DNA of 64,000 nt. Source: Diphasiastrum complanatum. Lineage: Eukaryota; Streptophyta; Lycopodiopsida; Lycopodiales; Lycopodiaceae. The notes beneath the pieces were generated by a model. That model did no database searches. It saw only the letters and a program-made list of their open reading frames with translations, and had not been told where the DNA came from. The DNA lies in assembly GCA_029204225.1 (NCBI GenBank), contig CM055095.1, positions 68,798,980-68,862,979 on the forward strand. Direction: 5' to 3'. Position 1 is the first letter of the stretch, and the number at the start of each line of letters is the position of its first letter. Of this stretch, positions 1 through 64,000 are shown piece after piece. The position numbers were made by a program, and so were the translations under genes.

Positions 1-125
1 GATTGTCCGCAGACTCTTGAGAAAGAGAAGCAAATGGCAAAAACACCCTATCGAAGGCTGATTGGATCATTGTTATATCTAGAAGACAACACCAGACCTG
101 ATATAGCATTTGCACCACATTCGTA
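1..125 (+). pseudogene. Ty1/copia RT/RNase H junction fragment
   Basis: The first 125 bases read through a segment containing YRRLIGSLLYL and TRPDIAF. This is the signature found in copia polyproteins at the end of reverse transcriptase, just before RNase H. The window edge cuts it on the left. On the right it runs directly into gag-like sequence, which is the wrong order for one intact element, so a deletion or the junction of two remnants is inferred. The same motif recurs in copia G near 53385-53445, suggesting a related family. Confidence 0.7.
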
Positions 126-239
126 CGAAAGATTAAAGATTTGTTTATCTCTTTGCGGAATTCTGGTGCGAAAAATGCAATTTCAAAGGAAAACAGCTTA
201 GTTATTTTCTTTTAGCCCTACCCAGGTCATTCCACACAA

Positions 240-740
240 CTCAAACCTTATTGGCAAAAGATGCAACAATGACACCTCAAAAGGCAATAGATGGAGTCAA
301 AGAGGAAGTAGAAGCTCATGAATGCTATGACAACCATGGCAATTTCGAAAATGCTCTATTTACTCAGAAGAATAAATCTTCTAAGAAGTCTAAGTTTAAG
401 AGGGAGTCGTCTAAAAGGAATGAGTCTAAGACAAATTATCAACAATCAAGAAACAGCAGAAAAATTCTAGTGATAAGAAGATCTGCAAAAGATGCAAAAG
501 ATCAGGTCATAGAAGATAAGTGTTGGATAAATCCAAAGATTGAATGCATTCATTGTCATAAATGGGGTCATGCAGCAATAGACTGTTATCAGAATTCCAG
601 AAACAAAAAAGAACAGAATCGAAGCAAATCTTTAGATTCAAACTCTGTCGAAAACAAAGCAGAATGCTCCAGAGCAACAGAAGATAGGACAACAAGGAAC
701 TCAACAGCTTATGTTATCGTTGTCTATGTTGTTCATCTAA
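240..740 (+). pseudogene. Ty1/copia gag C-terminal part with zinc knuckle
   Basis: This is a lysine/serine-rich reading frame with a CCHC zinc knuckle (CIHCHKWGHAAIDC, spacing CX2CX4HX4C) near bases 544-585. Knuckles of this type bind RNA in retrotransposon Gag. There is no credible ATG at the start; the open frame merely begins at a TTG, and the N-terminal Gag domain is missing. The frame breaks close to 750, where the protease motif appears in another frame. It is a remnant, not a working gene. Confidence 0.75.
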
Positions 741-744
741 TTCA

Positions 745-1706
745 ATTCAAGAAGTAGTACTTGATTCGGGAGCCACCTCACATTTTGTTTTCTCGAAACA
801 AATTTTATCTGAGTACAGGAAGACAAACTATTCGAGATTCATTATACTTGGAGACAGTTCTAAATACGTGGTTGATGGAACTGGTGTACTATGGCTGGAC
901 ACAAATCAGGGAGACAAGAAACTAGAGGAAGTTCTCTATGTCCCTACTCTTGACAAAGATCTTCTATCCGTAGCCAATATAGTCGATACAGGCATGTCAG
1001 TAACCTTTACAAAGACCTCTTGTAAATTGTTCGAGAAAGATTTTGATAACCTAGTGGCTAAAGGCAATAGAGAAGGATATTTGTATCACTTGAACATTCG
1101 AACTCGAATCGAACAAGTGAATCAAACTCAGGAATCAAGAGATATACAGTGGCACAAGAGGTTATGTCACATGAACATGGAAGCCTTGTACCAAGCCAAC
1201 AAAAGTCAAAGAAATGAAGGAGTTGAAATCAAAAGTAGAGATATTCGAACTACCTGCGAATCCTATCTTAAAAGCAAGATGACTAGAACACCTTTCAGTA
1301 AGGATGTTTATAAAGCAACTAAGGTATTTTAAATTGTGCATTCAGATATTTGTGGACCATTCGGAGTATTGTCGTTGGGTGATGCAAAATACTTCATAAC
1401 ATTTATTGATGACTTCAGCAAGTTCATTGTGGTATACTTTATTTGTACTAAATCAAAAGCTTTCGAGAAATTCGTTGAGTATAGAAATTGGGCTGAGAAG
1501 TAGACATGCAATAAGTTGAAGCTGATTTGCATAGATCGTGGAGGTGAGTACATTTCCAATGAATTCAAGGCTTATTGTAATGATCGATGTATTATGCATA
1601 CGAAGACTGCATCATACATACCTCAACACAATGGAATAGCTGAACGAAGGAATCGTAAACTTATGGAAGTGCAAGGTGTATGATGGCTCATGTGAAAGCA
1701 CCAAAA
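745..1706 (+). pseudogene. Ty1/copia protease-integrase remnant, cut off by copia A-
   Basis: The order is a protease core VLDSGATSHF (about 748-777), a pre-integrase region with WHKRLCHMN, then an integrase core with VHSDICGPF, FITFIDDFSKF, GGEYIS and HNGIAERRN. The catalytic region is recognisable, but in-frame stops near 1330 and 1501 and a frameshift near 1675 break it. The conserved MMAHVKAPK segment is still readable up to about 1706, where copia A- sequence begins. The integrase C-terminus, RT and RNase H do not reappear beyond 7801, so the continuation was lost or lies elsewhere. Confidence 0.85.
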
Positions 1707-2305
1707 ATTCAAACACTTCCAACTCTCACTCACACGTGTGGGAAGTATTCAAAAAATAATCTAAGTAAAAACAAGCTGCTCTCCTTGGGTAGAGAGAGAA
1801 AAGGCATCATGAGCTCTCGGGTAGAGAGAGAAAGCTAGAAATCCAATAACTCACAAAATCCATAAAATCACCAAATCAATTAGCTTCAAAATGAGGAGTA
1901 CATTGATACTAGTAGATCCACGAGCTACCACTATGCTTAACTATGATTGGACATACTTTGTCAACTCTTGATCCTATTGGACCATTGATCCATGCACCTC
2001 TTAATTCTATTGGACTATATTCAAGCACACCTCAATTTCTTATTGGACCTCACAAGGTTCCACCTCTAAATCCTATTGGACCTCCCGAAATTCATCAAAC
2101 AAAAGCATTACACTTGTCTACACTCTAATTGGCACGTGTTTAGCCTCTTACTCTATTTTGGCTCAATAGTGGCATTACAAGTGGAAATGCATAATTTGCC
2201 ATCTATGCCAAATTTATTCCTATCAACATCCTACACCTAGATGCTTGATGTAAAAAACATAAGACCCCTATATCTAACATAGATAATCTTTTTCAATTCT
2301 TCACA
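1707..2305 (-). repeat. 3' LTR of copia A-, truncated
   Basis: It matches the first 600 bp of the element's 5' LTR with about a dozen differences. In element orientation it starts with TGTGAAGAATTG directly after the purine tract, as an LTR should. The last 137 bp or so (corresponding to 7065-7201) are absent; at 1707 the sequence passes straight into a copia integrase remnant. A post-insertion deletion is the simplest explanation. Confidence 0.9.
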
Positions 2306-2313
2306 CTCCTCCT
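2306..2313 (-). other. Polypurine tract of copia A-
   Basis: On the minus strand AGGAGGAG lies immediately before the TGTGAAG start of the 3' LTR. This is where a plus-strand primer is expected. Confidence 0.85.
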
Positions 2314-2323
2314 AAAAAATTAT

Positions 2324-4019
2324 CTATGAATATTTGAGCATTGATCTTGATATAACTCCAAGATTAGATCTATGCTTGATGAAAGCACTTTTGCTCAAAG
2401 GCTTAGTGAGTAGATCGGCAATACAAGAGGACGAGTTGACATGCTCCAAACAGATTTCTCCTCCAATAAGCTTTTCTCTCACAAAATGGTGTGCCACTTC
2501 TATGTGCTTGCTTCTTGCATGAAATATGGGATTATTGGCAAGAGCTTGGGCCGAGATGTTATCACACTTGATCTTTGGTAGATCATCCTCCTTGATGCAC
2601 TTTAGCTCCATTAATAACCTCTTGATCCAAAGCACCTCTTTGGTAGTTGTAGTGAGTGCTTTGTACTCGGCCTCACATGAAGAGAGAGATATAGTATCTT
2701 GCTTTTTGGAAAGCCAAGATATTAGATTGCCTCCAAGAAAGATGGTGTATGCACTAATAGACTTTCGATCCATCTCGTCACTTGCAAAGTCCGAATCCGA
2801 GTAGCCAACAATGGATAGATCTTCACTTTTATAGAGTAGACCATAATCACAAGATGAAGATACATATCTTAGAATCCTCTTGGCCATCTTCCAATGATGG
2901 ATCTTATGATCTTGCATAAATTGACTCGATTTGTGCACACAAAAACTTAGTTCGGGCCTAGTAATGGTAAGCCAAATCAAGGAGCCTACAAGACTCCTAA
3001 AAAGTGTGATGTACTCAAAGGATATTTCATCACCTTCATTAGGATCTTTTACAATTTGCTCCAATGGAGTATCTATGCTCTTAGAATTTTCCATATGGAA
3101 TTTTTTCAACAGAGTGAGCATATCTAGATTGGCATATAAAGACATGATATTCATAAAACTCAATTTCTAGGCCTAGGATGTGATGTATCTCTCCTAGATC
3201 TTGCATTTTAAATTCACATCCAAGTGCTAGCTTGGTTTCATCAACTAGATTGATACAACTTCCACAAAGAATAATGTCATCAACATAAATTAGAAGAATG
3301 ACAATATTGCTATCAACAAACTTTAAATACATGGAAGGATCATAGTCACTAAGAGTAAATCCTAGTGAGATAAGAAAAGAATCAAGTCTTGAATACCATG
3401 ATCTTGGTGCTTGCTTGAGTCCATAAATACTTTTGAAGAGCAAGCACACTTTGGACTCATCCTTGATGAATCCTTGAGGTTGTTCCATACAGATCTCCTC
3501 CTCAAGATAACCATTTAGAAAAGCATTTGAAACATCTAATTGGAACACCTTCCACTTGAAAAAACAAGCAAGAGAAATAAGAATTATTATTGTCACCATC
3601 TTTGCAACGGGTGCAAAGGTCTCCTCATAATCAAGACCACGGATTTGAGCAAATCCTTTGGCACATAATCTTGCTTTATGCTTGTTGATGGTGCCATCAT
3701 GATTGAACTTGATCCGAAATACCCACTTGCAACCAATCACGTGCTTGTTGGATGGAGGATCCACAAGCTCCCAAGTATTGTTGGTTATCAATGCATCATA
3801 CTCTTGCTTCATGGAATCATACCACTCCTTGGTATTGAGTGCCTCTTGTACATTCTTTGGCTCTTCATGCGAGACATAAAAAACATAATTAGCGGAATCA
3901 AGATCCACTTGTTTGCCTTTGTCAACATATGAGAGCCTCTTAGGCTCGGATCTATCTCTCATGGATCTTCTTGGTGAGAAAATCCGAGGAGAGTCTTCTT
4001 CAAATCTCGACCCCATCAC
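2324..4019 (-). pseudogene. Copia A- reverse transcriptase and RNase H
   Basis: This is the C-terminal half of the A- polyprotein. RT is recognised by GCKWVFRIKFNHDGTINKHK, LDVSNAFLNGYLEEE and an intact active site LLIYVDDIIL. RNase H keeps its acidic residues in YSDSDFA, SSCEAEYKAL and KCDNISAQAL, and ends with the copia-typical ARSKHIEVAHHF and LLTKPL. RT and RNase H are in different frames, with a one-base shift near 3117. An in-frame TAA at 4047-4049 separates this part from the integrase; copy A+ has a serine codon (TCA) there. Apart from these lesions, no catalytic residue looks lost. Confidence 0.93.
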
Positions 4020-4046
4020 ATCATGATTGTCTTCAAAATCAATAAT

Positions 4047-6125
4047 TTATGATGCATCCATAGATTTCTTGATCTCAGCCTCTTCAAAATATGAGTGTTG
4101 ATCTTCATGAAAGACAACATCTCCACTTTCAATAACTTGAGAAGTAGAGAGTAAAAAGACTCTATAGGCCTTCTTGGTGGATGAGTATCCAACCATGATC
4201 CCTTTGCATGCACTAGGATCTTCCTTCTTCCTTGTTTCCAAGGGAATATGGACAAAGCATAAGCATCCAAAAACTCTAAGGTGATCAACCTTAGGCTTCT
4301 TCAAAAATAAGATTTCATATGGTGACTTTCCTCCAAGAGCTATATGTGGGAGCCTATTGCAAAGATAATTTGCACAATTAATGGCTTCTCCCCAAAAATC
4401 TTTGGGCAAAGATGCCTCAATTCTCATAGATTTTGCAAATTCACATAGAGATCTATTCTTTCTCTCGGCCACTCCATTTTGAGATGGAGAGTAGGCACAA
4501 GAGAACTCTCTTTTAATGCCTTCAAGCTCACAAAAATCTTGAAATTTATTGGAGATATATTCACCACCTCCATCACTTCTAAGAGCTTTAATCTTGAATG
4601 AGAATTGCTTCTCTACATAAGCTTTGAAAATAAGAAAATGATCAAACACCATAGATTTAGAAGCAAGAAGATATATCCAAGTGAATCTTGTGTAATCATC
4701 AATGAAAGTAACAAAACAAGTGGCTCCTCCCTTGCTTGTAGTTGATGAGAAATGCACATCCGAGTGGATTAACTCCAAAGGATGCTTGCTTTTGATAGAA
4801 GATCTTGTAAATGGCTTTTTGTGAGATTTAGGAATAGCACAAGCATCACAAGGCTTGATCTTCTTGGAGACTGACTTTGGCAAGCCAATAGCTTTGGCTT
4901 CTTTGATCATAGAGAGCATGGATTTGTAGTTGCGATGTCCCAACCTCGTATGCCATAATTCCTCCATAGAGAGCTTGTTCACAAGAGCAACATTACAAGC
5001 ATTCACATACTCATTTGGATCTAGTTTATAGATGCCTCCAAATCTAGATCCTAATGCAAGTATCTCATCATTCGTCTTGATAGTGCAAGTATCAACATTG
5101 AATTTTACATCAAGGCCATTATCAAGCAATTGGCCAACACTAATAAGATTCTTGGTAAGCTTAGGTACATAAAGAACTTTAGAGAGAGAAAGAACTTTAG
5201 AGGATGCAAGCTTCAAGGGAATGTTCCCTATGCCTTCAATAGGACATTCAAAATCATTTGCAGTGTATATTGATTTCTTGACTCCATCATAAGGTGCAAT
5301 AGAAGAGAAAGAGTCCTTGGAGCTACACATATGTGAAGAGGCTCCACTATCAATATACCATAGGCCGTCCTTCTTGAAAGGAGTAGATGAGAAACTAGAG
5401 ACCATAAGAGATCCCTCTCCATCACTTGCAATAGTGTCTTCCTTCTCATTGGTAATGTTGGCTTGCTTGAGTTGATTCTTCTTCTTGAAGCAATTGGTGG
5501 CATAATGACCTTTCTTGCCACAATAAAAGCACTTGATCTTCTTCTTCTTGAGCTTGGATGATGAAGCATTAGAGGAATCATCTTCCTCCTCATCTTTGTA
5601 TTTGGATTTGACTTTGTCCTTGCTTGAGGATTGTTGATGTTGGTTCTTGCTCCTCCCTTTGTGCTTATCCTTGGCAAAGAGAGCTTTGCCATCATTATGA
5701 GTGAGAGAAAGCTTGTCCATCCTTAAGGGCTTGTACTCTTGTCTTGATTCTTCCAAAATTAGCACACTTTGGAGAGCCTCCAAACTTGGTAGCTCCTCCT
5801 TAATGGCATAGGATTGGACAAGGTTATCAAATTCACTTCTCAAGTCATTGAGAATGACTTGAACTAGCTCATTTTGATTGATGGAATCACCAATACAAGC
5901 AAGTTCTCTATGAATATCTTTTACTCTCAAAACATAACTAGATGCACTCTCATAACTCTTTTGTCTACTTTGAAAGATTTGATTCCTAAGACTGAGAATC
6001 CTAGAGGTATTCTTAGCCTCATAGGTAGTCTTGAGATAATCCCAAGCTTCTTTGGCTGTTGTACAAGTATCTATCTCCCTCAATATCTCATTAGAGACAT
6101 TCATCTTAATGTAGTGGAGAGCCAT
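4047..6125 (-). pseudogene. Copia A- gag-protease-integrase, 692-codon open frame
   Basis: This long open frame holds the C-terminal two-thirds of Gag with an intact knuckle CFYCGKKGHYATNC, a protease with YIDSGASSHM, and an integrase with WHTRLGHRNY, the zinc pair CDAC, IHSDVHF, LRSDGGGEY and NGVAERKNRS. The integrase HHCC and DDE residues are all present. It continues from gag at 6308 but is separated from it by a TAA at 6147-6149, where A+ has a glutamine codon. It ends at a second premature TAA (4047-4049). It is among the best preserved polyprotein segments in the window. Confidence 0.94.
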
Positions 6126-6149
6126 CCTAGCTCTCTTTTTGTATTTTTA

Positions 6150-6308
6150 GACCTCTTGAAGAACTTGTGGTTCTTCTTCAAGGCCAAGAACTATGTCCAT
6201 CATGTCTTGAAGGATCAAGATAGACTCCATCCTCATTTTCCAAATTGAATAGTTTGAAGTGGACAATCTTTCACTTGGATCCAACAAGGATGAACCCATT
6301 GAAGACAT
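6150..6308 (-). pseudogene. Copia A- gag N-terminus
   Basis: The chosen start is the ATG at 6308, giving MSSMGSSLLDPSERLSTSNY, which aligns with the start of gag in A+ (18975) and in C (37375). The motif SNYSIWKMRMESIL is the usual N-terminal Gag signature of this copia group (YxxWKxxMExxL). A single C-to-T type change produced the TAA at 6147-6149, which cuts Gag after about 53 residues. The rest of Gag continues in the same frame at 6125. Confidence 0.9.
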
Positions 6309-7052
6309 TTGAAGTGAAGAAAACTCAAATGATGAACAATAGATGTTGCTACACACTCTCCATAGGATCCAAGAATAGAGTACTACCTCCTCCTATGAAA
6401 GATCTTGCAACTATTTGTGAATTGATTCTCACTAGCTACACAAATCTCTCCAAAACAAGATCTATTTCACATCAAATGATGGAGTATAGGCAAAGTTAGG
6501 ATCAAACACTCTTAGCACCTGTGAAGTACTCTAAGAAATCAAATTTGACTCAAATACAATGATATTGCATGAAAGAAAATGGCTAAGATCTCAAAACAGT
6601 GCCTAGATCAAATATAGATGAGATTGGCAAGCATACAACTGTGATTTTGGATCACCCAAGAAATCTCTTGACCAAACCAAATGTGTCCACCCAGGTCTAG
6701 GTGCCCTACCTAACCCTCTTCAAAAGCTTATAACTTCTGATTGGCTCAACTAAATGGAATGAAACTGATTGCATCAGAAACTAGACAAAAATATCTTCAA
6801 AACAAGCTATCAAGCAAGATAAATGGATTAAGCGTGAGAGAGAACTTCCAAACTGAATTTGGATGTTCCTCACACATGTCTGAGCACCTGATTCTGTACA
6901 GTACCAGGTCAGACCCAATCAATGTCCTTTTGATCTCTTTTGATCCAAAATTGAACAAGATAGCTAGGAAAATGGGCCTTGACAATTTCTAGCTCAAGAT
7001 TGATGAAAAGTTTTCACTTAGATGGATCAAAATGCATGGTAACCTTAGGTAG
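6309..7052 (-). other. Untranslated leader of copia A-
   Basis: About 740 bp lie between the primer-binding site and gag. The stretch matches the leader of A+ (18231-18974) over most of its length. I see no conserved ORF in it. Confidence 0.75.
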
Positions 7053-7064
7053 GCTCTGATACCA
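7053..7064 (-). other. Primer-binding site of copia A-
   Basis: The minus strand reads TGGTATCAGAGC directly after the LTR end AACA. This is complementary to the 3' end of plant initiator-Met tRNA, the usual copia primer. Confidence 0.95.
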
Positions 7065-7801
7065 TGTTGAATTTCACACGTGTGGATTGTCCACAACATG
7101 TACTTGTGATCTCCTAAGGTGTGTAGATGCACCAAGATTAAGATTAGATTGAGATTCAAGATCAATCTTAGATCCTATGGCAAAAACACACTACTACATG
7201 CATTCAAACACTTCCAACTCTCACTCACACGTGTGGGAAGTATTCAAAAAATAATCTAAGTTAAAACAAGCTGCTCTCCTCGGGTAGAGAGAGAAAAAGC
7301 ATCATGAGCTCTCGGGTAGAGAGAGAAAGCTAGAAATCCAATAACACTCAAAATCCATATAATCACCAAATCAATTAGCTTCAAAATGAGGAGTACAATG
7401 ATACTAGTAGATCCACGAGCTACCACTATGTTTAACTATGATTGGTCCATACTTTGTCACCTCTTGATCCTATTGGACCATTGATCCATGCACCTCTTAA
7501 TTCTATTGGACTATATTCAAGCACACCTCAATTTCCTATTGGACCTCACAAGGTTCCACCTCTAAATCCTATTGGACCTCTTGACATTCATCAAACAAAA
7601 GCATTACACTTGTCTACACTCTAATTGGCACGTGTTTAGCCTCTTACTCTATTTTGGCTCAATAGTGGCATTACAAGTGGAAATGCATAATTTGCCATCT
7701 ATGCCAAATTTATTCCTATCAACATCCTACACCTAGATGCTTGATGTAAAAAACATAAGACCCCTATATCTAACATAGATAATCTTTTTCAATTCTTCAC
7801 A
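7065..7801 (-). repeat. 5' LTR of copia A- (737 bp)
   Basis: In element orientation it begins TGTGAAGAATTG and ends AATTCAACA before the PBS. The U3 part carries repeated GGTCCAATAG motifs, that is CCAAT boxes. Downstream come two copies of a pyrimidine-rich CTCTCTCTACC block and two CACACGTGTG palindromes that contain a G-box core. The A+ LTR at 17482-18218 has exactly the same length. Confidence 0.95.
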
Positions 7802-8267
7802 AATAACACATAGCCAATTGACTAATCGTCCAATGAGTCTATGAACTAATGCAAAATAGAGCACTCTATTTGATCTCTCTCTTTGACTTCTAGATTATTG
7901 TATTAGAGAGATCGCGCATCTGCAAGGATTCGAACATGTACACTCTTTCAAACTAATCAAATTAGTTCCAGTACATATTGTGCATTGTTGTGTCATGTCA
8001 CTTGCATAAATTTCAAGGTCTATAAATAAACAACTCGTAGATTAAGTCATTTTATATATAATAGTGTCTGCTAATTGTAATGCTCTTTATATAATTTGTT
8101 TTACACATTTTCGTAATTAAATAATTTTGTGTGTGTTTACGGAATCAATTGTTTCGATCTTCACAACTTCAAAGCTTGGATCAAGTAGAGCGAGCATCAA
8201 ATTATTGAAGCTAGCTTGAATCCAATAGACGTAGCTCATACACCAAGGAGTCATTTGATTCCCAACA
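7802..8267 (+). repeat. Probable 5' LTR (right part) of copia B
   Basis: The stretch ends in CCCAACA and is followed at once by a primer-binding site (TGGTATCAAAGC, 8268-8279) and then a copia gag, so it must be the right part of an LTR. I could not find the left end; A- occupies everything to its left. A near-repeat of the PBS core, TATCAGAAC, follows at about 8289. Confidence 0.65.
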
Positions 8268-8386
8268 TGGTATCAAAGCATATAGTATCAGAACCAATTT
8301 TTTTCTGATACAAAAAGTAAGCATTCACTAAATTGTCTAGAAGTCCTACAATCTACTGTTTGTATAGATTTTCCTTGAACTTCCAC

Positions 8387-8960
8387 ATGGATTCTCAATC
8401 AAAGTCTGGTCTAATGGTAGACAAGCTTGATGGATCGAATTACCATCGGTGGAAATTCAAGATAAAAGTCGTGCTAATGGCCAAAGAACTTTGGGAAATA
8501 GTCATAGGTGTCAAACTACTTTCCAATGCCGATAGTAAGCAAGTTTATAAATGGAAGCTTAGGTATGGTAAGGCTTTCACCTTAATCACCCTTAATATAT
8601 CAGACACACAGATTGGCCATATTAGACAAGCCCAATATTTTTAAGAAGCTTGGGACATTTTGGACACACTCTATTAAGTGAGAGATGTCACTTTGAAACT
8701 ACATATGACAAAGAAATTTTTCTCTCAAAATATCGAAAAGTGATTCTACTCAGAATCACATCAATCATTTCAAGACTATGCTGAGCAGGTGGTAGAAATA
8801 GGTTCATTCATCAAAAATTCAGATGTTGTCATGACCTTATTGTCTAGTCTGTTGTCGTCATATGAAAACTAGATCATGGTCATTTCAACCCACTCAAAAC
8901 TTTCTTTGTCTAGAGTCCTAACTATGATGTCCAGAAGAAGATTCGAAGGAATGGTGCATC
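8387..8960 (+). pseudogene. Copia B gag remnant
   Basis: The start is the ATG at 8387 (MDSQSKSGLMVDKLDGSNYH). Residues DKLDGSNYHRWKFKIKVVLM form the N-terminal Gag motif and closely resemble the gag of copia D at 46659. In-frame stops at about 8642 and 8869 and frame changes break the gene. The reading passes through LLSSLLSSYEN and STHSKLSLSRV, then meets RT-derived sequence near 8960. Knuckle, protease and integrase are missing, which indicates a large internal deletion. Confidence 0.8.
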
Positions 8961-9029
8961 CTCATCCTCCATCAAAGACTCACAAGCTCTTTACTCCAAG
9001 AGAGGCTCGAAGAAGACCAAGATCTACAT

Positions 9030-9860
9030 ATTATAATGTTTATTTTAAGGTCATTCAACAATCCTTTATCATGATCACATTGTACATGGATGATAATAAT
9101 ATCGAATTAATAAAGGATATGATGAGGATGTCATCTCAAGAATTTGAGATGACAGATCTACAAGAAGCTCATTACTGTCTCGAGATCCAAATCCACAAAG
9201 ACAGAAACAAGAGGCTCATCTACATTACTCAGCAGAGGTATATCCTTAATATGCCTACGATGTTCAATTTCATGAATTGCAAGCTTGTATATCCTCCCAT
9301 GGATCCAGGTCTTAAACTATCGAAAGAGCAATGCCCTCAAACCAAAGAGGAAAATGAAGGGATATCCATTTCAGTCTATTATTGGATCTCTCATGTATAA
9401 ACTAGTCTCCACCAGACTTGATCTTGCATATGATGGCAGCTCTTTGAGCCAATATATGGCTAATCCTAGAATGATCCATTGGAAAGCTCTTTAAAGAGTC
9501 GTCAGATATGTTCGAGCTACTATCCACCTTTGCATCTGCTATGGAGAGACTGCCTAGTTTTGTCTTCCTACTCTATAGTCGTCCTATATCTTGGAATAGT
9601 CGAAAGAAAACCTCCATTGTAATGTCCTCGACAAAATTTGAGTGCGCAACTTCACAAGCCACCAAGGAGATAGTTTGGTTGAGGAATTTGTTGTCTAATA
9701 TCGGTCTTAGACAAAATGCTCCAACAATCATTCAGTGTGATAATCAAAGTGCTACTGCATTGTCGATCAATCCTAGATTTCATTCTAGAAGCAAGCACAT
9801 TGAAATCAAATATCACTACATCAAGAGTTGAATTCTCAACAAGGATGTATGTCTAAAGTG
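9030..9860 (+). pseudogene. Copia B reverse transcriptase C-terminus and RNase H
   Basis: RT is represented only by its second half: an active-site motif TLYMDDNNIE, then FEMTDLQEAHYCLEIQIH and ITQQRYILNM. It is followed, with frameshifts, by a segment like GSLMYKLVSTRLDLAY and by RNase H pieces such as STKFECATSQATKEIVWLRN, QCDNQSATAL and RFHSRSKHIEIKYHYIKS. The RNase H glutamate site reads TKFECA instead of the usual EAEY, so activity is unlikely. RT follows gag directly because protease and integrase were deleted. Confidence 0.85.
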
Positions 9861-9976
9861 TTGTAGAACACAATATATGAAAGTTGACATACTTATAAAG
9901 GGATTAAATCAGGAGGCACACACAAACTTCTGTGCAATCTTGAATCTAACGATCAAGACATTCAAGGATCTAGATT

Positions 9977-9986
9977 AAGGGGGGGA
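9977..9986 (+). other. Polypurine tract of copia B
   Basis: A run AAGGGGGGG follows the words GGATCTAGATT, which also precede the tract of copia D (minus strand near 15270). The sequence after it resembles a 3' LTR start that has lost its first few bases. Confidence 0.65.
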
Positions 9987-10639
9987 TTTATATCCTCTCT
10001 CTCTCCCTCTCTCTCTCCCCCTGATGCAATAGCTAATCTAGATCCATTCATTTGCTATATATAATTACTTGAGTTTGGCCAAAAAATTTGAGTATATATT
10101 TGTAGATCCATATATTACTATCTTAGCTTGAATCTTAAGCAAATTTTTGTTGAAGATTTGATTAATGAATTTTTTTTTTGTGATGGAGGTCCATTTCCAA
10201 TTTTGCTAGATTTCTTTGGAGGTGGAGTGGGAGAGAAGCACTTCAACTTTTCATTTTTGAAATTTTATTTTGGTACAAAAGAAATTCACTCTATTCATTT
10301 CAAAGTTTCAAAAATTAAAAATAATAATCCTACCCTTGATATACCTAATCCCAACCCTACCCTTGTAGTCCAATCTCTTGGATTAGTCATCCCATCATAG
10401 AGTGGTCACCAAATGCTAGTACATTGATGGTAGTCCATTCAAGATAATGCATACCATATCCACATCATCATAGAATCTAACCACAAAAGCTCATAAATTC
10501 AACATTTGTTCACAATGATTCTCTTGGACTCTACCACGTGTCCTTCACTGATTGGATAAATGTTGACTTCACAACGACATGCTTGAGGAGCCTTAACAAT
10601 TCAAAATGCTAGGTTAAAAAAATGGATGCACAAACAGTA

Positions 10640-10705
<66 letters not shown>

Positions 10706-10706
10706 T

Positions 10707-10739
<33 letters not shown>

Positions 10740-11470
10740 TACACATACATATATATATATATAAACTCACAAATTTTTTAAGCTATTTTTTAATTGACTA
10801 CTACTATAGATCACCTAGCTATGGGCACTTTCTCCTTGCTCTCTGATCAAGCCTTCAAACATCTAAAATGACGATGCCCAATAGCTCTGTTTAGACTATT
10901 AAAGAAATGAGTTTTTTTCAAAGAATTAATCATTCTCTCTCTACAGTCACTCAAAATCTTCTATTATCAGTCACTATTGGTGCTCTACTTCCTGAAGTCT
11001 GCACATAAAGCCTCTCTAGCTAAATCACAGTGGTTTGCAATCGCTAACTATTTTTCTCTTGGATTTTCACTTTTTTTCTTCATAGAAGATCTTAGACTTT
11101 GAACTCTTGGTGCACTCAAACTGCTTTACCTCTCCACAACCAGCTTCACAAGTACTTTCTTGACATCAGGTAGATATTTTTAAAGCTTTACTTTGGGTTT
11201 GATCAAGAAATGAGTGAAAACAGTTCACTCTGATCTTTGATACCTCCAATAGCTCAAAAAATGCTATGGGATACATTCTCTTTATTTTTGACCATTTTCT
11301 CTTATGTTTGCTGTTTTAGATAGCTTAAGCTCTCTATAAATCTTTCCTACACTCAAATATGATCTTGTTGGAGGGTTTGCAGATCCCAAGGCAACCCTAA
11401 CCCTAGACAATAAGCAAGAGAGATTTGGCACCTTGCATATGTAAGTCCAACCCGATGATCACATACTTAT
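9987..11470. other. Non-coding stretch, possible degenerate LTR
   Basis: Immediately right of the B purine tract there is a CT-rich block (about 9990-10022) that may be the remains of the B 3' LTR. The rest is AT-rich with no ORF I recognise. A compound microsatellite occupies 10641-10763. I see no gene in this stretch. Confidence 0.5.
10641..10763. repeat. Compound microsatellite (TG)n-(ATAC)n-(AT)n
   Basis: About 32 uninterrupted TG units (10641-10704) are followed by ATAC units and then by AT-rich dinucleotides. Alternating purine-pyrimidine runs like this are length-variable and can adopt Z-DNA. Confidence 0.98.
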
Positions 11471-11474
11471 TTGA

Positions 11475-12280
11475 CTAAAAGCCTTGGAAGAATTCCATGG
11501 TAAACCAAACAAAGAACCTGAAAAGTTTGCAAAGACGTTTCCTAGCTGGAAAAATGTTTGGTGTTCAATTTGTGCGGGCAGTCACACTATGAATGAATGT
11601 CCAACTTTGAAACAACGAATGACGAATATGTGTTACGGGACATAAAACAACCTTTTGCTCATTCAATGCTTGGATTATCCCCCAGCAAAGGTATGCTAAG
11701 CTTTAGTATCAAGAACCTACTTATTCAAAGGGTCCTGATGGAAAATCTTTCAATTTTTTTCTTGGATTTCCAGAACAACTAGCTCTGCCAGCTCAGATGG
11801 GACAGAGTGCTCCTCCTACTAATCTAATGAAACCAAAACCTTATCATGGTAATGAGCAATGGAGCTATAGCAATGATCATGAGAGTGGTCCTTCAAAGCA
11901 GTATGCTATCTATGCTGCCGCGCAGCAACAAGCAGCTAGACAATGGACCAGAGTGCCACTTGGATGTTTTGCATGTAGAGAGAACCACAGAGTTGCTGAA
12001 TGTCCAAACAAAGGGAAGTTTATACCATTCACCTTAACCACCATTGGTTACTGCTCCAAGAAATATGATTACAATCAAGAAAAGACCAGTAGCTCAATCT
12101 AAACCAATTGTACCTTTGATGGTTGTTACAGCTCAGAAACAGAAAGAAGTTCTAGTACTTGTTGAATCTGCACCAACTACAGATATACCTACTACATCAG
12201 GGGTGTATCCGAATCTCAAAGCAGAAAAAAAAAGATATCAAAATATGAGACAGTGGATTAAATAGTTGCAAGAATAAGAA
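11475..12280 (+). pseudogene. Ty3/gypsy gag remnant (plus copy)
   Basis: The reading contains EEFHGKPNKEPEKFAKTF and a zinc knuckle CSICAGSHTMNEC. After frame changes come SAPPTNLMKPKPY and a second knuckle CFACRENHRVAEC. The same order occurs in the minus-strand copy at 30300-29830 (EKFAKTF, CSICTGNHIVNEC, SAPPTNLMEPKPY), so both belong to one gypsy family. Both knuckles here have CX2CX3HX4C spacing, one residue short of the canonical form. Stops and frameshifts are frequent, and the N-terminal half of Gag is missing. Confidence 0.82.
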
Positions 12281-12639
12281 GTCCAAGAAGCCGCTAAAGC
12301 AACAACTGAAGTCCATTCTTCATCTATGCTACAAGCAAATCCAAGAACAAATGTTAATACACAATTGGATCATCATGAAGAACCCTTCAAGATGACAGAA
12401 CCAGAAGCACCGCAAACATAAATGATCGTAAATATTTTGTCTAGTAAGATGGATATCACACTAAGAGAATGTTGTAAGTTCAAGGTGTCTCAAGAAAAAG
12501 AAGTATTAGCAGAAAGATTGACTCAAATGGAACCATAAATCCGTCAGAAGTCACTTTCTTGTGCCGGGTTTGAAGAAATGAACGAAGTACTCAATGTAGG
12601 AACAACCTGGGAAAGTGAGCAGAAAAACATCATCCTATC

Positions 12640-12960
12640 GATACAACATAGATAGTTTGGTAAAGAAACAACCGTGATTGATGGAGGTTCAAGAGTTAAC
12701 CTGATTTCAACAAAGCCATGTGCAAAATGGGGACTTACCAAGCTGAAGCTTGCCACTTTTGCCATCAAGCTAGTTGATCAAACGACAGTCGTCCTACAAG
12801 AATGGTTGAAGACGTACCTGTCAAAATAGGTGGAGTGCAGTTTGTCATTGCCATTGTAGTAATGGACTTACCTGATTTGCCAAATGTATATCGAATTTTA
12901 TTGGGACGTCCATGGTTACAAGTATGCAAGTAATTCATAGTTGGGACACTAACAAAAATA
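12640..12960 (+). pseudogene. Ty3/gypsy aspartic protease remnant
   Basis: Around 12657 the frame reads VIDGGSRVNLIS, the retropepsin active-site loop in which DSG has become DGG but the aspartate is kept. Downstream, after a frameshift, comes the conserved ILLGRPWL (about 12897-12920). This domain normally follows Gag in gypsy elements, as here. The sister copy on the minus strand has lost the domain. RT, RNase H and integrase do not follow; the sequence runs into LTR-like DNA. Confidence 0.8.
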
Positions 12961-13029
12961 CTTTTGAGAATCGTGAGCGTGTGGTCAAAATAGATCCAAT
13001 CACTTAGAATATGAAGCCAGTAGTCCCAA

Positions 13030-13850
13030 GAGGAGATGATGTTTCATCAACTCTGTGATCGACAAATGAAGACTCTCTTTTGAAAAAGACAGTTAAAAAA
13101 AAAGTAAGAAAAAAAAAAGAATGATGTGCAAAAGTCAAAAAAGTCGTCAGAATGAAAAAAGTGGAAGAAAAGTATTTTTAGAAAATAATTTTTTATGAAG
13201 AATGACTTAGAAAATCACTTTTTGGGTCATATTTTGAACAAACAGTCTTAGAAACCTTCGTCGAATTGTCAAATTATACATCCACCTCAGATATACCTAT
13301 ACTGAGTGGGCGAAGGTTATTTCCTACAGTTACTACCTAATTTGACCTTAGGCGAATGTTCAACATTATGCCATTTTGGAAACCTTCGTCGAGCATCAAA
13401 TGATCATTATGAACATTCGCCGATATGCCTGATGGACTTAGAATGCCAAAATTAGGTTGGCCATAGGTTCAGATTATTTATTACAGTACCTAGACAAATG
13501 ATGTCCTTAGGCAAAGGATGAACCTTTGTCATATCTTGAAAACCTTTGCCGGTTTAGTTCAGTCTCTCAGAAACCTTCGTCGAGATTTTTACATCCTATT
13601 TTCACAATACAGTATATGCCTGCAAATTTTTGTCCAGTGCTGAGAAGCCAAACTAGTACATTGTCTTATGGACCCTCCAAATCAGCCTATAAAAAGGCTG
13701 AATTCGATCTCATTTCTCACTTGTGCTAGTGGAGCTCTTGCAAAATTTTCCAACTACCAAAACTTTCCAAACTTTCTACACTGCTTTCGGAGACACTCTT
13801 GCGCCATTTCCTTCAATTTTTCACCTTTCCTCATTATGTCTTCTATTGAT
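13030..13850 (+). repeat. LTR-like region of the gypsy family
   Basis: There is no ORF of note. GGCGAAGGTTATTTCC at about 13305 recurs, in the same orientation relative to the element, at about 31345 next to the minus-strand gypsy. Related CCTTCGTCG words are scattered through 13250-13590. A promoter-like CTATAAAAAGG box sits at about 13688. LTR identity is inferred; I could not define its two ends. Confidence 0.5.
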
Positions 13851-14160
13851 ACTAGTCAGTCTCTATGCTATGTCATCTCTCGTTTTAGACCAAGATGAAC
13901 ATCATGATCCTCCCTAGCACAAGCATGGTGGCTTGATGGATGAACCTTGCTAAGCCTTTGCTCATCGCAATGGGGATCTACGAGCATGTCTTCTCTAGAA
14001 GAATTAATACGGAATTCATTGCCATGGCCTTTAGCACAAGGCCAAGGCCAAGTTCTACATCACCTACCAAACTGCTACCCACAAGGTGCGCGCATAACTA
14101 AGGCCGCTCTTGTAGCTATAAGAATCACTTCTGGAACTCAGTCATCACCAAACCAAAAAC
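13850..14160 (+). pseudogene. Start of gypsy accessory ORF, interrupted by copia D
   Basis: The clearest frame contains GIYEHVFSRRINTEFIAMAF and later KNHFWNSVITKPK, but it has stops. It ends exactly where the D LTR starts at 14161 and appears to resume at 47974, where protein-like sequence continues for about 1.8 kb. I do not recognise the domain. The assignment rests on the continuation at 47974 and on similarity of that part to the minus-strand ORF at 26909-27804. Confidence 0.45.
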
Positions 14161-15249
14161 TATCGAAGAAATTGGACGAAAGGATAGACTAGTCCCCTTC
14201 AATTCTCTCGGTGCGCGCACTATTGGTGACTTAGTAGGCAAACACAAGAACATAATAATTTTAAAGCTTCTAATGCGTGGTGGTAGTGGAAGCGATGAGC
14301 AGACAACCAAACAAATCAATTAGATAGTTAGACAGAACATGGAAAAGCATTGCAATATTGACACGAATTTGAACGCAGAACCAAACAAAGTTGTAATCGG
14401 ATTAAGTATAAAGAAATATATAAGTCAATAATGCAGGTGAGGACAAAATAATAGCGGATGTGACCACGTACTTTACAAAGCTAATCACAATCTATGAAGG
14501 TTATGAACCTATTACTGACAATCTATCTAAAAGGAGGAATCAATGAGTGAAAGCATCTACAATTTATGTCTCACGTGTTACAGATCATGCTTCGTTCTCT
14601 ATCTGTGAATACTGAAAAAGGCATTCACTACATAACAAATTTTACAGGTGTGCAGATGAAGAAGGTACAAAAGTGTTGGGTGGCTGTTGTCATTGTCAAA
14701 TCTGATTGCACAGTACATAGAATGAGCATGAGGAGGCCGCAACATTGGGCTTCGCTAAAATTGATGCTGGTGAAAATGCGAAAATTGCGACACTTTGTCG
14801 TATTTTTTGCCTGTCATAAATTGAGGGTAAAAAATGCAGACTTTCGCATTGTCATATTTTTCGCCTGGCATAAATTGTGTGTAAAAATGTAGATTGTCAC
14901 ATTGTTGTATTTTTCACCTGTCATAAATCGCGTGTGAAAATGCAGAGTCGCATTTTTCGCTTGTTTAAATTCACTTGTATTTATGCAAACTCTGCAACTG
15001 CCGCTTTTCTGGAAGTGAGGCAAAACACTTAGTTGCTCAGGATGGCCCAAAGGTGAAAAGGCAACAGTGTCAAATTTTTCAGCGACAGTGTCAAGTTTTT
15101 TGCCTGTGGAAATTCCTGAGTAAAAATGCAAATTGGAGCGACAAATAGTTCAAATATGCAAACTATGGACAACACAACTAAAAATGTAGCAGCATGAATG
15201 GAGGTAGATTAACATAGGATTTAGGAGAGTAGAGGAGGTAAATCCAACA
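14161..15249 (-). repeat. 3' LTR of copia D
   Basis: It matches 46863-47973 throughout. On the plus strand it ends with AATCCAACA next to the purine tract. The far end reads TATCGAAGAAATTGG where the partner has TGTCAGAGAAATTGG, so the terminal dinucleotide has mutated. Between about 14770 and 14960 there are about four diverged units of roughly 55 bp containing CGCATTTTTCGCC and CTGTCATAAATTG. Confidence 0.9.
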
Positions 15250-15264
15250 CGCCCCTCCTTAATC
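15250..15264 (-). other. Polypurine tract of copia D
   Basis: The minus strand reads AAGGAGGGGCG directly before the LTR start TGTTGGATTTAC, after the words GGGATCTAGATT. Confidence 0.85.
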
Positions 15265-15299
15265 TAGATCCCTGAATGCCTTGATCTTTAGACTAAGCA

Positions 15300-16182
15300 A
15301 TCCTACAAAACTTCTTTTGTGCATTAACACTTGACGCCTTTGTAAATAAATCTGCAACCATGTCCTGCGTTCTATAGTATGTTAAACTTATCTCCTTGTT
15401 GAGAACCTTGCCCCTAATATAGTGATATCGGATCTCATGTGCTTACTCTTAGAGTGAAATCTAGGGTTGGCCGATAAGGCAATGGCACTCTGATTATCAC
15501 ATAATATGATAGTAGGCATGTACTGATTCAAACTAATGTCTGACAATAAATTTCTCACCCAAAATGTTTCTTTAATAGATTGAGAAGCAACAATGTATTC
15601 TGGTTCTGTAGATGAAAGAGTGATTGAGGTTTGCTTACCTGTTCCATGAGATAGGACCACCATTGAAGAAGAAGTGAATCCAGATGTGAACTTACGATTG
15701 TCTACATCTTCTCCCTAGCTTACATCAGAATATCCACAGAGTTAATGAAGAATGTCATTGTTGACTTCTCCATAGCAGATGCACTGGTCCATGGTAGCTC
15801 GAATATATCTCATGACTCTTATGAGAGCCTTCCAATGGGTAATGCCAGGATTAGCCATAATTTGGCTGAGTGAGCTTACTGCAAAAGAGATGCCAGGTCT
15901 TGTACAGGACCATTGCGTACATGAGAGATCCAAGTATCAATCGATAAGGATACTCTCTCATCTGCTCCTCTTCCTGCTTGGTCTAAAGACATTGGTCCCT
16001 TGACAAATGCAGGCCTAGATCCGTCGGTGAGTTAGCAAACTTACAATTCATCAAATTATATTTGTCAAGAACATTGTGAAGATACCTTTGTTGAGTAATA
16101 TACATCAGTCGTCTCACTCTGTCTCGGTGGATTTGAATGCCCAAACAGAAGTGAGCTTCACCCAGATCAATCATGTCAAACT
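15300..16182 (-). pseudogene. Copia D RNase H and C-terminal RT
   Basis: Reading from 16182 downward gives FDMIDLGEAHFCLGIQIHRD, ITQQRYLHNV and a segment like CTRPGISFAVSSLSQIMANP. RNase H follows with SSTEPEYIVASQS, LCDNQSAIALS and RFHSKSKHMRSD. Stops and frame changes are present, for example around 15720-15960. RT breaks off at 16182, where the E LTR begins; its N-terminal part with YVDD is at 43700 and beyond. Confidence 0.88.
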
Positions 16183-17339
16183 TGTTGGATCTTTTTCCAT
16201 ACCAATCGACTAATCGGTTTTAATCTTCATCCGTTGTTTATCCAGTTCTGCAGATTTTTTCATGTTTTTATAGTCTGCAGTTTTCAAGTGTTTTTACACA
16301 GTTTGCAAATACACAGAGTTTTACCACAATGTCGCTTTTCTCTCTCACTTCGATTTTTTCACTTTTTGCGAAGTTGTCACCTGTCAGAAAGCTCGTGTAA
16401 AAATGCAGTGTTGCTTTTCGTATTTTTCACCTGTCAGGATTTGCAAGCAAATATGTAGAGTCGCATTTTTCAGTTCATAGAATGTCGCATTCTTTGCTTT
16501 CTCCAAAGTGCCTCAAATGCTAAGGACATGACTCTGGCAAAGTATAGGACAACCCTAAATGAGATTTAAAGACACGGTCGCTTTTTTCGTGTTTTTCGCA
16601 AAATCCCAACACTGTCGCTTGTGGCTGTTTTAGTTCATTTATGCAGAAGTGACAGTATGGTTCATTTATGCAGATAGAACGTTTATGGCCAATTTCACCG
16701 CTTATCAACAATCAATGACAAGGAACAGATGGATGTCAGCCGATCACCAGCCGACTGGCGATCGCAATTGATGACCTGATTTCTTAGTATAAATAGTTGT
16801 TCATATTCATATGGTTTTTGATAATAATTATCAGAACTATCAGAAGAAGAAGAAGCATTTGAATAGTTAGCTCTCTCTCTCAAGCCTATGAGCTTGAACA
16901 CTCCTGAGCATTCTAGCTCACTTCTTAGAGTTGTTTTAGAGATTGCTATTGCGCCACTGCTTATCAGCATTGTGTTTAATTCAGACTTATTCTCAGTTAC
17001 TTAGATATAGCTTAGAGTGCATGGTTTCTATCCGCTATTGTTTTGCGCTCATTAACATCTGATTTTATTTTTCCTAAATCAATACTATCTTCTTATTGCG
17101 ATCAGTATATGTCAGAATGCATGCATCTCTGCATTGCTTTTGTTAACTGAGAGAAATTGTCTGAGAATTCAATACTTCATGTTTGGCTACGTAATCACTT
17201 AGTATCTACGATTTCAAAGTTAGTTGCTAAAGATTGAACGTGATTCCAATCACTACTGCTTTGTTCAATTCTTGATAGGCATAGTCATGCATTGGAAGTA
17301 GGAAGTTTTCGCTTCCATTTATCAATCCTAATTCCAACA
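16183..17339 (+). repeat. 5' LTR of element E (1157 bp)
   Basis: It begins TGTTGGATC and ends ATTCCAACA just before TGGTATCAGAGC. A good TATA box, TATAAATAG, lies at 16788-16796. U3 contains repeated TGTCGCATTTTTC-like words that resemble those in the D LTR. The 38852-39545 piece of the right LTR matches 16480-17165 closely. Confidence 0.92.
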
Positions 17340-17351
17340 TGGTATCAGAGC
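17340..17351 (+). other. Primer-binding site of element E
   Basis: TGGTATCAGAGC directly follows the LTR end, which fixes E on the plus strand. About 130 bp of E leader follow before A+ begins. Confidence 0.93.
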
Positions 17352-17481
17352 AATTTCACTATGGGCCTCGAGCGAGCTTGGTCAAGCGAGCTTTTTTAGT
17401 AATACGAGCGAGCTTTTCATAATGACATGATGGGCTCTACAAAATATAGTGTGATTCTCATCTCACTAATGAAGTAGGTTT

Positions 17482-18218
17482 TGTGAAGAATTGAAAAAGA
17501 TTATCTATGTTAGATATAGGGGTTTTATGTTTTTTACATCAAGCATCTAGGTGTAGGATGTTGATAGGAATAAATTTGGCATAGATGGCAAATTATGCAT
17601 GTCCACTTGTAATGCCACTATTGAGCCAAAATAGAGTAAGAGGCTAAACACGTGCCAATTAGAGTGTAGACAAGTGTAATGCTTTTGTTTGATGAATTTC
17701 AAGAGGTCCAATAGGATTTAGAGGTGGAACCTTGTGAGGTCCAATAGGAAATTGAGGTGTGCTTGAATATAGTCCAATAGAATTAAGAGGTGCATGGATC
17801 AATGGTCCAATAGGATCAAGAGGTGACAAAGTATGGTCCAATCATAGTTAAACATAGTGGTAGCTCGTGGATCTACTAGTATCATTGTACTCCTCATTTT
17901 GAAGCTAATTGATTTGGTGATTATATGGATTTTGAGTGTTATTGGATTTCTAGCTTTCTCTCTCTACCCGAGAGCTCATGATGCTTTTTCTCTCTCTACC
18001 CAAGGAGAGCAGCCTGTTTTTACTTAGATTATTTTTTGAATACTTCCCACACGTGTGAGTGAGAGTTGGAAGTGATTGAATGCATGTAGTAGTCTGTTTT
18101 TGCCATAGGATTCAAGATTGATCTTGAATCTCAATCTAGTCTTGATCTTGGTGCATCTACACACCTTAGGAGATCACAAGTACATGTAGTGGACAGTCCA
18201 CACGTGTGAAATTCAACA
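17482..18218 (+). repeat. 5' LTR of copia A+ (737 bp)
   Basis: It starts TGTGAAGAATTG, ends AATTCAACA, and is the same length as the A- LTR. Five TCCAATAG/TCCAATCA boxes stand at about 17705, 17738, 17771, 17814 and 17835. Two CTCTCTCTACCC blocks lie near 17960-18000, and CACACGTGTG palindromes lie at about 18048 and 18200. Confidence 0.95.
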
Positions 18219-18230
18219 TGGTATCAGAGC
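18219..18230 (+). other. Primer-binding site of copia A+
   Basis: TGGTATCAGAGC lies directly after the LTR end AACA. Confidence 0.95.
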
Positions 18231-18974
18231 CTACCTAAGGTTACCATGCATTTTGATCCATCTAAGTGAAAACTTTTCATCAATCTTGAGCTAAAAATTG
18301 TCAAGGCCCATTTTCCTAGCTATCTTGTTCAATTTTGGATCAAAAGAGATCAAAAGGACATTGATTGGGTCTGACAAGGTACTGTACAGAATGAGGTGCT
18401 CAGACATGTGTGAGGAACATCCAAATTCAGTTTGGAAGTTCTCTCTCACGCTTAATCCATTTATCTTGCTTGATAGCTTGTTTTGAAGATATTTTTGTCT
18501 AGTTTCTTATGCAATCAGTTTCATTCCATTTAGTTGAGCCAATCAAAAGCTATAAGCTTTTGAAGAGGGTTAGGAAGGGCACCTAGACCTGGGTGGACAC
18601 ATTTGGTTTGGTCAAGAGATTTCTTGGGTGATCCAAAATCACAGTTGTATGCTTGCCAATCTCATCTATATTTGATCTAGGCACTGTTCTGAGATCTTAG
18701 CCATTTTCTTTCATGCAATATCATTGTATTTGAGTCAAATTTGGTTTCTTAGAGTACTTCACACGTGCTGAGAGTGTTTGATCCTAACTTTGCCTATACT
18801 CCATCATTTTATGTGAAATAGATCTTGTTTTAGAGAGATTTGTGTAGCTAGTGAGAATCAATTCACAAATAGTTGCAAGATCTTTCATAGGAGGAGATAG
18901 TACTCTATTATTGGATCCTATTGAGAGTGTGTAGCAAGATTTATTATTCATTATTTGAGTTTTCTTCACTTCAA

Positions 18975-19790
18975 ATGTCATCAATGGGTTCATCCTTGTT
19001 GGAACCAAGTGAAAGATTGTCCACTTCAAACGATTCAATTTGGAAAATGAGGATGGAGTCCATCTTGATCCTTCAAGACGTGATGGACATAGTTCTTGGC
19101 CTTGAAGAACAACCACAAGTTCTTCAAGAGGTTCAAAAATACAAAAAGAGAGCTAGGATGGCTCTTCACTACATTAAGATGAATGTCTCTAATGAGATAT
19201 TGAGGGAGATAGGTACTTGTACAGTAACCAAAGAAGCTTGGGATTGTCTCAAGACTACCTATGAGGCTAAGAATACCTCTAGGCTTCTCACTCTTAGGAA
19301 TAAAATCTTTCAAAGTAGCCAAAAGAGTGATGAGAGTGCATCTAGTTATGTTTTGAGAGTAAAAGATATTCATAGAGAACTTGCTTGTATTGGTGATTCC
19401 ATCAATCAAAATGAGCTAGTTCAAGTCATTCTCAATGTCTTGAGAAGTGAATTTGATAACCTTGTCCAATCCTATGCCATTAAGGAGGAGCTACCAAGTT
19501 TGGAGGCTCTCCAAAGTGTGCTAATTTCGGAAGAATCAAGACAAGAGTACAAGCTCTCGAGGATGGACAAGCTTTCTCTCACTCATAATGATGGCAAAGC
19601 TCTCTTTGCCAAGGAATAAGCACAAAGGGAGGAGCAAGAACCAACATCAACAATCCTCAAGCAAGGACAAAGTCAAATCCAAAGACAAAGATGAGGAGGA
19701 AGATGATTCCTCTAATGCTTCATCATCCAAGCTCAAGAAGAAGAAGATCAAGTGCTTTTATTGTGGCAAGAAAGGTCATTATGCCACCAG
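18975..19790 (+). pseudogene. Copia A+ gag
   Basis: The ATG at 18975 gives MSSMGSSLLEPSERLSTSND. An upstream TTG in the same frame extends the open frame, but the aligned start in A- and C supports 18975. Gag is open to 19619. One extra A near 19614 creates a TAA there; A- reads KDKHKG across the site. The frame of the knuckle (CFYCGKKGHYAT) then runs to 19788, where a 79-bp deletion relative to A- removes the last cysteine and the linker to protease. The +1 and -79 changes cancel, so protease is again in the gag frame. Confidence 0.92.
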
Positions 19791-21652
19791 GGATCTCTTA
19801 TGGTCTCTAGTTTCTCATCTACTCCTTTCAAGAAGGACGGCCTATGGTATATTGATAGTGGAGCCTCTTCACATATGTGTAGCTCCAAGGACTCTTTCTC
19901 TTCTATTGCACCTTATGATGGAGTCAAGAAATCAATATACACTGCAAATGATTTTGAATGTCCTATTGAAGGCATAGGGAACATTCCCTTGAAGCTTGCA
20001 TCCTCTAAAGTTCTTTCTCTCTCTAAAGTTCTTTATGTACCTAAGCTTACCAAGAATCTTCTTAGTGTTGGCCAATTGCTTGATAATTGCCTTGATGTAA
20101 AATTCAATGTTGAAACTTGCACTATTAAGAAGAATGATGAGATACTTGCATTAGGATCTAGATTTGGAGGCATCTATAAACTAGATCCAAATGAGTATGT
20201 GAATGCTTGTAATGTTGCTCTTGTGAACAAGCTCTCTATGGAGGAATTATGGCATACGAGGTTGGGACATCCCAACTACAAATCCATGCTCTCTATGATC
20301 AAAGAAGCCAAAGCTATTGGCTTGCCAAAGTCAGTCTCCAAGAAGATCAAGCCTTGTGAGGCTTGTGCTATTCCTAAATCTCACAAAAAGCCATTTACAA
20401 GATCTTCTATCAAAAGCAAGCATCCTTTGGAGTTAATCCACTCGGATGTGCATTTCTCATCAACTAGAAGCAAGGGAGGAGCCACTTGTTTTGTTACTTT
20501 CATTGATGATTACACAAGATTCACTTGGATATATCTTCTTGCTTCTAAATCTATGGTGTTTGATCATTTTCTTATTTTCAAAGCTTATGTAGAGAAGCAA
20601 TTCTCATACAAGATTAAAGCTCTTAGAAGTGATGGAAGTGGTGAATATATCTCCAATAAATTTCAAGATTTTTGTGAGCTTGAAGTCATTAAAAGAGAGT
20701 TCTCTTGTGCCTACTCTCCATCTCAAAATGAAGTGGCCGAGAGAAAGAATAGATCTCTATGTGAATGTGCAAAATCTATGAGAATTGAGGCATCTTTGCC
20801 CAAAGATTTTTGGGGAGAAGCCATTAATTGTGCAAATTATCTTTGCAATAGGCTCCCACATATAGCTCTTGGAGGAAAGTCACCATATGAAATCTTATGT
20901 TTGAAGAAGCCTAAGGTTGATCACCTTAGAGTTTTTGGATGCTTATGCTTTGTCCATATTCCCTTGGAAACAAGGAAGAAGGAAGATCCTAGTGCATGCA
21001 AAGGGATCATGGTTGGATACTCATCCACCAAGAATGCCTATAGAGTCTTTATACTCTCTACTTCTCAAGTTATTGAAAGTAGAGATGTTGTCTTTCATGA
21101 AGATCAACACTCATCTTTTGAAGAGGCCGAGATCAAGAAATCTATGGATGCATCATCAATTATTGATTTTGAAGACAATCATGATGTGATGGGGTCGAGA
21201 TTTGAAGAAGACTCTCCTCGGATTTTCTCACCAAGAAGATCCATGAGAGATAGATCCGAGCCTAAGAGGCTCTCATATGTTGACAAAGGCAAACAAGTGG
21301 ATCTTGATTCCACTAATTATGTTTTTTATGTCCCTCATGAAGAGCCAAAGAATGTACAAGAGGCACTCAATACCAAGGAGTGGTATGATGCCATGAAGCA
21401 AGAGTATGCTGCATTGATCACCAACAATACTTGGGAGCTTGTGGATCCTCCATCCAACAAGCATGTGATTGGTTGCAAGTGGGTATTTCGGATCAAGTTC
21501 AATCATGATGGCACCATCAACAAGCATAAAGCAAGATTATGTGCCAAAGGATTTGCTCAAATCCATGTTCTTGATTATGATGACAATAAGAATTCTTATT
21601 TCTCTTGCTTGTTTTTTCAAGTGGAAGGTGTTCCAATTAGATGTTTCAAATG
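19791..21652 (+). pseudogene. Copia A+ protease, integrase and partial RT
   Basis: A long open frame carries protease (YIDSGASSHM), the integrase zinc region (WHTRLGHPNY, CEAC), integrase core motifs (IHSDVHF, LRSDGSGEY, NEVAERKNRS) and the RT start (GCKWVFRIKFNHDGTINKHK). Relative to A-, two glycines near the integrase active site have changed (GGGEY to GSGEY, NGVAE to NEVAE). A short deletion near 21580 removes the segment around TFAPVAK and shifts the frame. The element ends at 21652, before the YVDD motif. Confidence 0.92.
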
Positions 21653-24489
21653 CTCAATGTAAAACATGACTCATTGATCCACCTGACCATATTCTCTTGT
21701 GGATCATATGAGGCATGGCTCTTACCCGCATCAACATTCTCTTGCTCATACTCATCAGGTGAAGATGGCTCTCCATGACTGCGAGATTCTGATGATAAAA
21801 CATGATCGAATTTATCACTTGCTGTAAAAAAAATTGCAACAAACAAAATGATCATAGTTTAAGAACATTATGAATGAAAAATAATTGTAAATATATGCAT
21901 GTGAAAGAAATTGCTATTTACTCACAAGAACTAGAGGTATAGGTCTTCGTTGTAGTGAAGTATCAGGGCCTCTTGGTACGATCTCGTAAAGTCCTTGTCT
22001 ATATTCACAAGTAGCACCAGATAAAAAAGATTAGGAAAAAATTGACACAAACAAGAAGAAGTTCTGATCCATACACAATTTACTAAAAATATCATACTTG
22101 TGCCTCTGTTGCCTTCTTTAACAACTTGCTTTCATGTAAAAAATCTTCTTTCTCGTCTGATGGATACTCTCCTGTGGGAAAATCCAACCACCATGGACAA
22201 TGCTTGAAAACCCATGTGCTCCATTTGCTATTTTTCATTGAGGATGTGTACATGCAATCATTATTTGTTGAATCACACCACTCCAAGGCCATGGGAGACA
22301 TGTACTCTAAGTTTTTGGTATTTACTTGAACGCCCAACCATCTACATCGATTTATGTAAAAACATGAAATGCAATTAATAGAGATGAAATTAATATCAAC
22401 TTGCAAGAAAAAAATATTAATATGCAATACCTCGCCTGAACACAACTCTTTGTGTTGCCAAAGCCAACCCTGGTTGCTTATTAGAATCACATGATGATCT
22501 GGCTTTTCCAACCATCTCTAAGAATACTTTTGGAAAGTTCTTTCTCTTGTACTCTCGAGTGTGCAAAGAAAATCCTGTGGCTGGTAATCTCATGTCATAG
22601 CTAGCCTCCATATTTCGGAGTATAACAATACCAGCATCAATAATCTGATCCCACAAGACCTCTTTCACAAGATATACTCGAAAGGTCTTGTTATCTGCAA
22701 TCGCCAAAACATTCATGGAAGTGTAGAATGAAGACAATGAGTGCAATTGCATATATTAAACGACAATCTGTTACAACTTACCAGTTGGTATGTGGAGTTG
22801 TTTTCTAAAAGCATCATCTTCTTTAGTTAGTGCACGTGCAATGTTTGCCTTGCGATCTTGGGACAACTTTGTGCAAGCTATATTGTATAATCTCTCCTTT
22901 GTAACAGATTTTGGCTTGTGATCCCAATCGACACGTAACATATCACTAAACAAAAATAACATTCTTATTTTTTATAATACTCGTCAATAAACTTGACAAA
23001 CATTTTGATGAAAATAATTAAATGAAATATAATGTATTGACAAAACCGCTTACTTATAAAACTCATCACCGTTGGCTGGATTTGCAAGTGTGGCCAACTT
23101 TCGTGTTTGATGTCTACATTTCAAATCCACTGCATGAAATGTTGTAGCCCACTCCACCTCGTAATTAACTAGCGGAATCTAGGTTTTCTTTTCAAGAACA
23201 GGTTGTAGCTCCAAATGATATACCCCCAATGTCCTTTTTGCCTGACGTAGCCATGCATGGAAATTTCAATGCATAGTTGTTTGTAACGATCACCCAACTG
23301 TCTAATTGTGGAATTGGGAATCAGTCGGCATAAAGGAATTGTGGGAGGAGCTATACCCCTTGACACCTTTGTGGGAAAAGACAAATATAAGTGTTTATGG
23401 CTTAGAAAAATACAAATGCAATCTTTATGCCTAGGCAAGGTAATGTACGAGATTGTAGGTGCAATATTTTACTTGTAATCGATCCATAACGACCTGAAGT
23501 AAATCCAACTGAAGTTTTTTGTCGTAGGAAACAAAGTGACCAGGTTCTTCATCTTCATCTTGTTCATCATCATCTTCTTCAAGAATGACATATGAACTCT
23601 GCTATTAGTGAGAGAATAATAATAGTCAGCTGCGTATACTTCTAGGAAACAAATGCAATCAACATTATTTGATAGTCTTTGAGTCAACCTGGCTTTCTAC
23701 ATTCTTTTGTTTTGAAGCTCCTTTTGGGGTCCTCCTCCTTTTCACAGAACTACCTCGACCTTCCTCCACTGTCATTGCGCTCTACAAAACAAAAATAAAA
23801 CCAAGAAAATAAATAGAAAAAAAAAATTCATGTATTCACAAAATAGTAGTTAAAAATGCTTTGTAGAACACATACATGGCTTGGGATTATGTCATGATGT
23901 TCTTGAACTAAACTCTCCAACTGATTTTCTTGTGTGGTTGGATCTGTTGGATTTGAGGCCAACGAGATTTCTTGCTATGTACAAAAACACACCACATTTA
24001 ACATTAAAAAAATAAACCAATTGCAATATTAGCACCTTCACCTAAAAAAAGTAATGACATGGAACATAAAAAAATTAATACATAATAGATAACTTACCAG
24101 CCTATCAATGGGCCAAGCAACACAACTCTTAACTGAATCGCGAAGAGTGTACATGTCTGCATTCTTGATCAGAATAGGTAGTTGCACGACATCATCATGA
24201 CATGCATACACCAGGATTGACACGTGATTTTTTGGCAATGGCCTATTGTGAAGCATCTCACCAGACTTTGCTTGAAATACCTCACCCTCATCGACTACTT
24301 TATTCTCAGTGAGCAGGCTAACATGATCTCCCTTTTGAAATCCCTACAGAAAATAGCAAGTTTAATATGAGATAATGAAGTGCAAAATCACAATTGAATA
24401 GTGAGTGCAAAGATTTTTGTATCTATGTTGTGTACCTTAGAAAGCTTGCATCTGGTCCTCTTGTCATTGTTTCCTTTTGATCCTTTCAT
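21653..24489 (-). CDS. Spliced gene of unknown function, about 12 exons
   Basis: Exons with GT-AG borders can be traced on the minus strand: 24489-24436 (ATG, MKGSKGNNDKRT), 24343-24098, 23974-23876, 23781-23689, 23598-23473, 23366-about 23224, about 23170-23054, 22945-22782, 22694-22431, 22341-22098, 21998-21926 and 21821-21653. The first five exons are each a multiple of three and stay open. A 5'-UTR intron acceptor sits at 24500. Exon 2 ends with LRDSVKSCVAWPIDRL, like the C-terminus of domains linked to plant En/Spm-type transposon proteins (weak resemblance). Exon 4 is basic and exon 5 acidic (EEDDDEQDEDEEPG). Phase problems at exons 6/7, 9/10 and 11/12 suggest lesions or mis-set borders. 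The 3' end abuts truncated A+. Confidence 0.6.
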
Positions 24490-26900
24490 GATTTAACTCC
24501 TGTGCAAACAAAATCAACAAAAAAATTTAAACTGGTAATGTGTAGAATTGATGTGACAAAGCACTTCTAGACTCAAATATTTTGACCACATTTTAAGGTC
24601 TTGAAATGGAAATCAGTTTCTTCAAATTCTATACACTCTCTCTCCCCCACTCGGAAGAGATTTTCTCTCCCTCCCTCTCTCAAAAGACTTTTTCTTGGAA
24701 CTCCTCGAGGTATGGAGCTGGACTACATTCATCACCACCTTCTTAGCATCTCCTGGTAGGGCAAATGTATCACCACCATATAATCACCAAGCACAGTATC
24801 TGTCGTCTTGCTCCCTAGATTTAACAAAAAGTCCAGTTAATTGAGTTCTATCTTTCAGCGTGCTCTACACCAAAGCTGTTATTTGAAATTTCAGATCAAG
24901 CATTCATCTGATTATTACAGTTTGCAAGGAAAGGTTGTAAGACTGAATTTTTTAATTATCAGATTTGCAAAATTGTAATTTCAGTTAGATGGAAAAGTTA
25001 AATGGTGTTTATGCAAGCACGGCCCAGATTCCGCAGTAGTTCAATGGAGAGAGCAACCAGAGTAGAAACCAGAGCAACCAAGCAGGCTCTGATCACTCAT
25101 TGCCACCATGACTGGTGAAAAGGTTCTGGTAAGAAGATCCATCGCCAGCAGGTAATCATTACATAATAGCAAACCATGCTTTTTTCTTAATTTCCAATGC
25201 AGACGTAACAAGCCCGAGCTGAAACTACAGCATCGGCTTGGACTTTTAGACGCAAGGAAGATCAAAATACATGCAAAGCGGAACTAGCTAGTGAACCTTG
25301 TAAGCTAGCTGCTGGGACATGAACTAACCGAAGTGTTGCGCAGCTTAGCGACTGGTGATTATTAGTAGCGAGTGGGTTGGGTATTTACGAAACAGAGGGA
25401 TTAGATATCCAGAACAGCATGCAATAATACAATGACATCAATCACCCTCTAAAAGATTATCAGCCAGTTCGATCGAGCACTCTATCGAGTTGGCAAAGGG
25501 CATTTTTTGCAGATTTCCTTATATGGGGGAGGCACTGGTTCAGAACCCGCGTCCTCAATAATGGCTTCGAGAGAGATGGCCTGCAGAAGACAGAAGAGAA
25601 CTAACGAAGATCAAACGACATGCTCCCCTAGAATCAAGGATGACCTGCACCAGAAACAGAGAACGAGTGTCCAAAAAAATGGTACTTTCTGAATCTAAGG
25701 ATTGTAGTTTAGATCATTTGAAGCCACGTGCCTTGCGCTTGAGAGCCACAAATAAAAGTCTGTTACCTACAGACTTTTACCCATGGCTTGGCTTTCCTGA
25801 AATCACACATGCAGGTTGATGACAAGCACATTCCAATTTCCGGATGGAGAATGGAGCCACGCTACCTCACGAATCAGTCACGAGCTACGTTAGATGGATG
25901 GATGGTGTTGCTATGTAGGTTGGCTTCATCGTCAGTTTTATTTGCAAGCTTCCATGGAGTGTGGAGTCTATCTGCACTGTATTTATTCAGTATCTTGTGT
26001 GTTCTGATATCAAAACGCCTGCACATCACTTGTAAATGACCCCTTTCAAGACCTCTTTGCGTGCGTATTTAGAGAAGAAAGCCTCTCGCACCTGCACATC
26101 AACAGCTCGTAAATAATGTCGGCCGTGGCGCCGGCGCCACGACAAAGCCCAAAAAATTACCCATCTCAAAACAGAGCGCCGTGGCGCCGGCGCCACGACA
26201 AAGGCCAACACATGACCCATTTCAAAAGAAAGCGTTGTGGCACCGGCGCCACGGCCGCCCAAAAACAAATTAATCCTACACCAAAAGAAATCGTTTTTGG
26301 TAAATGTGCCGCCCAAAAAAGTTCCTAGCTGGCTATTCGTAAATGCACTGTCCAATTGATGGGAAATTTTGCTCTTAATGGAAACGACCATTCTATACTA
26401 AATATCCCAAATCTACAATAGTCGACCAGAGAATAAAGACATTTTTTGAATCTGTAGTTCAATGTTAGTTCTCTTTGTGCTTCACCTTATTTTTGCAAAG
26501 AGCCTTCGACCCAGTGGCTATCCATTCTCTGTCATTTTGTAAACGTGCGATAGGCACCACAAATTGCGTGGGAAAAAGACTCCTTGCGGAAGGATATTCC
26601 CCCTACTAAATTGCATGCTGCTGAATTCAAGTTGCTGAGTTACGGTCAATACCTTGATTTTGTGATAAATCAAGTGCTTATATAGGATGATCAACAACCG
26701 AAAATAACAAGCAGACCTCTGAGTCCAGACAATTAACGGACTCTATGTATCTTTGGGCTAAGAATGACCTGAGGTAAATTTGCTAATGTTAAGTTGATTA
26801 CTTGTTCAGTTGTATGACAATTATTTACAAAAAAAAAAAACAATTTCATGGAAAAAACGTTAGCAAGAAACTTAGATATCGAGGGGTTGCTTTTAAATAT
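24490..26900. other. Non-coding stretch inside element E
   Basis: No reading frame here is convincing on either strand. A CT-rich plus-strand tract at about 24640-24690 could be part of the 5' region of the minus-strand gene. A 56-bp tandem repeat with a strong palindrome lies at about 26115-26283. The remainder shows nothing I can name. Confidence 0.5.
26115..26283. repeat. 56-bp tandem repeat with a 16-bp GC palindrome, three units
   Basis: GTGGCGCCGGCGCCAC, a perfect palindrome, occurs at 26125-26140 and 26181-26196, and with one change at 26237-26252. The period is exactly 56 bp. The intervening bases (CGACAAAG, CCCATNTCAAAA-like) are also shared. The block is far more GC-rich than its surroundings. 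Confidence 0.93.
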
Positions 26901-26908
26901 TGGGTAAA

Positions 26909-27804
26909 TCAATCCGAATATGGGTTTGCTTTTTGGGATGGATTTAATGGGTAGGGAAAAAATGTAGGGGAATAAAACAACAGCTGTTTACTTCCAACAC
27001 AAATCAGTGAGCCTAGTAGCAACAACGGGCCTGAACCATTTTGCAGGAAGCTAATGTAGGTATCCAAGCGATCAGCTTGTTGCTGGGCCAATGTCTTTTC
27101 GCTTTCAGCCTTTTCTTCATGTTGCTTGGCTATCTTCACCTCTCGATCCAGCTGGACAATTTTCTGGCTGATCAGAGTGTTTTCGGATCCTAAATCAGAG
27201 ATCCTCTGTTCCATTTTCTTCTTCTTATCCAGCATAGACTACATCACTTGCCCAAGGCTTGAAACTAACCCAAGAGCATCACCATAATCGACAGTCGTGG
27301 AGGTGGCAGCAGCAGGAGACCCTGATGGTACTGTCCGTGGTAGGCGTGGAATAGGTGCCAAGGTCTCTTCTTCTTCAAAAATATCCTCGTCTTCAAACCC
27401 TTCAGGCATCGTGGCGTCGAACTGCTTTGGTGACTTTATAGTTGTGTCAACCCGAAGTGTGGCTGGGCTACCATGTGTGGCTAGTTGCTGACTCGCATCT
27501 TCGACACCAACAATAGCTTCATGGATATGCCCGAATCCTCTTCCAGGGATTGGGGTTCAAAGGGCGCTGGGCTCTGGGGCATTTCAAAGATTTCAGTGGC
27601 TCCAAGGGGGTCGGAATCATCGAACATATCTATGAAGAACTGTGTGTTGGGTGAGGTTGCTTCGATGTGCGGGGGTGAGGCGGCCTGGGCAGCTGTGATG
27701 GGAATGGTAGGCCCAATGGTCACAGACTGTCCTTGTATGGGAGCAGAGACGAGGGAAGCATCAAAGGTGAGGGGAATTGATACAATGGTACAATTGTCCT
27801 GCAA
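26909..27804 (-). pseudogene. Gypsy accessory ORF, coiled-coil protein (minus copy)
   Basis: Reading from 27804 gives a frame with QGQSVTIGPTIPITAAQAAS and FIDMFDDSDPLGATEIFEM. After a frame change comes SPKQFDATMPEGFEDEDIFE, then a stop near 27240. The last part, 27235-26909, is a heptad-like charged stretch (KKKKMEQRISDLGSENTLI and following) typical of a coiled coil. The plus-strand region 48560-49300 has the same blocks in the same order, so this is a conserved piece of the gypsy family. It sits directly after RNase H, where integrase would be expected. Function unknown. Confidence 0.65.
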
Positions 27805-29340
27805 TTAATTGATAAGGTTGAGTCTTATGAATCAATTGTCTTTTCTGTACTTTTGTCAAAGAGTCATTCGGTTGTCCTAGCATTAGGTACTCAACAATAT
27901 CTACCGCCCACTCAGGTACTGCTTCAACATAGAACAACGCAACATCTGGCAGTTCATCATCCACTTCAATATTAACTAGTGCGGATTCAACTCGCAAAAC
28001 GTGATCGGCTAGATAATGTTGCTTCCCCTTTCTGGCCACAATTTGAAAGCCAAATTCAGTCAATAATAATAACCATCTTGCAATACGTCCAGTATTACAC
28101 ATCTTATTTACCAAGTAAAGTGACGGTTGATGATCCGTATAAAATACAAAATGTGTTTCCATGACGTAGTGATGAAATTTCCGAACAGAAAAAATCATGG
28201 CTAGCGCTTCACGTTCTGTTGTTGAATAATTCTTCTCTGGATCTGTAAGCTGTCTGCTTGCAAATCGTATAGGATAATCCTTCGTATAGTCATCTGGCTG
28301 CGTCAAAACTGATCCAATGGCGTATTTTGAGGCATCCGTATGAACATGAAACTCTAATGTCCAATCTGGAGAACGCAGTATTGGTGCTAAAGATAATGCT
28401 TTTTTTAACTTTTCAAAAGCCTCTAATGCCTCTACTGTCCAAATAGGAACAATAGTTAATTTGTATATAGGTTTGTTGAATCCGCAAAGAAGATAATAAA
28501 AATTCGATAGTAGTTCGCATGACCCATAAACACATAAACTCCTCAAATTGTTGCTGGCGGTGGCAATTCCACAATAACTTTGATCTTAGAATAATCGGTG
28601 GCAATACCATGTCTTGATATTACATGTCCAAGCACCACTCCGTGAGAAACCCATATCTGGTATTTTTCTGGATTTAGAGAAATCTAATATTTGCGGCATC
28701 TTTCAAAGACTTTCTCCAATCAGTCCAGGTGGTCTCTATCTGTACTATGAACTCCCAAGTTGCCCAAGTAAATTTCAAGAAATTTTTGCAGATAATCTTT
28801 AAAGGCAAATTGTATTACTCTTTGGAATGAACTTGGTGCATTACAGAGTCCAAACGGCATTACTTTGTAAGCATAGATGCCCCATTCTGTTGCAAAAGTA
28901 GTTTTGTGGCGATCGGCAGGTGCAATCTTAACCTGGTTGTAACCACTAAATCCATCCAGGAAATTATAAGCTTTCGCTCCAGCAAGGCGATCCAAAATGC
29001 TTTCAGTAAAAGGTAATGGAAAGTGATCCTTCCATGTCACTTTATTTAATGCTTTGAGATTCACACAAATTCACAATTTTCCATTTTTCTTAGGAATAAT
29101 GACAATCGGTGAAATTCATTCAGTATGCTTGATCTTATAAATGAAATCGGTGTCAAGCAGTCTATGAAGTTCTTTCTTTATCAGATCTTCCACATGAGGT
29201 TTACATCGATAGAACTTTGTAACCTTTGGTATTGCATCAGGTACTAAAGGTATGGTATGCTCAATGACTGATGTCGGAATATCCTTCAAATTTTGATAAG
29301 TCTATGCAAAGCAATCTTGATACTTATTAAGTAACAAACG
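27775..29340 (-). pseudogene. Ty3/gypsy reverse transcriptase and RNase H (minus copy)
   Basis: RT shows PIVIIPKKNGKL, VNLKALNKVTWKDHFPLPF, NFLDGFSGYNQVKIA, FATEWGIYAYKVMPFGLCNA and SSFQRVI. The active site, normally YxDD, reads EIYLGNLGVHS, so both aspartates of that motif are gone. RNase H follows with HTDASKYAIGSVL, TEREALAMIF and VFYTDHQPSLY, so its acidic residues are kept. Several stops (for example near 29296, 29119 and 29071) and one frame change near 28500 are present. The reading ends in VQKRQLIHKTQPYQLIAGQL, the usual lead-in to integrase, but no integrase follows. Confidence 0.92.
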
Positions 29341-29349
29341 GAGTGCTTG

Positions 29350-29820
29350 ATACTGTTCAAGAGTAAGTTGTGATCCCACATGTACAATCTTTTCCGGTTC
29401 TCCTGGCAAGATTCATTGGTTGCGTCCTAGCTGGGCCATCGTAAACCTCTTTAGATTTCGGCATGTGTTCTTCATGTTCACGATGTGCTTTAGGTAACAT
29501 GATAACCACATCATCCAGTGTATAACGTTTAAAATGCTCTGGCATATCATGCTGGACTACATTTGCTTGTTCTTTTTCGAAAGGACTTGTCTTGGATCTT
29601 CGTTTAGTCTTCTTAGCAGGAATTGATCGTGGAGGTGATGACTTTCGGGATGATAAATCTTTCTTCACAGGTGAAGACTTCCTAGACGATGATGTCTTGC
29701 TGGAGATCTGACTTGAAGAATCATTCTTGACTTTTCCTTTGCCTTTATCCATTAGAGGTGGCACTTCCTTTAAATCAATCTTTTGAGGTTGTTGAGCAGT
29801 AGCATAAATGGCATACTATT
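29350..29820 (-). pseudogene. Gypsy gag tail and pre-RT linker (minus copy)
   Basis: A low-complexity Ser/Lys/Arg-rich frame (SSSRKSSPVKK, RKSSPPRS) is followed by HFKRYTLDDVVIMLPKAHRE. Upstream, across two stops, YAIYATAQQ continues the gag reading and matches YAIYAAAQQ in the plus copy (about 11905). The second knuckle and protease found in the plus copy (11990-12960) are missing between the two parts, so this copy carries a deletion there. Confidence 0.65.
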
Positions 29821-29827
29821 CGGAAGA

Positions 29828-30991
29828 TTATCCTTCCTGATCATTACCATAGCTCCATTGCTCAGCACTTCCGTAAGGTTTTGGTTCCATCAGATTGGTA
29901 GGAGGAGCGGAGTGTTTTGGTGGGGCAGGCAACGCTAGACGTTCCGGGTATCCAAGGGTAGATTGTCGCAGTCTTGCTGCTGGATTGCCTCCATACTGTG
30001 GATCTCGATATCCCATCTGGGCATACCATTGCTGAATTATCCGAGGGTTGAAGTTGCAAAAGGCAGTCTCATGGTTAGGTGAATTACACAGATGGCAAAC
30101 AGTGATTTTCATATGTTTTTTCAATTGAGGACACTCGTTCACTATGTGATTTCCTGTACAAATAGAACACCGGACATTTTTCCTAATAGGAAAAGTCTTT
30201 GCAAACTTCTCAGGTTCCTTGTTCGCTTCTCCGTGAAAATTTTCCAATGCTTTGATCTTCTCATCAAATTGCAACTGCAACTTTTCCATCTATTTCTGCT
30301 GGGTCTTTCCAAGTTTCTCAAACTCACTGAGCATCATTTCTGCAGTAGCATTGGCATTCGTTGATGCAATACTGGTGGATGTCGTAGTAGTCTGCCCTAC
30401 TGTATAAGGTAACACACTAACATTCGGCTCATCATCTGAATCTTCATCCTCCTCCCGAATTGCATCGTCCATCACATTTTGCAAAAGTGCATACTCATTA
30501 TGGCGTTTCAGCTCACGTCTGATCTGTTTAGGTAGACTTGACAAAAACCACATAATCATGGCATTTTCATTAATCAGCTCAGGCTCACATTTAGATCTAA
30601 GACGTGTCACCCTTTTGATGTCATCTCGAACCATTTCCCGCTTTCCCATTTTAATTTTACTTAAAAGTAGAAAAGGGTCTTCCATAAACTTCTGCGGTTT
30701 GAACCGTGTGATAAGGGCTCGTTTAACAACCTCCCAATCTGTACGCTCAGTTTCATCTTGGTTATAGTACCAATCTTGTGTTGCGCCTATTAAGGCCATA
30801 GGAAACAACTTAAGTTTATCTTGAGGATAAATCTCACCATAGACCTCACAGGATTCAGCATAGATATGAAGAAATCTAACTGGATCTGTTAATCCATTAT
30901 ATTTGGGTAGATCCAATCGGGGTGCTCTTCTAACAATAATTGGATTGACCTCCTGTGGAGCACCTCCAGGAGCAGCTCCAGGGGCAGCCAT
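29828..30991 (-). pseudogene. Ty3/gypsy gag with one in-frame amber codon
   Basis: The ATG at 30991 starts MAAPGAAPGGAPQEVNP. The body contains LPKYNGLTDPVRFLHIYAES and LFPMALIGATQDWYYN, and later ALITRFKPQKF and WFLSSLPKQIRRELKRH, the classical gypsy Gag (retrotrans_gag) layout. One TAG at 30290-30292 splits it; the frame then continues unchanged through EKLQLQFDEKIKALENFHGE to two adjacent zinc knuckles, CSICTGNHIVNEC (CX2CX3HX4C) and CHLCNSPNHETAFC (CX2CX4HX4C). Further stops follow after 29828. This is the only place in the window with the N-terminal Gag domain of this family. Confidence 0.9.
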
Positions 30992-31577
30992 CCTTACAGA
31001 TTTAGATCAAATCGATAATGAGATTGGGTATAGATTTTTCCGAAAAACTATTTCAGATTAGATCTGCTATCTCTATTCCACTTTTCAAGAATCTAATTCT
31101 ATATGATGACAAACTACCCAAAATTTGATCAAACAATACTTCTCAAAAATGGTAAATCTCTCAGATTCCAATTCAGAATATATCAGATTTGATCCAATTT
31201 TGACAAAGACTTGATCTGGAAAATCAGAAACTAAAAATAGGACTAGCGAAGGTTCTCTAGGCGAAGGTTGTCTCGGCGAAGGTTCAACAGTGTTATTTTG
31301 GGATAAAAACTCTTTGAACACTTTTCTGGCAATTTCTTGGGAAATAACCTTCGCCAACTTCTCAAATGGAAGATCTAACACAGATAAAACTATGGACAAC
31401 CGGACGAAGATTTTTGACACAACCAAATACTGTTTTTGTAATCTGGCGAGGGTAAAAATCAAGATTTTTTGTGATCTGATTAAATAGAATTTTTGCCGAA
31501 CTCAAAAATAGTAGTTTACTATAGATAGAATGTTCTGGAAACTCGGCAAAAATTCTGGCAAAGGATCAAGAGTAATA
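30992..31577 (-). repeat. Probable gypsy leader/LTR remnant (minus copy)
   Basis: There is no convincing ORF. GCGAAGGTT repeats at about 31246-31290 and AAATAACCTTCGCC at about 31345 match words in the LTR-like region at 13250-13590. The stretch lies directly upstream of the gag ATG, so leader or LTR identity is inferred. I did not find clear TG/CA ends or a primer-binding site. Confidence 0.45.
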
Positions 31578-32063
31578 CTAATAATTTTGCAAAAATGTGA
31601 CTTTTTTGGCAAAAATATGACAATATAAGAGTTCTGATAGTTGTTGGTGACTCATTTCAAATTTAGCACATTGTTCATCTCTAGTTACAGCCTTGAGTAA
31701 AAGTTCTTTTGAAACTTCCATTTGTATTTTTCCAGGACCAGGGTTACTGTTGGTAGCCACCACTTCATCTACTAATCTTTTTGTTTTTGCGAGTGCGAAG
31801 CGAGATGAACCTGCTCTTATAACATGATTGTGAAAACCTTGATGTATCATGACCCTGCTGCATTGAAAGTTGCTAGGCATGCAATAATATACATTTACTG
31901 CACATGCTTGTATGCAAATTGGTTTTCTCTTGCAATAAAAACACTCCAATGTCCCATACCCGTCAGTGGACACGCCCAATGGTGGTCTACTTTTCAGCTC
32001 GCCAATCCAACATTGTCGATTTGGTGCACCAGACAATCCGAGTGATCCACAAAGTCCATTCAT
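31578..32063 (-). pseudogene. MULE-like transposase, N-terminal half (inverted)
   Basis: On the minus strand a 161-codon open frame contains LECFYCKRKPICIQACAV, a Cys-rich block, then RVMIHQGFHNHVIRAGSSRF and ATNSNPGPGKIQMEVSKELL. It reads like the region before the catalytic core in a plant family of MULE-type transposases. I recall similar proteins from non-seed plants, but cannot check this. The catalytic half lies next to it on the opposite strand (32340-33031). The frame starts at an ATG (32063), but this need not be the true start. Confidence 0.55.
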
Positions 32064-32339
32064 ACCTCAAAAACACCACCACAGTAACTTTTTCTTATAG
32101 TGCTTGGAAAACTAACATGTGTCTTCACATGGATAAACTCAAATACTCTATTTCGGTAACATCGGTTTGTGTATATCATAAAATTTTAGAGATAGCTATT
32201 AAAATGATTTGTTTGAACTTATCATTGTATTCATTTATGCAGATTCAAGAAAATAGTGACTGAGAGCAAAAAAAGAACTATGGGAAAGGGTGTGGAGACT
32301 AGTTTACTGAAATTAAAAAGATTGTGTATATATGATTTT

Positions 32340-33031
32340 TTCCATGGAAGTAGATTTCCAGGACAGTGTGAAGATATTACAGAACGTTGCTTTGTGTTCA
32401 AAATGTCCACAACGGGACCAGCATCTGGTGTTGATCTAGTGAATAGGATGGCACAAACTGGAGATGGTGACTTGAGAAGGTCATGGGTTTGCTTTGACCA
32501 TGTTAGGCAAGTACAGGGTTGGACGACTATGGGAGCACACGTTTATGTACCTAGGTATTGAATCTTGTTTTTTCTCAACAATCACACAACCATTTTTTCA
32601 AGAACATTTTGTAAAACATTAATGTTAGAATCATTGCATATCCACAATATTTTGTTTGACAGTGTGTTTTTATGAAACAATGTGCAAGAACTCATGACAA
32701 TTGCCACTTGCGAGATGAAAGAGGAGGACATGGAAGCACAAGCTTTATTTTGGAATATGTTAAATAAGACCATAAGAAAAAAGGGCTTCAAAGAGCCAGA
32801 CTTTCATGGCTTCATGGCAGATGAAGCACAAGCAAACTGGAGAGCCATTCGTACGGTGTACAATGGAGGACCGGAGAACATAATGCACGGTCGAGAACGA
32901 TCATGTCTTTTTCACTGGGAGCAAAGTCTTCAAATACACACAACCCAATACGTATTCAAGCGACATCAAGATGAACACAAAGACATTTGTCGCAAGTGGA
33001 AGAATGCATTGACGTTAGATGAAGCTTTACC
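32340..33031 (+). pseudogene. MULE-like transposase, catalytic half
   Basis: Two open blocks can be read. Block 1, about 32340-32554, contains PGQCEDITERCFVFKMSTTG and WVCFDHVRQVQGWTTMGAHV, and ends at a possible GT donor (32555). Block 2, about 32689-33031, contains ATCEMKEEDMEAQALFWNML, DFHGFMADEAQANWRAIRTV and RERSCLFHWEQSL. The pattern MADEAxANWxAI followed by CLFHW resembles the second Asp and the C/W-H region of MULE-type DDE transposases. The phase across the presumed intron does not fit perfectly. At about 33032 the frame runs into a fragment of the element E LTR, so the C-terminus is missing. Confidence 0.65.
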
Positions 33032-33062
33032 AGAGCCGCATTTTTCACTTGACAGAATGTCG
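33032..33062 (+). repeat. Element E right LTR, piece 1
   Basis: GCCGCATTTTTCACTTGAC and the following AGAATGTCG align with 16458-16486 of the left LTR. The copia C insertion at 33063 separates it from piece 2 (38852 onward). The E LTR starts about 275 bp earlier, so its left end is missing here. Confidence 0.75.
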
Positions 33063-33792
33063 TGTGAAGTTTTTAGCACCTGTGAACTTCACCACACACC
33101 CTAAAGGATCTTACTGAGGTGTTGTGATTGCACAAGATTGATCAAAGAACAGTATGCTTGAAAAATCTAAGGCAAGAGCACAATGGCATACATCTGATGA
33201 AAAAATCCAACTCTTCACTATGAGAAATGAATGTCAAAAATAATTTTAAGTGTTCAGTATGGGAAAAAGAGGCTGCTCTCTGGTAGAGAGAGAAAATCAT
33301 ACATAGAAAACTTGGGTAGAGAGAGAATGAGTCCAAAACACCAAAATCTCAATATTCACAATATGGCAAAACATGCCGAGCTTTCCCTACATGAGAGAGA
33401 CTCAAATTCCTACAGTGGAGTTGCATGGAAAGTCCACTTAACTGAACTAATTCACCTACCAGAGATCCACATGTGTAACTGCATGCATGTATGGTGCATG
33501 TACTATATGTCAACTCATAAAATTGCCTAGACATGTGTAGATCATAGAAACTACTTTGCATGTTGCATGCACTGATTGCATGTGGCTTGCATGCATACAG
33601 TAAGACTTTGCATGCTATCTACACATCTGCATGTCATTATAATTGAACCTATATAACTCAAATCCGAGCTACACTAGAAGGATATGTGCTCAATTCACAC
33701 TCCTTATATGTACAACATGAAATCTAGTGGAAATCATCATGGACATGACCCCAAACTCGAGATAGGAAGATAATATTTTAATAATCTTCACA
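33063..33792 (-). repeat. 3' LTR of copia C
   Basis: 730 bp, matching the 726-bp partner at 38126-38851 closely. The ends are TGTGAAG and CTTCACA. The G-box core present in the partner (CACGTG at about 38140) reads CACCTG here. Confidence 0.95.
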
Positions 33793-33806
33793 ATCCTTCT
33801 TAAAAT

Positions 33807-34536
33807 TTATGTTCCTATCAACATAGATTTTGAAATTAGGCCAAGGTTAGACCTTATCTTCATAAAGACATTCTTGAGTAGAGGCTTGGTGAGAAGATCT
33901 GCAACACAATCTGAAGATGAAACATGCTCCAATGAGATCTCTCTTCCAATGACTTTTTCTCTTACAAAATGATGAGCCACTTCAATATGCTTGCTCCTTG
34001 CATGAAAGACTAGATTATTTGCAAGAGGCTGAGCAGAAATGTTATCATTCTTGATAACTGGTAAATCTTCATCTGCATAACTCTTAAGCTCCCTTTTGAT
34101 CCATAAAATCTCCTTTGTTGTGGTTGTAAGAGATTTGTATTCAGCTTCACAAATGATAAGGAAATAGTTGTCTGCTTCTTTGACAGCCAAGAAACGAAAT
34201 TTTCTCCAAGAAATATAGTGTAAGCACTTGTGGATTTCCTATCCAACCTGTCTCCTGCAAATCTGAATCTGAAAAAGCAATCAAAGTCAGATCTTCTCCT
34301 TCATAGTATAGTCCATAATCCAAGGTAGAAGATATATACCTCAAGACTCTTTTAGCCAACTTCCAATGATATAACTTTGGATCTTGCATGTGTTGACTTA
34401 GCTTATGAACACAAAAGCTTAGATCAAGCCTAGTCACTGTTAACCAAATAAGTGAGCCAATAAGACTCCTATAAAGAGTGATGTCCTCAAAGTATTTTTC
34501 ATCATCTTTAATAGGAACTTTTACAGTGTGCTCCAC
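33807..34536 (-). pseudogene. Copia C RNase H
   Basis: Pieces in changing frames include YRSLIGSLIWLTVTRLDLSF, RVLRYISSTLDYGLYYEGED, GWIGNPQVL and CEAEYKSLTTTTKEILWIKR. They also include KNDNISAQPLANN and FHARSKHIEVAHHF. The catalytic Asp in the CDN motif is kept, but its Cys has become Asn. There are at least two frameshifts (near 34150-34250). A purine-rich stretch reading GAAGGATTG precedes the LTR end at 33793. Confidence 0.85.
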
Positions 34537-34559
34537 AGACTTTTGAACAAAAGAAAAAC

Positions 34560-35690
34560 TTTTGATTCATCACCTTCCTTCACAAAACCTGGAGGCTGCT
34601 CCATATAAGTCTCCTCCTCAAGGTAACCATTGAGAAAATGCATTAAAAACATCAAACTGGAACATGCTCCATTTGTGAAAACATGCAAGAGAGATGAGTA
34701 TTCGAATTGTTACCATCTTTGCAACTGGTGCAAAGGTATCTTCATAATCGAAACCTTTAATCTGTGAGTAGCCTTTAGCACAAAGTCTTGCTTTATACTT
34801 ATTGATAGATCTGTCATGATTATACTTGATTCTGAATACCCACTTACATCCAATCACATGCATGTTGTTTGGTGGCTCCACAAGCTCCCATGTGTTATTT
34901 GACATCAAGGCTTCAATTCTTGGGTCATTGCTTCAACCCACTCCTTGGATTGAAAAGCTTCTTGGACGTCCTTAGGCTCTTCATCTGATATAAAAAGTGC
35001 ATGATAGGAAGTTTCACCTTCCACTTGGCTTCCTTCTTCATCATATGTGAGAATCCTTGGCCCAGATCTTCTTGGTGTGGTAGCTTGAATCTGCTCCTCC
35101 TCAAGCCTCGGCCTCACCTCTTCTTCAATAGCATCAAGGTTGATGATTGATCTTGCATGAGTCTCTTTGATTTTTGCATCATCCAAGTTAAATTTCTGAT
35201 CTTCATGGAAGACCACATCTCTACTAACAACATTTTTGTCAGTAGAGGGCAAATAAAGCTTGTATGCTTTTTTAATAGATGCATAACCTACAAAAATTTC
35301 TTTTACTGCACTAGGATCTTCCTTCTTCCTAGTTTCTAGAGGCACATGCACAAAGCATACACAACCAAAAATCCTAAGATGATCTACCTTAGGCTTTTTC
35401 TTATACAACATCTCAAATGGTGTCTTTCCTCCTATTGCAAGATTTGGAAGCCTATTACAAAGATAGTTTGCACATGCAACTACCTCTCCCCAAAATTCTT
35501 TAAGCAGAGAAGCTTCCAACCTAATGGATTTTGCACATTCACACAAAGCTCTATTCTTTCTCTCAGCAACTCCATTTTGCTGAGGAGTATTTGAATGCCC
35601 TCTCTCTCACAGAAGTCTTTAAACTTATTGGAAGTGTATTCTCCTCCACTATCACTTCTCAAAGCTTTTAGTTGAAAGAAAACTGCTTTT
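34560..35690 (-). pseudogene. Copia C reverse transcriptase and integrase C-terminal part
   Basis: Integrase is represented by MRSDSGGEYTSNKFKDF and a broken NGVAERKN region. RT follows with GCKWVFRIKYNHDRSINKYK, KGYSQIKGFDYEDTFAPVAK and MEQPPGFVKEG, up to VFLLFKS at about 34545. The reading then jumps to a stretch equivalent to the end of RT (KVPIKDDEKYFEDITLYRSL), so about 130 codons including the YVDD active site are deleted. RT of this copy is therefore inactive. Confidence 0.88.
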
Positions 35691-36440
35691 CTACATAAGC
35701 TTTGAAAGTAAGAAAAACATCATAGACCATGGCTTTTGAAGACAGCATATAGATCCAAGAATGTCTTGTATAATCATCTACAAAAGAGACAAAGCAGTTG
35801 GCTCCTCCTTTGCTCTTAGTTGATGAAAAATGAACATCTGAGTGTGCAAGTTCAAATGGTTGCTTTTTCTTGATACTTGATCTAGGAAAAGGTCTTCTGT
35901 GTGACTTTGCCAGCACACAAGCATCACAAGGTAGAAGCTCCTTTGACAGTGTCTTTGGTAGACCAATAGCTTTTTCTTCTTTGACCATAGATTGCATGCC
36001 TTTGAAATTGGGATGACCCAATCTCTTGTGCCACAGATCCTCCTGTAGAACCTTGGTCTCATAAGCAATATCTGAAATGTTAGCACTCTCCCTAGAATCT
36101 AGTTTGTACAACTTACCAATTCTAGATCCTCTAGCAATAACTTCATTTTCTCTTGAGATTATACACTTGTCAACTTGAACATCCAATCCACTATCAAACA
36201 GCTGTCCTACACTAATGAGATTCTTCGTCAATCTAGGTACATACAGTACATCATATAAGCAAAAAGATTTTGATGATGATGCATGTAATGGAATGATACC
36301 TATTCCTTCAATCCTACACTCTACATCATTGGCAGTATAGATTGACCTTTTTGCACCTAGATATGGCATGAGATTAGTGAAAGAGTTCCTAGAACTAGAC
36401 ATGTGGGAACTAGCCCCACTATATATCTACCAGACTTTTT
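35668..36440 (-). pseudogene. Copia C protease and integrase N-terminal part
   Basis: The open frame runs through SRNSFTNLMPYLGAKRSIYT, VLYVPRLTKNLISVGQLFDS, the zinc region WHKRLGHPNFKG/CDACVLAKSH and HSDVHFSSTKSKGGANCFVS. The protease active site at about 36415-36430 reads YSGASSHM: the catalytic Asp codon is now Tyr, and a TAG stands two codons upstream where Tyr is expected. Protease is therefore dead. The integrase zinc ligands and first Asp are intact. Confidence 0.88.
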
Positions 36441-37375
36441 TAATTCTTAAAAGAAAAAGATGAGAAAGTAGACAACATTAATGAATCCTCTCTTTCACTC
36501 TCTACACTCTCACACTCATCCTCATTAGTAAGGTTAGCTTGCTTAGATTGGTTCTTCTTCTTGAAACAGTTTGATGCATAGTCTCCTTTCTTTCTACAAA
36601 AAAAGCACTTGATCTTTGACAGCTTCTTCTTGCCACTGGATGTTGCACCTTGTGAGGACTGATCCTCACCACCTTCTTTGGCTTTGTCCTTCTTGAAGTG
36701 TTGTTGTCCTTTGTCCTTGAGTCTTGACTTGTCTCTGATGAAGAGTGTTTTGTCATCTCCACCATCTTTCAATGAAAGTCTGTTGATCCTCAGCATCTTG
36801 TTCTCTTGTCTGCTTTCTTCAGCAATGAGAACACCTTGCAGTGTCTCCAAGGATGAAAGATTCTCTCTGACAACATATGTTTGTACAATATTGTCATACT
36901 CATCTCTAAGTCCATTTAGGACTACTTGAACAAGTTCAGTGTTCTTAAGAGCATCACTAATACCAACTAACTCTTAATGAAGATCCTTAACTCTCATGAC
37001 ATATGATGAAGCACTCTCATCTACTCTCTGATACCTTATAAATATTTGGTTTCTAAGTGTAAGCAATCTATAAGTATTTTTGATTTCATAGATTGTTTTT
37101 AGAGTATCCCAAGCTTCCTTGGCAGTGGTGCATGTACTGATCTCTCTTAACACTTCATTGGTAACATTCATTTTTATAAAATGAAAGGCAATTCTGGTTC
37201 TTTTGTGGAATGTTGTAGCTTCATTAGGTGAAGCACGTTCTTCTTCAGCTCCACTCACAATATCCATTACATCCTGTAGAATCAACAATGATTCCATTCT
37301 GATCTTCCACATTGCATAATTGGAAGATGTTAATCTCTCACTGTGCTCTAAGAAATGTGAACCAGATGAAGACAT
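36440..37375 (-). pseudogene. Copia C gag
   Basis: The ATG at 37375 gives MSSSGSHFLEHSERLTSSNY, then AMWKIRMESLLILQDVMDIV and NEVLREISTCTTAKEAWDTL, closely matching Gag of A. A stop interrupts it near 36974, and the frame resumes at about 36850 with METLQGVLIAEESRQENKML. The zinc knuckle reads CFFCRKKGDYASNC: the His ligand has become Asp. The segment ends in an acidic/Ser-rich linker before protease. Confidence 0.88.
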
Positions 37376-38113
37376 CTTCTTGGTGAGAAATTCTAGTAAT
37401 GATAAAAAATGGAGTTGAAAGGATGTTGCTTGCTATCTCAATCTAGGATCTAACATAGATGTTGATCCACCCTATGAAATCTAGCAACAGATGTGAGAAC
37501 AAATTTTCAATACAAAAAATCAATCTATCTTGAATTTGGATCTTGCTTCAGTCACAAAAGAAGAAGCACATGCAAGCAAAAAGTCTATCTCTCTCACGAG
37601 TTTCAATGTACTGATAAACTCTCTAGGATCTAACTTTCAACTCAAACACAGTAATATGTGTGAAATGAAAAGTCTAAGACCTCAAAACACTCACTTCTAT
37701 CCAATTCTACTTGATTGACAATGAAAATTGATGAAAATGGTGAGAAAGACAGATGTGTGCTTTGTTTGGCATATCCCAAGAGTTGAGTACCCTCTCTTCT
37801 AAAAACAAATGAAATTGATTCAAAAACAAGAGCAACACATTCTACTCTTTAATACCTATCCAACAAGCTATAAAACATCAAATTTGGATCATTCCTTGAG
37901 AAGTAGCACTCATTAATGAAGGCTGATTTCACACGTGTGAGCTCTCTGTCCGTACAGAGCTCCGCTGGATCAGATCAGCCCTGATTTGATCCACTTATGA
38001 TCCATAGATTGCTTGTTTCTCATCGAGTTTGAATCCTTCTCCAAAATCCGAGTTCCTACAAGCAAAAACACTAATGATCTGATGTATACACCCTCACCTC
38101 TTCAAAGCATGAA
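37376..38113 (-). other. Untranslated leader of copia C
   Basis: About 740 bp lie between PBS and gag, similar in length to the leader of A but different in sequence. It contains a CACACGTGTGAG word at about 37931. I see no ORF I would defend. Confidence 0.7.
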
Positions 38114-38125
38114 GCTCTGATACTA
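38114..38125 (-). other. Primer-binding site of copia C (mutated)
   Basis: The minus strand reads TAGTATCAGAGC, one change from TGGTATCAGAGC, directly after the LTR end. Confidence 0.85.
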
Positions 38126-38851
38126 TGTGAAGTTTTTAGCACGTGTGAACTTTGCCACACACCCTACAGGATCTTACTGAGGTGTTGTGATTGCACAAGA
38201 TTGATCAAAGAACAGTACGCTTGAAAAATCTAAGGCAAGAGCACAATGGCATACATTTGATGAAAAAATCTAACTCTTCACTATGAGAAATGAATGTCAG
38301 AAATAATTCTAAGTGTTCAATATGGGAAAAAGAGGCTGCTTTCAAGTAGAGAGAGAAAATCATCCATAGAAAACCTGAGTAGAGAGAGAATGAGTCCAAA
38401 ACACCAAAACCTCAATATTCACAATATGGCAAAACATGCTCAACTTTTCCTACATGAGAGAGACTCGAATTCCTACAGTGGAGTTGCATGGAAAGTCCAC
38501 TTAACTGAACTAATTCACCTACCAGAGATCCACATGTGTAACTGCATGCATGTACGGTGCATATACTGCATGTCAACTCATAAAATTGCCTAGACATGTG
38601 TAGATCACAGAAACTACTTTGCATGTTGCATGCACTGATTGCATGTGGCTTGCATGCATACAGTAAGGCTTTGCATGCTATCAAAACACTGCATGTCATT
38701 ATAATTGAATCTATCTAACTCAAATCCGAGCTACACTAGAAGGATATGTGCTCAATTCACACTCATTATATGTACAACATGAAATCTAGTGGAAATCATC
38801 ATGGAGACCCCAAACTCGAGATAGGAAGATAATATTTTAATAATCTTCACA
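38126..38851 (-). repeat. 5' LTR of copia C
   Basis: 726 bp with ends TGTGAAG and CTTCACA. It contains an AGCACGTGTGAAC G-box word at about 38138, two AGAGAGAGAA blocks near 38347 and 38381, and a cluster of TGCATG words at about 38540-38700. Confidence 0.95.
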
Positions 38852-39545
38852 TGTCGCATTCTTCGCTTTCTCCAAATTTCCTCAAAATGCTAAGAACATG
38901 ACTCTGGCAAAGTGTAGGGCAACCCTAAATGAGATTTAAAGGCATTGTCTCCTTTTTCACATTTTTTGCAAAATCCTGACATTGTCGCTTTTTGCGACAA
39001 TGTCGCCTATGGCTATTTTAGTTCATTTTTGCAGAATTGACAGTATGGTTCATTTATGCAAACAGAACCTTTACGACCAATTTCACCACTTATCAGGAAT
39101 CAATGACAAGGAACCAGATGGATGCCTAGCGGGTCACCAGCCGACTGGCAATCGTAATTGACGACCTAATTTCTTAGTATAAATAGTTGTTCATATTCAT
39201 ACAATTACTGATAGTAATTATCAGGTTTATCAGAAGAAGCATTTGAATAGTTAGCTTTTTATATCAAGCCTACGAGCTTGAACACTCCTGAGCATTCTAG
39301 CTCACTTCTTAGAGTTGTTTTAGAGATTGCTATTGCGCCATTGCTTATCAGCATTGCGCTTAATTCAGACTTATTCTCAGTTACTTAGAGATAGCTTAGA
39401 CTGCACGATTTCTATTGGCTATTGTTTTGCGCTCATTAGCATCTGATTTTGTTTTTTCTGAATCAGTACTATCTTCTTATTGCATTCAATATATGTCAGA
39501 ATGCATGCATCTCTATATTGCTTTTGTAACTGATAGAAATTGTTT
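38852..39545 (+). repeat. Element E right LTR, piece 2
   Basis: It aligns with 16482-17165 of the left LTR, including the TATA region (AGTATAAATAG at about 39177-39187). The match stops where the copia F remnant begins, so F or a later deletion removed about 120 bp of the LTR. Confidence 0.9.
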
Positions 39546-40310
39546 GCCATCTTCTATTTTTCTTCTTCTGTTTTGGGACAATCATGCTTTATGAGCTTGG
39601 CTCTAGCTATCATTGGTGTAGCCTTTTCCTTGCAGTCCATCATGTGGTACTGCCATAGCACTTTTCTGGCATATCCTGACTTACTCTAGTGTATTTTGCC
39701 CTTTGTTCGATCTCTTCTGATCTCCAGCCCTAGGCATTTCGTTGCTTCTCCAAGATCTGTGATTTCATTGCCTTTAGAAATCTAACTCTTCGTGTTTTTT
39801 ATCAGCATTTAAGAATTTCCTATCAACAGCGAATCATCCACGAAAATGGTCAGTATCACAAAATCCTTTCCTACTCTTTTAATATAGACATTGTAGTCTG
39901 CTTGAGTAGGATTGAAGTCTAGAGACTTCAGAAGACCATCAAGCTTTTTATACCAGGCTCGTAATGAATATTTTAGACCACAGATGCATCTCTACAATCG
40001 ACAGACATATTGTCGATTATCGGGGTCTTCATGGCCTTCAGGTTGCTTCATGAAAATTTCCTCCCCTAGATCTCCATGGAGAAAGGTTGCTTTCACGTCA
40101 ATCTGGTGAATTTTCGGATTGTTCTGTTTGGCGTATGCAAGGAGTAGCCTTATGCTTGTCATCTTGACCGTGGGCGAATATGTGTCAAAATAATCAACAC
40201 CATATCTTTGCATGTAGTCCTTCACGACAAGCCTTGCTTTGTAGCGGCCAATGGTGCCATCTGACTTATCTCCTCTGACATTGCCTGCTTCCAAAATTCT
40301 CCTTCTGGAC
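39546..40310 (-). pseudogene. Copia F reverse transcriptase
   Basis: The reading includes IGRYKARLVVKDYMQRYGVD, IHQIDVKATFLHGDLGEEIF and MKQPEGHEDPDNRQYVCRL. After a frame change come YKKLDGLLKSLDF, an active-site motif ILTIFVDDSLLIG near 39850, and ITDLGEATKCLGLEIRRD. In-frame stops follow YVDD-equivalent FVDD. RNase H is absent. Confidence 0.88.
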
Positions 40311-40393
40311 TCTGAATAGCTTCTTCATATGTTGCTAGCTCTTCTGTGAGGCTGCAGCACTCAAATTGCATGTCTTCGTTCCATTGAAGATTG

Positions 40394-42236
40394 TCAGAGT
40401 AGCGTCTGGAGGTCTTCGTTGTCTCGTTGACCTTCGAGGTTCGTTTCGTCGTTGCTCAAACGTTTGTTGTTCGTGGAGTTGATCCTCTCCTTCCTGTTGC
40501 TTTGGAGTCTACGGCTCTGCATTCTGATTTGATGCTTGTCCTCGATCTCCCTCTTGAATGGGCAGCAATGTGAAGATCTCATGGCCTCTTTCATCTTTCA
40601 GTCCAGGGAATGTGGACTCATCGAACTTCACATCTCTGTTCGAAACAACCTTCTTCGTGGTTGGATCGTAGAGCTTGTATACATGTGTTCCATTTGAGTA
40701 GCCGACCATGATTATTTGTTCAGATTTGTCATCGAGCTTGCTTCTCTTTTCCTTCGAAATGTGTCTGTATGCTGCACATCTAAACACTCGTACGTATGAT
40801 AGATCTGGCTTTCTGCCTGTCCACATTTCGTATGGTGTTTTGTTTTCTAGCATTGTCATTGTACATCTGTTCTGCAGGTTACTGCTGCAACTATTGCCTC
40901 GGCCCAGAATTGACCTGGCAATTGAGTTTGTGCCATCATCCATCTAGCTCCTTCGACTAGCATTCTGTTTTTTCTTTTTGTCACACCGTTGTATTCTGGT
41001 GTATATGCAGGAGTGAACTGGTGTTTGATCCCCTGTTCTTCACAAAATCTTGAGAATTCTATGCTTTTGTATTCACCTCCGTTGTCAGACCTAAGGATCT
41101 GTATCCTTTTCAAGGTGTGTCGCTCCGCAAATGCCACAAACTTCTTGAAAGAATCAAACACTTCGGAATTCTTCTTCAAGTAGTCACATCGTGGTCATCC
41201 GGCTGTAATCATCTATGAACGTCAGAAAGTATCTCGAACTTGAGAGCGAATCTATTTTCATCAGACCACAGACATCAGAGTGGAGGAACTCAAAAACTTC
41301 CTTGGCTCTTCTTCCCTCATGTGTGAATGGATTCCGATGTTGCTTGCCTTTCTGACAAGCTTCGCAGAACTCAGTTTCGGGCCTTGAAATCTTGAAACCT
41401 GTGACATTGTCTTTTCTGCTCATGTCGTACAGGCTCCGCATGTTCAGATGATACATTCTCCTATGCCAAAGCTGATCTTCATTTTTTGAAGCATTTAACA
41501 TGCTTTCAGAGCTGCTGATTATTTTGGCCTGGTAGAGGTTTTCTTCCCTGCATCTGACCGTCAACAACTTGTTCATCGTCTTTTCGATCATACGGCAAGT
41601 GTTGTCGTCGAACAAAACTTGAATGCCTAGATCTGCCATCTTGGAGACAGATAGCAAATCCTTTTTGAATGAGGGCACATAGAGTGCTACTGGTAAGTCT
41701 GCTTGGCCTGACAGTGTTCGCAGTTGTAGAGTGTCGATGCCTTTGACATCATGTCTGTTTCCATCGCCCAGAATCACTGCTTTGTTGTTTTCAAGTTCAC
41801 AAAAGTTGATCAAGATCTTCTTGTTGCAGGTTATGTGTGATGTTGCTCCTGAATCGATGACTACATCATAGTCGTGTTCAGAGTATCTCGTTGAAGCTTC
41901 ATCGAGTAATTTGAAAGCTTCATCACCTCTTTCTGCATCCTTAGATGACTCTACAACGTTTGCCTTTTCAGCTTTGTTTTTCTTTTTTGGGTTGAATCTG
42001 CAGTCGTATGCAGAATGCCCTTTCTTCTTGCAGTGCATGCAAGGTTTTGCTGGATTGAACCAGTATTTGATGGCCGTATGGCCTGGTTTGTGGCAGTGAT
42101 CGCAGGAAGAAGATTGTTGATTCGAGGACTTCATCTTTTCGAATCTTGGCTTGTTCTTGTTCTTCCTCTTTCCTTTCGTGAAGAGAGCTCTCTCTTGATC
42201 ACTGCTTCCCTCTCCTTCATCTCTCATCAGTGACAA
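40394..42236 (-). pseudogene. Copia F gag C-terminus, protease and integrase
   Basis: The first frame (42236-41184) contains two knuckle-like motifs, CDHCHKPGHTAIKYW (last Cys changed to Tyr) and intact CMHCKKKGHSAYDC, then protease VVIDSGATSHITC. The integrase zinc region has CEACQKGKQHRNPF, and the core has FLHSDVCGLMKIDS and FLTFIDDYSR. A frameshift near 41180 leads to LRSDNGGEYKSIEFSRF. The third catalytic residue is lost, since NGVAERKN reads NGVTKRKN. The integrase C-terminal part with HISKEKRSKLDDKS and GYSNGTHVYKLYD follows to about 40510. This is one of the longer open stretches of copia pol in the window, but it is inactive. Confidence 0.9.
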
Positions 42237-42239
42237 GAC

Positions 42240-42776
42240 TGATTGCTTTGTCGAATGTCCTATCTGGTAGACTCAGTATGAGCATTCTCAGCGACTGATA
42301 GGGCGTCGGTAGAGATTTCATGAAGTACATCAACTGATGTGGTGCTAGGACCTGGTGCTCCTGTCCTTATGCAGCGAGTTGAGTGAAGATCGTTCTGATC
42401 TTCTCAATGTGCTAATCCAACTGGTTGTCATCCCACCATATGGATTGCAGTTGATTGTGAAGGTGCATGACTGAAGCTGTAGTCCTCACTTCATACTTCT
42501 GCTTTAATCTTTCCCATGCTGCATGGCTGCTTTCGAGTCTTCAATCTGCATGAGTAGATCTTCATTTATGGATGAAATGATGATTGCCATTGCGCGCTCA
42601 TCTTTTCTGATCCACTCTGCTCTCCTCAAATCTCCCTCTGGAGGCTGCACCTCTGAGAGCTTGGTCACTGACCAGATGCCTTCGCCCTTCAGAAGCGTTT
42701 TGATTTTGAATTTTCAGATTCTGTAATTAGTGCCATCAAGGCTGATTGCCACTCTTGTCTGGATTGTTATAGCCAT
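42240..42776 (-). pseudogene. Copia F gag N-terminal part
   Basis: The ATG at 42776 gives MAITIQTRVAISLDGTNY, followed, with a stop, by KFKIKTLLKGEGIWSV and DERAMAIIISSINEDLLMQI. These are typical positions of copia Gag (LDGTNYxxWK). The C-terminal half is in other frames and has stops. The leader between PBS (42830) and the ATG is only about 50 bp, much shorter than in families A and C. Confidence 0.75.
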
Positions 42777-42829
42777 ATTGTGTTGTCTAGTAGAATCACT
42801 GCTGGGATATCAGTAGTGATAACCTATCA

Positions 42830-42841
42830 GCTCTGATACCA
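42830..42841 (-). other. Primer-binding site of copia F
   Basis: The minus strand reads TGGTATCAGAGC, directly after the LTR end GACA. Confidence 0.93.
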
Positions 42842-43639
42842 TGTCGCAAAAGCGAGACTGTTTCGTTTTCGTCTTATGTCTTCTTAGTTGCGAACGATTT
42901 TGTGTCTTTGAATTTTCTTTTTTGCGGAAGCCTTTACAGGATCCTAGACACTCGACTACACATCATAGAACATATTTTATTCTAGCAATCAAGACACACA
43001 GCGCAAGACAAAGAGATGCACGAGAATAGAGCAACTGTATAATTTTAGAGCAAGATTGTCAGTGTCTCGCTCGTTGGTAGAGTGACACTCTGCTCTTCCG
43101 CTGTTTTTTGCTCGTTGGCAGACTTTCATACACAACTCTAGTATTTTTACCTTTCTTCCCTACTCGCTACGTCTCTCTCTATCTCTTACAGATCTATCCA
43201 CCCAGATGCTCATTATGATCCAGAAACGATAGTTTATACCTCCACTGTGTGGAGTTTACAAGACGGCTAATTGTAGAATCACAAGACTAGTTAACGCTAA
43301 TCAACTAGCTAGTTAGTCTTCGTTGTTGCCATTCGTTTCAGCTAGGCGTGAAGTCTACGACTCCAAGCCCATTGAGCTTCCAGCTGGCAGCGTGAAAGAT
43401 TTCTCTTCATTTGTTTCGTAATCTCTCGTTTGCTTTCGTTCTTTTCGTTTCTTTCTTAGTTTCTCCTTTTGCGTCCCTTTGTGGTTTGCGGTCCTGGAGG
43501 TGTGTTAACGATTCACGAATAATTCACGAATCGTTCATGCTTTGAGTCAAGGGACGTTGACTGTCGCGAATTGTTCTCATTCGACCTTCGTTTCTTTTTC
43601 GTGCTGCGACAAAGTTGCAAGAGTTCACCATTTTTGACA
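42842..43639 (-). repeat. 5' LTR of copia F (798 bp)
   Basis: On the plus strand it runs from TGTCGCAAAAG to TTTTTGACA, giving TGTC/GACA ends. The right neighbour, ATGCACTAGAAGTAGG, is E LTR sequence. No second F LTR exists in the window. Confidence 0.8.
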
Positions 43640-43692
43640 ATGCACTAGAAGTAGGAAGTTTTCGCTGTGATTTATCCATCTTATTTCCGTCA
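43640..43692 (+). repeat. Element E right LTR, piece 3 (3' end)
   Basis: GAAGTAGGAAGTTTTCGCT and the following TTTATCCATCTTATTTCC match 17289-17339 of the left LTR, ending GTCA where the partner ends AACA. The next bases, GAATT, are copia D, so this marks the right edge of element E. Confidence 0.82.
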
Positions 43693-44540
43693 GAATTTAG
43701 AAATTATCATTTGTTTAGCATCCTTAACCAAATTGGTATTGTTGCTGAGAAAGCCACGTATCATCCACGTATAAGGTGATGATAATGAAGGATTTCTATA
43801 CCGACTTGGAATAGACGTTGCAATCAGCAGTGCTTGGATGGAAATCCTGTTGGATGAGGAATGTGTTGATTCTCAAAAACCAAGCTCTGGCAGACTATTT
43901 CAAGTCGTAAAGTGTTGTATGGAGTTTACAAACATGATTCGTCATACCTTCCAGAACATATCCTTCGAACTGGATCATGTAGATGTCTTCTTCAATAACT
44001 CCATTCAGATAAGCTGTTTGTACATCAAAATGATGCACTTCAAGGTCGGCTACTGCAGCATATGATAGGAGGGCTCGGATCGATGAATGCTTGACTACTG
44101 AACTGAAAGTCTCATTGTAGTCAACATTGGAAATCTGAGTAAATCGTCATGCTACCAGTCTTGACTTCCTTCTATCAATCGTTCCATTAGCATTGTACTT
44201 GATCTCAAAGATCCATTTGCAATCGATGATATTGTAGCCAATAGGAGCTTCGACTAATTACCACGTCTGGTTCTTGATTAGAGAGGAATACTCTTTGTCC
44301 ATGGCTTTTCTCCAGAGATCAGAGTCTAGTTGGCGAAGTGCCTCTTTGACTATTGTCAGTTCCTGTATCAAAAGACAGACAGACTCAGGAGTATACCTTG
44401 TGGGATGTGTGTGCACTCGGCTTGATCTTCTTGGAAGAATTGACTGATAAACCACTCCTAGGACTTGTCGCTGGATAGCAACAACATCTTCATCTGACTC
44501 GTTGTCGAGTAGTAAATCAATGATGGACATGCTTGAGCTT
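43693..44540 (-). pseudogene. Copia D reverse transcriptase, N-terminal part
   Basis: Reading downward from 44540 gives EALRQLDSDLWRKAMDKEYS and SLIKNQTW, then a GCKWI-like stretch, and finally IIITLYVDDTWLSQQQ near 43760. It ends NTNLVKDAKQMIISKF at 43693. The next residues (DMIDLGEAHFC) are found at 16180 on the other side of element E. There are stops and frame changes in 43800-44250. The active-site YVDD is preserved. Confidence 0.85.
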
Positions 44541-45890
44541 GAAGCTCAAATTGGCGTGTCAATGGTAGGCATTGAAGGTTCTCTTGGAACGATGTCTTTG
44601 TCTTTGATGACGATGAACTGATCCTCGATAAAGACTGTATCCCGGCTGAACAAATTTGTTGGGTATTGAGATCGTACAACTCGTATGTGTTGTCAGATGA
44701 AGTATAACCAATCAGGATGGTCTTGAGACCTTGGAAGTCAAATTTTTTCTTCGTCTCTTTCGGGATCTACGTGTAGGCAATGCATCTGAATACTCGTAGG
44801 TTCTTCATAGAAGGCTTAGAGCTATCCACACCTCATGGGGTGTTCTGCCTGAGAGGGCCTTGGTTGAACATCTGTTCTGGACGTAAGCTACAGTGGAGAT
44901 AGCTTCGGCTTAGAAGCTCTTGGGCAGTGATGCATGCGCCATCATACATTTAGCTGATTCAACCAGAGTACGATTCTTCTTCTCGGCCAAGACATCTGAT
45001 TGAGGAGAGGATTGCTGCTCAATGTCTTGGCTTTGGTAGTACTCCTTAAATTTGGTAGAAATGTACTCTCCACCATTGTCAGACCTCAAGGCTTTGATTG
45101 CTATCTCAGTCTCTTTTTCTGCATGCTCCTTGAAGATTCTAAAGCAATTAAAAACTTCTGATTTCTTCTTGATAAAATACACCATAGTTCTTCTGGAGAA
45201 TTCATCAATAAAAGTTATGAAATACTTTGCATCCTTCAGAGAAGGATTCTGTATCGGACCACAAATGACTGAATGTACGACGTCTAGAAATCCTCTAGCA
45301 GTATGCTGATGGCTTGATCTAAATGGTTTCCTAGTCTGTTTACCAACTAAACAGTCTTGACAGACAGGTAATTCGACTTTTCAAGATAGTCTAGATCAAG
45401 AACAATAGAATGTTTAGACATTTGTTGTACAGAAGCATGACTCAAGTGACCAAGTCTATAATGCCAAAGTAGACATTTATTTGCTTGAATAGAAGTACTG
45501 AGCACCTGACTAGAGACATAAAAGCAATGAGTCAATCTATAGAAGTATCCATGTCTCTTTTCGAGTGCTAGAATCTTGTTTGTCCTATCACCTACTTTGC
45601 AATGATCACATTCGAATTCTACTTTATGTCCTAGATCTGTGATTCTGCTTACAGAGAGCAGATTTGTAGACATATTGGATACATATAGGACTTTAGAAAG
45701 TAGCTTAGGCTGATCATTTGCAAAGCTTAATCTTATAGTACCTTCACCTTTAATAGCCTATGTGCTATTGTCACCAAGGTGAACATATTTTTGGTACTAT
45801 CGGGTGTATAGGACTCGAAACAGCCAATGAGACTTAGTGACACCAAAATCCAGGAACCAAGAACTGTCATTGAATGCTCCTTAATGGCTG
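44540..45890 (-). pseudogene. Copia D protease and integrase
   Basis: The protease position reads DFGVTKSHWLF (DSG changed to DFG). Then come VLYVSNMSTNLLSVSRITDL and a pre-integrase block with WHYRLGHLSHASV. The integrase core shows HSVICGPIQNPS, where the catalytic Asp of HSD is replaced by Val, FITFIDEFSRRTMVYF, LRSDNGGEYISTKFKEYY and LAEKKNRTLVESAK. The second Asp and the Glu are kept. Frame changes occur near 45340, 45190 and 44900. Several key residues are lost, so activity is unlikely. Confidence 0.87.
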
Positions 45891-46659
45891 GTCATGAAAC
45901 CATCATGATCCGCTTCTTGAATGGGTAGTGGAACTTCTGTAGCTGCATTGGCCACTTGATTTGACTGTCCCTTGTTGTTGTTCTTTGTTTATAGTATCCG
46001 ACAGTCTTGAATCTCGTGGTTGTTTCTCTTGCAGTATCTACAGAACAACTTCTTCTTATCGGCTGAGGAATTGGAGGCTTCGTTCCTCTATGTGTCTTTT
46101 TGCAACAACATTGCAATGACAGTCACTCTTGAAAGAGTCAACTCTGAATGCGTTGTGATAATCATCACCCAGCTATCGCATGAGCTTGGCAAGCTTGTAA
46201 GCAATTGCATTACTGTGTCTTCATTGTCTATGATAAATCTGACAGCGGTCATTTGCTTCAGCAGGTTCTTGAACTGATTGATGTGATTCTGTAGGGAATC
46301 ACCATTTGTCATCTTGAGGGAGTCAAATTTCTTCCCGAGATGTAGCTTCTTGGAAGCTATATCTCGCACTTTGTAGAATGTGCTCAAGATGTCCTAGACT
46401 TCTTTGGATGTCTAAGCTTCGAACAAATGGCCAATTTGAGTATCCAAAATGTTGAGAATGATCAGCGCAAGTGCTTGCCATCCTTCAGCTTCCATCTGGA
46501 GATTGCTACGTCGTCAACTTTAGGTATTCCCTCTGAACTTGTAATAACATCATACAACTCTTTAGCCATTAGCACAGTTCTCATCTTAAATTTCCACATA
46601 TGGTAATTAGCTCCATCAAGCTTGTCCATGATAGGACTGGCTTTCCCTTGGGAATCCAT
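45890..46659 (-). pseudogene. Copia D gag
   Basis: The ATG at 46659 gives MDSQGKASPIMDKLDGANYH, then MWKFKMRTVLMAKELYDVIT, the same N-terminal Gag as in copia B. A frame change near 46460 is followed by a stretch with MTNGDSLQNHINQFKNLLKQ and LLTSLPSSCDSWVMIITTHS (46387-46088), the mid-Gag region. Toward 45900 the frame with FCRYCKRN-like Cys-rich residues is degenerate, and I cannot confirm an intact knuckle. Confidence 0.83.
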
Positions 46660-46850
46660 GTGGAAGATTAGTCTAGGTGATAGGAGAAACTATCAATGAC
46701 TTAAGTATGAAAATTCGGTGCTAAATTACAGAACAAGAAGACAATCACTCTATCGGCTAGTAGAGTCTTGTTTCTGTGGAAGCTTATCATGCTATAGAAA
46801 TAGCTTTAAATATAACCGCTTAAAGAATCAGATTGGTTCTAATATCTTTG

Positions 46851-46862
46851 GCTCTAATACCA
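46851..46862 (-). other. Primer-binding site of copia D
   Basis: The minus strand reads TGGTATTAGAGC, one change from the consensus, directly after the LTR end TGACA. Confidence 0.88.
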
Positions 46863-47973
46863 TGTCAGAGAAATTGGAGGAAACGATAGATCGGTCCCCT
46901 TCAATACTCTCGGTGCGTGCACTACTGGTAACTTAGTAGGCAAACACAAGAACATAATAATTTTAAAGCTTCTAATGTGCGGTGGTAGTGGAAGCGATGA
47001 GCAGACAACCAAACAAATCAATTAGATAGTCAGATAGAACATGGAAAAGCATTACAGTATTGACACAAATCTGAACGCAGAACCAAACAAAGTTGTAATC
47101 AGATTAAGTATAATGAAATATACAAGTCAATAGTGCAGTTGAGCACAAAACAATAGTAGACGTAACCGTGTGCATCACAAAGCTAATCACAATCTATGAA
47201 GGTTATGAACCTATTACTGACAATCTGTCTGAAAAGCGAAATCAATGTGTGAAAGCATCTACAATGTCTGTCTCACATGTTACAAATCATGCTTCGTTCT
47301 CTATCTGTGAATACTGAAAAAGTTATTCACTATACACAAATTTTACAGGTGTGCAGATGAAGAAGGTACAAAAGTGGTTGTGCCATCTGTAGGAGATCGT
47401 GGGTGGCTGTTGTCATTGTCAAATTTGATTGCACAACGCATAGAACAAGCGTGAGGAGGCCACAATGTCGGGCTTCGCTAAAATTGACGCTAGTGAAAAT
47501 GCAAAAATTGTGACATTTTGTCAAATTTTTTGCCTGTCATAAATTGCAAGTAAAAAATGCAGACTGTTGCATTGTCACATTTTTCGCCTATCATAAATTG
47601 CATGTAAAAATGTAGACTGTTACATTGTCGCATTTTTTGTCTGTCATAAATTGCGTGTAAAAATGCAGAGTTACATTTTTTGCCTATTTAAATTTACTTG
47701 TATTTATGCAAACTGTGCAATTGTAGCTTTTCTAGAAGTGCTGCAAAACACTTAGTTGCTCAGGATGGCCTGAAGGTGAAAAGACGACAGTGTCGGATTT
47801 TTCAACGACAGTGTCAGGCTTTTTCGCTTGTGAAAATTCCTGAGTAAAAATGCAGATTGTAGTGACAAACAGTTCAAATATGCAGACTATGGGACACACA
47901 AGTAAAAATGCAACAACATGAATGGAGACAAATTAACATAGGATCTAGGAGAGTAGAGGAGATAAATCCAACA
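46863..47973 (-). repeat. 5' LTR of copia D (1111 bp)
   Basis: On the plus strand it runs from TGTCAGAGAAATTGG to AAATCCAACA. It matches the partner at 14161-15249, including the tandem block (about 47485-47700) with TGTCGCATTTTTTGTCTGTC-like units. Confidence 0.92.
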
Positions 47974-49850
47974 CAAACATGCATAGATGACCATAAAGCC
48001 ATTCATAGATACGACCAATGAACACTATTGGACCCATGATGGCTATTTATTAGAATGCATCCACAATCCTATTATCCATGCCACTACAAAACTACTGAAT
48101 AACTTTCTAATGGTTGGCAAACTTAGGAAGAAGTGCATCTCTTCTTAGATCCTGCATTGCATAGTAGAATCCAACTACAAGTTAGGATCCGGACTATTAG
48201 AACCCTATAATTGGTTCAAGATGGTACTTGGTGAGCTTAAGCAGGCCATTAAAAGCAATACCAAGCAATAGTTTGTGGCTGACCCACTTTTGTCCTTCTT
48301 TTCTGTCTCCTACCTCAATAATAGGATTCATGGTTTGTTCCTAACACCGTATTTATCTATGTATGAAGACACATATGTCGAGTCCTCGCAATAGGCTTCT
48401 AGTTCTCATAGTGATCGATTGTGTACACAACGAAGTCGTCATTCTTGACTCGCCTCCTGCGGCCCGACATCGTACTAAGCAAACATCTTCAGCTACGCTA
48501 CCACCCCCTGCTGCAATTCGCACTGAACTACCCATCCTCCGAATCCACCTCCGCTTCCTCACAGGGACAGTTTGTGACCATTGGAGCCACCATTCCAATA
48601 AGAACTACCCAAGCCGCCTCATCCTACAAACTCAAGCAATTTCACCAAACACCCAGGCTTTCATGGACATATTTGATGATTTCAATTCCTTAGGCCAGAT
48701 GAAATTTTTGAGATGCCCAAGAGCCTAGGGCCCTTTGATCCCCAATCCCCTGGAAAAGGATTCGAACATTCCATGATAGTTCTACCATTGTTTATTTATC
48801 ATTTTAGACTAATCGGCAAGATCAAGCCGAAGTAGCACCAGATACCATTAGGGTCGCCCATGTTGTTCAATCACCAAAGCAATTTGATGCCACCATATCT
48901 GATGGTTTTGAAGAAGATGATGTGTTCGAGGAAGAAGATACACAGCCAAAACCTCAAGGCAACCCAACTCAAGCTTCTGGATCAGGATTACCAGGCTTGC
49001 TGCTACTACCACACCAACCATGGATTCTGGTGATGCATTGAGTTTAGTCACTAACCTTACACAAGTGACCTATACCATCTTAGATGAAAAGAAAGACATG
49101 AAAAATGCATATCAAGACCAAGTGGACAAAGCTGTCCAAGACGCCAAAAACAATAGGTGTTGTTGATTGTTGGTCAATTGGATATGGCTGAGCTTGAATG
49201 AGAGTGCCTACAAGGTAAATTGGATGTGAGCACTCTTGAACACGACTCTTACCTCCAGACACAAATACCTGACCGTCTAGTTTCACGGGAAGAGATCATA
49301 TACATGTTCATGAAGGTTGAAACCTACCAAACTTTATTGGTAGGATTTCAATAAAAATTTGATAAACTCAAATGTACGACAACAACTGAGCTGGCAAAGG
49401 CAAAAGCAATCATTAAAGATTATGAAAAGACAATCGCTCAAGTTTTGGAAGCCTAGCCTCAAATTTCATTTTCCAAGATGCTACAGTTCTCGCCTCAGCA
49501 CCAAGATCAAGGAGGCTTGGATACAAGTTTGTACAGATGAGAAATACAAGACATACCAGATGACCAAACCATGGAAGAAGGTCCGTCAACTTCAAGGCCC
49601 AGGCCATTGTTTCAGAAACCAATCACCATCGAGGACCAGATTCAAGCGTTTCTACAACAACATCCGCATGAGTCCTCGAGAGGTGGATGGGTGATTAAAT
49701 TCAAGACCTCTAAGATAGAGGAGGGAAAGGAATTGGACAAGCTACCAGCATTGGGAGAGCAGCCGACATGGAGAACAATAGTTTTTTAGAAGACTCCGAA
49801 TTCTATTAGGAGTTATGTTGCCAACCCTCGTCAATTGTGGGTAGATCCCT
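47974..49850 (+). pseudogene. Gypsy accessory ORF, main part (plus copy)
   Basis: The reading is decayed but protein-like. It contains TKLLNNFLMVGKLRKKCISS, LLEPYNWFKMVLGELKQAIK and FFSVSYLNNRIHGLFLTPYL. Further on come SQGQFVTIGATIPIRTTQAA, FMDIFDDFNSLG, SPKQFDATISDGFEEDDVFE and a charged coiled-coil-like tail near 49080-49180, then EGPSTSRPRPLFQKPITIED and LQQHPHESSRGGWVIKFKTS (49571-49720). Blocks from 48560 to 49180 match the minus-strand ORF at 27804-26909. I know no named domain here. Stops and frameshifts occur throughout. Confidence 0.6.
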
Positions 49851-49863
49851 ATTATTTGTCAAT

Positions 49864-50350
49864 GTTCTGCACAAAACTTTGTGTCCATCCAAGCTTAGTG
49901 CCTTAGTGAAAACATCAGTTGTCATTAGAGGAGTTTTGAGCTCCAAAAGGAACTTATAAGAATTTGTACAAAGATCCCTTTTGTATTATCAAAATATTAT
50001 AACACTATTTTCAACTAATACCTTTGACTTGCCATAATTTTTTAATCGTAGCTTGGAAGTACATCATGTAAGATATCATTGGAAAGTGCTTGTAAACCTT
50101 GACCTTCAAACTTAGTTCTGCACAAAACTTTATGTCCATCCAAGCTTAGTGCCTTGGCAAAAACATCAGTTGTCATTAGGAAAGTTTTGAGCTCCAAAAG
50201 GACCTTATAAGAATTCGTGCAAAGGTCCATTTTGTATTATTAAAATATTATAACACTATTTTCAACTAATACCTTTGACTTGCCATAATGTTTTAATCGT
50301 AACTTAGAAGTACACATCATGTAAGATATCATTGGAAAGCGCTTTCCAAC
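49864..50350. repeat. 251-bp direct tandem repeat, nearly two units
   Basis: GTTCTGCACAAAACTTT starts unit 1 at 49864 and unit 2 at 50115. The units share long blocks, for example CATCCAAGCTTAGTGCC and CTAATACCTTTGACTTGCC, and diverge after about 50345. No ORF is conserved. Confidence 0.92.
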
Positions 50351-51643
50351 AAACCAAACTCCGCTAAAATCGGACTTAAAGTTATGCCATTTTTTTTTCT
50401 CAAAAAGTTACGTTACGTAGATTTCAAGTTTGAGTGTTTTGATTGGTCCATGTGAAGAAACTAAGAGTTTCTATCTTTCAAAGCCTTCGAATTTTTACTT
50501 ACTTTTTCCTTTGCTGTTTTAGGCAACTATGCATTTTAAACTATGTTTTGCACAGTCTGCATTTTTGAACTGTTTTGTCGCATAGTTTGCATTTTTGGGT
50601 CATGAGAAAAATTCATTCATAGGTCTAAAACACTTAGAAAATAACTCTGGCAACTTTTCTCGACATTGTCGCATTTTTAGGCCTATTGTCGGCATTTTGG
50701 CCTTTCGGGAAAATGTGAGACTTGCCCTTAGAAAAGCGACACTCGCCCTTAGAAATGCAACACTGCTCTTAAAAGTGGTTTTTGCCCTAAAGTCGGCTTT
50801 TTTGTCCTTTGGAAAAAAACAACTCCAAATGCCTTAGAAATGTTTTTTCAGCCAACTGTCAAATTTTTCACCTTTCGGAAAAAAGCGACACCTGCCCTTG
50901 AAAAAGCGACACCTACCCTTGAAAAAGCGACACCTGCCCTTGAAAAGGCGACACCTACCCTTGAAAAAGTGACACTTGTCCTTAAAATCACAAAAGTGTC
51001 TTTTTAGCAAAATGCGAAGGTCTGCAGCGTGAAGACAAGGTGTAACGGGCAGAAGGCAACTAATGAACGGAGGACAGCGACGGGAAACTAGAATCAGTTT
51101 TGTTTAAGGCTAAGGCTTTTTCTTTTGATTAGATCTTTTAAACTTAATTAGTTCTCTGGATTGATCGCATAAAAAAGAGATCACAGATACAAATATATAT
51201 AGTCACGGATACATAATAGATAAAACTGTAAGAGTTTGATATAGCGTTGCATTACTCGTGAGAGAGAACACCTCTCTTGCACCAACACGCTGATCTGGGA
51301 AACAGACAATGCTCAAAAAAAACATTATATATTCAGTTCTGACAATAGAAATGATTTTCGCAATACTCTGTTCTGTAATGTGTATGATTTGCAATATTGG
51401 AATGCATGCTAGGAATAGATATCTTTCCGCTGTTGTTTTACTCAACATTATCTGTTGTGTACAAGTTTGATTTTATATCAGATCTGTAGTAGCGATCTGG
51501 GGCTTGGAAGAGAATTAGACTGCAATCAGTAGCAGTAGCTACTCTTGCCAAGTCGGCTCTATCCGACTTTCATCCTCGAGAAGTCCCATTAGCACTATCA
51601 TAGCATTTCTAACATTTCACGGAGCATAGAGAGATTCCCATCA
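50350..51643 (+). repeat. Probable 5' LTR region of copia G
   Basis: The stretch ends CCCATCA with a one-base spacer before a primer-binding site, so its right end is an LTR end. I cannot place the left end. It contains words shared with the D and E LTRs (CATTGTCGCATTTTTAGGCC at about 50665) and a 21-bp tandem array at 50882-50993. No gene is visible in it. Confidence 0.55.
50882..50993. repeat. 21-bp tandem array, five units
   Basis: Units start at about 50885, 50906, 50927, 50948 and 50969. The first four alternate GCGACACCTGCCC and GCGACACCTACCC, each followed by TTGAAAA(A/G); the fifth is diverged. More distant relatives (GCGACACTCGCCC) lie at about 50743. Confidence 0.95.
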
Positions 51644-51644
51644 G

Positions 51645-51694
51645 TGGTATCAGAGCAATGAGTTCTATCAGAGCCCGAAAAACTCTATCAGAGC
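51645..51694 (+). other. Primer-binding site of copia G with two extra PBS-like cores
   Basis: TGGTATCAGAGC lies at 51645-51656. The nine-base core TATCAGAGC recurs at 51666-51674 and 51686-51694, spaced 18 and 20 bp apart. Only the first copy has the TGG needed to pair with the tRNA CCA end. Confidence 0.9.
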
Positions 51695-51708
51695 TGTGTC
51701 TTTAGGCA

Positions 51709-52015
51709 ATGGCATCCATCAGCATCATTCAATCAAAGATCTGCTTGATCCTTGACTCTTCAGGATCAAACTTCCTAGCATGGAAAGCGAAGACTTCTCT
51801 TATACTGAAAGGAGAAGGTCTATGGCCCTGGGTTGATGGCACAGAGAAAATGCCCACTAGCAAGGAGCTACGGGAATGGAGAGAAAGAAATGACAAGGCA
51901 GTAGCCATCCTATCTTCCTCCCTTAGAGACAGCTTGACACTTGATCTAGCCACACTTTTCAATGCAAGAGACATGTGGGACACCTTGCTGACCAGATTTC
52001 AAACGAAATCATGAA
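51709..52015 (+). pseudogene. Copia G gag N-terminus
   Basis: The ATG at 51709 starts MASISIIQSKICLILDSSGS, with NFLAWKAKTSLILKGEGLWP, the copia Gag motif (xNFxxWK). A stop follows at about 52012. After it the sequence collapses into short frames and meets integrase at about 52200; the rest of Gag, protease and the integrase zinc region are missing. Confidence 0.8.
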
Positions 52016-52199
52016 GCCAAATTATGCTTCTTGAAGATTAGCTGACCAATCTGAAATGGGATGGTAACACAGCCCTTGACTGCAACCAAAATCCTAGAAA
52101 CAAGAAAGATCAGGGCAGACAGGAGAGCGACAATAGCTCATCCTACGTGGAGGAACTCGAGTCCTCCAAGATGGCTGAAGACAGAGCCAACAACGGCAA

Positions 52200-52450
52200 G
52201 AACACTTTCATCGACGACTTCAGCAAATTTGCAGCCGTGTACTTTATCCACAACAAGTCAGAGGCCCTGGACAAATTCACAGAGTTCGTGAATTGGGCTG
52301 AGAAATGGACTCACAAGAAGGTGAAGCAGCTGAGAACGTACAGAGTAGGAGAATACATCTCCAAACGCTTTGCAGAATATTGCACCAGCAAAGGCATACT
52401 TCACTTGAAGACTACAGCCTATACACCACAACACCATCTCAGCCTCTATG
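52200..52450 (+). pseudogene. Copia G integrase core fragment
   Basis: TFIDDFSKFAAVYFIHNKSE, FTEFVNWAEKWTHKKVKQLR and GEYISKRFAEYC, then TTAYTPQH, come from the DDE core. The residues RTYRVGEY stand where RSDxGGEY is expected, so the second catalytic Asp is gone. The fragment stops shortly after TPQH, with no NGxAE motif. It resembles the remnant at 1340-1650 (both have NWAEK). Confidence 0.82.
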
Positions 52451-52489
52451 TTAGAGGAGTTCTGTGGATTTGGCAGAAAATCTCAAACA

Positions 52490-53460
52490 TATGAGAAAGC
52501 TATCAGTTGTCTAGATAAGGACAAGTGGATTAAAATGATGGAAGATGAGATAAATTTCATGGAGCAGAACAATGTCTGGGATCTGGAGCCATTACCAACA
52601 GACAGGAAGACTGTAAAGTGTAAATGGATTCTCAAATACAAGTATGGACCTAATGGCAATGTATCAAAGTATAAGGCCAGTTTGGTAGCAAAAGGTTTCT
52701 CTCAGAAGTATGGTATTGACCATATTGAGACCTTTTCTCCAATCGTAAAGCATTCGTCCTTGCACCTACTATTTGCATATGCAACAACATACAATCTCAA
52801 TATCCACATAGTGGATGAAAAGGCCGCCTTCCTACACGACGAGTTGAATGAGGAGGTCTATATGGACCAACCACCAGCATTCATTTGCTCACACTTTTTC
52901 AACTACGTCTGTCGAATGCAAAGAAGCATATACGGACTGAAGTAGTCTGCAAGCAGTGGTATAAGAAGAAGGATCACACCTTCATATCCTTAGGATTTCA
53001 ACCATTGATGGTCGACTACAATGTCTATACAAAGGTCAAGATGGAGAAATCATAATCATTGCTGTCTACGTTGATGACACCTTGATTTTGTCCAGAACAG
53101 ATGACCTGATTGCTCAGATAAAGCATGATATTTCACAGTATTTTGAAATATCAGACCTAGGGGAAGCAAGATGCTACCTAGGATTGCAGATTCATAGAGA
53201 TCTTGACAAAGGAAAATTGTATATTCACTAGTCAAGATACATCTAGAAAATCATTGACGATTTTCAGATGACAGATTGCAAGGGAGCTAATACGTCGATG
53301 GTGGCTGAAACAATCCTGACCAAGCAGGACTATCCGTAGGATGTAGAAGAGCAGGAAGCCATGTGGAACGTGCCCTATAGGAGGTTGATTGGATCACTCA
53401 TATACTTGGCAGACGATACACGCCCTGACTTGCTTATGCAATTTTTAAAATGAGCCAGTT
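52490..53460 (+). pseudogene. Copia G reverse transcriptase
   Basis: RT begins with ISCLDKDKWIKMMEDEINFM and continues with TVKCKWILKYKYGPNGNVSK, HIVDEKAAFLHDELNEEVYM and CRMQRSIYGLK, where a stop occurs (about 52943). After a frame change IIIIAVYVDDTLILSRTDDL carries an intact YVDD at about 53068. Then come ISQYFEISDLGEARCYLGLQ and YRRLIGSLIYLADDTRPD. Several stops (for example near 53230 and 53250) break it. Confidence 0.88.
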
Positions 53461-53539
53461 TAATATCAATCTAGGCCCTATGCATTAGAAGATAGCCAAA
53501 AAAATTCTGCAATAGCTTCAATAGACGAAGGATTATGGG

Positions 53540-53865
53540 TTGTGTTTCTCTCAGCATGAAAGATTCCAGATCAAATCCTACAGCGATGCAAGCTGGGCAT
53601 CCCTGAAAGATGACTGCAAGAGCGTCTCAAGAGGATGCACAATAGTAGTCAAAGCAGCTATGATATGGATCAGTAGGAAGCAGACCATAACTATGAAATC
53701 ATCTTGTAAAGCAAAGTATGTTGCAGCAGCCAAGATTTCGAACGAGCTTACATGGCTCAAGCAGTTCCTTGACGAACTAGGAGAGAACTCCAATGAGCTG
53801 CTGCAACTGTTCATGACCAACAAAAGATCTCGGCCCTTTTCAACGGATTGCAAACTCATCAAGAT
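53540..53865 (+). pseudogene. Copia G RNase H fragment
   Basis: FQIKSYSDASWASLKDDCKS, ISRKQTITMKSSCKAKYVAA and ELTWLKQFLDELGENS are readable. The Glu of EAEY has become Lys (CKAKY), removing one catalytic acid. The frame then leaves the family pattern near 53865. The C-terminal CDNxxA-HIxxxYH part, PPT and 3' LTR are not seen. Confidence 0.82.
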
Positions 53866-53931
53866 AAAAAAAATTTATAATAAAAAGGAATGTGAGCTCC
53901 AATATAAAATTTGGATTAAAACATCAATTAG

Positions 53932-54310
53932 TCACAATAACATATCACGTGGATTCCGACGTGGGGCCATGATTATGCTACCTCTAGGCAATGGTCTCTG
54001 ACATGCACTCAAGGGCAAAACCTCCTTATCATATTTAATGTTAAGGCGAGAGCTGGCTGCATCAATATTTCTATGATGAACACCCAAAGCACCTGCAATT
54101 ATCAAATGAGGGAGATTCGTTGTGCCATCAGCTTTATTTAGTACCATCACAAGCAAAGATCTCTTCACGAAGAGTTCATCCGCCGAGTGGGGCACCTTAA
54201 TTTGACTGATGGTGTTACGGATGTTAGAAAGAAAATTGTTTTCAACAATATTAGATGATATTTGCAGCTCCCAAAAAGTTGGTTGCAGAAGTAGTTCCTA
54301 GAATATCTCC
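53932..54310 (-). CDS. Unidentified ORF, possible transposon-derived protein
   Basis: Reading downward, an open stretch runs from ILLQPTFWELQISSNIVENN-like residues (about 54300) through NTISQIKVPHSADELFVKRS, LPHLIIAGALGVHHRNIDAA and RPLPRGSIIMAPRRNP to a stop at 53932. There is no clean ATG for the whole stretch. ALGVHHRNIDAASSR looks like a helix-turn-helix segment of a transposon-linked protein family I have seen in non-seed plants, but I cannot confirm this. It is bounded on the right by degenerate sequence and on the left by copia G. Confidence 0.35.
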
Positions 54311-54816
54311 CTTTGAATACCTATTGAAAATTGTTGTGTATGTCTTCGCCAATATTTTGTTGTCGCTAGGCAGATTCGTTTTCTTGATTTGATGTCATCT
54401 ACTGAAGGTTGATCTCCAAGTCTCCTAAAAAAATTTCTTTCATTCTTTGTTCCCATTTCTGACCAGTCCAATAGTCTCTCATTGTAGCTTTGTCGGCGTA
54501 GAGACGAGGTTCCATGCTGGGATCAATTGCGTACGTCTCATGCATTGTAGAAAAAACTACTGGAATATCCGGAAATATATTAAATGTCCTGCAAACTATC
54601 CATGCTGGAATTTTTTGTTATTCTGCGCACAAACTAATCGATCAGACAAAGAGCTCAATAAAATAGATCACGGTCAGCAAGAAAGACCTGGATCAGCCAC
54701 AACGTGATTAGAAAGAGCATGATCATCAAGAAAGAGGTTTATCAAACCAATATTGAGAGATCTTGTGAACACGAGCAGAGAGAGAGCTAGAGCTGGAGAT
54801 CTTTTGAACGTGAGGG

Positions 54817-54819
<3 letters not shown>
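54310..54819. other. Non-coding stretch
   Basis: Short frames only. The minus-strand reading left of 54480 may be an upstream part of the unidentified ORF (residues like RDYWTGQKWEQRMKEIF), but stops are dense. Nothing else is seen. Confidence 0.4.

Positions 54820-54910
<91 letters not shown>
54820..54910. repeat. (GA)n microsatellite
   Basis: About 45 uninterrupted GA units, followed to about 54962 by imperfect GAGAGCGAGAG-type units. It is a long polypurine-polypyrimidine tract. Confidence 0.98.
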
Positions 54911-54913
<3 letters not shown>

Positions 54914-54962
54914 GCGAGAGAAACAGAGCTAGAACTAGAGCGAGAGCGAGAGCGAGAGAGAG

Positions 54963-55334
54963 AAGTCAGCAGCCAGTTGTCCCATAACAGAAGTAATTAT
55001 TAAGCGATTATTAGAAATACACACTTGCAAATCTGTTACAAATAATCATAGTCTCTTCATCTCTAGTGGACCCAGTTTAGAATGTTAAACAATAAACTTT
55101 TTTTTGAGTGTATTTCTACCCAAAAAAGGAAGTGTCCTTGACAGTCCATGTTGTACCACCAAACCATGCTTTTAGCCCATAAGCTGTATATTCACAATCA
55201 TACTAAAGTACAAGGAGAAATTTCTTACGAACTCTACAAGAGCTCGTAAAAGAAATGGCCCGATAAATCTAGAGCTAATACCATCAAACTTAGAAAGAAA
55301 CCATGAAACTTACATGTTGATTATTGTTATTTAA
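54963..55334 (-). repeat. Possible 3' LTR of copia I
   Basis: There is no ORF. The stretch lies just beyond the polypurine tract of the minus-strand RNase H remnant, where the 3' LTR should be. I could not define its ends or find a partner LTR in the window. Confidence 0.4.
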
Positions 55335-55345
55335 CTCTCTCCCCC
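55335..55345 (-). other. Polypurine tract of copia I
   Basis: The minus strand reads GGGGGAGAGAG. A perfect 12-bp inverted repeat (TGTTGATTATTG and CAATAATCAACA) brackets it at 55315-55326 and 55345-55356. Confidence 0.7.
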
Positions 55346-55439
55346 AATAATCAACACCTCACTTGACCTTAAAGTCTACACTATTCATGGAACATACCTC
55401 CATGACAGTATCAACAAGTAAGACTTGTTACATAACTCC

Positions 55440-55947
55440 ATCCAAGCCAAGTTTAACTCTAGAAGTTTAAAACTTTTGCTTACTTAGAGCTTTTGTAAAT
55501 ATACATCAGCAAGTTATAACATCGTAGAACAGTGTGTAACACCTATATCTTTACATTGTAGCTTTTCACGCACAAATTGATAATCTACTTCAATATGCTT
55601 TGTTCTCGCATAAAAGACAGGATTCTTAGCCAACTGTATTCCACTTTGGCTATCACAAAAAATAACGGTAGGATGAACTTGCTTTATGCCAATCTCACTC
55701 AACAACTTAAGAAGCCAAACAACTTCTTGAGTAGCAGAACTTAACGCTTTATACTCAGCTTCCATAGAAGAAAGAGAAATAGTGTCCTACTTCTTGCTAG
55801 TTTTTCAACCACTACCAAAACTAAAAGCATACCCTGTAGTTGACTTTCTATCATCTACACTTCCTGCCCAATCAGCGTCAACATAGCCTTAAAATTTACG
55901 TAAAGCACTTTGTTTCTTATAGACCAAGTCCCTTCATGTACTCAAAA
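55440..55947 (-). pseudogene. Copia I RNase H
   Basis: From 55900 downward the readings are YVDADWAGSVDDRKSTTGYA, DTISLSSMEAEYKALSSATQ, EVVWLLKLLSEIGIKQ, FCDSQSGIQLAKNPVFYART and KHIEVDYQFVREKLQCKDIG. All three main acidic positions of RNase H (DADW, EAEY, CDSQS) are kept. The N-terminal side is cut by the CACTA terminus at 55948. Stops after HCST (near 55515) disrupt the tail, which still resembles LADIFTKPL and the usual end. Confidence 0.87.
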
Positions 55948-56592
55948 CACTACAACACCCGCCGCGATTTGTGACGTGAATCAAGACGTTAAATTTTTTT
56001 TTCATCGTGGACGTTGCAAAACACGTCGGAATGAGGTCATCGGAATACGATGAGAATAAATTACATCAGAATCCGACATTCATAAGTTGTCAACTTCTCG
56101 GACCTCAGGTCACGTTGATTGATGTCGGGTCTGACGTGGACGTCAGATTCCGACGTCCTACGTGGACGTTGGAATTCGATGTCCAAGCTAGATGTCGGAA
56201 TCCGATGTCCAAAGACGTCATTTCGGATCCGACATGGATGTTGGATTCTGACAAGCATACAAGATGTCATAATCCGACATCTGTTGAAATAGAACCACCC
56301 CAAAAAACATCCACAACGTTCATCCGACGTCTACATGGATGTCGAATTTTGACATCCCAAAAAATGTCGGAATTCGACGTCTGTTAACAAAACCATCCCA
56401 AAACATGTCTGACGTGTGTGTACGACGTCTATTCGACTTGTGTCCAACATGTTTTGATGTCAGATTGCGACGTCCCTGATTAGGTTAAAAAAAAAAAAGG
56501 GTGTACAAAATAGCATGCGCATTATTATCGGGTTATTCTTGGAGTGGTGTTCTTGGAGAAGCGATGTTCATGAATTGTTTTTTAAACAATAT
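55948..56592 (+). mobile_element. CACTA (En/Spm-type) transposon end with subterminal repeats
   Basis: CACTACAACACCC at 55948 interrupts copia I RNase H and is a typical CACTA terminus. The next 450 bp are packed with GACGTC/GATGTC words and with GTCGGAATCCGAC-like palindromes in both orientations (for example about 56188-56200), as expected for subterminal transposase-binding repeats. A 12-A run lies at about 56487. The other terminus is not seen before LTR element H starts at 56593, so the element is partial in this window or H is inserted in it. No transposase ORF is present. Confidence 0.6.
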
Positions 56593-57247
56593 TGTGAAAA
56601 TTGTCAACATTTCCTAGCTAGTTTGAGGCCTAAATTGGCAATTTTTGTACATAGTTTTGGATCTAACCTTTCACACGTGTGAAAGAGGTCTAGATACTCT
56701 TATTTTAGTATACATCTCATATTGAAGAAGTCTCAAACTCCAGGACCTTCGAAATGACACCAAAATCATGTTATTTAGACAGATAGGCCAAAATTGGCTA
56801 TTTTAGGCTACTGGTGCCCTAGAATTGGGTCCTAAGTTCTAGAGAGAGAAGAGAGAGTCATCTCTCTCACCTATATTAGGCTGAAATTCGTGGAGAATAG
56901 GTTGGAGAAACTTATTGTATTGTTGAGAGAGATCAATAGATCATTGTCACAGTTTCTTCCTCCATTGAGGGCATTGCTTTGTGTATTGTCTTCAAGCTTT
57001 TGTGTATGATCTTAAGAGGTTTCCAAGAGTGGTAGGCTATTGTTGTAGGGCTGGTATGTTGTTGTTTTTGGCTAGCATCAGTACCTTTTATTAGTTTCTT
57101 TTGTCTCTTGAATGCTTTGTCAAGTTCATGTGTATCAAAGGTAGTATTAGGATGCCTTGCCATTTCTAGCTTTTGTAGCTTGTTGTGCAAAGATCTTAGC
57201 CAAGTATTTTGGGAGTTTAGATCCATTCAAGATCCACTTTTTGCACA
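56593..57247 (+). repeat. 5' LTR of element H (655 bp)
   Basis: It begins TGTGAAAATTGTCAACATTTC and ends TTTTTGCACA before the PBS. It contains a perfect 18-bp palindrome, CTTTCACACGTGTGAAAG, at about 56671-56688, with a G-box core. AGAGAGAAGAGAGAG lies near 56840. Confidence 0.93.
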
Positions 57248-57259
57248 TGGTAACAGAGC
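57248..57259 (+). other. Primer-binding site of element H
   Basis: TGGTAACAGAGC, one change from the initiator-Met consensus, directly after the LTR. Confidence 0.88.
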
Positions 57260-58377
57260 TAGTTGGCTGCTAATTTTTAGTAAGATTTCCACTTATGGTG
57301 ACATTTGGTTGTTTGATCAAGTTCTAGCATGATTATGCATTGCACTGTTGATCAAATCTTACTAACCTTCATTTTGTGAGTTGAACGTGTGGATCAAAAG
57401 CATATTGCAGGTCTATCAAAGATCAGAGGCTGAGAAGAAGCTATTTTGGATCAGATCATAGCACCTAATCATTTGTTGATTGTGAGGCTTGTGCATATTC
57501 AATACTAACAATGTTCTGTTCAATGTATTGTTGACAATCTCCACTTCTGTGGATGAACACTCTCCTTAAGTGGATGAACCTTCTCCTTAAGTGGATGACA
57601 AATACTCTTTGAATGATTTTGTATTTCTCCAAAAGGTTGAGAAAAGCTCCCACTTGGATGAAAGATCCCCTTTTGGGTGAACAGATTGTCAACAATCTTT
57701 TGCATAAATTTTGGTGTACTTTGTTGAGCATGTAAGTAACTCTCCTTATGTAATTTGATTGGAGCATTTGTTGGAAGGTTTTAACCATTATGCAAATGTG
57801 TTTTCAGGTTCTTAACAGGTTGAGGAACATTCTCATGAGAAGTGATCTTAGATCTACATCTAAACACCAAGATTTGACAAGCTAGTGAAGCTAGTCTTGT
57901 GATTCACTAAGTGTGCTCTTTCATTCACCTTTAAAGCTTGTATATATCATTTGCTGGAGTTTATAAACTCTTAGAAGTGTGGTTTACATGTGGTTTTACA
58001 TGTTGAATCAATATCTTAGTGTGTTGATCATATGCTGATCAAGTTTGTTCAATTCTAGGTATTCTTGGCTTGTGTATTTTCTAAGAATGCAAGTAACTCT
58101 TCACACCATAACTTGATTTGGTCACTTGCTGGAAAGTTTGATAGCTTAAGCAAGAGTGTGTTCAATTTGTTTTGAGTTTTTAATCCATTCTTAGTGTGTG
58201 CAAAGTGTTGCATGTGTTTCAATCTTCTTTTCTATGCTTGGAAACCAGCCAGGTTCAAGATAAAAGTGTTTTAGGGTCCTAGATCTTCTGAGATCTCCTT
58301 ATCCATCATTTGTTGAGAGGAAAGTGAGTGCTAGGTGCATTAGGACAGAGTCTAAAAGTTGAAGAATCATTATATTC
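57260..58377 (+). other. Untranslated leader of element H
   Basis: About 1.1 kb without a defensible ORF. Pieces such as AAGTGGATGAACxxTCTCCTT repeat near 57545-57600, giving short minus-strand repeats of the type HPLKE. I see nothing else. Confidence 0.6.
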
Positions 58378-59267
58378 ATGGCTTCCAATGGTGGGATCAT
58401 GTTAGAAACTAATGATAGGTTGAGTTCATCAAACTACTCTACCTGGAAAGTGAGGATGGAATCCTTACTTGAGTTGAATGAACTCATGGACATAGTTGCA
58501 GGAACTAAAGAGAGACCACCCACAGTTCAAGAGCAACAAAGGTTTGGTAAGAAGGCCAAAAGGGCTCTTCATAGGAATGTTACCAATGAACTTCTCAAGG
58601 AAGTTGGTAATAGTCAGAGTGCAAGTGAGGCATGGAATGCCTTGAAGAAGCTCTTTGAATCAAAGTCCACATCTAGGGTATTGACCTTAAGGAGGCAAAT
58701 ATTTTCTAGTAGACAAAGAGAGAGTGAAAGTGCTCATGCATTTGTCTCGAGGGCTAAGTCCTTAAGTGATGATATAGCATCCATTGATGAAAACATAAAA
58801 GATGGTGAAATAGTCCAGGTTATGTTGAATGGTTTGCTAGATGAACATGCTAAACCTTGTGCAAAGTTTTTCCATTCAAAGAGTCTTGCCAAGTCTGGTT
58901 AACTTGCAAGAAATCCTATTGGCTGAAGAACATAGGTTGCAATCAAAGCTTGATGGTGCATCCTTGAAAGGTGGAGATGAAGAGGCTTTCTTCACAAAAG
59001 GCAAAGTCAAAGGCAAAGGTAAAGGCAAAGGGAAATGGTCCAAAGGTGGTAACTCGGATCATGATGATCACTCTTCCTCCTCCTGTTCTACTTCTTTTAG
59101 AAAGAAAGACAAGTCAAAGTTCAAGTGCTTTTATGGTGGGATAAAAGGTCATTTTGCAAATGAATGTCATAAGAAGCAAAGTAATGAAGGTAGCAAGCAA
59201 AACAAATTTTGTACTTCTAATGAGGATCTAGATTCTTGTGATTCTCTCATGGTGTGTCTTGATTGCT
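58378..59267 (+). pseudogene. Element H gag
   Basis: The ATG at 58378 gives MASNGGIMLETNDRLSSSNY, then STWKVRMESLLELNELMDIV, closely similar in layout to Gag of A and C. EAWNALKKLFESKSTSRVLT and RQIFSSRQRESESAHAFVSR follow. A one-base shift near 58850 moves the frame; it continues with PSLVNLQEILLAEEHRLQSK and a basic GKGKGKGKW stretch. The knuckle reads CFYGGIKGHFANEC: the second Cys has become Gly. Apart from the frameshift and the Cys change, Gag is complete, ending at about 59267. Confidence 0.88.
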
Positions 59268-59870
59268 AGGGGCAATAGACAAGGTAGACTTTACAAGCTT
59301 GATGCATTTGTTATGTCTAAAAGAGGAATAAAATGGATGTTGGTGGTTCTCTCAACTTTCAAAAGTCAATTCCTAGCATCAATAAGATTGGTAGATCTTA
59401 TGCAAAGTCTAAAGAACTTCCTTATGCTAGATCTAGGTTGAGATCTAATGAGCTTCTTGGAGATAGTTATTGTTGTGCTAGCTTGGCAACTTTTGGTGAA
59501 TCTATGATCAATGTTTTGGATCCATTGGATCTTGAAGATGGACTAGTGCTACCTACTAGTCAAATGGAGTCATTTGGTGCTAAATCTGTATCATGTTTGA
59601 ACTCTTCTACAATTTCAAAGTCTTGGTGGCTCTTTAATGGAACTACATGGCAAGTGCAAAAATGGAAAAGGTAATAAGAGAGCTAACTTCATCAATGGTG
59701 GTGATGAAAACTCTTCTTTGAAAATGGTTGTTGCTAATGACTTATTTACTCATTTGGAAAAAGATGGTGCTTTGAGCATGATTGAAGAAAAAGTTTCCGT
59801 TGCATCTTTATTTGATGAGTCCAAGAAAGTCATTTGTGCAACAAGTGATGTCACATGTATTCATAAATAA
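59268..59870 (+). CDS. Unidentified ORFs in element H, part 1
   Basis: Two or three overlapping short frames contain GNRQGRLYKLDAFVM (similar to the copia pre-integrase words GxxxxxLYxLD), LDPLDLEDGLVLPTSQ, and an Asp/Glu-rich stretch ending CATSDVTCIHK. DPLDLEDGLV resembles LHPLDLGDGIVI in the ORF at 63155-63877. No zinc or DDE motif of integrase is present. I cannot assign a function; frameshift-separated parts of one former ORF are likely. Confidence 0.4.
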
Positions 59871-59891
59871 AGTAGATCAAAAGGTTCTATC

Positions 59892-60620
59892 ATGAGACTT
59901 GGTGAGGAAGATCTCAAGTCAAAAGGGAGAGATGAATGTGAAGTGTTCAAAGTAGGATGTACTTTGAATGATGTTTTTGTGAATGATAGTGAGGGTTCAT
60001 TATCATTACCTATATCATTGATTAGAAGTCCAGGTTTGACAAGAAAAAGTTATTCAATCATTCTTATGCTGAAGGTACAATGTATTCTTTTCATGGCTTC
60101 TAATGTTCGAGATTCTTCCATTTCTTATTATGCAACTATCAAGAGAGAGATTGCTAACTTTTGTGGTGTGATCATTAAGAGGGAGTCTTGTGAAGGAAAG
60201 GGCAAAGGAAGAGTGACTCTTGGGAAGATCCAAGGCATGGATCTTACATCTATTCATCAACTCAAAGGATGCTATGATTGTGGTGGAGTGTTCATGCATG
60301 ATCAAGATGGCAAAAGGTTGGATGAAGAAGACTACATGGAGCAACTCAAGTGGCAATTTCTTCAAGGCAAGGAAGATCTCATTGGTGAGCTCATTGAGGT
60401 TTGGTTTGAACTCAAATGGTCTGGTTTGATTAGGTTTGATACTCAACTTCATCTACTCTACTTCATGTTGGATAGAATTGTAGAAATCTATCTTTTGGTT
60501 TATGATGGTGACATTGTTTTCACCTATAGTGAAAGGTTGAAATCAAGCAATGATGAGATCTTGTGGGATGTTAATCATGTGTTTGAGAGAAAGTATCTTC
60601 AGAGATTCAGATCTCATTGA
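59892..60620 (+). CDS. Unidentified 242-codon ORF in element H
   Basis: An ATG-started open frame, MRLGEEDLKSKGRDECEVFK, passes through SLPISLIRSPGLTRKSYSII, GCYDCGGVFMHDQDGKRLDE and ELIEVWFELKWSGLIRFDTQ. A hydrophobic DRIVEIYLLVYDGDIVF segment follows near the end. It is in the position where copia pol would be but has no integrase or RT motif. Length and openness make chance unlikely in such AT-rich DNA. No family is recognised. Confidence 0.5.
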   Translation: MRLGEEDLKSKGRDECEVFKVGCTLNDVFVNDSEGSLSLPISLIRSPGLTRKSYSIILMLKVQCILFMASNVRDSSISYYATIKREIANFCGVIIKRESCEGKGKGRVTLGKIQGMDLTSIHQLKGCYDCGGVFMHDQDGKRLDEEDYMEQLKWQFLQGKEDLIGELIEVWFELKWSGLIRFDTQLHLLYFMLDRIVEIYLLVYDGDIVFTYSERLKSSNDEILWDVNHVFERKYLQRFRSH

Positions 60621-62940
60621 TGCTGATTTTCTAGAAGAAAATGTGCTAGATGTATCTCATATGTGCAAAATCTGCTATTATGCACGAATGTGGCTATGTT
60701 AAAGAGTAGCTATGAAATTCTATGGCATGTTCAAATGTCATAATCAATTTTCAAATGACAGTTATAGCAGACAAATTAGAGCTATTTTTACTACGTTACT
60801 ATTTTCAGTAAGTTTGTTAAATAGCAATAAGCTATTTTTTGCAACACTCATAAGTGACTTTGATGGATGATAATATCGACCGTTGCTAAGTAGTTTTATT
60901 AAATGGCAATTTTTCGCCATATTGTAATGATGAAATGTACTTTATATCATGATTAATAAAAGATGCCCAGGTACCTTTAAGGCACTGACTTAAGTTTCGA
61001 GGAAAGGTCCTAAGGTTAAGGATTCGACGACGATCAGTTGCGGTTTCTAGTGAAGAGCAGTTTGTGACTTAAAAAATCTTGTTACTGGAAGAAGTGGAAT
61101 GAAAACGGTAGTTAAAAAAAAATTGTTGATGCAAAGTACAGTGCAGACTTACAAATCAAACTTGTTGGGTTGATGTCAAACAAGTTTTCCGAGTTCAAAG
61201 TATTGATATTTTGGTGATTTTCCTTGGTGGGGATGACAGTTGATTATACTGAGTGTTGGTTTGTACGCGATGCTGAGTTGCCAGTTTTATGATGGTTCGT
61301 GTTGAATACGAAGTCACGGGTAACACAGACAAGAATGGAAGTAATGGTGATACCTATGAGACAGTTCGACATCCGGAAAAAAATCGGAGTTTCGAAAACC
61401 CCAAACTGGAAAAATGGTTTTGGAGGCCAAAATATTCAAGATAGGCCTTTAGTGAAAAGTTAGTTATGAGGCATCTCCTCTCTCACGCGAAGAAGGATGG
61501 AGAGAGAGAAACGTTAGGGGTTCATTTCTGTTTGGAAGAGAGAGAAAAAGCTTTGCTGTCATAGCGATGTCCGATAGTTCGACATCAGCGTAATGGAGTG
61601 AATGCTTAGTCCTTGCTGCGAACAGAGTGCTCCGCAAGACATTCGATTTACGATTTCAACATATTTTGTGAAGTTTCTTGGCAAGAATCTACTGCTACAG
61701 ACGGCCAGGTTATGAAATAGCTCATTGATAAAAGAGTTTTAATCTGAGCGAAATGTACTACAATACGTTCTGTGGAAAAGAGGTGCAAGAACTTAGGATA
61801 ATGAGAGTATCCAATCTTTGCTGATAGTTTGAGTCTGAGGAGCGCATTCTGATTTGAAGAAGGTTGTTATGATTGTGATCCTTGTGAGGAAATGGTTCGC
61901 TGCTAGGGAAGAGGGCACATATCCGCCTGTGGTGATTGAACAGACAGATCCCCGTAACAAAAGCGCGAGGCAGGATTGAGAGGAGCGAAACAGTCCCTGT
62001 TTGTTCTGAATATTCAAGAGAAGTCAGATCCCTGCGACAAAAGCTTTGAATGCAATCGTTTTATCTTGTTGGAATCACCACTCCTATGGCAGTCCGTCTC
62101 ATTGCTGTTTGAAGGAAAGTGAAAAGCCAGCAACAGTGAAGACATAACGAACCAGTCTTTCTGAACCAGTTGTTGAAGACCGTTCAGTGAATTGAAAGGA
62201 GCGATCTGCTGCTGGAGCCGCTCAAACCTACAATTTTATGGAAAGAACCCAATCGAGTCCATTGATCGTAGACTGTCAGCGCTGAAGATCAGAGAATTTA
62301 AGACAGTAATGAGAGGGCAGTCAGCCGTGAAGTCCCTGAAGGCCATCTGTGTTCTGTGATCAGAAAGGGAGGCCCGCTAGACCACCATCTGCGATTCTGA
62401 TCGCAGATGCAACCCTGTGTGTATCCGTGAAGAGAAGCGACCTGTTTCAGTGGAAGGGAGGCCCGCTAGACCATCGCGTTTCAGTGGAAGGGAGCCCCGC
62501 TAGACCATCGCGATCTGTGCCATCGCGATCTGAGCCTGAAAAGAGTGAAGGGTGAGAAGACCTGCTTCCACATCGCGACCCAGCCCACGCCTATTTCTGG
62601 GTTGTGTGAGAGAGACTACTCTGGTAAAGGTATTGATGGAACCGGCAGTCTGGCAGTAAAGTATGTGGGCCACTGAAGAAAAATGCAGAGTGACTCCAAC
62701 CTATGGACAGTCTCCTTGAAATTTAAGTCAGAGCATAAGGATCTGAGGTGAAATCATTTACCTTTTTATTGTCTTTTACTATGAGTTATAGATTCAATAT
62801 GAGCACATAAATCCATTTTTTTTTTAGGTTCATAAAAACATATACTTAGTATTTATAATAATCGAAAAAAAAACCCTAATAACCGAAAAACAGTCCCGCT
62901 ATAGTGTTATGAACATTATTAAGCAACACAACAAACGTAC
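60621..62940. other. Non-coding stretch inside element H, partly GC-richer
   Basis: The ORFs of H break off near 60620 and resume near 62950, suggesting a later insertion of about 2.3 kb. From about 61900 to 62620 it is GC-richer than the surroundings and has 34-bp repeats around GGGAGGCCCGCTAGACCA (62445-62512, third copy at about 62367). A CTATAGTG word at about 62897-62904 would fit a CACTA end, but no matching start was found. Confidence 0.45.
62445..62512. repeat. 34-bp tandem repeat, two units plus a distant third
   Basis: Each unit contains GGAAGGGAGGCCCGCTAGAC (the second has one change, GGAGCCCC) followed by CATCGCG. A related copy with the same core starts at about 62366. Confidence 0.85.
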
Positions 62941-63077
62941 CACAATGTTTTATTGGAAGATCAAGATGTTGATCTTGAATCGCTTCATCAACACCAAGAG
63001 ACAAGTAGCAATTGGAAGCTAGTCAAAAGCATCAAAGGGGAGCCACATGGAAAAATCATTTTGGATCTGTTTTTAAG

Positions 63078-63125
63078 GTCCTTGAGGGTTCAAGTAAGGT
63101 TCTTGAGGGTTCAAGTAAGGTTTTT
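63078..63125 (+). repeat. Short 22-bp tandem repeat in element H
   Basis: GGTTCTTGAGGGTTCAAGTA-type units occur about two and a half times. In one frame they encode repeated VLEGSSK. Confidence 0.85.
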
Positions 63126-63166
63126 GGAGGAAGTGTCATTTTACTCTACCTTACTTGTTTAATCTC

Positions 63167-63877
63167 ATGTATGAACATTGTCATGTCAATGTGTTGGAAT
63201 TGTCAAAATTCAATGAAACTAGTTCCATAGTCTTGCATCCTTTGGATCTTGGAGATGGAATAGTTATCATTGCTGGTTTTTATGATCAAGTACATGCATT
63301 CATTCAAATCTTGAAAGATATTGAGGTGGTCAATATGTTTACTTTTGAGCAAAGTTCAAGATCTAGCATCCTAGTGTTGGCAAATTGGCAAATTGTTGAC
63401 AATGTAGGATCAAGGTTTGTATGCAAATATTGTGGAGATACTTCAAGTATTTCAAGTTCAGGTTTTGCTCATTCAAATGCAGCAGAGAACACATCATTTT
63501 GGCATTCATTCACTCAAGGGCTTTCATGGATTGGAGATCTACAAAGGCAAGGTGGTGATGGAGGTTCATTCATGGAGATACATGGTGCATTCACTATGGG
63601 CATAGTGGAATGTGGAGGAGGCATGCAAACATTTGTTGGTTACTTTCACTTACAACTTGTTTCAATGTTGTTTTACAAAGATTCAAAGGTGGATGCATGG
63701 AGGAATCCTTTCATTATGATTCTATATTCTTTTACATGTATCTTGTTCACCATTCTATGTAAAATTGATGTAAGAAATAGTGAAGCATCCTATATGGACA
63801 CTATTATCTATATCATTGTTATGTTGTACTTCATATTGTACATATTAGAACACTTGAGAAGAGATCTATTATCATGA
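63167..63877 (+). CDS. Unidentified 3' ORF of element H with hydrophobic C-terminus
   Basis: The frame is open from 63155 (TTG); the first ATG is at 63167. It contains LHPLDLGDGIVIIAGFYDQV, FVCKYCGDTSSISSSGF and SWIGDLQRQGGDGGSFMEIH. Toward the end there are two hydrophobic stretches, MILYSFTCILFTILC and IIYIIVMLYFILYILEHL, which could span membranes. The stop is at 63877, 67 bp before the 3' LTR. Some copia lineages carry an extra 3' ORF in this place, but I see no specific homology and do not assign one. KYCGD has a CxxC-like look but no clear partner. Confidence 0.5.
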   Translation: MYEHCHVNVLELSKFNETSSIVLHPLDLGDGIVIIAGFYDQVHAFIQILKDIEVVNMFTFEQSSRSSILVLANWQIVDNVGSRFVCKYCGDTSSISSSGFAHSNAAENTSFWHSFTQGLSWIGDLQRQGGDGGSFMEIHGAFTMGIVECGGGMQTFVGYFHLQLVSMLFYKDSKVDAWRNPFIMILYSFTCILFTILCKIDVRNSEASYMDTIIYIIVMLYFILYILEHLRRDLLS

Positions 63878-63943
63878 TGGAGATCATTCTTAGGTTGGAT
63901 CAAAGTAGTGTTGTAAAATTAGCAAGCTAAGTTGAAGAGGGAG

Positions 63944-64000
63944 TGTGAAAACTGTCAACATTTCCTAGCTAGTTTGAGGCCTAAATTGGCAATTTTTGTA
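63944..64000 (+). repeat. 3' LTR of element H (start only)
   Basis: TGTGAAAACTGTCAACATTTC follows a purine-rich GAAGAGGGAG. It matches the first 57 bases of the 5' LTR with one difference. The window ends inside it. Confidence 0.93.

What the first reader, a model, noticed from the sequence alone, without database searches (positions are those of the whole stretch)
21653..24489. Spliced gene of unknown function preserved inside a retrotransposon nest
On the minus strand about 12 exon-like blocks with canonical GT-AG borders can be followed. The first five are in phase and open, and a 5'-UTR intron acceptor precedes the ATG. Such structure decays fast without selection. It may be a gene carried between the LTRs of E, a domesticated transposon gene, or a DNA transposon ORF. 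The exon 2 C-terminus (VAWPIDRL) hints at En/Spm-linked domains.
Basis: partly seen in the sequence, partly recalled or inferred. Interest (0 to 1): 0.7.

Follow-up and report, generated by a model that had tools for sequence, protein, structure and literature searches.

The report
Broken transposon gene for DNA methylation
The stretch is a damaged copy of a many-exon gene that is repeated at dozens of places in this probably plant genome; better preserved copies end in part of a bacterial-style DNA-methylating domain, like accessory genes known from algal transposons.

Summary
In detail: about 12 GT-AG exons on the minus strand, 24489-21655; a splice-aware scan scores 123.5 against at most 61.9 in 120 simulations. 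This copy is dead: a TGA in exon 11, a deletion at 23228/23223 (7 of 7 comparable copies carry 734-843 bp there), and exon 12 cut at 21655 by a truncated Copia. It is no lone gene: the window's own genome gave 65 matching pieces. dN/dS is 0.18-0.44 in 27 between-subfamily pairs and 0.29-1.19 in 26 within-subfamily pairs: the source gene was selected, single copies decayed. Copies running past the cut carry an exon hitting Pfam N6_N4_Mtase (PF01555, E 1.3e-9). An exon lost here has a ParB-like WDGNHRL motif (by eye only). In 2 of 11 copies a transposase-like exon lies upstream on the opposite strand. This resembles the ParB-plus-methyltransferase gene of Ectocarpus Sola1 and algal transposons (PMC12477816, passages). 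Carriage between LTRs of 'E' and En/Spm membership are not supported. I read it as a new member of a known, little-studied kind, probably in a land plant.

The parts
24436..24489 (-). exon 1, ATG at 24489; in-frame TAA and a 5'-UTR acceptor (ending 24500) just upstream
24098..24343 (-). exon 2; resembles recalled TNP1-like sequences, no profile hit
23876..23974 (-). exon 3
23689..23781 (-). exon 4, basic stretch KRRRTPKGASKQK
23473..23598 (-). exon 5, acidic stretch
23228..23366 (-). exon 6, 5' part only; its 3' part with the ParB-like WDGNHRL motif is missing from this copy
23223..23228 (-). deletion junction: 7 of 7 copies with both flanks carry 734-843 bp here
23054..23166 (-). exon 7 (NYEVEWATTFHAVDLKC...); its start is uncertain, a frame change just before it is shared by several copies
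22782..22945 (-). exon 8
22431..22694 (-). exon 9; single-sequence AlphaFold2 model of two helices, pLDDT 69.5
22098..22341 (-). exon 10; strong acceptor (start 22341) breaks the frame, weak one (start 22324) keeps it
21926..21998 (-). exon 11 with an in-frame TGA
21655..21821 (-). exon 12, cut by the Copia; in other copies it continues and is followed by the exon with PF01555
24490..27035 (-). upstream part shared in pieces with other copies of the family (homology starts at 27035)
32258..32555 (+). transposase-like exon, opposite strand to the gene (by eye; no profile hit)
32658..33032 (+). transposase-like exon (MADEAQANW...CLFHW); 96% identical DNA lies upstream of the gene, same relative orientation, in copy C22a
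17480..21654 (+). Copia copy whose truncated 3' end cuts off the gene's C-terminal part

Best explanation
The interval is a decayed, internally deleted and 3'-truncated copy of a many-exon accessory gene of a repeated DNA-transposon-like family. The complete protein has N-terminal basic and acidic regions, a ParB/sulfiredoxin-like region and a C-terminal bacterial-type (permuted) N6-adenine/N4-cytosine DNA methyltransferase domain. Most likely the ParB-like part helped it bind element DNA and the methyltransferase part marked that DNA, aiding transposition or escape from silencing. Shown: exon structure, copy number, past purifying selection on the part present in the window, the profile hit of the AdoMet-binding half, decay of this copy. 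Inferred: the catalytic half, the ParB-like identity, membership with the neighbouring transposase-like exons in one element, and the methylation role (suggested in print for the algal relatives, not tested).
For: Spliced structure far above chance. 65 matching pieces of 22000-24000 in the own genome, at about 37 places by my count, the window included. dN/dS over window exons, HSP-covered codons only: 27 of 28 between-subfamily pairs 0.18-0.44 with dS 0.24-0.44; 20 of 21 pairs within the first subfamily 0.29-1.19; 6 of 6 within the second 0.59-1.13; two pairs with 24 codons were skipped. A first run with forced alignments gave 0.28-0.45 for 24 between-subfamily pairs without copy C7a and 0.31-1.04 for four with it. 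The longer exon 6 gives 0.15-0.32 in 15 between-subfamily pairs. Exons 12+13 of C13a hit PF01555 N6_N4_Mtase at 1.3e-9, 38.8 bits against a cutoff of 26.7; exon 13 alone gives 4.9e-8 in C13a and 6.5e-9 in C9; weak hits among solved structures are CcrM, MboIIA and DpnA (E 0.02-0.77). Exon 13 sequence is found in 6 of 10 fetched copies. WDGNHRL is present in 6 of 8 copies that keep the exon, with one change in each of the other two. A transposase-like exon lies upstream on the opposite strand in the window and in C22a. [quoted passage not shown]
Against: The PF01555 hit rests on exon 13, the AdoMet-binding half; the exon 12 part alone hits nothing relevant (protein 3, protein 6). The usual catalytic motif [DSN]PP[YFW] is not seen; the nearest stretch reads MDINIPLW, so activity is uncertain. 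For the methyltransferase part dN/dS between subfamilies is 0.40-0.62 (0.81 with 70 codons of C7a) and within subfamilies 0.34-0.78, so that part shows no contrast. No profile or structure search recognises the ParB-like region. The transposase-like exon is linked in only 2 of 11 copies and no element termini were found. The genome-wide search for the transposase did not complete. Some of the 37 places may be duplicated contigs. No transcript data.
Confidence: 0.7

Rival explanations
1. A dispersed host gene family: a plant N6/N4 methyltransferase gene, once acquired from bacteria, that spread as duplicated and captured pieces and decayed, not a transposon's own gene.
For: Purifying selection between subfamilies fits a host gene as well; no termini or target duplications found; the transposase-like exon lies beside only 2 of 11 copies. 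A bacterial-type N6_N4 methyltransferase working as a host gene exists in bdelloid rotifers (PMC8885841, passages).
Against: 65 matching pieces spread over many contigs, stops in the compared exons of all 10 fetched copies, upstream and downstream non-coding sequence shared among copies, and the close parallel to an algal transposon gene.
Confidence: 0.19
2. A CACTA (En/Spm) TNPA/TNP1-type accessory gene.
For: Many short exons, about as many as the 11 of maize tnpA (PMC2613891, passages); exon 2 scores 71 and 56 against two recalled TNP1-like sequences, shuffles at most 46; CACTATAAGAAAA at 32102, one mismatch to the recalled Spm terminus.
Against: No CACTA family profile in six frames of 21650-26600, three frames of the minus strand of 24500-33000 or of the plus strand of 26500-33062; exon 2 itself hits no such profile. 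A methyltransferase domain is not part of TNPA as I know it.
Confidence: 0.05
3. An antisense extra gene carried by an LTR retrotransposon ('E'), as in Grande or Retand.
For: Direct repeats of about 700 bp flank the region; antisense extra genes are known in plant LTR elements (PMC7264820 and PMC11963269, passages).
Against: The repeats do not form a demonstrable element; copies elsewhere share the gene with its own flanks; no TRP28 (PF04195) hit.
Confidence: 0.03
4. A chance exon chain.
For: Splice sites can be picked by eye in AT-rich DNA.
Confidence: 0.01

Closest known systems
ParB-like plus N4C/N6A methyltransferase accessory gene of Sola1-1_Ec32 (Ectocarpus) and the green and red algal transposon proteins cited with it (PMC12477816, passages read; its refs 50 and 51 seen only as citations)
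   Same: C-terminal N6/N4 DNA methyltransferase domain; ParB-like region before it (here by motif only); gene on the strand opposite a transposase-like exon in 2 of 11 copies; repeated element
   Different: Genome looks like a plant (name not given); many short introns; transposase not assigned to Sola1; this copy is broken
Bdelloid rotifer N4CMT (PMC8885841, passages read)
   Same: Permuted PF01555 methyltransferase of bacterial type in a eukaryote, with introns
   Different: Host gene with chromodomain and SPPY motif; ours is repeated, without SPPY and with a ParB-like region
VANC proteins of VANDAL elements (starts of abstracts in the listing; one passage of PMC13317346)
   Same: Accessory gene of a DNA transposon acting on the element's methylation state
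   Different: No methyltransferase domain known to me; no matching profile in our gene
TNPA/TNP1 of En/Spm, Tam1 and soybean Tgmt (PMC2613891, passages read)
   Same: Many-exon accessory gene of a plant DNA transposon
   Different: No CACTA profile hit here; ours ends in a methyltransferase domain

Membership tests
ParB-methyltransferase transposon accessory genes | N6/N4 DNA methyltransferase domain | tested here: met
   PF01555 above its cutoff in copies C13a and C9, on the AdoMet-binding half; the window copy is cut before it and the catalytic half alone gives no hit
ParB-methyltransferase transposon accessory genes | ParB-like domain | tested here: inconclusive
   WDGNHRL motif in 6 of 8 copies, strong constraint, but no profile or PDB hit
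ParB-methyltransferase transposon accessory genes | gene lies opposite a transposase in one element | tested here: inconclusive
   2 of 11 copies; genome-wide search unanswered
Sola1 superfamily | Sola1 transposase and 4-bp target duplication (recalled) | not tested
   no Sola model at hand; termini not found
CACTA (En/Spm) | tnp2 or TNP1/Ptta domains | tested here: not met
   no such hit (exon 2)
CACTA (En/Spm) | CACTA terminal inverted repeats with 3-bp duplication (recalled) | tested here: inconclusive
   one single-mismatch site at 32102, no partner
LTR-retrotransposon antisense extra ORF | gene between two LTRs of one element | tested here: inconclusive
   the 'E' repeats were not shown to delimit one element; copies elsewhere share the gene's own flanks; LTRs around those copies were not searched
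Functional gene | open reading frame without disablement in this copy | tested here: not met
   TGA in exon 11, deletion at 23228/23223, truncation at 21655

The most novel reading that the evidence does not exclude
A land-plant DNA transposon family encodes its own ParB-guided N6A/N4C methyltransferase, kept by selection across subfamilies, so that the element writes a bacterial-type mark on its own DNA in a genome ruled by 5-methylcytosine.
Probability: 0.33. Interest if true: 0.75.

Novelty: new member of a known kind. Interest (0 to 1): 0.5.

Why it matters
If right, a bacterial-type DNA methyltransferase with a DNA-binding partner domain has been carried and kept by a mobile element in what looks like a plant. 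This extends a class reported from brown, green and red algae. It gives a concrete place to test whether such elements put N6-methyladenine or N4-methylcytosine on their own copies, and whether that helps them escape silencing. The window copy itself is a dead relic of ordinary kind.

Tried and rejected
Rejected: chance chain; CACTA membership. Carriage between LTRs of E found no support. The one relative found in the prokaryote genome collection (L001) is a chance peptide match inside a bacterial protein. Five scans of viral contigs found no relative. A single-sequence fold of exon 2 was useless (pLDDT 36.9); exon 9 gave two helices at 69.5, not searched further. DUF8039, which I first recalled, was in no paper of the library; the recalled sequences hit PF03017 instead. 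C22b, C22a and C17 seemed to share a left end, but C22a and C17 match further left. Phage methyltransferases match weakly (175 records at E up to 1, best 3e-3).

Rows set apart: pairs with copy C7a (10 of 55) gave 0.31-1.13 on poorly aligned exons, and some exon ends at breakpoints (C13b exon 6, C22a exon 12) were forced; one search repeats the count on HSP-covered codons with all copies, and two pairs with 24 codons were skipped.

Full report
Setting. It is a nest of Copia and Gypsy elements; several carry the primer-binding site TGGTATCAGAGC, which I recall as usual in plants. I take the host for a plant, probably a seed-free one; that is inference, no call names it.

Observation. On the minus strand a chain of exons runs from an ATG at 24489 to 21655. 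E1-E5 are open and in phase 0; a T-rich acceptor and an in-frame TAA lie just before the ATG. Exons have 41% GC, introns 27% GC and 45% T. A dynamic-programming scan for open exons joined by GT-AG introns gave 117.5 against at most 93.4 in 180 Markov sequences. A stricter version gave 123.5 against at most 61.9 in 120 Markov sequences and at most 55.7 in 73 window tiles without training ORFs. The codon model came from retrotransposon ORFs of the window; the splice matrices were recalled.

Damage in this copy. Exon 11 has an in-frame TGA. Exon 10 keeps its frame only with a weak acceptor (start 22324); the strong acceptor (start 22341) breaks it. Between E6 and E7 the window has lost sequence: 7 of 7 copies with both flanks carry 734-843 bp between the bases matching 23228 and 23223 (C20 734, C17 818, C13a, C7b and C7c 827, C22a 839, C9 843). 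Just before NYEVEW a frame change is shared by several copies (C9, C22a, C17, C7b, C7c, C13b) while C13a and C20 read through, so the true start of exon 7 is open. Exon 12 is open up to 21655, where a Copia with a truncated 3' end begins. That Copia differs from the window's other copy by 83 of 3572 substitutions and three indels, so the cut is fairly recent in transposon time.

Copies elsewhere. Bases 22000-24000 gave 65 matching pieces in the own genome, a lower bound by the tool's own statement and about 37 places by my count, the window included. Some pairs of places have equal scores and may be duplicated contigs. I fetched 20-kb stretches around ten of them and 6 kb more for one. Six are 88-96% and four 86-87% identical to the window in exons. 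They share non-coding sequence upstream to 27035 and beyond, and downstream past the Copia cut. A further match about 180 kb away is 100% identical: a local duplication or an assembly artefact.

Selection. In one search I counted Nei-Gojobori changes on the window's frames, using only codons covered by BLAST segments. Of 28 between-subfamily pairs 27 had at least 50 codons and gave dN/dS 0.18-0.44 (dS 0.24-0.44). Of 21 pairs within the window's subfamily 20 gave 0.29-1.19, the two lowest being pairs with C7a; 6 of 6 pairs within the other subfamily gave 0.59-1.13. Each of the ten fetched copies has at least one in-frame stop. An earlier run with forced alignments gave 0.28-0.45 for 24 between-subfamily pairs without C7a, 0.31-1.04 for four with it, and 0.53-1.28 within subfamilies without C7a. 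The pattern is that of a source gene under selection with single copies decaying. For the longer exon 6, 15 between-subfamily pairs give 0.15-0.32; within-subfamily values run from 0.23 to 2.27 on few changes. For the methyltransferase part the values between subfamilies are 0.40-0.62 (0.81 with C7a, 70 codons) and within subfamilies 0.34-0.78, so there is no such contrast there.

Identity. The window copy alone hits no Pfam family that reaches its cutoff. Copy C13a continues past the cut: exon 12 goes on and a further exon reads GAQRGKNLINYIVQLFSDPGDVIVDLTVGMGTLLHEATSLGKSVIGLENQIDLYK. Joined, they hit PF01555 N6_N4_Mtase at 1.3e-9 (38.8 bits, cutoff 26.7); the further exon alone hits at 4.9e-8, and at 6.5e-9 in copy C9. 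The exon 12 part alone gives no such hit in either copy. A search of solved structures lists CcrM, MboIIA and DpnA weakly. The further exon is seen in 6 of 10 fetched copies, inverted and partial in two. The AdoMet-binding part comes last, as in the permuted type described for bdelloid N4CMT (PMC8885841, passages). No [DSN]PP[YFW] motif was seen; MDINIPLW stands near the expected place. Upstream, the exon that the window copy has lost carries WDGNHRL in 6 of 8 copies. With the preceding residues I read it as ParB/sulfiredoxin-like, from memory of those motifs; profile and structure searches did not support it. Exon 2 resembles two recalled TNP1-like sequences but hits no TNP1 profile.

Neighbour. 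At 32258-33032 on the plus strand lie exons that read like a DDE transposase (MADEAQANW...CLFHW; by eye, no Pfam or PDB support). The second exon, 92.6% identical in protein, lies in copy C22a upstream of the gene and on the opposite strand. That is 2 of 11 copies; it was not found in the stretches of the other nine. Repeated genome-wide searches for it did not complete.

Comparison. The Ectocarpus transposon survey describes, in the 21.5-kb Sola1-1_Ec32 family, a gene on the strand opposite the transposase with a ParB-like domain and an N4C/N6A methyltransferase domain. [quoted passage not shown] Our gene fits in domain content and, in two copies, arrangement. I did not test whether the transposase is Sola1. 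My paper searches showed no land-plant case among the rows listed (10, 12 and 15 rows); that is not proof of absence, and the library lacks most subscription papers.

Verdict. The finding is a dead copy of a transposon-like gene family. The family encodes a bacterial-type DNA methyltransferase domain, probably with a ParB-like partner domain. The class is known from algae; this appears to be a plant member with many introns.

Noticed in passing
window 31580-32063 (-): An open stretch of about 160 codons with a zinc-finger-like pattern (CFYCKRKPICIQACA...HQGFHNHV), head-to-head with the transposase-like exons; no Pfam support.
   Followed up: partly
window 32090-32102 (-): CACTATAAGAAAA, one mismatch to the recalled Spm terminus, between the two divergent coding stretches.
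   Followed up: partly
window 33063-38851: Copia with direct repeats at both ends, flanked by the 5-bp duplication TGTCG, inserted into a repeat also present at 16457-17163.
   Followed up: yes
window 26122-26253: GC-rich 56-bp tandem repeat, 2.4 copies, containing the perfect palindrome CGTGGCGCCGGCGCCACG, upstream of the gene.
   Followed up: no
window 1707-2305 and 7202-7801: Copia1's LTR pair stops about 137 bp short of the primer-binding site at 7064, so its 3' LTR looks truncated at 1707.
   Followed up: partly
G000:C4:68638452-68640452: A 100% identical inverted match to window 22000-24000, about 180 kb away: local duplication or assembly artefact.
   Followed up: no
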